From: Antedon mediterranea
Lineage: Eukaryota; Echinodermata; Crinoidea; Comatulida; Antedonidae
Reading direction: 5' to 3'
Assembly (NCBI RefSeq): GCF_964355755.1
Contig: NC_092679.1
Location: 1,426,001-1,490,000, forward strand
DNA length: 64,000 bases
Positions 1-64,000 of the stretch are shown here, piece after piece. A model generated the notes under the pieces. It saw nothing but the letters and a program-made list of their open reading frames with translations, was not told the DNA's origin and ran no database searches. A program made the translations under genes and the position numbers. Each line of letters starts with the position of its first letter. Within the stretch, counting starts at the first letter, position 1.

Positions 1-3000
1 ACCAAGCATATATGTTCTCTATAATATCTCTATGCTTATACATACCATCATTTAATTTATTCAAGTTTATATTGCTGAACCTATAGAGGATGCCATTAAA
101 TGCAAGCACTAGCAAGTCACAGGTATCTATATGAAAATAAAACATTTTAAAAATGATTTTAACAAATGAAACCAGATGAAAATGTTTTCACATTTCCAAT
201 TAAAAAAAATAATAATAAAAGATAAAATAAATATAAAAGACACATTAAAAAAAAAAATTCTTAATATAAACTTAAAGAGACTACTATGTCATTCTAATGG
301 TAAAAGACCAATGAACTATTCTGACTGTGTTGCAAGAGAAACCAACCAATTTATGGCCTACCTATCAAATGATGAACATGTTTTACCTAGAAATGAAAAC
401 AAAAACTTACTAATATGGCCCTTGGTTGAGAACATAACACGATTGAATGATTTAGTATCGTTCGCATTTGGAATAAGGGTCTAGGAAAAAATAAATTAAT
501 AAAAATATATGATAATTCAGGTTCTTTATTCACAAGAATGAAAGGATGAAGTAGCCCTATTAAACATTACATGGTTAAGCTCTGTCTATCAAACTTTATG
601 CAACAAAAAAATGTGATGTGTCTGAATATGGACATGATTTCATATCACTACCATATTTGAACTTGTCATAACTAGAGTAGTTTGATAGTCTGGAAAGAGC
701 TTTTGTGATCTTTTTGTGATAGGATTAAGGGAGAAATTTAATCTTAAGTTTTACAGTAAAAGTTTCAAAATAAAAAAACCAACCTTTGTCAGAAACATGT
801 GTTGGAACTCTGTATGGACAAAATGGATGGCACCCTTCCTATCTGCAACAACTAAGAATCTGTTGTCATGACTCCAACCAACAGCATCAAGAGTTGACTC
901 TGAAATAAATTATTTTAATAGTAAGTTAAGGTGTGCTACAGTATACATATAATGAATGGTGTGTAATGGTACAAATAATGGCATGAGGTGAATGATGAAA
1001 GGTTATATTTCACTATTGAACGACCATTCAATAGTGCATACTATTGCATGCCATGTTCAATTCAAATAAACATTTATTTCTTTCATATTCATATTTTAGT
1101 AAAACATTATAATTTCTGATATTTTATATATTTTTTTTTTAGAGTTATAATAAATTAAAGTAAATCATAATGTATGAAAAAGGTGATTCAGTTATATAAA
1201 AAATGAAAGAGGCAAAAAACAGAAAAGGAAGCAATTTCGTAAAGTTTTTGAAGTGACCCACAATCGTCCAATCAAATGACAGGAATTAATTTAGGTGTTA
1301 TATAATATTTAATATTTCGACCCATCTTGCTATAATAGCAAAAATATTCACAGAGTTGATTCAAATTCTGTATATGGTACAGCAGTACTAGTAAAATATA
1401 TAATGCAGATCTGTATTTTTAATCACCAAAGCTCATTGAAGTCAAAAACTGACGACAGGAATCATCAAATAACGAGAGTTGGCCATCGGCTGCAACGCAA
1501 AATCCTTGCGGAGAACTACTGGCACATACACATGGATTCTTTAAAACCTGTAAAATAAATAAAAGGATCGAGTGATTGAAGTAAAATAAAATTGTTAAAT
1601 AGGCCTAGATGAAAAAGCTTGGCTGGATCTTAGTTCAAAGTGTAACTCCACAAATATAATCTCAAATTGAATGTAGCATTATTAGTTTCTTTGTTAGAAC
1701 TAGAGGGTGAGCTCGCTTCGCTCGCTCCCCCTCTAGGAAGTGTAGACGATGGTTCTCGGAATGATAATGTTCTCCTTATACGTTTTCTGTCGGTTACCAT
1801 TATTGAAAATGCTTGACATTCGTAAAACTAAACTACTTCGTTTCACAGTGTTTTAGATGATTAATAACATTTGAAAGTATAGTTTTTATTGTTTGGTAGG
1901 GCCCTTTGTGGAGGCAGATGTCATTTGAGGGAGGTGCTTATTCGAGGGATATATGTTAAATTTTTTAGTTTTAATAATGGTAACATTTATAATCAAATGA
2001 AATCCTCTAATAGATATGAAAAGTGGTAAAAAAGAATAACAAATGCTTGGTAAATTGTAGATAACAGTGCGGTGAATTCTACTACAAATAGTATAATTGT
2101 GTTATTATAAATATGTGGATGGACGTTTATTAGATAGTTGGGTTGGGGGTGGGTGGGGGGGGGGGGGGGTTATTATTCAAACTGATGTTTTATTGGAGAG
2201 GCGTTTATTCAAATGAATACCATCCTAATAATTATTAATACATTATTTAATTTAATCATCTTTTGAAACTAACTGCCGTGACAGAGTGGGCCCAAGAAAG
2301 AATACATGGGCAGACATCTCGGTCCTAACGGGACACAGGAAGTTATTCCTGCAAGCTTACTCAATAAAACTCAGCTATCGGGATTTCACTCGAAAAATGT
2401 CTTATCATCAAATCTCCCTATGTAATTTTATAATACTATTCCCACAATATATTCTGATTCTTTATGGCGTATATTTAATTTGATCTTTATTAATTTGCAG
2501 TATAATTCCTATTATTTAACTACTGTACCTTCACACATGCGCGCGGTATGTTTTAAAATAAACAAAAAACTAAAATGGATACATCTGATTTTTTTTTCGT
2601 CTTCCAAAGGGACACTGTATTGATTGATGGAAAGTGCCTGTTTCCAGTCACCTTTAGGGTCAAATCTATTATTTTAACTGCTCCCTTGTGTATAAAAGAG
2701 AGAAAATATTTGAAACCAGGTTGTTGCAGTGAACTTATCTTAAACCCGGAAATTACTTTGACCGGGAAGAATTGAAATTGAGATGAAAATCTAATGTTGA
2801 AATCATAAATTGTGTTAAAAAACTCTTTATAACATCTTCCTAAGATAGAAATATGGAACAATAGCGTCGCTGTGAACACTAATGTTATCAAATCTACGTT
2901 TCGCGGTACATCTCAGATAGATAAGGTAGGTATCCAAGGCGGAGATTTGTACCGAAGTTTTTGCATTGTGCTCGCCTATGTCAGAATTAACCATAATTTA

Positions 3001-3141
3001 TATATAGATACTTACTTCTACTTGTGACCCAATTGTCGCCAATGTTTCTACTTGGTAGAGGGCGCTGCCAGACTCATTTCGGGGGCCAAAATTGGCAGTT
3101 TCATCACCACCAAAATCAATTTCAACATCATCCCATGACAT
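1..3141 (-). CDS. KNTC1: KNTC1 (Rod)-like kinetochore-associated protein, N-terminal part, five exons, truncated by window edge
   Basis: Five minus-strand coding exons join in phase: 3141-3016 (42 codons, starting MSWDDVEIDFGG), 1547-1427, 899-784, 480-411 and 126-1, the last running off the window. Each junction has AG before and GT after, with donors such as gtaagt after 3016 and 411. The product begins with an acidic stretch, then SGSALYQVETLATIGSQ, which fits the start of KNTC1 (family motif ALYQV). It continues as beta-propeller-like strands (GQLSLFDDSC, DNRFLVVADRKGAIHFVH, CDLLVLAFNGILYRFS). KNTC1/Rod is the large subunit of the RZZ complex (Rod, ZW10, Zwilch), which recruits dynein and Mad1-Mad2 to kinetochores for the spindle checkpoint. 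The N-terminus of the family is a WD40-like propeller. An in-frame ATG also exists at 3186, but the start at 3141 matches the family better. Identification comes from remembered homology, not a search. The rest of this roughly 2,200-residue family protein lies left of the window. Confidence 0.85.
575..704. mobile_element. MITE family A, copy 1 (diverged)
   Basis: This element lies in a KNTC1 intron. The left end reads TTAAGCTCTGTCTATCAAAC and the right end reads GTTTGATAGTCTGGAAAGAG, an imperfect inverted repeat. The interior has the family signature of repeated catatcactaccatatttga-like blocks. It has lost several bases of each terminus relative to the copies at 5961 and 12235. It carries no coding capacity, as expected of a non-autonomous DNA transposon. 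Confidence 0.65.
1686..1730. repeat. Short palindromic hairpin in KNTC1 intron
   Basis: CTAGAGGG at the left pairs with CCCTCTAG at the right, around a core that alternates GAGCTCGC and GCTCGCTC. The stem-loop is about 40 bp and much more GC-rich than its surroundings. It is probably the end of a dispersed repeat; no larger element was recognised. Confidence 0.4.
2140..2169 (+). repeat. G-rich run with G-quadruplex potential
   Basis: In the first KNTC1 intron the plus strand reads four G tracts (3, 5, 3 and 15 G) separated by one or two T. On the transcribed minus-strand RNA this would be a C-rich tract, so any quadruplex would form on the DNA plus strand. The length of the 15-G tract is probably polymorphic or prone to assembly error. 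Confidence 0.6.
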
Positions 3142-4252
3142 TGTGTGAATCTCTAGGGATGAAAAATGATTACAAATATTTGACATACAGTTGGGGTATA
3201 GAGGAATGCCAGACCAAAAATAAGTAGCCTAACTAACTAGTCTAGGGCCCAGGCCTAGCTCTAGGCAAAAAATAGCTGTCCATCCAACTTGCTTGGTCCA
3301 ACCACAAGCAAGCAACTCGGCTCTGTTATTATACAAAACAATGTAGCCTAGGGCCTAGCTAGGCCTAGAGTCCTATTATATCAATGATCTCAGGAACTGT
3401 CTGCGATTACTATAAACACATTGTAGTTTAGATAGTTATACATGTATATTTTTTTCTGGAAAATGCAAAATAATTGTGTAGGCCTACAGTTATAGAGAGC
3501 TGTCATCAAGACCTTTCAATTTCCCGCGAGCAATATTGCATGTGAGCAATCCATGCTCATTGCAAAAATTTGGTAACTACCATTTTTCAAGAAGGGTAGA
3601 TATTTATATTGATAAAAGTATTTGATGCACAAAAATAGTAACATTCCTATAAATATGTGCTGTTTCATTTATAAAATTATTTTATTCAATTAAGTGTAAT
3701 GATATGATTTATAATACATTTTTACAGATTAATAAATAATTAACATTAACCATTATTACCTAATATAGGCCTAATGCATTTTCGGTATTGAGTAAAACAT
3801 GTACTGTGCAGTACAGACCAATTCAGTGGTTCGAGAAAAATTGACGAAACAGAAGGAAAACGATAATTTTTGTGTTTTGTTATTAGATTTATGCGATGGT
3901 AGTTTCAATATATAAATTTGAAACAAACAGGAGATTTTTATGAATGAGTAAGTATATTGTGGTATTACATTTCAAAATGCAAACAATAGTTTAAACATAA
4001 AATATCAAACATATCGATGTGATAAATGGGCCAGGCCCTTTGTTTTGCTTTGAGTTCTGTGTCAGGTTGTGTCACAGGAGTGTCACAGAGCTATCCACTC
4101 CCGGCTCTACAATGACTGTTGACAAGGCATCAGGCCTAGGATAACAAAACTGTATATTTCACACATACACCTTGATTTATTTGTTTTTTTTTAGCATTGT
4201 AGAATTACCTTGCAACGTGCAGCAACAACATAAGAAACCCAGGCTGTCCAGC
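3142..4252. promoter_or_regulatory. Intergenic region between divergent KNTC1-like and BTBD9 genes
   Basis: The two start codons point away from each other across about 1.1 kb, so both promoters should lie here or in nearby 5' untranslated exons. The BTBD9 first coding exon begins at a splice acceptor (ttttttttag before 4195), so at least one 5' untranslated exon of BTBD9 must lie upstream, perhaps within this interval. The stretch 3235-3370 is rich in aggcctag motifs. I see no clear TATA box or CpG island. The remainder is AT-rich with no ORF worth reporting. Confidence 0.5.
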
Positions 4253-7200
4253 ATGAGTGACACGAATTCCCTGCGGACAACGACGGCACCGACCGGAGAG
4301 GTCCATCACACCAATATACTATCTCAGGACATCGGTAACCTGTTCTCCAATGAAGATTACAGCGACATCTCACTCATTGTGGAACAGCGTGTTTTCCCAG
4401 CTCACCGTGTAATACTTGCAGCACGATGTGAATATTTTAGGTCAGGAAACATTGATTTTATAAATGTAAAACAAGCGACATCTTTTTATATACATACACT
4501 TTTTTATGGTTCTTATTAAAATCTTTGAGACTAAACTAAAAATAACAGATTTTAAAATAACATAGCTGAAATTTTCCTTTTATTCAAACACAAAAAATCC
4601 TTTACCTTATTAGATAATCTTACATTTTTCAGAGCCCTGCTGTATGGTGGTATGAGAGAGTCAGACCCTGAAGTAGCAGATATAGAGCTAAAAGCAACCT
4701 CATCCCAGGCCTTTGAAGCACTTCTCAAGTACATCTATACAGGCAAAATGAGCCTGATGGAACTGAAGGAGGATGCACTGCTCGACATCTTGGGCCTAGC
4801 TCACCGGTATGGCTTCCGGGAGTTGGAAGATTCTATTTCTGATTACCTTCACGCCATTCTCAGCATTCATAATGTATGTTTGATCTACAACGTAGCCACT
4901 CTGTACCAGCTGAGAGCTTTGAAGGAGACAGCATGCATCTTTATGGATAGGAATGCGAGTGAGGTCATGACAAGTGACACATTCCTGAGTTTGTCAAAGG
5001 TACACATGTAGTATGCAAATAATCAACAAACAATAACTTATTCATATTGTAGTATTATATTTGTTATATTTATTGTTATACAGTATATATATTGTATATC
5101 TTAAAGTAAAAGTATTCTATTAAAAAAAGGTATGGTTTATTGGATCTACAATATGACTAAATTGAAAAAAAAAAAATATTAGATTAATTTTTGTTACAAA
5201 TTAAATTCTTACTGTATGTAGGAAGCATTAAAAGACGTCATTTCCCGTGACTCTTTTTACGCACGAGAGATTGAAATATTTAAAGCTGTCATGGAGTGGA
5301 AGAAGGCCAACGTTGAAGTTGACGACACGGACGTGCTTGCCTCGATACGCTTGCCGCTGATGGAGATGTCGGACCTTTTGAACATTGTACGACCGACAGG
5401 TATTCTAAGTGCGGATGCCATTTTAGACGCCATCAAGGTGAAGGAAGAGTGTAGTACAATGACTTTAGATCATCGTGGTTGTTTAGGTCTGTTACTCTTT
5501 GTTATTAGGGAGCTTTCGATTTGCGAGGACCGACGACCGACTTATAAGACCGACCTCATGCACACAATGAATTAACATGACATAATTTGGTCGTTCGTCT
5601 TCGCAAATTGAAAGCTCCCCGATTGAGTAAAAATGATTGCATAAACGAGTAAAACAAAGTAGGTACTGCAGTAACTGCAGTAAAATAATTTTAACGTATT
5701 TATATTTCATTATTGTCAGTTCAAGAACAAAACATTGCTAATGCTAAGTACGATGCTGAGGTAATAAAGGGCGAGATGAAAGCGCACCTACTTGATGGCG
5801 ACCATACGAACTATGACCTTGATAGGGGCTTCACAAGACACCCTATTGAAGATGCTAAAGACGTAGAAAAAGATGGAATTATCATCAAGCTGGGAAAACC
5901 ATCGCTTATCAACACTATTAAGATGCTGCTTTGGGACAGAGATATGAGGTACATTGCGTTAAGCTCTGTCTACACTATCAAAATTTATGCGAGAAAAAAT
6001 GTGGTGTGCCCATATATGGAAAAGATGATGTCATATCACTACCCTATTTGAGCATATCACTACCATATTTCGGCATATCACACGTTTTTTTTTTTAATCT
6101 AGTTTGATAGTGTAGACAAAGCTTTAGTGCAAATGCATTTGATTGATTAATTACGTATCACATGCCATTCCATATTAGTTCTACTAAATGGACAATGTGT
6201 ACAATAAATCAATATAGTCATCCTAAATCAATATTTTAATATTATACAATTTGTTCAGGTCATATTCCTACTACATTGAGGTGTCTATTGACCAGAAGGA
6301 CTGGATACAGGTCATTGACCACTCACAACATCTGTGTCGTTCCTGGCAGACTTTACACTTCAAATCACGCGTTTGCAAGTGAGTATTTTAATAATGGTTC
6401 TTTATTCATCTTTTTTTCCATATGGTTGCTGTTAATAATCAAAATATGCATACATTAAAGATGAACAAGTTGCATGGAAACCTACAAGGGCTTAATGGCT
6501 TACGAACCCTAGTCTATCTGAGTTTGCATAATTATATGATAAACTATGTTGATATTTCTTGACAGGTTCATCAGAGTTACAGGTGTTAAAAACACTGTCA
6601 ACAAGGTGTTCCATCTTGTATCGTTTGAGTGTTGGCACACGGCCAAGCCATTCCAGTTAGAAGATGGCTTAATTGGTAAGTTCATTGTTATCATTCACCC
6701 GATTCTCTACACTGTATCTCCACATATGGCATAATACCTGTCCGATATTCTGTAATACAGTATCATATGTGAGGCCTGTATTATATCAAGGTTAAGCTTA
6801 TTCTGTACTGTATCTCCTCATAGCAGTATGTCCAGTGTCATAGACAAATTCTGTAATCCAATGTTACATATATGCTTACTGTATAGCCTGTGATACATAT
6901 GTGACACCGAATTACAGAATTTGCCTGAACAAAGTATAGATACAGTATCATCAGTACCGAGGATTGGCTAGATAAATAATGTTCTTAATTGTAATCCTAA
7001 ATTAAATGAATTTAGTATGTTTAATAGCTATTATATTTACTTTTTTCAAATTTCAGTACCAACTGATAATGTTGCAACGATACCAAAGAGTGCATGTGTT
7101 ATAGAGGGCGTGAGTCGCAGTAGAAATGCGCTACTGAATGGCGACACCAAACACTATGATTGGGATTCGGGCTACACCTGTCATCAGCTTGGAAGTGGAT

Positions 7201-9170
7201 CAATTGTGGTTCAGTTAGCCCAGCCATATGTCATAGGATCCATTAGGTAATGAATATTTATGAGTTGAAATCAACCAACATGCTTCTAAGCCACTCCTAA
7301 AACTCTGTCTACACTATCAAACTTTATGTGATAACAAAATGTGATGTGCCCATATATGGACATAATGATGTCATATCACTATCATATTTGGGCACATCAC
7401 CACCATATTTGGGCACATCACTGCCATATTTGGGCACATCACACTTTTTAATGGTCTTACAGAATGCTCCTTTGGGATTGTGATGACCGTACTTACAGTT
7501 ACCATATTGAAGTATCAACAGATAACCAAACATGGATACGGGTAGCTGACAAAACCAAAGAGAATTGCAGGTGACGACATTAACTATTCATTTTTAATAC
7601 ATACACCTGTATTTAAAAGATTAAGAATAATTTAGAATAGCATGCTTCTATACATAACATTCGATAGTGAAATTTTACAACAGAAGTAATTGACATACAG
7701 TAAAATGATATTGTGAGGCGCCTCTGATATGTTGTGAGGCGCCTCTGATATGTTGTGAGGCGCCTCTGATATGTTGCGAGGCGCCTCTGATATGTTGCGA
7801 GGCGCCTCTGATATATTGCGAGGCGCCTCTGATATATTGCGAGGCGCCTCTGATATATTGTGAGGCGCCTCTGTGTTTAATATTGAATTAAAAAAATTAT
7901 TTTAAAAAATGATGATATTTAATATTGTAGTACTAGCCTAACCAATTTATCTAATCTGCAAAAAAACATCTTTAAATTAATTTAGCCTGAAGAAAAAGAT
8001 GCAATAAATATTGTATAATTTATTTAATGGCTTGTCATAATGATAATCATTTTTTATTTTGTTTTTTTATTTAGGTCATGGCAGACTCTGACCTTTGCCC
8101 TTAGGGCTGTGGCTTTCATTAAGATAGTAGGCACACGTAACACAGCAAATGAAGTGAGTATAGTACCCATGGGGATCATACACTTTTTGTAAATGAATCC
8201 AGAATGCACATATAAACAAAAATATGGACCTTCACAATATACTATCACACATTTAAACATCATTATCGTCAAGTCAAGCTGTGCCTACATAATTCTAATA
8301 CTCCCAATAATTTTTTCAACTTCTTATTTAATAATTTATATTTTCAAAAAGTGACACAAAAGGATTTAAGCAGATATTACGTAAGCTTAAAACGCCCTCC
8401 AAATCAGTCCCAAACAGTTGACATTCGCAGATTGGATTTCCCTTGTTGCGTAGCCTAAAAATTAAATCCTAAAAATGAAACTAAAGGATGTTTAAGTAGA
8501 CAAAGGTAATAAATAGGGATGATTAACTTTGAATAGTTGCCAAGTATTATTATACATTAAATATATATATATACTCATTCATTATCTTTGCCTGATGTGT
8601 ATATATTCATTCATTATCTTTGCCTGATGTGTATATATTCATTCATTATCTTTGCCTGATGTGTATATATTCATTCATTATCTTTGCCTGATGTGTATAT
8701 ATTCATTCATTATCTTTGCCTGATGTGTATATATTCATTCATTCATACACATTTATTCAGTTATAACAATAGCTGGGGCCTGCACTAGAAGCAAACGCTT
8801 GTCTCATGAGGGCCTCTACAATACATATATATAATACATAGAACGAAATATAAAACAACAAACAATATAATATATAAATTATTTATGCAATAAAATATAA
8901 GTTATTTAATATTGAATAAAGAGAATACGGTCGCAAATTATTGACTAAAAAAAAAGTAGACCAACTTTAATTTTTAATTTCTAAATTGATTTGACATTGT
9001 GTAGTTGTCCAAATAATTGAATATAAAACATTATTGTTGTTTTTGTTGAGGTATTCCACTGTGTCCATGTTGAATGCCCGGCACAAAAAGAAGAAATTCA
9101 AAGCGATGGCGACAGCGCTTCATCTGGAAAACTTTCTCCAACTGTTGCAGGTGCAGAGGGTGGATTTTAA
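4253..9170 (+). CDS. BTBD9: BTBD9 homologue (BTB-BACK-discoidin domain protein), complete, ten exons
   Basis: Coding exons: 4253-4440, 4633-4999, 5222-5486, 5720-5948, 6259-6378, 6566-6675, 7057-7246, 7463-7570, 8075-8153 and 9051-9170 (stop TAA 9168-9170). They total 1,776 nt, or 591 residues, and every junction keeps phase. Domains in order: BTB about 36-133 (VFPAHRVILAARCEYF, then KYIYTGKMSL), BACK about 140-245, then two F5/8 type C (discoidin-like) domains about 285-410 and 435-555. These carry the paired motifs LLWDRDMRSYSYYIEVS and LLWDCDDRTYSYHIEVS, plus NGDTKHYDWDSGYTCHQLGS. Length and order match animal BTBD9, a putative Cullin-3 substrate adaptor linked in vertebrates to sleep and iron phenotypes. 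The ATG at 4253 is preferred because MSDTNSLR aligns with the family start, although the frame stays open back to the acceptor at 4195. The donor after 4440 is gtcagg, weaker than the others. Introns hold several repeats (entries below). Confidence 0.96.
5508..5620. mobile_element. Short inverted-repeat element in BTBD9 intron 3
   Basis: About 111 bp. The left arm, GGGAGCTTTCGATTTGCGAG, is mirrored by the right arm, whose complement reads GGGAGCTTTCAATTTGCGAA. The arms are 30 bp or longer with a few mismatches, and the interior contains further self-complementary gaccgac/gtcgttc blocks. It starts about 20 bp after the exon donor and is non-coding. This is a MITE-like element of a family otherwise not seen in the window. 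Confidence 0.6.
5959..6125. mobile_element. MITE family A, copy 2, in BTBD9 intron 4
   Basis: The left end is TTAAGCTCTGTCTACACTAT and the right end AGTTTGATAGTGTAGACAAA followed by GCTTTA, a near-perfect inverted repeat of about 25 bp. The interior has the family blocks: a cccatatatgga stretch, then repeated catatcactaccatattt. The left terminus is 11 bp inside the intron, immediately after the exon donor. Flanking TA or TTA may be a target-site duplication, but terminal overlap makes it ambiguous. Confidence 0.8.
6706..6935. repeat. Dispersed inverted-repeat family C, copy 1, in BTBD9 intron 6
   Basis: The segment is dominated by alternating ctgtatctcc, attctgtaat, gataca and tgtgac motifs that pair with each other (ATTCTGTAATACAG against CGAATTACAGAATT). 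A related segment occurs at 18950-19140 with the same motif order. No coding capacity. It is probably a decayed non-autonomous transposon. Confidence 0.45.
7300..7455. mobile_element. MITE family A, copy 3, right end lost, abutting BTBD9 exon 8
   Basis: The left end, AACTCTGTCTACACTATCAA, is intact. The interior has three tandem blocks of the catatttgggcacatcac type. The right inverted repeat is missing: the element fades at 7455, eight bases before the exon at 7463. The polypyrimidine tract and acceptor (ctttttaatggtcttacag) are at or inside the element's truncated edge. Confidence 0.75.
7711..7873. repeat. 21-bp tandem repeat, eight copies, palindromic core
   Basis: Unit ttgtgaggcgcctctgatat plus g, repeated about eight times in BTBD9 intron 8. 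Each unit holds the perfect 10-bp palindrome GAGGCGCCTC, never altered. The flanking bases vary in blocks (ttgtg, then ttgcg, then ttgtg; atg, then ata). Confidence 0.95.
8573..8750. repeat. 32-bp tandem repeat, about five copies
   Basis: BTBD9 intron 9 repeats a 32-bp unit made of tgtgtatatattcattcatt followed by atctttgcctga. The copies are practically identical, so the expansion is recent. Confidence 0.93.
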
Positions 9171-12100
9171 TTTTAGGAATAATATCGATAAATTATTTAT
9201 TAAATTAATTTTGATGATGTGTATTATTATTTTTTAATAACTTATTTATTATGAAACTTAAGTTGAAAGATGTCTTTCACACCTGACATTAAAAATATAC
9301 AATGAAAGCCATTCATTTACGGTTATATCACTCATAATTGAGCTGGGTTTTTTAAGGAGGGCGGGGAGGATATGTTGTACTTTTATTGTATGTTTTGATT
9401 ATTGTATTTTTTGATTATGCTCAAAATAAATGTCATTTTTATTGATCATCATGGACAATTTTTGGCGATGATTACGCGTGCGCTATAGAAGTACTTTTTT
9501 TCGTGACACACGCAACCCACCTTGTCCCCCTCTTACAAACAAGAGGTAATTATTATGAGTAAACTTTTTACTGAAGGTCAGCAAGTCATTGTTCATTGAT
9601 ATTACATAAATATTGAATTTGTTATAAAATTTTAGAAACCTATTTAAAAGTCTGTTTGCATGAAATTAAGCTGAGCTTTATAGAACCTACTGTACCTGGG
9701 ATTGGGGGGTGGGGGGCTGGCATTTTAAGTTGGGAAATTCCACTGTAATGCACTGTATTGCAATATGAAAATATTATATATAAATATGTATTTATCTCGA
9801 TATCTCCAAGCTTTGAAATTCATTGTGACCAATCTAGAATGTGTGTGGTAGACATAATTTTTGTGAGATTGTATTTGTAAATGCTTAGAAAAACGAAATA
9901 ACCCAGAGTGAATATTTTATGTGAGGTATGGTACGCATATCTCAATATAGCCTCCCACCACACGTTTCCCTGTCTACCTTGTGACATTGTAGATTAAGTG
10001 CTAATCCTATTTGTAAATTTTTCAGTCGTATCGCAGTGCAATTTTACATCGATTTGTCTATAGCTTTTTTTATATTTTACCTTTTTGAATTATGACCTAT
10101 GTATAGTTTATTATTTTTTGATTATTGTATGTTTATTTTATGGTAATATTATTTCTTGATTTTGAATGTTATTTTAGTTGACCTGGTCCAACATATGCAT
10201 TTTTTTAAAAACATTAGTAAGCCTTTATCAGAGTATTAAAATACTTTTTGGTCAATAATTGACATGTGTTGATTTTGTTGTCGATTGGTATATTGATTGA
10301 AATATTAGATAATAATAATATATATGATGGCGATAAAATCAAACAAAAAATAGATAACATTTCTGGCGACGCGTTTGAAATGTACAGTAATGCAGTACAA
10401 AAGATTTTATAGTTTAAAACCATTACGAAAGCGATAATTTAGATATGTGGCAATAAAATCAGAAGCTAATAGTACAAGTGGCACGTTTGAAGATTAAAAC
10501 AACGAAAAACCGAAAATAAGACAACTCTGATGCCAGTGAGCATGTCAATGATAAAGTTTCAATAACCAACAATAGTGCATTTCCCATGCGAAAGTTATAG
10601 AACTCTCAACAAGCCCACGCACTTCAACACTTTTATAGATTAAACCTTTTTAATCTGCATTTTATCTCTAGACGTGATAAGACAGATGATAATTCTGAAA
10701 ATTAATTTCAGACACTCTGCAAAAATATTGTATCGATTTAATATATTAACAAAATAATGTATGAATAGTGTTTTTAAATGTATACGTTTTCAATAAATCT
10801 ATGTTTTTATGCTTTTGTATACTGTACAGGAAAAAGTGATATGACGTCACTTATAGCATCATCAGATATTTCCTAGTCTTATGATTATCACGTGTGTGTG
10901 TGTGTGTAAGCAACACTCAAAACCACACTTCTTTAGCCCGCTTTAATAGTCCCCCCGTGTATTCTTAAAATAGTAACATTTCAAGTTTTTATATTTCACG
11001 TAAGCCAGCAGGAACAAACAAAAGACTACTTTCGTTCTTTTAACTTATTCAAAAAATGAAGCTGATGTTTTGAGCACAAAAGCTGCGTCATTCAGCACAT
11101 TTTTATCAAATGTTTGTATGAATTAATACCTTTGTATGTTGATGTACTTTTTTATACGTCACAAAGGAAGATAAATTCAAAGTGAAAATATTTGTTATAA
11201 CATTCAATTATATTTCATATCACATATTCTGTATTGTTTTACATTATATTAATAATTACATTCTTTCTGTATTATGTACAACATGTTATTAATCTGCAGA
11301 ATATATTAACAATAACAATAATAAATAACAATAGGAAGCATTAATAAAGTAAGCTAGATTTTGATTCGTCATTTTGACAAATTATCTAGGTGATTTTTCG
11401 CAATTGAAGATAAAAACAGAGATAATCGGTAAAAAACAATCTTAAGTTATCTGCGCAAACGTAACATGCATGTTCGGTAACATATATGAGCGCAGGAAGC
11501 TGATGCATGCCATCCTATGGCGTGAAAATAAAAATAAGTTTGAGGTTTTTTTTTTAATAAAAGAGGGCGATTTATAAATGAATGAAATAAGCAAAAAATA
11601 AAAAAAATGAGTTTTAACGATTGAGGATAATAACTCATGTGGCTGCTTTCTGATATTTCTAATTTGTGACACTGGCATATAAATACAGAGTAATGGATAT
11701 AAAACGATGCAGCGCTTGTTAATTAAGGGTAATGGTGTTGTTAACAGCATTTCACATGTTCAATCATTTTTCATTAATTTCACTGACAAGTTAATGCGCA
11801 TTTTGCCCAAATAGCTGTATATTTATACACTTGAACTGCGAAAGGTGATAAATAAAAATATGTTAATAGATATATATTTCTAAGCATAATTCAAACCAAG
11901 GAGTTGACTAGAAAAACCTGATTAAATCGAAAACAAAATTGACAATTTGTTTTAAAAACAGAGAAAGGAAAATAAAAAAATTAAAATAAAAATACCTACA
12001 TAAAAAGGAAATAATGGATATTTAGTAGTGAAATAAATTAATTAGGCATGTAGTACTGCAATGCACAAAATAATATGAATTATAAAAATAATTGAATAAC

Positions 12101-12234
12101 TATCATTTTTAAATGACAAAAAAATTGCCAATTTAACCAATAGACAGTAGGCCTATTTATCATTCCATGATTTAAACAAGTTTGTTTAAGTACATTTACA
12201 AGTACTAAGCCTATATGATGAAATACATTTGCTT
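9171..12234. other. Non-coding region downstream of BTBD9
   Basis: This holds the BTBD9 3' untranslated region and intergenic DNA. Several aataaa hexamers follow the stop within the first few hundred bases; I cannot tell which one is used. A short (GT)n run occurs at about 10895-10908. No ORF with protein-like composition or recognisable motif was found, and short ORFs here are low-complexity AT-rich reading. Confidence 0.5.
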
Positions 12235-12375
12235 AAGCTCTGTCTACACTAACAAAATTTATGTGACAAAAAAATTTGATGTGCCAATATATGGACATGA
12301 TGATGTCATATCACTGCCATATTTGGGCACATCAAACTTTTTTGTCCAACTAGTTTAATAGTGTAGACAGAGCTT
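12235..12375. mobile_element. MITE family A, copy 4, complete
   Basis: The most regular copy: AAGCTCTGTCTACAC at the left and GTGTAGACAGAGCTT at the right are perfect 15-bp inverted repeats, with longer imperfect pairing further in. The length is 141 bp. TA follows the right end and TT/TA precedes the left, consistent with, but not proving, TA target-site duplication. The interior carries a single ccatatttgggcacatcaaa block. Confidence 0.85.
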
Positions 12376-12718
12376 TAAATCCCATGTTACTCTAGTGCTC
12401 ATTAGCAAAATGAAAGTTTCAATCTTTCATCCCCATGGCTGATAATCACGTTTTTTTCATTTAGAAAGCATTTAATTTCAATTTTTCTTGACTATAAATT
12501 TAAATCAATTCATTCCATCTGTATGGTGTTGAATATGATACATTATATGGGTTTGATGCATTGCTGTAAGGACAGTCAATATATAAATTATTTATTAGAA
12601 ATGTTCTTTTTTCCAAATCAACAATTAGTATGTAAAAAAAAAAAAAAAACATTTCTAATAACCAGATGAACATTTTCAATCATATAAATTATTTGTTTCA
12701 ATGTTTTTAACAATATTG

Positions 12719-12935
12719 AGATGGAAACCTGACGGGCGAGGGAAAGTTGGACATCCAAGAACTATGTGGGATATGATGCAAAGGAAAAGATTGGGTCAGA
12801 TATCTTGGAATGGAGGAACAGAGGGAGCTGCAAGTGGTATGTGATGGAAAGGAAAAGATTGGGTCAGATATCTTGGAATGAAGGAACAGAGGGAGCTGCA
12901 AGAGACCATTGTAATTGAGATTAGATGGACTAAGA
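12719..12935 (+). pseudogene. Decayed retroelement-like fragment with internal duplication
   Basis: On the plus strand 12722-12780 reads KPDGRGKVGHPRTMWD, resembling the GR..G.P..RW motif near the C-terminus of many non-LTR retrotransposon polyproteins. A stop and frame change follow. A segment of about 60 bp (ggaaaagattgggtcagata onward) is present twice, at 12781-12837 and 12847-12903, with few differences. The family assignment is a guess from one motif. Confidence 0.35.
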
Positions 12936-12998
12936 CATTAATAGGCTTCTAAATAAACGCTTCAGTTATTTTATCCTTTCTAAGTTGGTTCTTGCTAC

Positions 12999-15900
12999 TC
13001 AAAGTGGAGTTTCTGGAAGGCATTTAAGAAGGAGGTCTTTGATCTCTTGAGATGCAAGTGGTGGTTCCTCTCTCCAACATCTTTCAACAATCTTCACCAT
13101 CTGAAAATATAATAAATATTTTAAATATAAAAAATAAATTTTGCAGCAACCAACACAATATAACATAAATGTCAATCAATCTGCATTTAATAATAAATAT
13201 AGCGTCGGTGTCCTCCACCCAAGTGGTGCTCATTGCACTAAGTGGTGCTCATTGCGAAATATAGTGATATTTTCAGATTAATTTGTAACATATGTATAAT
13301 TTCATGGAAATGAGAAATACAATAAAAGCATGAACTCGATTTAAGAAATTGTCATTAATAGTTGAATTTAAGAAAACAAATTAAAAAGATTTATTGAGAA
13401 ATTACTACTAATTTAATTTGAATTTCTGTAATTCAATCAAATTCAATATTTTAATCATTTGACCACAAGTTCTCCCATTGGGATAATAAATGAACTCTAT
13501 TGAACGGTCAATGACCAGGATCAGAATGTATTTTTATGAATTTGAAAATTAATTTAATGGTAAACTTGTTTTGAGTAAAAGGAAGACACAAATAAAACAA
13601 GATTTTACACAAATACATATTTTTTTAAATACTACTTTAGAATGTGTATCATGGTTTTATAAAGCTTTTAAAACAGCAAAAGCTCCATATTATTAGGGTA
13701 AACAATGTTAAACATAAATGTAATTAAAGAAAGTCACATGAATAATGGGATTAAAATAAATCGACAGACAATCGAATGTGGCAACTAAATTTAAAAGAGT
13801 TAGTCAGAGCAATGAAATATGTATTGAATCCAGGAAACTGTATTTGTATCATAGTAACAAAATTAATTGAATGCATATGGTATATAAAGTAGACCTGGTT
13901 TATCCTTTGAAAGATATACCATAGTACCAGTAGGTCGAGGGTTAACTAGAGAAAATAACTGGTAATGCGTTTTATATTGAAACCTAAAATGTACGTCAGA
14001 CACACAAACCTGTAAATGAAGGTAGCCCTTGTCTCGCCTCAGAATTTGCAACCAATTTGAGAAAGCTTTCGATTTCCTCTCGTCATCTCTGAGCACATCT
14101 ACCGTTACTTCAGGTAACCATGGAAACTGTCGCTGTAGTTCCCCCAAATAATACTGATGATGTTTATTAATGCCAGATGGCAAGAACACTTCGCAGTATT
14201 GTATGTCTGCTGTGTCGATGTTAGTGGTACACAGTTCCGGGATCTCTCCCATATAAACGTCCAAGTTTAATTTTTGCTGGATGGAAACCATCGGGGTGTA
14301 AATATTCTCGTTCCGAATTGTGTTTCTAAGCTGCGGACTAGGAGGCTGATTAAGTGAGTTGTTTAAAGAAATGCAGCAGCATTGTCCAGGTAAAGAATTG
14401 ATTAATGAGTCCGACATATCTAGTTCACATCCTGGTGTGGTTGGCCCATCTGGTAGCTGACATTTTGGACAAACTGATGCAGCACCATTTTTATGAATGT
14501 TTACGTTATCTGCACTACGCCATTTCTTATATAATTGATTGCTGTATTGGCTTCCTTCATATTGAACTTGTAACGGATTGTTCTTTACTTTTGTAAAACA
14601 TGGACTTTTAGCTCCAGTTTTACGAACATAAAATTGCGAGAGAGAACTTTTATGTTTTGGTTCGGGAGTAGTCGGTGATGACGGGACTTTTTCAGTTTCC
14701 TGCCAACTTACATCATCAATTGCACTAGTACTACACGCTTTACGCAGGTCCGAGTAACGCTTATCACTATCTGTTTCTGGAATCGTTTCTGGGATGTTAG
14801 CCCTGCTCTTTTGAACTCCATCTAGAATACTTGAACGATATTCACAATCCTGGTCTGCGTGGCTTTGTATCCACGTTTCAATCATTTGACTAAGTACCGA
14901 AAAGGATGGTAATTCGTTATCTCCAGAGCCTTTTGCGTAAATCGTTGTACGACTCCTGGGAACATTTCGAAAGTGAAAGGGTGTTGGGGAGTGTGAGTTC
15001 AGATGGCGTGACCAGCCCGGAACCTTATTATTTGTACCAAGTACAGAATTATTGTCTTTTTTATTATTCTTCTTTGTGTTAAAATTTGATAATGATTCCT
15101 GTTGGGATGAGATGCCGCTATCGGTGCTGCAGATGCTCTTTCTCTTTGATGAGCCATCAGGAAGGAGTTGTAGAAGATCGTTTGTTGAATCCAGACCAAA
15201 TAGATCATTATCTCCCGTTTCTGTTCCTGATGAATCAGAACTACTTCTTGACTCATTACTTTCCTTCTCAACAGTTTTTTTATTAACTTCTTTTGTAAGT
15301 GTCCTCGAGTTTTTACTTAATTCTTCTTCCAAGCTCTTTGTCGCACATGTTAGCTCACACTGTTTTTTCAAAGTATTCATTTGTTCGTTTTCTTCCTGAA
15401 ATTCTTTGAGTAAATTCACAAGACTTTCTCGATATTTTCTATCGTACAATACTCGATGATTCAGTACTTCGTCAGGTTTTCTCGTGTTTATACCTTCTAA
15501 TTTTTCACTTTCTTTTTCCATTTCCATAACTTGGTTGTGTGCTTCCTCCAGAAGCATGTCCAAATGTTTGGTAGTAAGATCGTTAAAGACTGGAGGTGGC
15601 ATGCTTTGAACAAAATGATGTCTGTGACCACCACCGACATACGCTGCCGTCTTTACTGGATGATCTTCTGCAACATATCGATTCAAACCAGAAAGCTCTA
15701 AAGACTCTTTGATGGACTTTATGTTTCTTATTTGCAATGGTGATGACGTTACCTCTGCATCTACACTTTTTGGAGAATATTCTTGAGGTGTTTGGTCGGG
15801 TTTATCAGTTTCAACATTCAATTTGTTTTCAGTTTCTTCATCACCTTTAAGAAATGCAAAATTATTTTTTCCAGAAGCACTGAGATGCTTTCGACAATTA

Positions 15901-18900
15901 TCCGTTGATGACCATAACAACATCTCACACAACATAATACCAAATGCACGGACATCTGCTACAAAGAGTTCCACATTTTCCGCCCACTCACTGTCATGAA
16001 AGACTTTTAAGGAGATCGAACCTGGAACATTCAGGTAATGATCTTCAATTGTTCTGTTTGCTTCCTCTTGCTTTTGTAATGTTCCTCCACGTTTTCTTCG
16101 TCTGATAGTTGAAACATCCTTTGCTTTTCCGAATTCTGATATTACCACTCTAAATTCTGAATTCTGAAATTGAATAAATATACAATTAGTGATTTGTTAC
16201 TACTAAATATGCAATCTAAAATTTTTTTTTCTTCAAAATTAATATACTGTAATAATAAAATGAATAAAAACATAAATGTTAAGTCATACATACTAATTAT
16301 CTTATATTTAATTATGCAATGTGAACAACGAACATATGGACATAATTAATCAAACTTCATCATCAAGTCATTAACAATTTCGATCCAATATTTTTAATTA
16401 ACTGTTGCATCTCTCCTTGGAAATGACTTTGGGATTTTAAAGAAATGTTGACTTTTTACAAACTTTGATGGATATTGTATTCCTTGTGGATATTTTATTA
16501 ATAAAACATTTTTTTAGATTCATCATCACATGACAACGTGCAAGTGTAAGATTAAAGAATGAACGTAATGGAAGTTAAGAATGAACTTAATGGAAGTTAA
16601 GAATGAACTTAATAAAAGTTAAGAATGAACTTAATGGAAGTTAAGAATGAACTTAATGGAAGTTAAGAATGAACTTAATAGAAGTTAAGAATAAACTTAA
16701 TGGAAGTTAAGAATGAACTTAATGGAAGTTAAGAATAAACTTAATAAAGTTAAGAATGAACTTAATAAAGTTAAGAATGAACTTAATAAAGTTAAGAATG
16801 AACTTAATGGAAGTTAAGAATGATTTTAATTCATTCATCTTTTTATTTCAGAATATCATGATGACATAATATATCCATAGCAAAAGAGAAAAAAAAATCT
16901 TAATCTAAGAGCTCATCATAGAACAAAAATAAAAATATATAATATAAAGTCAATGCAACAAGGCATTCCATTGTATGTGCATTCTTGACAAATAGCCAGG
17001 ATCAAAGAATTACTACTTGCATTCACACAATTTTTAAAACTAAAAACAGATTTTCTAATGAACTCATCAAAGACAAACATCATGCTTGGACTTAATTTCT
17101 AGGCTGCTTCAGCAGCAAACATAAGACATTGTTATAACATACTTTCAGTGATCTCAGAGTGCTTTTATTATATATACACCATTAGGTAATGGAAGTTAAG
17201 AATGAACTTAATGGAAGTTAAGAATAAACTTAATGGAAGTTAAGAATGAACTTAATGGAAGTTAAGAATAAACTTAATGGAAGTTAAGAATGAACTTAAT
17301 GGAAGTTAAGAATAAACTTAATGGAAGTTAAGAATGAACTTAATGGAAGTTAAGAATAAACTTAATGAAAGTTAAGAATGAACTTAATGGAAGTTAAGAA
17401 TAAACTTAATGGAAGTTTAGAATGAACTTAATGGAAGTTAGGAATGAACTTAATGCAAGTTAAGAATGAACTTATTGGAAGTTAAGAATGAACTTATTGG
17501 AAGTTAAGAATGAACTTATTATGGAAGTTAAGAATAAACTTAATGGAAGTTAAGAATGAACTTAATGGAAGTTAAGAATGAACTTAATGGAAGTTAAGAA
17601 TAAACTTAATGGAAGTTAAGAATGAACTTAATAGAAGTTAAGAATGAACTTAATGGAAGTTAGGAATGAACTTAATGGACGTTAAGAATGAACTTAATGG
17701 AAGTTAGGAATGAACTTAATGGACGTTAAGAATGAACAATGACATATCAAACAAACAATATTTCCAATGTAGAAAATTTATGTTAGTATATACCTAAATA
17801 TTAAGTAATAACTACTGACCTCAATACTTCCCCCAATGGAATTTAGTCGGGATTATAAAATAGGATGACTAAGAAGCGTTTAGGCTTTCCAAGGATTTTA
17901 TAACTAAAATCATGGAAAAGTGTTATCACTCTGGGCATCTATTCTGTTGTTAGTTTATTTATTATAATCAAAACTTTTCTTTTTTAATGTTTTGTAGGTA
18001 AAATGTTTAATTTGGATAACAATTCAAAACAACTGAATATACAGTACCAGAAAAAGACAAATGTACAACAGGCGAAAACATTTCTAATAATTAAATTCAT
18101 TTTAATTGGAGTATTAATTTACTTGCGTAGGAAATTAAAAAAAACATTATTCCAGGAAAAAACATGTACAATTAAAATAAATATAATATAAAATGAAACT
18201 ATTCATAAACTTTTATTGGACATTCAACATAGGAAACTTAAATGTCCAATGAAAAGTATTTGTGCCGACGACGGTGCCAGCATTAGGGCCGTCACTACGT
18301 ACCAAGACCTGGGCGTGATGACTCATTGAGAAATACAAGAGTGTAATCCAATTATACTATGGACAAGTCCAGAAGACCAAGGACATTATAGACCAAGATC
18401 AAATACGTTAGTCATTTCTGAATGTTCACAACAGCTGGGATCGACTGAATGTTGACAAAGACACTATATATATATATATATAGCATTGTCATTTTTTTCA
18501 GTAATTTGCCTTAGGATTTATATATATATATATATAAATCCAAAGGCAAATTACTGAAAAAAATGACATAATTTGCCTTTGGATTTATATATATATATAT
18601 ATAAATCCAAAGGCAAATTACAGAAAAAAATGACAATGCTGTGGGTATCAGTGGCTGGATCTCAATGGAGATACAAAAAAAAAAGCGAAAAGCTAAATCA
18701 AAACGATAAAGTAAACAGCCAGAAAAGTTAGCAGAGCTTTCGGGGCAACACTAGCCCTTCATCAGTTCATCATTATTCTTTATTTCAAATAAAAACATAT
18801 GAATGTAACAAACATCCTTAAGGTCACAGCTTGGGGGACCAAGATGCAAGGCAAGACAAGACAACTAATACAAAACACTTAAAATAAGAAGCTAAAAATT

Positions 18901-21900
18901 GTAAACACATCCAAAAGGCATAACATTCAGATTGTTATAAAATGTTCTTTTCAGTGTATGTACCTCCACATGGCATTTACTGTCCAGTATCATGACAAAT
19001 TCTGTAATACAGTATCACATGTATCATACTGTATGTGGAGTATTATGTTAGGATAAGCTATGGCCTATGATACATGTGTGACACTGTATCCCATAATGTG
19101 CCTGTGATACTGTATACACATTATAGATACTGATTCAAGAATATCTGCTAAACATATTGACGAGAACAAAATTAAAAACATGATTCCAATCATAGAGTAA
19201 AGAATTTTCACTCCAAACTAATTTAATAAATGAAAGGACTGTATAATCTAGTGTGGTACTGCAGTAATTCTAGTACAATACTGCAGTAATCTAAGTTTAC
19301 TTTGGTATAGAACAGTTTGATATTTCTATTTGAAGCGTGTAGTATACTATTGCAGTAAATAGTGAAAATACTGCTGTAACATGACAGAGTGTCAATCAGA
19401 TTTAAAAATAATGTTAAAGACCGACACAAAAACACATGTGAAGTGACTTAATCAAAAGTAAGGAAATTAACATGTCAAAGAGATTTATAAAATGTTGTTG
19501 CAAACTAGCCGGATAAAATCGGACGATTATTAAAATCAAATGAATGTCATAAAAACTGCCAGACAGCAGGGTTGTATTCTCGCAGAATTACGCAAACTTG
19601 ATTAGATGCTGCCCAGGATATGAGCAATTTTATTTCTGAATGTCATGCAACAAAAGATTTACATCGTTTTATTGCTTTATTATGACATGTTTTATGGTAT
19701 TATAAATATATCTCGTAAAGAATCAAGAAATATATTTTTGGATTTTGAAAGTATGTGAAATTGAATTTAATAATGTGATAAAAATACATGTGATTTGATG
19801 AGTGAAAATACGGACATCATACAGTACTTTCATTTAAGTCCAAATTATCAGGATGGAAATCAAATATACAAAATGATGTTGAGATCAGGGTGCAAGTTAA
19901 TTTTTGAGTGAATAGTATTGTGTTTTAAAGATGTATTATCACACAAAACATGAACAAATACGAAAGAATAAATCAAACAATGAAGAGGCAATTTTATATT
20001 TGTAATGAAGTTACTAAAGTTTGTCACAAAGAAAATGGGAAAAAATGAATTTGATTAAAAAAAAAGATAAAAATAATAATAAATTTTAAATAATCATTTT
20101 TCAACCAAATTTTACAAGAAATCTAGATTCACTCCTTCAGCTTCTGGTTGACTTCATTTTTAAATTTACAATTCTATCAAATAAATAAATTTTTTAAATT
20201 TTATTACAGTAATTAAGGGGACAATATATCTTTTAACAAAATAGTTTACATTTTCAATTGTTATGTGTTTGTTTTTAAGTGTTTAACTATATACAAAACC
20301 AAAACATTGTTTAAATTTTTAACGACTAGCGTCCTAAACGCATTAGAAAATGGCAAAGACCTTTTACTGAATGACTAACACTTGCCGATTTCCCTCTATC
20401 TTCCACGGGGCAAACCGTTTCACCCTATGACTGGATATTACACCAGTTTAGCAATACAATCTAATTAGATCTTGACAGCTAAATCTTATTGAATCTACTG
20501 TGATGCTGATATACAGTTTACCTCTCTTGGGAGTTAAACAACAAGGTGTCACGACACCTTTGTCTCAAAGTATGTAAATCAAACACCTTGCCTTATTCTG
20601 ATTACAGCTGCAAAAAGGAACAACTTGTAACAAGTTTGTAAACCAAAATGTGAAGTGTAAAGGCAATTTTGTAGAATATCAGAGAATTCACGAAGGACCT
20701 TGTAAGAAAATACACCAGGGAGAAGAAGCCGGTTTTCTGTTGTTTTATGTTTTAGAGATTTTATACAATGATTACTCCAAATTAATGAAAAGTTAATTGA
20801 TATTTTATTAATTGATATTTTGTTTGCAAGACATTTACTATATTTAATCCTTAACTGAACATGTTTAAACAAAGAACAATGAAAGTTTCAGATTTCTGTT
20901 CTTCAAGATTCCAAATCTACCTGACAGAATAAATGCAAAGGCTCACCATCAACAAGCACTTGTTCTGATTGTTGAACTCAATTTGTAGCAGATGCGATTA
21001 CACTACAACGTTTACACATCATTTCATCTGTTTGGACACGCTACGCATGGCGTGCTCGCTCGATAATCAGATTTACATTAATAACGCGTCTAATCACAAC
21101 TTCTGATGTTTACTCTTTGATTCCTTTGTTTCATCACGGTCGAGTAATTACATTGACTTTATTTTTCTCGTAAGTTGTTGAATGAATGAATGTAACTTTT
21201 TTATAAATACAATCTGGAATAGTTTATGACCTTATTTACGTATTAAGAAAACTTGAGTTTAGTCAGAATGAAATCCAGATTGATATCGTTGATAACTTAA
21301 TAACTAAAAGACTTTTGGCACTTTCTGTATTCATTATATAATAATATTGATTTAATCATTTTTCATCAAGTTTCTAAAGTACCTTCATATTCTCTTTAAA
21401 ATGTAAGTTTAAAGGAGAACAGATCACTAGATTCTCCCACAATGATTTGTCCCTCAAATATGTTGGTAAGTTTCAATGAAAATGTTGAAAGATGTCTTTT
21501 CTTTCCTGCCTATACATTTTTTTTAAATTTCATACACATCAAACATAAAAAAAAAACCACCATCAATTTATAACTATATAATTTTAAGCTGTGTATTTTC
21601 TGAATATTTTTTCATGAATAAATGAATACTGTCATGGTAGTTAATTTCTTCTCACTTTATTTCAAACAATCTGTAAATCTTAATTCTTATTCTATAATGG
21701 ATCCTTTTATTGCTTCTAAAACATATACAAAAATCAATAACCAACCTGCTTGGCAGCGTTAATGAAACCTAATGAAGAATTTGTGGTAATGACTCGTAGA
21801 GTATAGGACAAAAGTTCAAACATGCGTTAAATATCATGCTTGATTACCAATGCTCTACATACAGAGACTAAGGATACTATTTCAAATACAGAAAAGTGTT

Positions 21901-24900
21901 TTCTTTTATTTCTCGTTTGTTTTGTGTAAGCCTATTCAATGACGATTGCTTTAACTAGATAAACCAACACAAATATAATTTCATATTGAGGTTGAATCTA
22001 TTTTCATACCCCCACCTACAAAGTACAAGTTGGGAGAAGGGGAAGGGGGTGGGGTCCCAATTGTCATCACAAGAGACGATTGTCTCTAAGATTGTGGGAA
22101 ACTAAGGCAAGCGGCCAAAATGTAAATGATTCAAAGTGAATCATAGAATAAATTTTAGGAACACAAAGCACTTTGTCAGTTAATAAAAGCTAGTTGTTTA
22201 AGACGACGTGTGCGAACAGAGAGTAAACTGATTTAATATATAGTGACTAAGAAAAAATTAAGAGAAATCAGGTCAATATCTGATATGTACTGTTTTATGC
22301 TCAAAGAAGAACCAAAGCTCTGTCTACACAATCAAACTGGTTGATACACCCAAATATGGTAGTGATATGCCCAAATATGGTAGTGATATGCCCAAATATG
22401 GTAGTGATATGACATCATGTCCATATATGGGTACATTACATTTTTTTTGTCACATAATTTTTGATAGTGTAGACAACTGTAACTAAATGATAATGTTTTT
22501 TTATTTTGTGTTAAATATAAAATATAAATAAAGCAAAACATGTTGCCTAATGTTATTTTTAAACCCTTACAAGCTATTGGGTGCTTGTAATATGCGTTAA
22601 ATTTACTAATTTCTGAACTAAATAATCATATGATATTAATTTCCTGTTGATTGCTAGTCAGGGTGCTGTAAACATCGACACTAGGATAAACACAAACTAA
22701 AACCACATCATTATGAATAAGAATGGTATTTACATAGTGTATAGGAGGTTGTTGGTTCGAATCCAAAGGTTATCAAGTTTTAGTTTAACTTTATTTTGAA
22801 AATCAAATGCTAAAATTGTGAATTGAATAATTTAATAAATGGAAATGGAATAGTGTACATAAAATCATTTTAAACAAAGATTTATTATTTCCGTACGATA
22901 ATTCATTGCACCAATCAACAGTCTTAATGTTTTATATTTACCCATAATCCTTCATGAAACATGTTGATGGATATAACCGGTCAAAGAGGATGAACATTTA
23001 ACAACTTAATGTATAAACATTGTTTAGTATAACATTTCAGACGCCATTACTTGGCTAATTTTTGCGGTGTTTTTGTAGACTAGACAAAATGTTGAATGTT
23101 TTCAGGGCTAATGAGTCAACGTAGGCAGGCCTACATCAGAAGCAGGACAAATAGTTGAACTTACTTCAATACATTGCCCTCTGGTATTATGTACGGTTAA
23201 AATAATGATTCACACCAATGAAGAATACAGATCTACTCTAGAATGTCCTCTACAATTAAACTAAACAAATATAAAATTAAACTTGATGCTTGACTAGCAT
23301 ATTTATTGTATCCGAGCAAAATTGAAAATATTGACATGAAATCTTTATAATCCACTCAAGGGCGGCTCAATGTTTTTTTAACAGGGAACGCTAACATATA
23401 ATATAGTCTGTAAAAAATAGTATAAAAAAGTAGTTCATACAGTAATGTCCTTGGAGAACGCAGTACAGTAGCTATAACGCTACTACATCTTTATCATAGA
23501 AGCAGATTATTATTAAATTTGTTACTACAGTACAACTAAAATAAATGTAGTTTCTGTCTAAATTAAACAGAAAATAATCACAACTAAACAACATGTTTTT
23601 ATGAAACGTTGTCTTATAAATAGCCTGAAGAAATTAAATATAAAAACAAAAGTATCAGTACTGTTTTGCCCGGAAGCACTTCCATATTATGGATACATTT
23701 CACCAAAGAAAGCCTCACAAGGTTTTTGAAAAAATATTTCTGGTCTTTAGAAATATTAACAGGGTCATATTTATGAGATTAATAGATTTTTAATAGACAA
23801 CCTTCCTAAATGCATTATAAGATTTACTTACCAAGTTCAGGGAGTGATTTGTCTTGTAGCGATATATAGAAATATATTAAATATGTCATGAAGAGGATTA
23901 GCGATAATTTGTTATGTTGTCAACTATTACTCATTTAAATTCATGTGACCATTTCGTTATCTACACCCTGTTTATAAATTCAATACAGTACAATCCTATT
24001 TACTATTCATCTTTCATTTATTCTGGTTTATTTTGAAAAGACATTGCAGTAAAAAATTGAATTGCGTCCAATAACATCAATAGAAAAATACAACCATAAA
24101 AATAGGAAAAAAACGATAGAATCCAGCAAAATTGCACACAAACATCAAATATTAAAAATATAATTCATAGAAATAAGTCTCCTATTAAGGAGATACCTTA
24201 GAAATTCCACAAAGTTTTAGCAATGAATATTTGATTATCATTATATTTAATAAAAAAAGTTTAGTAAAATTACCTTAGAGTTTCCTCCACCAATCAGAAT
24301 ATTGGTTGCCTGTATTCTATTGTGGATGATGTTTCTTGAGTGCAAGAAGCAGAGACCTTCTGAAATGTGACTGGTTATTTTGTGAATGGTTGTGTCTGTC
24401 AGTTTACCCTGCTGGTGCTCTAGTAGAAAGTTCTGCAGGTTCCCATACTCAAAAAATGGACTACATAAATATCTGAGAAAGAAATCAAGATTATTTAATT
24501 AATATTCATTCATTTAAACATGAAAAATAAAAATTAATAAATCAGACTTTGAATAAGTCATTTTGTAGTTTTAATCAAGTTAATCACTTCCGTAGAAAAA
24601 AATCCCCAAAATTAATGTTTTCACTTATAAAATAAACAGTTAAATTAAACCAAAAATCTATTGGCTGGACGCCATATTTCCTACTATGAAACATCACTCA
24701 AATTCAGTTTATCATGGAACAAAAAAAATGAGCTGTTTTAACTGCTAAACGGTTTAAAGGGCAATATTCTTGTACCCACATTTCACTTTTGTTGTACACA
24801 TAGTGGTGTGTTTATAAAGTTCATCATTATGATTAAATTTGATTTCTGTAGGTTTTGCAATTCATTTGATTAATTTTGATTACAATTAATTTTATAATTA

Positions 24901-27900
24901 ATTCAATTTTGAGAATAAGCTGTCATTCCATTCTTCTGTCATGTCACTATTGAGGGGACAAATATGTCATCAGGAAATAAATTAATAAAAGATTATAATT
25001 AGATTAGAGAAATGTAAAAATTAGTCACAAAAGAATAACATTGTACACGTGAGCAAGTTCAACAATGTGACAATGTCCAAGAGTAAAAAAATAATTACTT
25101 AGTCAAATTTGAACACCTGGTTATTTTAATGATGAACGAACGAGCGTTGAACTCTGACATACCAATGAAAAATTAAAAAACATGTGTACGAAAACAAAAC
25201 AATATAATACACCACCTCCTACTGTCCAATCAAATCAATTCATAATCAACGTAATGAGAAAATTCAAATTTGATCATAAATTCATATTTGATTAATTTAT
25301 CTTTTATATTTTCATTTCAAAAGGTATTTACTCTACGGTGATAACATAATCATTTTCAGAGTGATTGGTATTCCAACAGTGCATGAATTTGAAACAATTT
25401 CGCCTGGGGTGAAATGCTGGACGAGTTACACATTTCTTTTACCTTCTCGTGTTTGATGTTCTAACACGTTGAGTTGATCAGTTTGCTGTGCCCTCATGCA
25501 AACTGATTGTTTTTATTGATAATCACTTACAGGTAAAACTACATACAATACCGCAGGTGGAATATGTCTAGGACACTGAAGGCGTAATAAAGATGGACAT
25601 GTGTGTGTGGAAGTTTATAGGTAAAGTGTAGCCCTATATCTACTTTCTTATTACTACATGACCCGTGATTTACTTATAGGCCTACTAACTAATACTATCG
25701 GCATACTGGCAATTCATGTATCTGTCCATTTGTTTTACTCATTTAAAGCTCTGTCTACACTATCAAACTTTATGTGACAACAAAATGTGATGCGCCCATA
25801 TATATTTTACGTCGTCTATTAATTTTTAGTTACAACAAAAATATGATTGCTTAAAATAATTTCATATTTAATTATAATAATCATCAGTTCATCATTTTTA
25901 TGATAAATTCTCATTTTTAATTTTCCTGTGTTTTCTTCAACCACATCCTTGACTTGCTTCCTTTAATTAATAATTCTGATCTCATCTTGTCAAACATTTC
26001 ATCATGTCCGTCACGTTCACATAAAGTCATTTCATAATTCCAATAATTAAATTTAACAGTAGGACTACTTTACATTGCATCATGGCAAACTTATTTTTAC
26101 TTCTTGAAGAAATTACTATAAATGGCCAATCCAAACTTTTTTGGAATAAAGCAGAGTTTTATGATTTTGAAAACTTTAATACAGATTAACATTAACATTT
26201 TGAGATGTTTAGAGTTATAAATAGCATATATGCTGTCTATATTAGATACAACAATTTGAATATTATTAATTATTAGTTAATATTAAAAACTTTCATTACT
26301 GTAACTTGTAAGCGGTATAATCACCTCTTCATCCCAAGTAATTAATTTTAAGAATATTTGCCAAGAAATTCTGTTTGCATTTTCTCTCTTGGATGAAGTT
26401 GTTTTATACTCGCAGTAAAAATGTTCAATTTAATTCCCAGATGAACTGCTAAAACTTGAATCGCGTTCAAAACAAAGTCGTCTAAAAGCTTATTCAATTA
26501 ATAATTTTATTTCAGTGTAAGTAAATAAAATAGCAAATAAAAAAGAATATTGAAATATCCAAATGTTTGGAATGAAAAATCATCAAGTTAATGTTAATGT
26601 TGTTGTATTTATATAGTGCAAGCAGCAGATGGTTTCAAAGTGATTAAAATATAATGGAGACTAAACAAGTTTACAGATTAAATTTACTCACTAAAAAGGT
26701 GTTTTTTCAATTTTGATTAAGTTACAAATATATGTCAATCAAATAATAATAAATTATGGCAAAACTTCACACTATGACCACTCTCATGAGTTTTTTTTTT
26801 CATATTTCATCATCAATATACATACACTACATAAAGCAAGACCTCTTCCTTTAAAAACACTAGACAGAATTATATCTTAATTATAGTACTGTTTATAATG
26901 AACATGGGAAATGGTTTACAATTCATGCAACTAATAAACACAAACTAACTAAATCTAAAGAGAAGATCAATCAAACGATAAACAATCTACCTTTCAACTG
27001 CTAATATACTGGACTGCGTGCTCGGTGGGCCGCCAATAACAATCGTTTTGTGATTGTCAGAATGCCAGTGTTTCATTAATACGTTCGGATGGCCTCCAGC
27101 GAATGTGATTTTCTCTAATGTGCTAATCTCATTCTTCCAGCGTTTGTAGTGAGATTTTGAGAAGAGTTTTATCATGCCCTGACGGGACGCATTGCTTGTC
27201 CTCGACGTCCATTCTATCTTCCCAAACATCTGTAAAGAGATAAAATTATTAAGAATTCTAGAAATAACCATAATTTCCCCTTTCACTTCAATTTCTACAT
27301 TTCAAACCTCTCTACCGTTTGTAAAACAATTGAAGAAATGATATAATTTAAATAATTTATTTAATCAAATAAATACAAAACGCTCTATACATGTATTTGA
27401 CCAAAGCCACTTTAATGTGACATCATTGTTATTTTTTATTAACAATATGACCAGGAAAAATTATTTACCTATTAAAACCGTAATATAAAGAAAAACTAGT
27501 GAACCGTTTATTTATCTTTTAACGTCATTTCATGAGAAGTGAATAAATAATAATTATTCATATTTCTCACGTTTTTTGGGAAAAATATATATTTATTTTA
27601 AATTAAAATGTATAGTATTGTAAAATCCTGTTTATTTTGTTTCTGTACAAGATCAAGTTCTCGTTAGATGATAAGTAGTGGTGTGTTAATAATAAGATAA
27701 AATCATGTCTATCACAGTATCCTGTTGCGTAAGGGTGTCTGTTGAGCAACGTAACAAACTCATTTGCAAATCAGATTCCGTGGACGCTTTCTTTTTATGA
27801 TCAACTAATGTAGTTACATAATGTTAACAATAACATTACTCGCATAGATATAAACATTATTTATTAAAAGATTTTGTTTTCTTGGTTTTTGTGTATTATT

Positions 27901-30242
27901 ATTACCGAAAACATACACAGGAATACATACAGTAATATCTACTTCTTCTACTTGTTCCGTTAACATAAATTTTCCAGAAAATATAATCTGCTAAAGTGGT
28001 GTAATCTAGTTATTAATTACTACACCTGTTTCGTAAACTGTTCCAACTATCGTTTACACTTCCACCTGACGTCTTCCTACTTTCATAATCCATATAAATG
28101 CGTGAAATTATCCTAAGGGAGTATGGGAAAACTTCCTTCTCCTACTTTAGTAGGCCAACAGTACGGCTTTGTGGAAAAAATGTTTTTGGGCCAATTTTGA
28201 ATACTAATAGTTTAAATGTTGTTCCTTGCTATTCGGAGAATTAGATTCACAAATAATACAAAAAATAATAAATATACTGTAGATGCCTCATATTCTTACT
28301 TGTTATTATTTTGTGTGACCATGTTAAAGGGCCAACTGAGACAAGTTTACTTCGAGGTAGGTCCTCATTATTAATTGTATGGCATTTCATGAAATAAATG
28401 TTTGTTGAATTTTGAAATTTAATTCCTGTGTTGTAAAATCTAGATCTACCTAATATTTAAAAGCGTAATTTCTACTTCTAGTATATTAAACTGGAAACTA
28501 CTAGCATGATCTTCTGATCACTATTTAGATATGTCCTTGGCCTCTACACCACCTAACACGAGGTACGGTATCATCATACGTTAAATCTATATGATTGACG
28601 AACACGAACACATGATGAAACATACGTATTGTAATACACTATCATTATATTAAGTTTAATTTCAAAACAACTGACAAGCAATTATACAATGTCATGACTT
28701 GACATGGTAAAGACTTTAGAAAGTTGTGGTTTTCATCAAGAACCGTTGACCATTCCGACTATTAATAACGTCCAAATTCAAATACTTTCGGTTGTTATAA
28801 CTTATGTAGTAAGATTATGAAAAAACTATACCACGATTACCACTACAATTTTCATTCAAAAACATACCAAACACAGATAGACTTTGAGGAATACTGTACA
28901 ATTTAACTAAATGCTGTGTTCATCAACGTTAGTAACTGTATCCTGATTGGTCAGATGTTTTCATCAAGTAACATACATTTACTATACTTATCAATAAATT
29001 GTTAGATTTTAGCAAATGTTTAAAATCATCCTTTGATTTTCTTTTTTACAGTTTACCACATCTCCTTACCCATAGATGTCAATTTTCAAATAGTTCATCA
29101 TTTCTAAGCTCAGTGAACTAAGGAGTCATTTGGCACCTGTTGGCGCCAAATGTACGCATTTCCTACCTCATTTGTCATGGGATTCTCACTTATGATCAAT
29201 GTATGTTTCTGCTTTTCATCATGTTCCTTTGATTTTGTATTGAAATTAATCTTACTGAACCTTAATATCAAATTAACTTAACACAGAATTACAAAACTAA
29301 ACTTAAACCTAAAAAATAACTGAAACACTTGTTGCTTTCTCAATATGTTGTGTACAATAACTAGTATCATTTGTTGCTAGTCATATAATTATGGTGCAAC
29401 ATTGTCATTAAGTAAGTAAGGTTAATTAAAACATTTTTAATATTTGTTTATTTTGAAAATTTGAATTTAAAAATCTTGTACTCATAAAAAGTTAATTTAG
29501 TTATTTTTTACACTTTGTTTATTTTATCTGCTGATTCATGATGTCGTTGATAAAAATGTGCTACTGACATTGAAAGACCTTTGTAATCATCAACTGCATT
29601 CAAAGATTTGACATCACAGAGTTACAATGCAATTATCAATTGTGTCAGAAAATAAGAAAAACAAAGTTAACTCTATCATTCCTACACAGTATCATTTTTA
29701 AATCCTTTTTATCTGAAATGTCATTTCTAATCTAAACATTACATTTTTTTAACCTTTAAATTGAGAATTTTGGATGAATCATGCTGGGTAACTAACCTCT
29801 AACGTAACTTTTTTACAAACTAATTTTAATTAGAGTTTGTTTTCAAGTTACCAAATAAAGTAACAGATATCAAGTCCAACCACCTTATCCAGCAAATTCA
29901 CAATTCTCATAAAAATCAACAACAAACTAACAGTTAACAACAACAATTAACAACCAGGATAATTAACTATGAAATTTATTTTCCAAAGGGGTTTTTCTAA
30001 ATTAGCAAATTTCAGAAAAAAATAAGCAAATTGAAGACTTACCGATTTTCCTTTTTCATGGCCAGCCATCTGAAGTGTCTGCAGCCACTTGACATCAGTT
30101 GGTGGTGGTGACTTGGTGGATCTTTGAAGACTCTCAATCTGGTCATTATCTGGTTCTCTACAGATGTACATATCTCTAGGCATACTTACTGATCCAGTCA
30201 GTTGCTGCAGTTTCATTTTAATAGTTGTTCCACTTCCAGATA
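12999..30242 (-). CDS. Pseudokinase-like protein with long coiled-coil insertion, 3' five exons
   Basis: Exons in order on the minus strand: 30242-30043, 27229-26991, 24472-24274, 16163 to about 13920, and 13100-12999 (stop TGA). The first three junctions keep phase. The kinase-like domain spans exons 2 to 5: SRQGMIKLF carries the candidate VAIK lysine, then SPFFEYGNLQNFL, then SEGLCFLHSRNIIHNRIQAT in the catalytic-loop position (HRD reads HNR, so the catalytic Asp is absent). VVISEFGKAK stands at DFG, with Glu for Asp, and DVRAFGIMLCEMLLW is subdomain IX-like. About 650 residues follow: a coiled coil (near residues 190-290 after 16148), Ser-rich disorder, and a compact C-terminal block. The last exon restores MVKIVERCWREEPP, a typical kinase subdomain XI. 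The splice 13919/13100 is inferred: a gtatat donor in phase 0. Without it the reading frame ends in its own stop at 13863. I do not recognise the family; TEX14-like and LRRK-like proteins were considered and do not match well. The 5' end is unresolved. Confidence 0.65.
13101..13862. other. Intron (or 3' UTR) of the pseudokinase gene
   Basis: AT-rich sequence between the large exon and the last exon. The acceptor is atattttcag before 13100. No ORF or repeat was recognised apart from a short direct duplication of aagtggtgctcattgc near 13225-13255. Confidence 0.5.
13863..16163 (-). CDS. Large exon of the pseudokinase gene (uninterrupted ~766-codon frame)
   Basis: The frame runs from the acceptor at 16163 to a TAA at 13863, far longer than chance allows in AT-rich DNA. 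It contains the EFG motif, the subdomain IX-like DVRAFG segment, a coiled coil around LLKEFQEENEQMNTLKKQ, and Ser-rich low-complexity sequence. A final block (YYLGELQRQFPWLPEVTVDV, VCVSDVHFRFQYKTHYQLFS) looks folded. If the 13919 donor is used, the last 13 codons are intronic. If not, this is an alternative terminal exon lacking kinase subdomain XI. The overlapping plus-strand ORFs around 14405 and 15052-15399 are shadows. Confidence 0.8.
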   Translation of the reverse strand, partial: NSEFRVVISEFGKAKDVSTIRRRKRGGTLQKQEEANRTIEDHYLNVPGSISLKVFHDSEWAENVELFVADVRAFGIMLCEMLLWSSTDNCRKHLSASGKNNFAFLKGDEETENKLNVETDKPDQTPQEYSPKSVDAEVTSSPLQIRNIKSIKESLELSGLNRYVAEDHPVKTAAYVGGGHRHHFVQSMPPPVFNDLTTKHLDMLLEEAHNQVMEMEKESEKLEGINTRKPDEVLNHRVLYDRKYRESLVNLLKEFQEENEQMNTLKKQCELTCATKSLEEELSKNSRTLTKEVNKKTVEKESNESRSSSDSSGTETGDNDLFGLDSTNDLLQLLPDGSSKRKSICSTDSGISSQQESLSNFNTKKNNKKDNNSVLGTNNKVPGWSRHLNSHSPTPFHFRNVPRSRTTIYAKGSGDNELPSFSVLSQMIETWIQSHADQDCEYRSSILDGVQKSRANIPETIPETDSDKRYSDLRKACSTSAIDDVSWQETEKVPSSPTTPEPKHKSSLSQFYVRKTGAKSPCFTKVKNNPLQVQYEGSQYSNQLYKKWRSADNVNIHKNGAASVCPKCQLPDGPTTPGCELDMSDSLINSLPGQCCCISLNNSLNQPPSPQLRNTIRNENIYTPMVSIQQKLNLDVYMGEIPELCTTNIDTADIQYCEVFLPSGINKHHQYYLGELQRQFPWLPEVTVDVLRDDERKSKAFSNWLQILRRDKGYLHLQVCVSDVHFRFQYKTHYQLFSLVNPRPTGTMVYLSKDKPGLLYIPYAFN
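16558..16832. repeat. 22-bp minisatellite, block 1
   Basis: About 12 copies of a unit reading aatggaagttaagaatgaac plus tt, with single-base variants (atagaag, aataaag, aataaac). Block 2 at 17188-17738 has the same unit. The 355 bp between the blocks are unique sequence. The block sits in the intron 16164-24273. Confidence 0.95.
17188..17738. repeat. 22-bp minisatellite, block 2
   Basis: About 25 copies of the same unit as block 1, in the same orientation. A local sub-pattern alternates gaatgaac and gaataaac units through 17200-17400, suggesting a 44-bp higher-order unit. Variants at the 3' end (gttagg, gacgtt) repeat as pairs. Confidence 0.95.
18466..18645. repeat. Multi-arm inverted repeat with (AT)n centres
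   Basis: The sequence gcattgtcatttttttcagt, taatttgcct and ggattta runs into an (AT)n tract, then its complement, then the same arm again and a second complement (ending gaaaaaaatgacaatgc). It is a nested palindrome of about 155 bp, with two (TA)n loop centres near 18530 and 18595. It could fold as one long hairpin or two small ones. Confidence 0.9.
18646..18785. mobile_element. Dispersed element fragment next to the palindrome
   Basis: The stretch includes agagctttcggggcaacact followed by agcccttcatcag. This resembles sequence seen at the ends of dispersed, possibly Penelope-like, elements in invertebrate genomes, but that recollection is not verified. No reverse transcriptase reading frame is present in the flanks. 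Confidence 0.3.
18946..19140. repeat. Dispersed inverted-repeat family C, copy 2
   Basis: It shares motif order with 6706-6935: tacctccacatggca, attctgtaatacagtatcac, gatacatgtgtgacactgta. Internal self-complementarity is high. Non-coding. Confidence 0.45.
19141..22313. other. Intronic AT-rich sequence, nothing recognised
   Basis: Part of the 8.1-kb intron of the pseudokinase gene. Short ORFs at 19223-19435 and 20579-20872 have no protein-like motifs. Degenerate copies of tactgcagtaat occur at 19250-19390. Confidence 0.5.
22314..22476. mobile_element. MITE family A, copy 5
   Basis: The left end is AAAGCTCTGTCTACACAATC and the right end TTTGATAGTGTAGACAAC, which lacks the last bases of the inverted repeat. 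The interior carries three tandem blocks of ccaaatatggtagtgatatg, the reverse orientation of the blocks in copies 2 and 3. Confidence 0.8.
25745..25805. mobile_element. MITE family A, copy 6, left half only
   Basis: TAAAGCTCTGTCTACACTAT is followed by caaactttatgtgacaacaa and a cgcccatatata stretch, after which similarity stops. No right arm follows within 200 bp, so this is a truncated copy in the intron 24473-26990. Confidence 0.75.
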
Positions 30243-33200
30243 CTAAAAACAAATATTTCATTCACTTTTATTGCTAAGAACAAATAAACCAGCAAACATG
30301 GATAAATTGACTTATAAAATGTGACAATATGAGGTTAAAGACAAAGATGACTAATTCCATTAAATTATATAACAAATCCGGCTAAAATTCACATTAAATT
30401 TGATATCAGGTGCCCATTAGTAATTAAGAGTTATATACTGTGTAATATTGGTTAGATGTAATCAATTTAATACATCTTGAATCATATTTTCAATTCAATT
30501 TCAATTTCTTTTATTTCAAAAATATTTCATTCATATCAAAAAACGTACAAACAGGAAAAGTAAAAAAAAAAAATTCAAACACAAGCTTAAATTTATAGAA
30601 TACTTATCAATCCATTTTACTGGTGGGAATTAGTCTAAATTACTATTAAACCAAATTCACTTTTCTTTTATAGAAGTACAAAGAATGTCATGAAAGACCT
30701 ACTCGTATCATAAAAGAATATTACAGTACTAATTGATGAGTATTGTAGAATTGACAAGACAACAAACAGGTGTTACGATGCACATAAAATGGAGAGATAT
30801 TCCTCGTCATCATTGTGTCATTGATTACTGAATAAAAGGAAACAACTTGTTCCCGAACAGGTGATGACATAAAATCATTCCGGATATGATGATGGATAAA
30901 TACTTTTAAAAATCAATTAATTTATACTTAAATACAAAACTTATTTTTATCTTTCCTATTAAAGAGTGTTAGGCCTACTATAGCAATAGGTCAATATAGA
31001 AAATGTAATTTTAATTTATTTAAAAACAGCCCAAAAATATTTTAGAATACTATACAGTACTCTTTTGTATTAAAAAAGAATAGTAACCATAGCTACAGTA
31101 GCATGAGGCAGACAAGGAGGTCGCCTCGTCTGAAAAATATTAACTTCCCATCCCAATTCCCCCATAGAGATATTCATATTTTATATTAATAATTACCGTA
31201 TATTTAAGCATTTTGCCTCATCTGTTTTTAACCTCTCGCTACAGCCTTGAGTTATGCAATAATTAATATAAATAATGATGAAGCATATGATGTGTAATAT
31301 TTGTACATAATAATAGAGAAATTATAATTTTCTATACCGTAATTAATGATAGGAAAGCATAGCTGTGTTAATTAGTATAAATCATGTTTTCAATTATACT
31401 TGGACACTTATTCTATCAAGAATGCTAGAAAGCTTGCCAGCAACCTTGTTGTATTCAATATACAGTATATTAAAAAGGCTTCTATTTTATGCCATTAAAA
31501 GTATATTCTGTAGAAAACAAGCAACAAACTTAAGAACTACTATATTTCTTCGGGTATACAGTAATCCCACTTCTGGTCTAATCCCACCCCCTAGTTTATG
31601 TCTGATTTTACAAACCGGCATATCCCAGGTATAGTCCCAGTATTGACTTTTGGTCTGGATGTAAGTCCCTCTCTAGCCAGTTCAGATGAGTTTTTACAAA
31701 ATATTCTTACCAATAATCTGTTTTCCAGTACCAGGGTTTCTCCGGGTATAGTCCCACCCCCAAAGTTGGCCCAATTTTGTGTTCTAGTGGGGTGGGATTT
31801 AACCAGAGGATATACGGTAATTGAAAAGGTTTCTATTTTATGCCATATAATAATTCTGCAGAAAACAAGAAACAACCTTTTAAAATTACTTGACAATGAC
31901 ATTGACAAGCATTTTTGTTATGAAAAGTTGAGTTTGACACCTTAGGGTTGTGTTCAAATTATTGTTGTACTAATTGTTTAACTTAACAGTGATTACCAAA
32001 CTTAAATTAGATTATTTACAATTAGTTAATTGTTCATAACAATGTGTATTTTAGTTAAATAATTGATTTAAGAAGCACTTAAAATTCCAGTGTTGCAATG
32101 AAACTTTGCTTGTTAGCCTGCTAACTTAATCGGATTTCCTGTTAAAATGTTCTGAATGGTCGAGTGTTTCCATAGAAGCAGACTACAATAGGTAAACTTG
32201 ACCAATGAGGCAAACTTATATTAAGAACTTGTGAAAAACTGGGTTTAATTATTTTAAAAAGCTGTTATAATCTAAAGATTGAAATACAACACCTTTAACT
32301 TGTGAAATTTTCCTTAATTTTTACAATCCAATTTATTGTAAAAGTATTTGAGATTAGTTGTTATTGTATTTTTTATTTGTGTGAACATGATCTGGGTTTA
32401 TTAAAGGTAATTTACACAAATTACATATTAAGTTAATTTTCTGCTCTTATTTACATTTTACAGTCTTAATCTCTGTCCAGACAACATATTGTGGAAGTCA
32501 CAGAGGAGTAGTTGTAGTAGTTGTTCCTGGGCACTTGACCATATGGCATTGGACGTTTGACCACTAACATTGTCATATTGTGTATACATCAATTTATTTT
32601 CAGGAGTACAACTACTAAAACATCAATAACCAACAACCTATACAGTATCTTAATAAAGCTCTTCTTAATGTTACTGCATTACTGACTGAATCAAGTATCA
32701 ACCAAGAAAGTCCTTCAGACTAAACTTGCATTGCCTACATTAACAACCTTCAATAAATTAAGAGAGCTAATTGGCCCCTGGATGTTATTAAAACATCTCT
32801 CGATTTATCTAAACTTGAAACTTGATCAATGCTATGCGAGATCACACATTGACAACACCTGGAATTGTTTTTATTGACAACATGGATTTGGCCTGTAGCC
32901 TAAAACCTGAAGAAATCTTGAAAAAGCAGAAATATAAATAATAACTATACTACACAACATCTATGTTTTAAATTTTGTGTAAAAACATATTCATTTAAGT
33001 ATACCTACTACCGTATAATATATATACCTCTTTTTTAAAACTAGTGCTACACTATTTTTAACAATCATCTAATTCTGAAACAATACTTGAAAAGTGACAT
33101 TTCTATAAACAAATATCTAAATTTAATCCAATTCCCATCAAAATTGTAATATAATATAAGCCTGTTGTTAAAATAGTTGCCGAACAAATTTGACTTAATT

Positions 33201-33702
33201 GAAATAGAAAATATTTAAGAAGGGTTAAACAGTTACAATTACATCGTAATTGAATGGGTTAAAAAAAGGGGGAAAAAATCAAAGTTGCCGAAAAAGAAAA
33301 CACGCTTTGTAGATTTAATCTGGAGGGTGGGATCCTTTGATAAGCATTGAACCAGGGTAATATTAAAAAGTAAACAATGGTAAGAAAATCTGTAAAGAAA
33401 TGTACCAATATAAGATTGTGTTTGATTGTTGATTAGAACGGATTAATGCATTGGAGTCTTCAGGTCAAGTGTGTACATTAACAAAGAAATTAATTGGATT
33501 ATTATACAACATTTCTTTATTTCTATTTTTTTGTAAAATCTATAGGAGTTAGAAAAGGTAATCTAACACTGTTTTTGCAGTAAAAAAGGTTACTTTCTCT
33601 TGAAAACAGACATTGCTATAAGGAATTCCCTACTGATAACATGCAACAACATTTTATCTATTATTGCCATGTGATTCAAACTCCTAACAACGAGACATTG
33701 CT
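30243..33702. other. Non-coding interval between pseudokinase exon and GPCR gene
   Basis: AT-rich and without recognised exons. It contains an old partial duplication at about 31465-31885. Whether it is intron or intergenic depends on the unknown 5' end of the pseudokinase gene: the exon at 30242 begins after an acceptor and needs an upstream exon ending one base into a codon. Confidence 0.5.
31465..31885. repeat. Diverged direct duplication, about 350-bp spacing
   Basis: A block of about 65 bp containing cttctattttatgccat and gtagaaaacaagcaacaa (31478-31535) recurs as tttctattttatgccat and gcagaaaacaagaaacaa (31828-31880). Inside the interval, cgggtatacagtaatcccac and cgggtatagtcccaccccc also resemble each other. 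An ORF of about 115 codons crosses both strands here, but its composition follows the repeat. Confidence 0.6.
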
Positions 33703-33823
33703 AAAGCTTGGTTCCTTCTTAAGCAAGGCATGGAAGTAATCTCACTGCAAGTAATTTGACCAATCACAACAACTAACTTAGGTTATGCCTACGTTGTTGA
33801 AATGCGTCCAAATGGGAACCAAG
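33703..33823. mobile_element. MITE family B, degenerate copy just downstream of the GPCR gene
   Basis: The left end is AAAGCTTGGTTCC and the right end GGGAACCAAG. The interior has the family motifs gcaaggc, ttgaccaatcacaa and tacgttgttgaaatgcgt. It lies about 70 bp beyond the GPCR stop codon. Confidence 0.6.
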
Positions 33824-33887
33824 TCCTAGCAACAGTTACGGAATCAAATATATTGATCAAAAAGTAAAAATAAAATAATCTATAATC

Positions 33888-33893
33888 TTTATT
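33888..33893 (-). terminator. AATAAA polyadenylation signal overlapping the GPCR stop codon
   Basis: The minus strand reads CTCCTAATAAAG. The last two bases of the TAA stop are the first two of AATAAA. If used, the 3' untranslated region would be only some 15-30 nt. A further U-rich stretch follows. Confidence 0.55.
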
Positions 33894-34875
33894 AGGAGTT
33901 TGAATCACATCTTTTATATATCATTTTACACATTAAAAAAAATTGATGTATTATACCTTTTTGTTTACAAGAATGTAGAAAAAGACCAACTCGTCCTTGC
34001 TCCATTCCGAGCGTCGCAAGATATAGCAACGGATTAACAATCGATTCAAACGGTAACACAAATCCAAATACCCACTGGATTAATCCCGTGCTTATCGACG
34101 AACCAGCATACGCGTTAAATCCAATAACCAATACGGGAATCCAACAAACAGTGGTTGCTAATATGATGAACGAAAAACGCTTGGCAAATACTATTTCACG
34201 CCTTATAACGCGTGCTTCCATCGGTATGGCCATTACCAATGTGTTTTTCTGTCGTTGTAATTGACAAATTATTAACAATATTTCCAGTGAGATTGTGAGA
34301 ACGACAAACGCAGAGTAACAGAACAAGACTAACGTATAAATCCACAAAGATTCTTGCGGTGGTCTGAGCACTAAACACAAAGTGTTCCAATATGTTTGCA
34401 CGGTGGGTTTAAAATATTGCACAGGAAGGTATGGAACGGAAGATAAGCCAAACATTGCTACCCATTCCAATAAAATTAAGATTTTATAAAATGATAGATA
34501 GTTTTTTGTTCTACGGAACTTTTTTGGGAAGAGTTTGCCAAGGAGAAGGTTCGTAGCCATTGTGATCATAATCGTCAGAGTAATGTTAAAAGCCAACGTT
34601 CCTATGAATCCTGTTACATTGCAAAGAGGCTGAAACTGTTGAAGTCGTTCCGGTTGAGTGTCCAGCGAGAAGATGGCGTCCATTGCAGCAATCAGAATCA
34701 GATACACGGACACTAAAAAGTTTGCGATACACAGGTTGTGTAAAAAGAAGCTTGTGATTCTGCATTCTCGTTTTTGCAACAAACGAACGACAAGACAAAA
34801 AACGTTGAGGAAAATTGACACAACAATGCACGTCCAAATAAATCCAATTAAAATATTTGAAGCAAAGAGCCCCAT
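33892..34875 (-). CDS. Class A (rhodopsin-like) GPCR, LGR-like, single coding exon
   Basis: 327 residues with seven hydrophobic segments at about 7-33, 42-69, 85-113, 130-151, 177-205, 230-257 and 262-288. Class A marks: Cys85 and Cys167 (TM3 to loop 2 disulfide), Trp138 in TM4, CWIP at 244-247 in TM6, NPLLY at 281-285 in TM7. Oddities: the TM2 Asp is Asn52 (LCIANFLV), and no DRY/ERW follows TM3 (it reads TNLLLGKLF). The NLCIANFLVSVYLILIAAMD and KRFSFIILATTVCWIP stretches recall LGR/relaxin-receptor transmembrane regions, but there is no leucine-rich ectodomain here. The start is well supported: an in-frame TAG lies at 34900-34902, nine codons upstream. An acceptor (tttatttttcag) before 34945 implies a 5' untranslated exon further right. 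Ligand and G-protein coupling are unknown. Confidence 0.9.
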   Translation of the reverse strand: MGLFASNILIGFIWTCIVVSIFLNVFCLVVRLLQKRECRITSFFLHNLCIANFLVSVYLILIAAMDAIFSLDTQPERLQQFQPLCNVTGFIGTLAFNITLTIMITMATNLLLGKLFPKKFRRTKNYLSFYKILILLEWVAMFGLSSVPYLPVQYFKPTVQTYWNTLCLVLRPPQESLWIYTLVLFCYSAFVVLTISLEILLIICQLQRQKNTLVMAIPMEARVIRREIVFAKRFSFIILATTVCWIPVLVIGFNAYAGSSISTGLIQWVFGFVLPFESIVNPLLYLATLGMEQGRVGLFLHSCKQKGIIHQFFLMCKMIYKRCDSNS

Positions 34876-35025
34876 CTTGCTTGTATTCTCTTCTTCGTAC
34901 TATTCCACAACTTTTATCATCTTTAATTGTTGAGTTGGTTTTGGGCTGAAAAATAAAGATCAAATGTTGTAATTTTCAATGTACTTAAATATTATGTAAC
35001 TTATCTTGACTACCTTGAAGACATT

Positions 35026-35280
35026 ATATAATTTATAACTGTAAATATGTTTGCACTCCTTTTATTTATAACTGAAAATATGTTTATAACTATAAATATG
35101 TAGTAAACACATTTAATTTTTAACTATAAATATGTTTGTACATCTTTAATTTTTAACTATAGATATTTTTACAAACTTTTAATTTCTAACATGTTCGCAC
35201 AACTTTGATTTACAATTATAGATATTTGTACACACTTTTGATTTATATGTTTGCACACCTTTTATTTATAAAGATTTAAT
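35026..35280. repeat. Degenerate tandem repeat upstream of the GPCR exon
   Basis: Roughly six copies of a unit of about 40 bp built from ttataactataaatatgttt and gcacaccttttattta-like pieces. The copies have diverged considerably. It lies in the intron preceding the GPCR coding exon. Confidence 0.6.
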
Positions 35281-37911
35281 CCAACAATTACTGTACATTT
35301 ACTATAAACAAAATGAATTGAAACTAAAACCTAAAGTGCCTTCTGGCAATTTACTATATAAGCATTCACTTATAAAAATATTTGTAATGTGTCAATTAGA
35401 GTAGTAGTCATAATAATAGTTAATTAATTATTATATTTGTAACCTTAACCTAGTAACACCACAAGTGGAAACATTTAATTAAATTATGTAGGCCTACTTA
35501 TTAAATAGGTCTGGAATATAAATTTTAAAATGGTTTTAAAACTTGAAAATAAAATAATGTATTTTATAGGATTATTAATATTATTATTATTATTATTTAT
35601 TTATATATAAATTTATGTGCATATAACAGCAAACTTAACCCATTAATAAGAATTGAAAAGATGCCTCACAGGTGGCAGGTGCGTGCTAAGCAGAAAACAC
35701 GTGGCGAAAATCCACCTGGAATACCTGAGCTAAAGTCTGCTCTGTAGAGTGATGGGTCGACGGGAGCGATTTGCAGCGATAGGCCTAGCCTTGCTGGTTA
35801 AAGGTGGTGCATATTTGCCTTAATAAAACTCTATTAATCTCAGTGGTTCTTTAGGTTTTCATCGTTTTTCTACTTACCAAATACCCGCCGAACATAGTTT
35901 TACAAAAAACACGCATTTTAAGGTTAATTTATTAATTAAATAAGAAATTTAAAGTGACCAGCAAACTTATCACTGAGCACACTCCAAATTTTCTTCCAGG
36001 CACATACGATATGGAACGCCAAGGAAATTAGCCCTGTTCTTAGACGCTAACATCGCATTAACAAAAAATATTGAAAATGTATAAAGAAATTGCAAATCTA
36101 ATCCTTTTCATTTTCCATGCCGATTGGATCATGCCATACTGTAGCTGAAAATATAGCTGGACCAAGTGTATATTATTCATGAAAACGTTTTTATGGTAAA
36201 AACATGCATTAATTCATATTTAATAGCAAATACATTGAAATAACGCACTCGGTAAAATATTTTATACTATTATTATTTAACAACAAATTCTGCTTACACG
36301 AACTAACTACAAACTATTACAAACTCACCGAAATATTAAAATATCCAGTTACAAAAACATGTGCCAACCACTTTGACCACTGTCCGAATGCTCACTCAGA
36401 AATTAAACACAACTTTAATGTCGATTGCAATGAATCATTGTGTGTGTTGAGCGGTGACTGAGAGCAGTTACATTCTTGACAAATCTAATTTTGCATCCCC
36501 GGATAAGTAAATTAACGTCTTTCCTATTCTAAAGCAGCAGTCTTACTTGTTCGCCTACTGCCTGCTCAACCGCGTTTACTTTGCATCATAATTTTCCTTT
36601 TTAATAAACTCGCGCACTGACGATGTTAATTCTGCGCATGAGTGGTAACGCCAGAAACGTTTGTGTTTCTGCAAAGAGGCATCGGGCACGCGTTTATCTC
36701 AGCACAGTAGGGGTTTTGTTATCCTCTAGGCATCACGATTGATATTTCTCACGCGAGAAGGTTCATGAAATAGGTCATTAGTTAGAAGAATGCTTCCATG
36801 CCTACGGCGTTCAGTCGTCAGCCACGCGAGTTTGTTTTGGACTTACAAAAATGATGGTTCAATGGTTCACTTATTACTGCTAAAGTTTGTTGCAAACAAT
36901 TGCCCCATAGTACGTCTTAAGTATATCCGTAGTGCGCTCGACAGAAAACAAACTTTCCTTACAGAGTATTAATGCGCGATGATACAAAGACGGACGGACA
37001 TACAAACATACCGACAGAAATATGACAGAAATATGACAGAAATATGCTTATACAGCAGTTAAGGACCGGCTTCATACATCAGGTTTAAACAGGTCCATAG
37101 ATATACTACGGTTGCGTATGCGACGATAAAGTTAGACGCGCACGCATTGTCATTAGCTTGTTTTATTTTGATTCCTGTGTAAGTAAATATGACGTTTTAG
37201 GTGAGATGTGGGCTCATGATGAAAAAGGTACATTTATACTAATATTTCTAAATGTCGGTAACCTCAATAATACGTTTCCGCTTCCTTGTTCTTCTCCGTT
37301 TTTCTATCATCTTTCGTTTCGTGGTTATCTGTACACGTCAGGCAAAGAAATCGATTTAGAAACTTGATTGGTTACCAACAGTATAGTCTGTTTAGTGTTA
37401 AACGCGCAAAAAAAACGCAATCTGTCAGCTATTTCGGCTTTTTGCAAAATACAGCTATCAACCTCTACAACTTTTTGGTCCATGGATTGATTCTTGGATT
37501 GGCTTCCACTACAACCAACGATTCACAAAGGTCATACCAGACTATCCGCTCCCCTTCAAAATCATGGGTGCCCAGATTGTCATCAATGACCTCACGGACC
37601 GTTACATTAGATATTTTAATGGCAGTAATTGAGCTATGTTTTATCAATCATAATGATTTTTTTCTTTTATTTTTGGTTTTCATAGCAAAAAAAAATCCAG
37701 ATCAATTGGAATGACCCAAAGGCAAACCGTTTTATAATATCGATATTATGGTTTGAAAGGAAGCGCTCATAATAAACAAACAGGTGAGAAACTTTGTCTT
37801 GTTTTGTGTTTTATCCCGAGATGACCTCTAAGCAGGTGTGAGATTCATCAACGCTTACTGGAAGTTGGAAAAAAAAATACATGCATATTTAGCGCACCAT
37901 ACATATTAGAA
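35281..37911. other. Non-coding region, possible GPCR 5' exon and promoter
   Basis: The 5' untranslated exon of the GPCR should lie to the right of 34945 and may be here. The stretch 36400-36800 is less AT-rich and has more CpG than its surroundings, which makes it a candidate promoter, but I see no decisive signal. The ORFs at 36790-36972 and 37158-37714 lack protein-like features. Confidence 0.35.
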
Positions 37912-38040
37912 TTAAAGCAACGCAAAGACGTAAGCGAAGCGCAAGAAATTTGACGACAAATCACAAGCGATGGATTAGTTGATGTCGCTTGCCACAGTCA
38001 TCGCCTGCATTGCGATTTTACGTCCTTGCACATTACAAAC
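37912..38040. mobile_element. MITE family B, partial copy
   Basis: Interior motifs of the family (acgcaaagacgtaagcg, aatcacaagcgatgg, ttacgtccttgc) occur in order, but the GCTTGGTTCCCACTAG ends are missing on both sides. Confidence 0.6.
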
Positions 38041-38689
38041 CAAAAATAAGGACACATTAAGTAGCCTATAAGAAGTAAGAGCCACACTGAGAAGAGATAC
38101 ATATTTTCAATTTTAACAAACGGTAAAGGATGATGCACCCTATATATAATAGCAACTCCACGTGATTGTGTATGTTATATTGTCACCAAACGCGTACTAC
38201 TAGTGTGTGGTCCATTATGCGTTTCGAGATTTAATTATGACTCATCTATTAACCTATATAAGGTAACATTGTAATACAAAACGACATATCAAATATATAG
38301 GAAATTCATGATAGACAGTTTGACTCTTTTGTCATGACATCAAAAGTTCATCTAAAACAGTGGGATAATATCGGCGCGTGTCTAACGTGTGTTTGAACAT
38401 TCAAGAGGTCTTTAAAGATGCCAAAAAAATGTAGTCCTATAGAAACTGATGTTCACTTGAATTATTAGGAATAAAAGTACATTTATGGTATTGTGGAAAA
38501 AGATGCGCTGTTAGATATAGGCGCAGAGGCGCGTGAAAATGTACAAATTGAGGGCGGTAATCCAAACTTATGATTTATAACGACATCGTGAATTCAATCA
38601 AAGTCCCTATAAGCCTACGAACAATAATTACAAATTCCGAGATTGAATAGTTACGCGTATAGTGAGAGCGACTGCTGGAAACTCGTAGT

Positions 38690-38818
38690 GACCGATCGAA
38701 AATACGCGTAGTAAGCGACCGGGGAGAAATACTCGTAGTAACGGATCGGAAATACGCGTAGTAACCGTTCGGAAATACGCGTAGTAACGGATCGGAAATA
38801 CGCGTAGTAAGCGACCAT
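38690..38818. repeat. 23-bp CpG-rich tandem repeat
   Basis: Five to six copies of a unit made of cggaaatacgcgtagtaacg plus gat, with variants. Each intact unit contains the palindrome TACGCGTA. It directly abuts the family B element at 38820, and a single further ATACGCGTAGTGA unit occurs past that element at 39031, so the transposon may have inserted into or expanded beside the array. Confidence 0.9.
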
Positions 38819-38819
38819 A

Positions 38820-39000
38820 AAGCGTGGTTCCCACTAGCGACGCAACACAAGGACGTAACGCAACGCAAGTGAATTGACCAATCACAAGCGATGGCTTATT
38901 CGCTTGTGATTGCTAACTGTCTATAACTTCGCTTGTCATTGGTTAAAACGCTTGCGTTGCGTTTACGTCCTTGCGTTACGTTCTAGTGGGAACCAAGCAT
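38820..39000. mobile_element. MITE family B, full copy, nearly identical to the copy at 43103
   Basis: Ends: AGCGTGGTTCCCACTAG and CTAGTGGGAACCAAGC. ATAA occurs at both flanks and may be a target-site duplication. The interior is a long palindrome centred on atggcttattcgcttgtgat, with acgtaacgcaacgcaagtg and its complement as arms. There is no ORF. The copy at 43103-43301 is the reverse complement with very few changes, plus an extra 18-bp internal repeat. Confidence 0.9.
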
Positions 39001-39682
39001 AAGTATACACGGCACGCAGATAGAAACAGTAATACGCGTAGTGAATGACTATTTGGATTGGCAGCATTATAATAGATGACAATTTCTTTGCCATTTCCAC
39101 TACTGTGGCATGCGATTAAAGAAAATAACTCACTAGACAAACACGTATCACAATAGCATTATCTATGTAGGCCTACTCTCGATCTGAGAGAGAGCAACAC
39201 AGCTTAAGCCTGCACTCCAAAAACGAACGCTGCTGACACGCTGATTCCAATGCATTGTCTCTTGTTCTTATGTGTCGTATGTCAATCACATTGATTGACA
39301 GGCGATAGATGGTATTTAATGAGCTTAATTGATCTGACAAGACAGATAACACGATTTATCCGTAAAGTGCATTACCGATCTCCTCTATTTCTTTCTCACA
39401 CGATTCTATTCAGAATGTCATTTTCATCTGTCGTGTTGATGATGAGTTCTAGGTATCAGGAAGATTAAGTTCTGTGCTTTACTGTTGAGTAGCTCTTTCA
39501 CATAGAATGGGGTAGAAATAAGAAAAACAAAAGCACTGTTGTGGATTAAATGGGCATGGGTGAGGTTCGTTGATTGAAAACGATTTTCTCAACCAATCAC
39601 TCATCCCCTACACCCACAAAAAAAGCCACTTCACACTTCACATTATTAATGTATTGATATTCATCCACATCATTTCCTACGT

Positions 39683-39890
39683 TAAACACTGTCTACACTA
39701 TCAAACTAGTTTGACAATAAAAGGATGTGCCCATTGTTGTGATATACATAGGGCGAAACGGCAATTCGTTAAAAACGTACCTATAGGTACTTAATATTTA
39801 GATATGCTTAAATATGGTAGTGATATGACAACATCATGTCCATATATGGGCACATCACATTTGTTTTTGTCACATAAAGTTTGACAAATG
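39683..39890. mobile_element. MITE family A, copy 7, with internal insertion
   Basis: The left end is TAAACACTGTCTACACTATC and the right arm aaagtttgac is truncated. The interior has the family's tatggtagtgatatgacaac and catatatgggcacatcacat blocks. About 60 bp between 39735 and 39795 do not fit the family and may be an insertion. Confidence 0.7.
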
Positions 39891-40437
39891 ACAATTCATC
39901 TAACTATCGGTTTTGGAAGCTTCATAAAAGTGAACAATCCCCGTATACATGGTCTTTTTCATCATTAAAATGGAGTTATTGATCGACCATTTCAACTTGT
40001 ATGAGTTTCGTAACTTACAAATTGAACGAGATTAGTGTTTAGGCCCCCGATAATACTACTTAGTACTAGTCCTATAAGCTTGTTATCTGTTTAAACGAAA
40101 TGATCAATACCTAATGCCTCTCACTCCTAAATCTTTGTTGTTTGGAAAAGGCACCTTATTTTATAAAATCCAGTCACTGCTAATAACACGTTATTTATCG
40201 ATTGCGTATTTAAGGATTAGGCCTACATCGTGGTGGTGGTAATAGGCCTACTTGGATTCCTGTATTAAACTTTGCGGGCCTTCTTGCTAAGAAACATCAT
40301 GGATATAGCCTACTCCGATCCTGTGTATCGAATAGTTGTATTAATTATGTTATGTTGATGAAAGAGCTCAATTAAGATCAAAGTATACGGTACTTTATTT
40401 ATACATTTAAAGAATGTTTCCCATTACAGTTGTTTTT

Positions 40438-40605
40438 AAGCTTGGTCCACTAGGACGCAACGCAAGGAATAGACGAACGCAAAGATGTAGGCCTAGACGC
40501 AACGCAATATAGAGCAGTTAATACTCTCAAATGACAGTGATTGGTCAAATCACTTGCATTGCGCTTACGATGTCCTTGCGTAGCCTCCTAGTGGGATACA
40601 AGCTT
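40438..40605. mobile_element. MITE family B, diverged copy
   Basis: The left end is AAGCTTGGTCCACTAGGACG and the right end CCTAGTGGGATACAAGCTT, an inverted repeat with mismatches. The interior has acgcaacgcaa, tgattggtcaaatcacttgc and atgtccttgcg. Non-coding. Confidence 0.8.
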
Positions 40606-41019
40606 TACATTCTACTAAACGATAAGACGGTGTTCTCTCTCCCCATGCTACGAACTAAATCTATTCAATGGGAAGGTATACTCTTAATACAGGATGATGA
40701 ACCAACAATTCACTTCAATCAGTTTGAAATTCCACTCCCTAATACTTTCCATGCTCTTTGTCTTTAGTGTCTTACCAATGATTCCAACTTAGGAATACTA
40801 AGCCTAATTGTATAAAACTAAACGCAAATCTTGTAGACTCTAACCCTCCCAAATCTCCATAGGCCTATTTTGCATAAGACACGTTCAACATCTTTAATGA
40901 GGCGGAAAAGAAGAGATGATACAGGAAAAGAAAAGTGAAATGCCAATAGATGATTTATGTAGTAATTGTCAAATCATGTTCGTGCCTACACAAACCCTGC
41001 GTACGAAATTAATTGAACA

Positions 41020-41245
41020 GGCCTACGGAATTCCTTAATACGGAATTCCTTACGTACGGAATTACTTGAATAGGCCTACGGAATTCCTTACGTATACGGA
41101 ATTACTTGAATAGGCCTACGGAATTCCTTAATACGGAATTCCCTACGTACGGACGGATTACTTGAATAGGCCTACCGAATTCCATAATACGGAATCCCTT
41201 ACGTACGGACGGAATTACTTGAATAAGTCTACAGAATTCCTTGGG
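41020..41245. repeat. Tandem repeat rich in EcoRI-like palindromes
   Basis: Four degenerate copies of a unit of about 55-60 bp built from aataggcctacggaattcct, taatacggaattcc and ttacgtacggaattacttg. Each copy contains the palindromes GGAATTCC and TACGTA or AGGCCT. Confidence 0.8.
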
Positions 41246-42120
41246 TCTCCGTGGTGAGTCCGATTACAGGTTAGAGACTATACCAACAGGAACAAGGGTA
41301 ATTCTTTTCGTTTTGGATCAGTCATAAAAAGGGTTACGGTACTGAAGGAAAACTAGTGACTGATCACGGAGGAAAATATATATGCTCTGACTTACTTTTA
41401 TTCTATGAATATAGTTCCTCTGCATTCCGGGATCCTTCGCTCAATAATAAGTTCATCAGTAATATCCTTAGGGCCTAAATATTTTGTAAACTTTTGACAT
41501 TGTCATGCCACGAAGTTCCATCCAATTGTTATAATATTAGATAGGCCTACTAACCTGTCATAAAGGCACTATTCGGTAATATTTGTTTACAATCACTTCT
41601 CTTGTTCCAGTTTACACAATCAAGTTTGTCAAAGCACTTGAAGTCGCCCCAGCTCATGCAAAAGAACCAATTTTACAGCGTGTACATTTATGAGACAAGA
41701 TAACACGATGTTAGTAGCGAGTAACTGCAAACTTTAGCTTTAACGGATAAGTCAGCGAGGAATTAGTTTCAACCATGCTTAAAGACACTCCTCCTAGATA
41801 GTGAACAGTCGTGTATTGTTGAGCAGCAACACGGATGAATGCGTACATTCAACAACATATCTATTGTCGTGTGAAAGGCAATTAAGTGAAGAGTAATTAA
41901 ACAAAATCTATCTATATAGAATGTTATACAATAAATGATCGTATTTCCACAAAGGAACAATTGTTTTGAAGTGGGTATAATATAAGTCACAGTCGATTTA
42001 CATATGCTGGCGTTCAACCTATTGTTATCATTTTGATAAGTTTATATTCGGGGGGACGGGGGTGCCGTAGGGGGTGAAGTGCCGTACATTGCCGCGCTCT
42101 CTGCATGTCGCTGTATTAAA

Positions 42121-42267
42121 TTTTGGTTCCCACTAGAACGTACAAACACGTAATCACGATACGATGGATATCAAACCAAGAGTGTTATGTAGCTAGTTTC
42201 CTTCTTATTGGTCAATTTACTTGCGTTGTGCGTACGCCATTGCGTTACGTCATAGGTAGGAAGCTAT
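42121..42267. mobile_element. MITE family B, diverged copy
   Basis: The left end is TTTTGGTTCCCACTAGAACG. The right side (gcgttacgtcataggtagga) has mutated away from the inverted repeat. The interior keeps ttggtcaatttacttgcgtt. Non-coding. Confidence 0.65.
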
Positions 42268-43102
42268 CATATTGTAGAAATCATTAATTGATAATGATAT
42301 GTTTCAGCAACTTGTGTTTTTTGGAAGTAGTGACGCCGATTGATTGATTGATTAGATTGAGTAATATAATTACATTGATTATGCTTTAATGAGTCATCAG
42401 TCCTTGTTTGTAAACATTTTGCCTAATTAATTACCTAGGGAACATGCAAGCGTTATGTAATGTCCAGATGGTATTTAATGTCAATTACTGCATTAATGTG
42501 CAGAAATTAATTTAAAAACATTGACAAATGTATATAATAAACAATTTCACGAAGTTCTTTGACTTAACGTTATTATTACGCGTGAAAAAATGGTGAAATG
42601 AAGGGCTGAGCTTAATCCTATCTTTTGCATTACAATTTGAAGACGACCCCTTGGATCCGCCCCAGCGTATATATTGCATAAAACATTAGTATAATATAAT
42701 TTGACACAGATAAAGAGATGATGGAAACAAATTAATTGCAACATTTATTTCATTTATTTCTTCATCGACATGTTGCCATAGCAATTACACTACAAGCGTT
42801 TTGATGACGTCATCATATTACACACATCGTGTGATTTATTTAATTGCAGTGGAGTATCTAAAGTAGGGGAGGGAGGGACCAATCAAGAAATTGTTTCGCT
42901 TGCTCGAAACCTTTTTTCATACAATATGAAACATTTTTCTATTCATAATTAATAATCTGAATTTTGACGGGATATAATTACTATAACTGCACTTAGATGC
43001 ACCACTGCCGCCGCCACAATATCGTATTTTTCTCAGCACTACAAGATACATTGTACACGATACAATCTCTCATTATTATGTGTTGTAAGTCAAAATTCTT
43101 TA

Positions 43103-43301
43103 AAGCTTGGTTCCCACTAGAACGTAACGCAAGGACGTAAACGCAACGCAAGCGTTTTAACCAATGACAAGCGAAGTTATAGACAGTTAGCAATCACAAG
43201 CGAATAAGCCATCGCTTGTGATTGGTCAATTCACTTGCGTTGCGTTACGTCCTTGCGTTGCGTTACGTCCTTGCGTTGCGTCGCTAGTGGGAACCACGCT
43301 T
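43103..43301. mobile_element. MITE family B, full copy with extra internal 18-bp repeat
   Basis: Ends: AAGCTTGGTTCCCACTAG and CTAGTGGGAACCACGCTT. It is the reverse complement of the element at 38820-39000 apart from isolated changes and one additional 18-bp unit (cgttacgtccttgcgttg type) near the right end. It lies in AT-rich DNA, where its CpG-rich composition stands out. Confidence 0.9.
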
Positions 43302-43950
43302 AACTTGGTTGCTTCATTCTAAGTAATATTTAGAAAACCTATAATTTACAAAATTTTGAGAAAATAATGTATTGCAATTTCAGACAGAAGTAGTTGTAAC
43401 CAAAATTCCAAAACAAATAATATTGAAATACTTTCTTGGAGTTTCATCAAGAAATAAAATAAAACATTTAAATAATTGGGTGTATTTTTTATATATATTA
43501 TATCTTTTAACATTCAATAAAAAAAATACAATTAGATTAGAACCTATTAAGAGGATAATTATTGGATGTGCCTCCTTCATTTGGGCTCTACAACATAAAA
43601 AAAAACAACAAAAAAATTTTAATAATTGCATGAATTATTATTCAAATAATAATCTATAACATCACATAAATAATTCTGTAATAAATTTTAAAACAGATAA
43701 ACCATTGTCATTTTAAATAATAAAAACTAAACCCATCACAACTAAATACAATTGTAAATAAAAAAAATAAAATAGATTTGCGAAATATACTCTAATCAAT
43801 AATTCAATAAATCAATAAATTAGCAGCTTTAAATCAAAATGATCAATTGACTGAGTCACAAATCAACATGATCTTAAAACCTTTCTATTACATCCTTTCA
43901 AATACCACCTATAAAATATTTACATAACCAAAATTTAACACTATAGCCAA
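43302..43950. other. AT-rich region, no gene
   Basis: Overlapping ORFs at 43372-43659 on both strands are Lys/Asn/Ile-rich or Phe/Leu-rich, as expected from AT-rich DNA, and show no motif. Confidence 0.5.
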
Positions 43951-44335
43951 CCCCTATTCATAGGACAGACCTATTTAGGGACACCTCTATTATTAAGGGA
44001 CACATTGTTGGGTCCCCAAGGCGTCACTGCAGGTGTCCCCAACCCCTATTCATGGGACAGTAAGGGACACATTGTTGGGTCCCCAAGGCGTCACTGCAGG
44101 TGTCCCCAACCCCTATTCATGGTACAGACCTATTTAGGGACACCTCTATTATTAAGGGACACATTTTTGGGTCCCCAAGGCGTCACTGCAGGTGTCCCCA
44201 ACCCCTATTCATGGAACAGACCTATTTAGGGACACCTCTATTATTAAGGGACACATTGTTGGGTCCCCAAGGCGTCACTGCAGGTGTCCCCAACCCCTAT
44301 TCATGGTACACCTATATTAAGGGGACACTTTACTG
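43951..44335. repeat. 67/92-bp tandem repeat, four copies
   Basis: The landmark gcgtcactgcaggtgtcccc occurs at 44021, 44088, 44180 and 44272, giving spacings of 67, 92 and 92. The short first period lacks about 25 bp (the gacctatttagggacacctc part). A degenerate half copy follows at 44370-44470. The overlapping ORFs at 44005-44339 are a by-product. Confidence 0.93.
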
Positions 44336-44850
44336 TTAAACAAACAAGGGTAATATATGTTTTACCACTTAGCCAACCCCTATTCATGGGAGACTTTGCT
44401 GGCACCTCTGTAGGTGTCCACAAGCCATATTGTTGGGTTCCTAAGGTGCCTCTGTAAATGTCCCCTTAATAGAGGTTCTTATGAACATAACAACACAGTG
44501 TTTTAACTTAACAATGAATAGTTATTCTGGGTTTCTTTATGTAATATAACAAATTAAAATAATTCACATTAAACAAAAAAACAATTATGCTTGCCATAGA
44601 CATTACGAATTCAAGGTATAAGAAGCATATAGGCAGTAAAAGAATAAATGTCTCGATGGTAAAATTCAAAAGCTATAGGGTGGGTTATTTTCCTCCCAAA
44701 ACATTCAACCAATAATTCAATGCACCTCCACAGAACGGTAATGTTTTCTTATTTCAATACAATTTATCAATGCAGAAGCTAAGATATATCATTTTATGCA
44801 GTATTTATGTGCTTGTTTACTTATGCAAACAATCCCTAATTTTTAAAACG

Positions 44851-44875
44851 AAAAAAAAAAAAAAAAAAAAAAAAA
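44851..44875. repeat. 25-base poly-A run
   Basis: An uninterrupted A tract. It could be a retroposon tail or simple slippage; no target-site duplication or upstream element was recognised. Confidence 0.8.
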
Positions 44876-46058
44876 TTGCGTATAGTGATCACATGTGTGT
44901 GCTATCACTGCCTGAGACAGTAACAAGCTCATGATATCAATGCCGCAAGTATAATATGCTTGTCTTTTATCATGTAATCATGATATGTTATGTCATAAAC
45001 TTTTAATTTTAAACTTATTTATATTTTCTTTTTTTATTATAAAACAAAAGAAAATAATTCAATTTAAGGATATTCAATCAATTTATAATTAAATTATAAT
45101 TTCAAAATAATACAATTTAACCAATAGATTGCAGATACTAATTCAGTTTTTGTATATACATCATATTATTTTCAAAATAAAGCAACATTCTGCAACATTT
45201 TTAAGAGCCAAATATTTTCTATAAATATGGTAAAATATAATTCTACAATTATGTAATTTTGTTGTATATGCAAATCAGTCATAATGAATATTCATCAAAA
45301 AACGAAAAACATTATAATGGTTTTTAGTCAATTAACTGGAATCTGATGGTAGAATTCATTTAGCTTTATGCATATTATAAGTCTATATATATATTACATT
45401 TAGAAGCGGTCAGCCTATTCATACATACAGCATTCATTACCATAGAGATACAATATCCAATCAAAAGTGCAAACGTACAACTTTAAAGATGACAGCCGTT
45501 TAAACGCACCAATAGGGCGCCCTCGATTGATTGGGTATAACCATTTGAAAAAAAAATAATAATCCAGTTATTGCGCAACATATTTATCAATTATATTAAC
45601 AATCAGATACAATTGAATCCGTTATATTTTATCATTTTTAGACATTAAAAAGGTAATGCCCAATAAAGCGCCCTCAAATCACATTGTACGTGAAGCTATA
45701 ATTACGTATGTATTTGCACAGTGGTGATTGACGACAGCACACAGGGAATTGGACGTACACACCGTGGAATACATGACAATAAACGAGTTTTACAAAGGTT
45801 ACATATAGTCGCCGTTGTTTCTTCTGCTGCGAGTTGTAAGGGTGTCGTGGCTACCGACTCGTCCTCTTTGACTTAGTTGACGTGGTGGTGGCGTACCCTA
45901 CGAGAAAAAATATTGGGAAACGATTGCATCAGGGAAATGCTTTATGGAGTGTACTAACTAAACCCGGCATAAAGAATACAATATACAGCATACTATATCT
46001 TGCAAACTATTCTATAGTTTATAAGACACATAATGTTGCCCTTTTATTTGTTTATTTA
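44876..46058. other. Non-coding flank of the 54-bp array
   Basis: Mostly AT-rich. The part 45470-45900 has more CpG and a cgccctc motif twice (near 45519 and 45667). An open frame enters the tandem array from 45882, but its first 58 codons show no signal peptide or known motif. I see no exon with convincing splice sites. Confidence 0.4.
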
Positions 46059-49000
46059 TTTTCCCAACCAACAGTGAACTCGAGGTTCACCAGTTACACA
46101 GGAGGGAACACATTCTCCCAACCAACAGTGAACTTGAGGTTCACCAGTTACACAGGAGGGAACACACTCTCCCAACCAACAGTGAACTCGAGGTTCACCA
46201 GTTACACAGGAGGGAACACATTCTCCCAACCAACAGTGAACTCGAGGTTCACCAGTTACACAGGAGGGAACACATTCTCCCAACCAACAGTGAACTCGAG
46301 GTTCACCAGTTACACAGGAGGGAACACACTCTCCCAACCAACAGTGAACTCGAGGTTCACCAGTTACACAGGAGGGAACACACTCTCCCAACCAACAGTG
46401 AACTCGAGGTTCACCAGTTACACAGGAGGGAACACATTCTCCCAACCAACAGTGAACTCGAGGTTCACCAGTTACACAGGAGGGAACACATTCTCCCAAC
46501 CAACAGTGAACTCGAGGTTCACCAGTTACACAGGAGGGAACACATTCTCCCAACCAACAGTGAACTCGAGGTTCACCAGTTACACAGGAGGGAACACATT
46601 CTCCCAACCAACAGTGAACTCGAGGTTCACCAGTTACACAGGAGGGAACACATTCTCCCAACCAACAGTGAACTCGAGGTTCACCAGTTACACAGGAGGG
46701 AACACATTCTCCCAACCAACAGTGAACTCGAGGTTCACCAGTTACACAGGAGGGAACACATTCTCCCAACCAACAGTGAACTCGAGGTTCACCAGTTACA
46801 CAGGAGGGAACACATTCTCCCAACCAACAGTGAACTCGAGGTTCACCAGTTACACAGGAGGGAACACATTCTCCCAACCAACAGTGAACTCGAGGTTCAC
46901 CAGTTACACAGGAGGGAACACATTCTCCCAACCAACAGTGAACTTGAGGTTCAACAGTTACACAGGAGGGAACACATTCTCCCAACCAACAGTGAACTCG
47001 AGGTTCACCAGTTACACAGGAGGGAACACATTCTCCCAACCAACAGTGAACTTGAGGTTCACCAGTTACACAGGAGGGAACACATTCTCCCAACCAACAG
47101 TGAACTCGAGGTTCACCAGTTACACAGGAGGGAACACATTCTCCCAACCAACAGTGAACTCGAGGTTCACCAGTTACACAGGAGGGAACACACTCTCCCA
47201 ACCAACAGTGAACTCGAGGTTCACCAGTTACACAGGAGGGAACACACTCTCCCAACCAACAGTGAACTCGAGGTTCACCAGTTACACAGGAGGGAACACA
47301 TTCTCCCAACCAACAGTGAACTCGAGGTTCACCAGTTACACAGGAGGGAACACATTCTCCCAACCAACAGTGAACTCGAGGTTCAACAGTTACACAGGAG
47401 GGAACACACTCTCCCAACCAACAGTGAACTCGAGGTTCACCAGTTACACAGGAGGGAACACATTCTCCCAACCAACAGTGAACTCGAGGTTCACCAGTTA
47501 CACAGGAGGGAACACATTCTCCCAACCAACAGTGAACTCGAGGTTCACCAGTTACACAGGAGGGAACACACTCTCCCAACCAACAGTGAACTCGAGGTTC
47601 ACCAGTTACACAGGAGGGAACACACTCTCCCAACCAACAGTGAACTCGAGGTTCACCAGTTACACAGGAGGGAACACATTCTCCCAACCAACAGTGAACT
47701 TGAGGTTCACCAGTTACACAGGAGGGAACACATTCTCCCAACCAACAGTGAACTCGAGGTTCACCAGTTACACAGGAGGGAACACATTCTCCCAACCAAC
47801 AGTGAACTTGAGGTTCACCAGTTACACAGGAGGGAACACATTCTCCCAACCAACAGTGAACTCGAGGTTCACCAGTTACACAGGAGGGAACACACTCTCC
47901 CAACCAACAGTGAACTCGAGGTTCACCAGTTACACAGGAGGGAACACATTCTCCCAACCAACAGTGAACTCGAGGTTCACCAGTTACACAGGAGGGAACA
48001 CATTCTCCCAACCAACAGTGAACTCGAGGTTCACCAGTTACACAGGAGGGAACACATTCTCCCAACCAACAGTGAACTCGAGGTTCACCAGTTACACAGG
48101 AGGGAACACATTCTCCCAACCAACAGTGAACTCGAGGTTCACCAGTTACACAGGAGGGAACACATTCTCCCAACCAACAGTGAACTCGAGGTTCACCAGT
48201 TACACAGGAGGGAACACATTCTCCCAACCAACAGTGAACTCGAGGTTCACCAGTTACACAGGAGGGAACACATTCTCCCAACCAACAGTGAACTTGAGGT
48301 TCAACAGTTACACAGGAGGGAACACATTCTCCCAACCAACAGTGAACTTGAGGTTCACCAGTTACACAGGAGGGAACACATTCTCCCAACCAACAGTGAA
48401 CTCGAGGTTCACCAGTTACACAGGAGGGAACACATTCTCCCAACCAACAGTGAACTTGAGGTTCACCAGTTACACAGGAGGGAACACACTCTCCCAACCA
48501 ACAGTGAACTCGAGGTTCACCAGTTACACAGGAGGGAACACATTCTCCCAACCAACAGTGAACTCGAGGTTCACCAGTTACACAGGAGGGAACACATTCT
48601 CCCAACCAACAGTGAACTTGAGGTTCAACAGTTACACAGGAGGGAACACATTCTCCCAACCAACAGTGAACTCGAGGTTCACCAGTTACACAGGAGGGAA
48701 CACATTCTCCCAACCAACAGTGAACTCGAGGTTCACCAGTTACACAGGAGGGAACACATTCTCCCAACCAACAGTGAACTCGAGGTTCACCAGTTACACA
48801 GGAGGGAACACATTCTCCCAACCAACAGTGAACTTGAGGTTCACCAGTTACACAGGAGGGAACACATTCTCCCAACCAACAGTGAACTCGAGGTTCACCA
48901 GTTACACAGGAGGGAACACATTCTCCCAACCAACAGTGAACTCGAGGTTCACCAGTTACACAGGAGGGAACACATTCTCCCAACCAACAGTGAACTCGAG

Positions 49001-52000
49001 GTTCACCAGTTACACAGGAGGGAACACATTCTCCCAACCAACAGTGAACTCGAGGTTCACCAGTTACACAGGAGGGAACACATTCTCCCAACCAACAGTG
49101 AACTCGAGGTTCACCAGTTACACAGGAGGGAACACATTCTCCCAACCAACAGTGAACTCGAGGTTCACCAGTTACACAGGAGGGAACACATTCTCCCAAC
49201 CAACAGTGAACTCGAGGTTCACCAGTTACACAGGAGGGAACACATTTTCCCAACCAACAGTGAACTTGAGGTTCACCAGTTACACAGGAGGGAACACATT
49301 CTCCCAACCAACAGTGAACTCGAGGTTCACCAGTTACACAGGAGGGAACACACTCTCCCAACCAACAGTGAACTCGAGGTTCACCAGTTACACAGGAGGG
49401 AACACACTCTCCCAACCAACAGTGAACTTGAGGTTCACCAGTTACACAGGAGGGAACACATTCTCCCAACCAACAGTGAACTCGAGGTTCACCAGTTACA
49501 CAGGAGGGAACACATTCTCCCAACCAACAGTGAACTTGAGGTTCACCAGTTACACAGGAGGGAACACATTCTCCCAACCAACAGTGAACTCGAGGTTCAC
49601 CAGTTACACAGGAGGGAACACATTCTCCCAACCAACAGTGAACTCGAGGTTCACCAGTTACACAGGAGGGAACACATTCTCCCAACCAACAGTGAACTTG
49701 AGGTTCACCAGTTACACAGGAGGGAACACACTCTCCCAACCAACAGTGAACTCGAGGTTCACCAGTTACACAGGAGGGAACACATTCTCCCAACCAACAG
49801 TGAACTTGAGGTTCACCAGTTACACAGGAGGGAACACATTCTCCCAACCAACAGTGAACTCGAGGTTCAACAGTTACACAGGAGGGAACACATTCTCCCA
49901 ACCAACAGTGAACTTGAGGTTCACCAGTTACACAGGAGGGAACACATTCTCCCAACCAACAGTGAACTCGAGGTTCACCAGTTACACAGGAGGGAACACA
50001 TTCTCCCAACCAACAGTGAACTCGAGGTTCACCAGTTACACAGGAGGGAACACATTCTCCCAACCAACAGTGAACTCGAGGTTCACCAGTTACACAGGAG
50101 GGAACACATTCTCCCAACCAACAGTGAACTCGAGGTTCACCAGTTACACAGGAGGGAACACATTCTCCCAACCAACAGTGAACTCGAGGTTCACCAGTTA
50201 CACAGGAGGGAACACATTCTCCCAACCAACAGTGAACTCGAGGTTCACCAGTTACACAGGAGGGAACACATTCTCCCAACCAACAGTGAACTTGAGGTTC
50301 ACCAGTTACACAGGAGGGAACACATTCTCCCAACCAACAGTGAACTCGAGGTTCACCAGTTACACAGGAGGGAACACATTCTCCCAACCAACAGTGAACT
50401 CGAGGTTCACCAGTTACACAGGAGGGAACACATTCTCCCAACCAACAGTGAACTCGAGGTTCACCAGTTACACAGGAGGGAACACATTCTCCCAACCAAC
50501 AGTGAACTCGAGGTTCACCAGTTACACAGGAGGGAACACATTCTCCCAACCAACAGTGAACTCGAGGTTCACCAGTTACACAGGAGGGAACACATTCTCC
50601 CAACCAACAGTGAACTCGAGGTTCACCAGTTACACAGGAGGGAACACATTCTCCCAACCAACAGTGAACTCGAGGTTCACCAGTTACACAGGAGGGAACA
50701 CACTCTCCCAACCAACAGTGAACTCGAGGTTCACCAGTTACACAGGAGGGAACACACTCTCCCAACCAACAGTGAACTCGAGGTTCACCAGTTACACAGG
50801 AGGGAACACATTCTCCCAACCAACAGTGAACTCGAGGTTCACCAGTTACACAGGAGGGAACACATTCTCCCAACCAACAGTGAACTTGAGGTTCAACAGT
50901 TACACAGGAGGGAACACATTCTCCCAACCAACAGTGAACTCGAGGTTCACCAGTTACACAGGAGGGAACACATTCTCCCAACCAACAGTGAACTCGAGGT
51001 TCACCAGTTACACAGGAGGGAACACATTCTCCCAACCAACAGTGAACTCGAGGTTCAACAGTTACACAGGAGGGAACACATTCTCCCAACCAACAGTGAA
51101 CTCGAGGTTCACCAGTTACACAGGAGGGAACACATTCTCCCAACCAACAGTGAACTCGAGGTTCACCAGTTACACAGGAGGGAACACATTCTCCCAACCA
51201 ACAGTGAACTCGAGGTTCACCAGTTACACAGGAGGGAACACATTCTCCCAACCAACAGTGAACTCGAGGTTCACCAGTTACACAGGAGGGAACACATTCT
51301 CCCAACCAACAGTGAACTCGAGGTTCACCAGTTACACAGGAGGGAACACATTCTCCCAACCAACAGTGAACTCGAGGTTCACCAGTTACACAGGAGGGAA
51401 CACATTCTCCCAACCAACAGTGAACTCGAGGTTCACCAGTTACACAGGAGGGAACACATTCTCCCAACCAACAGTGAACTCGAGGTTCACCAGTTACACA
51501 GGAGGGAACACATTCTCCCAACCAACAGTGAACTCGAGGTTCAACAGTTACACAGGAGGGAACACATTCTCCCAACCAACAGTGAACTCGAGGTTCACCA
51601 GTTACACAGGAGGGAACACATTCTCCCAACCAACAGTGAACTCGAGGTTCACCAGTTACACAGGAGGGAACACATTCTCCCAACCAACAGTGAACTTGAG
51701 GTTCAACAGTTACACAGGAGGGAACACATTCTCCCAACCAACAGTGAACTCGAGGTTCACCAGTTACACAGGAGGGAACACATTCTCCCAACCAACAGTG
51801 AACTCGAGGTTCACCAGTTACACAGGAGAGAACACATTCTCCCAACCAACAGTGAACTCGAGGTTCACCAGTTACACAGGAGGGAACACATTCTCCCAAC
51901 CAACAGTGAACTCGAGGTTCACCAGTTACACAGGAGAGAACACATTCTCCCAACCAACAGTGAACTCGAGGTTCACCAGTTACACAGGAGGGAACACATT

Positions 52001-52700
52001 CTCCCAACCAACAGTGAACTCGAGGTTCACCAGTTACACAGGAGGGAACACATTCTCCCAACCAACAGTGAACTCGAGGTTCACCAGTTACACAGGAGGG
52101 AACACATTCTCCCAACCAACAGTGAACTCGAGATTCACCAGTTACACAGGAGGGAACACATTCTCCCAACCAACAGTGAACTCGAGGTTCACCAGTTACA
52201 CAGGAGGGAACACATTCTCCCAACCAACAGTGAACTCGAGGTTCACCAGTTACACAGGAGGGAACACATTCTCCCAACCAACAGTGAACTTGAGGTTCAC
52301 CAGTTACACAGGAGGGAACACATTCTCCCAACCAACAGTGAACTTGAGGTTCACCAGTTACACAGGAGGGAACACATTCTCCCAACCAACAGTGAACTCG
52401 AGGTTCACCAGTTACACAGGAGGGAACACATTCTCCCAACCAACAGTGAACTCGAGGTTCACCAGTTACACAGGAGGGAACACATTCTCCCAACCAACAG
52501 TGAACTCGAGGTTCACCAGTTACACAGGAGGGAACACATTCTCCCAACCAACAGTGAACTCGAGGTTCACCAGTTACACAGGAGGGAACACATTCTCCCA
52601 ACCAACAGTGAACTCGAGGTTCACCAGTTACACAGGAGGGAACACATTCTCCCAACCAACAGTGAACTCGAGGTTCACCAGTTACACAGGAGGGAACACA
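46059..52700. repeat. Giant 54-bp minisatellite, exactly 123 copies
   Basis: 6,642 bp equal 123 x 54 with no insertion or deletion. The unit runs from ttctcccaaccaacagtgaa through ctcgaggttcaccagttaca to caggagggaacaca and is 50% GC in a genome region of roughly one third GC. Most copies contain CTCGAG; a minority read CTTGAG. Other recurrent variants are ttctccc/ctctccc, caccagtt/caacagtt, and a rare gaggga/gagaga. Since 54 is a multiple of three and the unit has no stop in one frame of each strand, it translates as an 18-residue repeat on the plus strand (FSQPTVNSRFTSYTGGNT) and a Cys-rich one on the minus strand. Common variants are missense in the plus frame (F/L, S/L, T/N, G/E). The array is therefore more likely a satellite than a gene. 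It has no recognised promoter, splice context or signal peptide. Confidence 0.97.
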
Positions 52701-52964
52701 TTCTTTTTAAACATAATTTTCACTACTGCACGCATCCATATACATGGGGTATTTGGAATGTTTTAAACTAATTTACATTAAAAAATTAGCTGTCATCTTG
52801 GATCCAATATGGCGGCCAACATGGAATCCCCACCTTTTACCACATAAGCTGCGTTGGTAAGTAATTGTTTTTTTTATCTATGCAGTTGAAATCAACCAAC
52901 AAAAGTTTGTTACCAAATGAATATCAGAAAACCATTCATTATAATACAGTATGGTAGAATACGA
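52701..52964. other. Spacer between the 54-bp and 17-bp arrays
   Basis: 264 bp of unique AT-rich sequence. It includes a ccaatatggcggccaacatg stretch that resembles promoter-type or dispersed sequence (an imperfect inverted repeat). No ORF. Confidence 0.5.
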
Positions 52965-53462
52965 TATTGTTTAAAGTCAGTTATTGTTTAAAGTCAGTTA
53001 TTGTTTAAAGTCAGTTATTGTTTAAAGTCTGCTATTGTTTAAAGTCAGTTATTGTTTAAAGTCAGTTATTGTTTAAAGTCAGTTATTGTTTAAAGTCAGT
53101 TATTGTTTAAAGTCTGCTATTGTTTAAAGTCAGTTATTGTTTAAAATCGGTTATTGTTTAAAATCGGTTATTGTTTAAAGTCAGTTATTGTTTAAAGTCA
53201 GTTATTGTTTAAAGTCGGTTATTGTTTAAAATCGGTTATTGTTTAAAGTCAGTTATTGTTTAAAGTCAGTTATTGTTTAAAGTCAGTTATTGTTTAAAGT
53301 CAGTTATTGTTTAAAGTCTGCTATTGTTTAAAGTCAGTTATTGTTTAAAGTCAGTTATTGTTTAAAGTCAGTTATTGTTTAAAATCGGTTATTGTTTAAA
53401 ATCAGTTATTGTTTAAAGTCAGTTATTTTTTAAAGTCAGTTATTGTTTAAAATCGGTTATTT
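52965..53462. repeat. 17-bp tandem repeat, about 29 copies
   Basis: The unit ttattgtttaaagtcag is repeated in register, with variants in the last bases (tcag, tcgg, tctgc) and aaaatcgg. The variant order repeats in blocks, for example several tcag units then one tctgc unit, suggesting block duplication. Confidence 0.95.
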
Positions 53463-56400
53463 TTACTTACATCATCATTCAATTTCATATTTAAGACAGA
53501 CATCGAACTAGCTCTTTTCATTCTGCAAAGTTTCAAGATAAAAATCAATAAAATTAATATGAACATGAAAAAAATAATCAAAACATAAAGAATTCAATAT
53601 TTTGTTACGGTACTTAAAAATCAGAATGTGAGGGACGTCCACAACATGGCAGGTAACGACTTCAAGACACAATAGCTTACATGCATGCAATAACATTTTT
53701 CGCATATGAAATTTTCTTTATAGTCAAATGTTTAGAAAAATTATTAAATTGTATTGTTTATATCAAAAAAATTTTTTTATACCAGGGGCAGATCAAGTGG
53801 CCAATTCACTAATCACACTTAAGTGAGATACTTCTCTTAAAAAGTATTTCACTATTCACTCAGTAAATTCCCTTAAATTGTATTCACTTAGATAGGAGAT
53901 TAAAAAAAATTTTAAATGGGAGAGCACTAACATATATTAATATCAAAAATAAATATTAAAAAGTAGATTCATTTTATCTGTCAAAAAAGGGAAGTGTTCC
54001 CCTAGCACTCTCCCTAGATATAAATGCTCGCCCAACGTGACAAAAGAATGGGTTTGATCGTCGGTCAACTAATTGATTAATGGACTTTGAGGTTAATTTC
54101 TTTCTGTAACTTCATATCTACACATAATAAGTCAATACATATTTTACATACTACATTCATTAAGCATACATATACATGTACATTTTAAGAAAGCAATCTT
54201 ATTACACACAAGAAAAAACACCCACATGCAAAAATGGGTAAAAACAAACATTCACCAAAACAGTCTAGCGGTGCAAAAAAAAAAGCGGTGCAAAAACAGG
54301 CGGCGTAACGTGCAGGGTTTTATCATGCATTGCGTAACGTGAGCCATGAGAACAGTGTACAATCATGTTTTATCGATGAGCAGTTTAAAAAATAAAACAT
54401 GTAGTTTTGAAGTCATTGTACTAAATAATACCTTCGTCTAGTAGAGTCAAAATAAGGGGAAAAAAAAACAACATGAGAATTAGTTAGTATCTGAAGATCT
54501 GAAACTATGAGAAAAACCAGCAATCATGGGGCCCTAGAAATATTAACATTTGATATTTCTAAAATAACCTATCTATACAAAGTAGTAATCTAATCTAATT
54601 TCATGTACTTTACACATCTTTAATGATGATTCCAATCAGAATCAACCTAAATTTAATATATTTTAAAAATTCTATTTACTTGACGATAAGTACAGCGCTT
54701 ATAGTAGGGAAGGAAATAAAATAAGTATGATAACATAACATGCTGTTAGTAGTTCAATATGATCTGCATGCTGTGGAATTAAGAATGAACCCTTATAGAC
54801 TCATTTGTACAATGTCTAACCTAAAGTCTAGATTATATATCTAAGCAGTAATTTAATACATAATAACATAATTTATGATGTAAACTTATTACATAGTCAT
54901 ACAAACTTCTCAGTTAACTACAATATTAAATTTAACAATTAACACATTTGATACCATTTTTTGTTGTTGTATACAAATGTGTTATTTTTCTATAAAAATA
55001 TATCTATCTGAAAGTGTAATAAACAAAGGTTGTATGAATCTCAAATAATTTAAAGTTTCGTAGTTTAAAAGTATACAATAGAAATATATTTACTTAAAAT
55101 CCATGCATAACACCAACAGTTACGGCCTTATAACAGATTATTAGTAATAATACATTATTTGTAGTTTACTACAACATTTACAAAGTTTGGTTAAACACCG
55201 ATTGTTCTATTGATACAATATTATTGTCTAAACGAATATCAGAGAGCATAAAAAAAGGAAAAAATCATTCTCGTGTTAGACAGATAAACTAAATAAACTA
55301 ACAAAAAAAAAACTTGTCTAATTTCGGCTTTGATAATACTTTCAAAATTACCGAAGAAAATTAAGAATTTAAGGACAAACTTGAAAATAATTTGTTGTAG
55401 AATTTACAGACTAGAGAGCTTGTTTACCTCAAGGAACCGAGATGGTTGACTCGGCTTCAATAAGTCTGCAACTAAAATATATCATGTTTAATTTTAATAA
55501 TAAAACTACAGAAAATATTGTTGTCACTCTTCGTGCAGATATCGGTGTTACACAAACACTATAATGAATTTGCTTTACATAGTTTTCATTTTCGAAAAAA
55601 AAAAAACGGATCAAGAATATGACATGTTGTTAGGCCTAATTCTAAAGAATCAATTTACTGGTTTTCCAAATAAGTCACCAAGAGATGTCTCTTCTGAATT
55701 GGGGTTGAAATCACTTAAAAGCAGTTTTTATAACTATCGCAGCATGATGTTGCTTTATATCATTATTTATTTCTGATATTACACTATTAAGTTTAAATGA
55801 AATTCAACTGCCTTGAATGATATCACAAACTAATTTTCAAAAAACCATCTTATTTCAATACAGAGAAAATTAAAAATGGTCCTATGACAACAGTACTAAA
55901 AAATAAATAGGTACATTACAAGTTCCTAAAGAAACGGTGTAAGGAAACTGGTATTCAAAATCTTGACTAATCTTCAGCTATGCCATTTATCATGTGAACT
56001 GTATTTCTAAGAAATTCGCAACTTTGACAGAATCTCTGCGACCGAGCACAATTATCCATACGCCCTGCTGACACTTTAAGCATGCCCAACACGCGATGAA
56101 CTTTATGTAATTTAACACTATAATGCCCTAATAGTACATGATAGAGACTGTAACGAAGTACACTGTTCTCAAAGCTGTGTGCAATAGTCTTATATCACTG
56201 GTAGTAGTACCATAGATATACCAGTGATGGACTAGAGTGCATCATCTTAATTAGTGCAATGTTGTATTTGGGAGGAGAGGAAGAAATTATAAATAACCTG
56301 ATTAATGAAAATCTAATACATAAACAAAACATAGATTGATATTAAAACTACTGTACATGGTAAAACATGGTGGATAAACAACGATAAGCAAAGAAGTCGT

Positions 56401-56551
56401 CAACCAGAATCAACGCCTGCTTGCTGCCCTCTTTGCTTATGCAAGACACCGCATGTATTTTTTTGATTTCACATATGTCACCACTGACAACAATTCAAGC
56501 TCTAGCGCTACCAACTCACGTCTAACAGGAGCCCTCACACAACCCACTCAC
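53463..56551. other. AT-rich non-coding region
   Basis: No recognised exon. ORFs at 53508-53705, 55429-55614 and 55564-55776 lack motifs and are probably chance. A short stretch near 54290-54350 is CpG-rich (gcgtaacgtg occurs twice), resembling family B interior motifs. Confidence 0.45.
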
Positions 56552-56593
56552 CCCGACTTGACCATGTCCACGAACTCCCCAAATATATCAGAC
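56552..56593 (-). CDS. Candidate 42-nt micro-exon of unassigned minus-strand gene
   Basis: It reads (G)SDIFGEFVDMVKSG(G) on the minus strand. It is preceded by an AG (weak pyrimidine tract) and followed by an excellent gtgagt donor. It starts one base into a codon that the exon ending at 58410 leaves open by two bases, so the two join in phase to give DEAGGSDIFGEF. Evidence is the donor, the phase match and the acidic/hydrophobic composition only. Confidence 0.45.
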
Positions 56594-57424
56594 CTTTTGT
56601 TGCACAATTAAAAACAAAATGTTTGCAAGTTAAAACTAACTTTGTTCTTTTTAAAATTAAATAATGTTTTATTAGTACGGGAAGGAACATAAATGTGATA
56701 TGCTTGACTAAAAAAATATATTGAGGTTGAATGTTGTATGTTGAAATGGCGAGAAAGTAACATTGGAATTGGAATGTTAAATCATAGGAGTAGGATCAGT
56801 AAATTATAGCAGAAATATGCAATTTGGAATTTATAAAATTATAATAGAGTCTTCTGTTATTTTTTAGTTTATTGTATTATAAGATGGAAGGGGAAAATAG
56901 AACTGTAAAATGATACCACTGGGCACAGCACAATTTAGATAATGTGCTCTTAATTGGAATTGATAGTTGCTACGTATATACCACGGTGTGACGCACATAA
57001 ATATTCTTTATTGATAGGTGCAACAAGCCTGTAAACAGGATTTTTACAGTAGGTTTCGTTTTTTTTTTAAACGGTCAAAATATCGTTACTGGTCTTTAGT
57101 TTCTAGAATTAAGCACACTTCAAGAAAAAGTGGGGGTTTGCTTGCTACATGCTCGACAAAATAGGAAAATATTAAAATAGTGCATTGTGGAATTGACTAT
57201 GGTAACAACAGTGGCTTACTGAGGAACATAGGATGGACGTTTTAGTTGCTGTGCCGACAGGATGTGCACGGTTCTCTTTTGCAATTATTTAAATAATCAA
57301 CATCAAAACAAATATTTGTTTTTTTTTCTTTACTATTATGGATTTGACATTACTCTATACTAAAGTTTTGATGATTCATTTCTTCATGATTGGGTGTAGT
57401 AATACTGTATATGATAGTGTATTT

Positions 57425-57512
57425 GTCATGGTTGTGTCAAGTTGCTGAAAGAGTGATGGCAGCAAACGTGTCATGGTGTGTGTCTAATTGCTGAAAGAGT
57501 GATGGCAGCAAA
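57425..57512. repeat. Short direct duplication
   Basis: ttgctgaaagagtgatggca followed by gcaaac occurs at 57442 and again at 57490, with similar flanks (tgtgtc on both left sides). Recent local duplication in a non-coding interval. Confidence 0.8.
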
Positions 57513-58409
57513 CATGCTTGATAGTGAACAGATGGAGTTTAGGGAAATCTGATCAGGCAAAAATAAATGAGTGAAAACTGAACACAAAATAACTTAAAAA
57601 TAACAAAGCAGATGATAAAAGCAAAAAGCAACAAAACAAAAAATAACATGCATGTTGTTAGTAAATTAAATAAAATAATGAAACAAAATTATAAACAAAA
57701 ATAAAGTGTATGTAGAAAGAAAATTGAATGCATTGAGAAAATAAAACTGGACTTTCTTCTAAGACTTCTACTTCTTCACTCCCTCTCTTTGGCCAATTTT
57801 CATTCATTTATTTTACAAGATGTTTTTTTAATGACGTCAAAAGTAACAAACTGATGTTAAAATGATTGGGATAACATTAATGATGTTAATAAAAGAAGCC
57901 AAGATTATGTTTGTTTAAAGGCATGTGAATTTGAGCATCTTGAAATTATTATAAAAGCCTAATGTTAATTGAATCGCATAAATTCTTAAAACCACAACCA
58001 CATTATTGTTTAAAACAATCACATCATTTTTGTAATCATCGTATGATAAAAAATACACTAAAGCTATCATGTGATTGGTGAAACACATTTCAGATTGACC
58101 CCCGACCCCACCCCAACCATATCATAATCAGTAAAATTAATCAATATATGATGATTGAAATATGTTTGTAATAAATTTAATCAATCACATGACAGATTAT
58201 AAAATATATTTAACCATCATATGAATGATCAGTATCTCTAAGGTAACAAAATCTGTTATTGAACCTACATCCCAAGCAGATAATTTGTTTTTTAAATATT
58301 TTCTTTAAGAGGAAAAATGATCATGTGTTCTTTTTTAAGCTTGTGGAAAACTTAACGGTAAAATGATAAGCAACTTAAACAAAGGTTTATACGTAGTTAA
58401 TATACACAC

Positions 58410-58528
58410 CCTGCTTCGTCCTCGAACTCCCTGCCTTTCAATTTGTTGACGATTCGAGCACTGCTCCTACGTATTGATGCTCTAAGCTTTGAAAAGGAAC
58501 CGCTACGCTTCAATTTACCGTCACCATT
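58410..58528 (-). CDS. Exon encoding basic Ser/Arg-rich segment, unassigned gene
   Basis: 119 nt between an AG acceptor (gctcgtaccag) and a gtgtgt donor. It encodes NGDGKLKRSGSFSKLRAS followed by IRRSSARIVNKLKGREFEDE. The basic amphipathic stretch with RRSS and RSGSF sites looks like a kinase-regulated or membrane-binding segment. It follows the exon ending at 63052 in phase 0. I do not recognise the protein; it has the flavour of a large signalling or trafficking protein. It may be an upstream exon of the pseudokinase gene, but the phase does not connect to the exon at 30242 without at least one more exon. Confidence 0.7.
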
Positions 58529-61500
58529 CTGGTACGAGCGAGAAAATAACACGGTCGAAAAAATGAAGTTAGAAAAGAAAGGTCAAACTAAAAAATCATA
58601 ATCACAACATTGTTTTGATGGAATAAAATGATGATGGAAATCTAGTCTGTATGAGAAGTTGATATGGTGATGATGATTCTAAGAAAGCAGATCCAACTGG
58701 TACGCGGCAGCGTAGCTGAAGATATAGAAGCCAAATATGAATAATCTTAAACAACTACCAAATAAATACAAAACAAAAATAAAACACCAAAGAAATCAAT
58801 ATTAGGTAGTACCTCAAAAATACAACCACAACTAATTCTGGCAAGAAATATTGCATCACACCAGTATATGAATCAAAAGGGTTGCCAGGATACCCAACAC
58901 CATATTTTACAAGTACTTTTGCATGCTGTCTATAGAGTTAAGATAAATTTGCTAAACATGTTGTCTTAAATTGATTGCAGGTGGCTTGAGACTGGATATT
59001 TTAAAGTTCTTAACTTTTAAATGCGCATAAAAGGTAATTACTCGTACATTCTGTCTACTGACCTGCTGCTTAAACACCTAAAAAGCTAAACTCGCTTTTC
59101 CAGTCTTAGAGAGTTTCATGTAATTCTGTAGCACGAAGGAATTAGAAATATAACCAAACATGAAATTTAAAGCTGGGGATAATTTTGTTGTTGTACTATA
59201 GTAATATAAAATGGCTGCCAAGTACTATACATGGGCATACCACTAACTCTGGTCCATCTTTACCATGGTCAGGATAAATTCCTCATATTGTACTCAGGGT
59301 ACCATATAACTGAATTTAAATTAACATTTGATGGAACCCTTATTAGAACTAGAACAAAGCAACAACTAAATGCAAGCATATTAAAGACATTTGAGCTATC
59401 TTAAGGTAAACAAACTATTGCAATGAAATTACAGATAACTATAATGTTCTCCATAATGAAATGGTTGTATGGTCTTTTAATTTAAAGCATGTACGGTGAA
59501 AGATAGGAAAAAAGATAAACCGCAGCTAAAGATCTCCTGAAACCAACAAATGTGAATACTAGTTTAATGTAGCTACAGAAGTCAAACGAAAATAATATTT
59601 TAAGGAATTCCCTTAAAAACTAGACTATAATATCTCATCACAGTGATGACACCCAAACTGAGGACCTTTAAAGTCTCAAAATTAACAGAAGATGTGTACC
59701 TAAGTAGACAAGAGGATAAATTGAAGTCTTATTTCCACAAAATACTCAGTAGCGTAAACACAGAGGTCTGAGGCCCATGGTTTAGGAACCCCAAGTGGCC
59801 CTCTGACGATGGAGGCCTTGGCCATTTTAAACCATTTTAATGCCTGTTTTTTCCCCTCTGGCTACTGCCCATAAGCTCCAGGGCCACCCCACTCCAGTTT
59901 ACCAGTGAGCACTCATAGCCGTTACACCACTGAAAATACTGCTGCTAAAATGTTAGCTAATGATGTCTATTTTAGGACATTAAGGCATGAGCACAGAGGA
60001 ATGAATAATTCCCCTGTGGTTCTGGACTGTTTTTCAAGATGCTCTCAACAGGAAGTGAATGACTGATAGAGGGTCATTTGGTATTTATTATGTATATTAT
60101 GAAAAGAAAACAGTAGTGAGTTTAATTATTTGTAATAACCAGAATGCATCAATAAAGGTAGCTACTCAAATATTGTTATTATTTAACTATCCTCTTGTTT
60201 ACTTAGATATTGCTAAAAGTTGGAAGCAGATAAAAATAAACCAAGAAAGAGAAAACTACATGCTGCTCAGTTTATGGAAATGCTTGTGAAATAAAGAAAA
60301 CTGAAAATAATTGAATGAATGAACAAAAAATAAACTTTATTATTTACTTACGGAATTTTTTTTTCCAAACAGAAGAGGAGGTTGAACAGAGAAGTTGAAA
60401 GGAATTGTTTATAAAAGTAAGAAAGATAAGAGGGATCATTTAGAAACAAAAGAGGAACAAAAATAAAAACGAGAATAGTAGGAATGGGGGTTAGGTTTAA
60501 GCAAAGGGTATATCCTAATATAATTTACATACATATTATAGCTTCTACATTTTTAACCTAGTAATTAAAAAAATTAAACAGTTAAATAAATTAATCTAAT
60601 TTTTTTTAAATACTGGTAAAGAGTTTAAAATTGGTAAACCTCCGTGCATCATGATAGGGCAAGTAGTTAGATGCTTTTTATGCATCAATTTTGACTGATC
60701 AAGCTGTAAAATGGAGGCTAGCAAAAGGCTGGCTGTATCAAGGAGACTAGCAAAGGTCTGCTACATTTTTGCTGACTCATTCAACAGGCATACACAGAAA
60801 AAAAAAATAATGATCATGCTATTAGAAAATTGTTCAATTGCATAAAATCATGACAAGTTAAGATAAAATGTTCCAGCACGAACAGTTAAATTATTAAGAT
60901 GCTTTTTATTTTAAAAATCATAAAAATCTACATAATCATAGTGAGTACCATTAATGATGTATTGGGAATAAATTAGCATGTTTCATAACGTGACACTCTG
61001 CAAATAAGCTAAAAAATAATAATAAATAAATAAAATTATTCAAGCATTAATCCGATTGAATTTTTGAAAATTCAGATTTTCAAAATGTTGATTTTTTCCC
61101 CATAAAATTATTTTAGTTTTTCTTTCATCAAATCCTTAAGGGCACTGGTTATTTTCAATTAATGATATCCAATAAATAGGTAGATTTTTATGAAGGCAAT
61201 ATCAAATAAAATATGAATAAATTTGCATATATTAACAAGGTTGGAAGACATTAAACAGTGTTTGACGTTAATTGAAAAAAATATTCTTTGTAAAAGAATC
61301 ATTCAATTCTTTCATTTATGCTGTAGGAAGAAATTTAATTTTAATATGATGTGGTTTTTTTTTATTGTTGAATAAACTTGCACGCTTTTGTTCCTCAATT
61401 ATGGGCAACATTTTACGATCTCACCTTTCAACTGTTCTTCTCTTCCTGTTCCAAAGCCTAGTTGTTAAAATTTATCATTCAATAACAACATTTGTGGCTA

Positions 61501-63051
61501 AAACCAGGTGTTCAAAAGCATTCAGCCACCTGTCTCATTAGTATGCATATTTTTAAATATTTAAATAAAAAATGGCTAAGCTTTATTTATAATAAAATAA
61601 CCTTTAGAAAAAATGTAAATTTAGAATGAATAGCTAATTCGCATCTAAAATACATCTAGAATCTAAACTATGGCACTCTGTGATGCTACGCTATTAAAAA
61701 ACAATCTTTAAACTAGACCAAGAACAGTGTAGATTGATTACAAATCCTAGTTAATATGGCGTTGGTGCAGTTAATGACAAATAACAGTACAATGATAAGT
61801 AGAGACAAGAGGTAGGAATGCAGATTAAGATGGTATGGTAGAAGTAGAAATAATAGAAACAGTGGATGGAATGAACGACGACAAAAAATGATGGATATTG
61901 TTGAATCTAAATCCATGTTGAAGATAAAGTTTGAGGATGATGAAAAAAAAATAAGACAATCTTAAAAAAAAAACAACTAATACAACATACAAATAAAACA
62001 AATGAAAAATTAAAAAGACAATATGATACACAATGATAATGAAACACTTTTAAGATGAAAGATAGCAGTCATCGAAAATGAGGTACAGTAGGTATACAAA
62101 ATGAATATTCATTAACACAATCATCACAAACATGAATATTCATTAACACAGTCATGACAAACATGAATATTCATTATATCATCACAAACATGAATATTCA
62201 ACAACAAGATTACCATAATTAGTACACAAACACAACATTGAGGTGACACAGTATAGGAATGCCATATTTCAACAAATTGTATTACAGTGTTTTAAATTAC
62301 ATTATTTAATAAATAAATATAACCTATTGACAGTAAATTGGACAGTAATTAAAAAATAAAATACACTAAGGCGCCTACTACTAAAAAAAGGAAAAAAAAA
62401 CCCTAATTAAATAAGTTATGCTTTCTAATGAATGATAAATTGGTGTTAATTAAGTAATATTGGTTTGTTACAATGATAACACTAAAGGTTGAAAAGTTAT
62501 ATCTAGACTATTGAAATAGTATATGGTATTATACTTATATTATATAACTATAATAGTTCAATATTAGTAGTTAGTTCACCCATAAAATCCTTTTGCGAAT
62601 GTGTTATTAAGATTAAAAATGGCTGAATATATTATTATTATATTTATTTTAGGATAATGTGTTGAATTCATTATGTATATGTTATATAAGTGTAGTACTA
62701 AATAATTGTATGTAGTAAACACATTTGTTTTGGCCTTTCCATTGATATAGTTAATTCAATTTGATGTAAATATGTGTGTACCACCAAATGTAACAGATAA
62801 AGCAACCATAGTACCCAGGATAGGTTCCTTGTCTCTTATGTATTACACGACACTCTTCACTCGCAGAACACCACCTTATATTAAACAAACACAGAACACG
62901 ACATAAATCGCCATCAACCAAGCCATGCTGAACACTCTTCATGCATGAGATACCACTATCCCCACAACACGCTAAATAGTAATATAAACGAGGCCTTAGG
63001 AAGGAGGCCCTCTATGAATCGTTGAGTCGTCAAACACTGTTTAACACCTAC
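58529..63051. other. Intron of the unassigned minus-strand gene
   Basis: No further exon was recognised with confidence. It contains a dispersed repeat-like GC-rich stretch at 59746-59935 (ends tcagtagcgtaa and ttacaccactga) and a tandem repeat at 62100-62205. ORFs at 60059-60289 and 61713-62031 look like chance. Confidence 0.45.
62100..62205. repeat. ~31-bp tandem repeat with TGAATATTCA palindrome
   Basis: Four copies of atgaatattcattaacacaa plus tcatcacaaac, the last two shortened. Each starts with the palindrome TGAATATTCA. Confidence 0.88.
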
Positions 63052-63285
63052 CTTCTTCCAATTCATCCCAATACTCACTTCTTCAAGACCACTCTCACCG
63101 TGCTTCTCGTACGCCACGCTGCCGGTGCTACCCATGCTTTCGCGGCGGCTCGAAGCAACGCTGGTCCGGCTTCCGCTTCGGTGATCCCTTTTCAGATCCC
63201 TCATCGCAACTTCCTTCGGGACATCTTGAGAGATTTCAGTACCTAGAAGCTCAGCTACTTTGGTTTGCCTCACAACGTCAAGAGC
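63052..63285 (-). CDS. Exon of unassigned minus-strand gene, 78 codons
   Basis: Between acceptor (gctaactttag) and donor (gtaggt), both good. It encodes ALDVVRQTKVAELLGTEISQ and an Arg/Ser-rich middle (SGSRTSVASSRRESMGSTGS), and ends with EEVSIGMNWKK. The Ser/Arg pattern suggests a phosphorylated linker. Phase 0 at both ends. GC and CpG are higher than in the flanks. The gene continues to the right of the window. A MADD-type or other large adaptor protein was considered but cannot be supported from memory. Confidence 0.75.
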
Positions 63286-64000
63286 CTAAAGTTAGCAAAA
63301 ATTAAAACAATGACAAACTAGATTTCGCAAATTGTAATGCAAAAGATAGGACATCAAATTAAGCTCAGTCCTTCATTTCACCATTTTTTGGCCATAGGCC
63401 CTGGCAACCCCGCCCCGGGCCACCCACTCTCCATTCCCCCCACCCCAATTTCAAAATACTGGATTCGCCACTGCAATGTCAATAAATAATTCATTTTAGG
63501 ACATCAATACAAATCATTTTGGATATACTATATTATAAAACATTACATATTATTCTCCAGGATATTTAAGATACATTTAATGGCATTGCAGTGCACAGGT
63601 ATTCAACATAAATAATGTATTCACTCATCATGTAGTCATTTGTTATTCTAGCCAACTTAGCGCACGACACCAATCTGGATTACATATTCAGGGATCATCT
63701 TACATTTGAATTCATATCTAAATGATGATTTAACTTGATAATTATAAATCTCTTACAATAAATTTCCCTTTTTAAATATACAGTATTGTTATACATTTAA
63801 AACAATGTACAAAAATATAACAATACATATTGGTACATTTAAAAGGCATGTATTGTATTTAAAAAACTGCCAATTCATTCAATTTCACACCCAGTTTTGT
63901 TAACAAATATTATAACGACGTGAATACAAGGGGTTAATTAGTTGTTAATATAGTATTTCATTTCCAAGCCAAACATTCTGTTGATATATCAAGCATGCAG
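63286..64000. other. Intron or upstream flank of the unassigned gene
   Basis: A CpG- and C-rich dispersed-repeat fragment at 63398-63478 (ccaccccaatttcaaaata, ending ggattcgccactg) is followed by AT-rich DNA to the window end. No ORF. Confidence 0.4.

Follow-up and report, generated by a model that had tools for sequence, protein, structure and literature searches.

The 64,000-nucleotide stretch of the Antedon mediterranea genome analysed here (hereafter the window; C10:1426001-1490000) carries a tandem array of a 54-bp unit that can be read without a stop codon for more than two thousand codons on either strand. Such a locus raises the question of whether the array encodes a repetitive protein or is non-coding tandem DNA, and, in the latter case, from what sequence it arose. 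To address this question, the array and its open frames were examined in the window and compared with the genome of the same species (354 Mb, 18 contigs).

Extent and homogeneity of the array

Positions below are those of the window, and the array itself is listed as follows.

46058-52704, no strand assigned: tandem array, 54 bp x 123.1, with units resembling the 3' terminus of a LINE that lies on the minus strand

TRF reports this array with a period of 54, 123.1 copies, 98% matches and 0% indels, and the 123-copy tandem arrangement is no chance event. The consensus unit makes up 80 of the 123 whole units, and the remaining 43 carry one or two substitutions each: C>T at column 24 alone in 14 units, T>C at column 2 alone in another 14, and other single or double changes in 15. 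Across the 123 whole units only six of the 54 columns vary (2, 4, 24, 28, 33 and 48), and the mean pairwise difference between units is 1.3% per site. The five 1-kb windows lying wholly within the array (47001-52000) have GC contents of 0.49-0.50, as against 0.255-0.415 in the 1-kb windows of the stretch that do not touch it. The initial annotation, which described an exact array of 123 indel-free 54-bp copies at 50% GC within AT-rich DNA, thus placed the array correctly to within a few bases and was right about copy number, indels and base composition. The word "exact" is an overstatement, since 43 of the 123 units depart from the consensus; the array is better described as homogeneous and in register. 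Its indel-free phase had been considered notable as well, a view that finds no support here: with so few independent mutations to be seen (1.3% diversity, six variable columns), the absence of indels would be unsurprising.

The arrangement of variants along the array gives limited information on how it grew. The column-2 variant is common to adjacent units in five pairs at lag 1, compared with 1.7 in shuffles (p 0.01, one of 36 tests), which is what local duplication would produce. Long repeated multi-unit blocks or a higher-order structure were not found (the observed value is attained in 24 of 100 shuffles), and the mode of expansion is therefore not directly visible. The same pattern bears on the possibility that the array is an assembly artefact with an inflated or collapsed copy number. 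Near-identical 54-bp repeats are indeed hard to assemble; against this, 6.6 kb is within the reach of long reads, and the variant units are spread through the array with no long blocks recurring, so that we regard such an artefact as very unlikely.

Several other tandem repeats lie in the window. Near the 54-bp array is a second array of 17 bp x 29.5 (52965-53465, TATTGTTTAAAGTCAGT). Two 22-bp arrays at 16555-16830 and 17187-17737, about 360 bp apart, have a common unit in rotated register (AAGAATGAACTTAATGGAAGTT), and nested 67-bp and 92-bp tandem repeats at 43994-44310 have TAAGGGACACATTGTTGGGTCCCC in common. Short 21-bp arrays at 6032-6081, 7375-7442 and 22342-22411 seem, by eye, to form one family, with the last reversed relative to the first two (CCATATTTGGGC and GCCCAAATATGG); the unit of a fourth 21-bp array, at 7711-7873, is a different one. 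The 17-bp array (29 units), whose period is not a multiple of three, is in register, with 19 substitutions and at most two per unit. When read at a fixed step, 21-bp (7 units) and 32-bp (5 units) arrays are likewise in register, and both of the more divergent 22-bp arrays lose register although TRF prints 0% indels for them.

Open frames and the question of coding

Three of the six reading frames are open through the array.

45840-52766, plus strand: first stop-free frame, 2308 codons from stop to stop, with a FSQPTVNSRFTSYTGGNT repeat
46034-52771, plus strand: second stop-free frame, 2245 codons, with a ILPTNSELEVHQLHRREH repeat; no ATG, GTG or TTG
46056-52706, minus strand: stop-free frame, 2216 codons, with a VPSCVTGEPRVHCWLGEC repeat; no ATG

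The two long antiparallel frames described in the initial annotation are both present, and its count falls one short: the second plus frame was missing from the list of open reading frames because it has no ATG, GTG or TTG. The frames are long because a near-identical 54-bp unit without stops in three frames is repeated. Openness on both strands is also common in repeats of this kind. When the bases of the unit were shuffled, 76.9% of 20,000 shuffles gave a sequence that, repeated in tandem, would have an open frame on each strand; the same holds for 45.9% of 20,000 random 54-mers drawn from the stretch outside the array. Openness on both strands is near chance and is hardly meaningful.

A coding explanation would hold that the array is one giant exon for a repetitive protein, with an 18-residue FSQPTVNSRFTSYTGGNT repeat, kept in frame by selection and homogenisation. 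A frame of 2308 codons, broken by neither a stop nor a frame shift, is in keeping with such a protein, as are database matches of the repeated peptide, both to PDB (v31Bagel8, E 3.5e-17; first plus frame only) and, above the cut-off, to Pfam (DUF7416, 2.4e-9). These matches were set aside as repeat-on-repeat scoring on the strength of a reversed-repeat control and a short piece. The reversed repeat also beats a Pfam cut-off (LRR_adjacent, 7.5e-7) and reaches 9.4e-5 in PDB; no single stretch passes for DUF7416, and a 24-aa piece matches nothing. Likewise, the second plus frame beats a Pfam cut-off (DddA-like, 2.1e-6) without having a start codon. The v31Bagel8 alignment places the 18-residue period with gaps on a period of about 40 residues, which resembles repeat-on-repeat scoring. 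The real repeat does outscore the reversed one in PDB (3.5e-17 vs 9.4e-5), a gap that we attribute, on the basis of the v31Bagel8 alignment only, to composition and to summing over periods. In the minus frame, a sub-threshold Pfam match to Toxin_23 (20.3 bits against a cut-off of 22.2), with no single stretch passing, was set aside on the same grounds.

Neither a start codon nor constraint on the frame, the two marks of a repetitive protein, was found, ATG having been sought in the array and in the open frame before it. No ATG occurs within the array in any of the three open frames, and the sole in-frame ATG of the first plus frame lies at 52758, beyond the array. Variable columns are nonsynonymous in four of six cases in the first plus frame and in five of six in the minus frame. 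For comparison, among the 162 possible changes to the unit, 118 (73%) would be nonsynonymous in the plus frame and 113 in the minus frame, with 5 and 10, respectively, creating a stop. The nonsynonymous share is about what would be seen without selection and gives no hint of constraint on the frames, although six sites make this a weak test. A protein origin also sits poorly with the likeness of the unit to a piece of a LINE 3' UTR, described below, and we consider it extremely improbable. The three open frames are probably by-products, and the first plus frame is not judged to be a gene.

Elsewhere in the window, a 761-aa open frame with a GTG start (13863-16148, minus strand) is possibly a long exon; searches of Pfam (E up to 0.001) and of PDB (E up to 0.01) gave no match for it. 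A 327-aa frame at 33892-34875 (minus strand) contains a rhodopsin-type 7TM receptor domain (E 2.1e-9). A reading of the array as an RNA gene was rejected, there being no Rfam match at the gathering threshold and no tRNA in the 64-kb window.

Single copies of the unit elsewhere in the genome

A 162-bp query from the array gave at least 94 matches in its own genome, 55 in the array and 39 elsewhere among the matches listed. Those outside the array (at least 39) are on contigs C1-C7 and C10, and each is a single copy of about 49-55 bp with 88-91% identity. Searched with a 37-mer of the dispersed form, the genome gives 80 matches at up to two mismatches, 14 of them exact, on C1-C11, in either orientation (42 forward, 38 reverse).

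Flank anatomy was read at 16 of the 39 listed dispersed loci. On one side, TTTATT occurs within 30 bases before the unit at 15 of the 15 loci for which that flank is available; the sequence of the sixteenth (L023) ends too near the unit to be counted. On the opposite side, the likeness between loci ends at variable distances. For example, it stops at the unit in L020 and L024 and about 25 bases later in L012, and it lasts for hundreds of bases in other loci, such as L011 and L019. A 3' tail and a variable 5' truncation are thus both found among the 16 loci examined, and this combination is the anatomy of 5'-truncated LINE insertions as seen from the 3' end.

Aligned with the commonest dispersed form over 51 columns, the array unit shows three substitutions and a 2-bp insertion. 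The array-specific changes include CTCGAGG for CTCATGG and CAGTTACACAGG for CACTTACAGG. Two patterns searched genome-wide for a progenitor copy carrying the array-specific changes found none outside the array, so that the progenitor is seen only at the array locus. The junction between units is likewise restricted: a gapped exact pattern for it occurs 120 times in the genome and 120 times in the 64-kb window, and a fixed pattern with up to three mismatches 122 times in each. The tandem state is therefore confined to one locus at the stringency tested. Satellite DNA in the strict sense occupies several loci or large blocks; with its junction found at a single locus at up to three mismatches, this array is minisatellite-like rather than a strict satellite family.

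The source element

Of the two loci that were extended, L026 (contig C1, minus strand) has a 1104-aa open frame on the LINE strand (L026:153-3464) with the unit homology downstream at the 3' end; in the other, L025, the frames are shorter and interrupted. Pfam domains in the L026 frame are RVT_1 (1.2e-33), Exo_endo_phos_2 (8.6e-9) and Exo_endo_phos (4.3e-7). With endonuclease and reverse transcriptase predicted in one frame, the source element would be an endonuclease-bearing (APE-type) non-LTR retrotransposon. In L026 the final sense codon ends at base 153, and the homology to the array unit lies past the stop at 74-121, which places the array unit in the short 3' UTR of the LINE.

The same frame begins with a hydrophobic signal-like N-terminus followed by CGDIEQNPGP, which would fit the 2A ribosome-skipping motif D(V/I)ExNPGP. 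That motif is reported for non-LTR retrotransposons and sea-urchin signal sequences (PMC4981915).

In LINEs of the stringent type, a 3' stem-loop is recognised by the LINE protein, according to PMC4176376. Folding of the array unit with its tail and of the A-variant is moderate (z about -2.0; 7 of 200 shuffles fold as well), and that of the G-variant, taken from L026, is weaker (z -1.1; 26 of 200 shuffles). A conserved 3' stem-loop is not claimed, since the G-variant, which folds less well, is the commoner one (56 of the 80 copies matched by the 37-mer).

The edges of the array

At its left edge the array is joined to LINE tail sequence.

46043-46057, minus strand: LINE 3' tail remnant (TTTATTTGTTTATTT on the plus strand), at the left array edge
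46058-46111, minus strand: first unit, joined to the tail, with ATTTTCCC at a place where most units have C in column 4

Here the array runs on into TTTATTTGTTTATTTATT, which matches the LINE tail and 3' end together. Against the L026 copy, 46043-46075 aligns across both tail and 3' end (88.9% over 36 columns, E 1.3e-7); the shorter segment 46051-46075 also aligns with L019 (E 2.4e-4). Column 4 is C in 121 of the 123 units and T in the first unit and one other; at the corresponding site the dispersed copies have a run of T only, one base shorter than the ATTTTCCC of the first unit. Beyond the right edge nothing can be recognised as LINE sequence, and the insertion was therefore probably truncated at or near the unit. 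A search for a target-site duplication, comparing 45960-46050 with 52700-52790 for common words of at least 11 bases and allowing one mismatch, found none. The left flank (45400-46050, 651 bp) matches only itself at the sensitivity of the genome search used.

To the right, a segment around ATCCAATATGGCGGCCAACATGG (52749-52844) has eight other partial matches in the genome at 76-87% identity and is a dispersed repeat.

Origin of the array

The array consists of near-identical units arranged head to tail, and these units resemble a segment of a dispersed transposable element, two of the features that characterise a satellite-like array derived from such an element. We conclude that it is very probably a single-locus, non-coding satellite-like (minisatellite-type) array expanded from the last ~52 bp of a 5'-truncated LINE. 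Between a homogenised protein and a recently amplified satellite with a unit length divisible by three by chance, the initial annotation had favoured the satellite; the coding tests agree with this preference, and an origin from a LINE 3' end can now be added to it. Two potential scenarios for the order of events can be considered.

1. Expansion after insertion. A 5'-truncated endonuclease-bearing LINE, reduced to about its last 52 bp and the tail, would have inserted on the minus strand. This remnant was then most likely duplicated once head to tail, probably by way of a very short identity between its ends, and replication slippage or unequal exchange would have expanded it to about 123 copies and also kept them homogeneous. 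The units have their differences from the dispersed copies in common and only 1.3% diversity among themselves, which suggests that the insert diverged before it expanded. The resulting array would presumably have no function.

2. Multiplication during insertion. Alternatively, repeated slipping or re-priming of the LINE reverse transcriptase on the element's 3' end may have multiplied a 3' segment, possibly one recognised by this enzyme, in the course of target-primed reverse transcription or directly after it. In agreement with this scenario, the array starts at the LINE 3' tail and holds the terminal segment only. However, the tested patterns reveal no second tandem junction in the genome despite 80 close copies of the 3' end, which makes multiplication during insertion less likely, and differences from the dispersed copies that are common to the units, alongside an internal diversity of just 1.3%, also argue against it. 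We therefore hold this scenario to be highly improbable; if it were true, the array would be a by-product of the retrotransposition enzyme and not of later recombination.

Relation to known satellites and significance

PMC12628747 gives the untranslated regions of LINEs as one source of satellite DNA. A table in PMC9659126 traces the chicken HinfI satellite to CR1, namely to its 3' UTR with part of ORF2, and the same source derives the common cetacean satellite from the 3' end of LINE-1. As in the HinfI satellite, a LINE 3' UTR has very probably given rise to a tandem repeat in Antedon; unlike it, the Antedon array holds only ~52 bp of the terminus and occupies 6.6 kb at one locus. The common cetacean satellite is similar in that 3'-terminal LINE sequence has become tandem, and differs from the Antedon array with its 54-bp unit and single locus. 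Compared with LINE-UTR satellites in general, the array shows no difference in kind and is a new instance. The conserved fish satellite of PMC8210747 has no bearing on it.

The locus appears to be young, and it illustrates cleanly how a kilobase-scale array can arise at a single site from a few dozen bases at the 3' end of a LINE, with the tail kept at one edge. It also serves as a warning: where the unit length is a multiple of three, long antiparallel open frames are to be expected in many homogeneous arrays.
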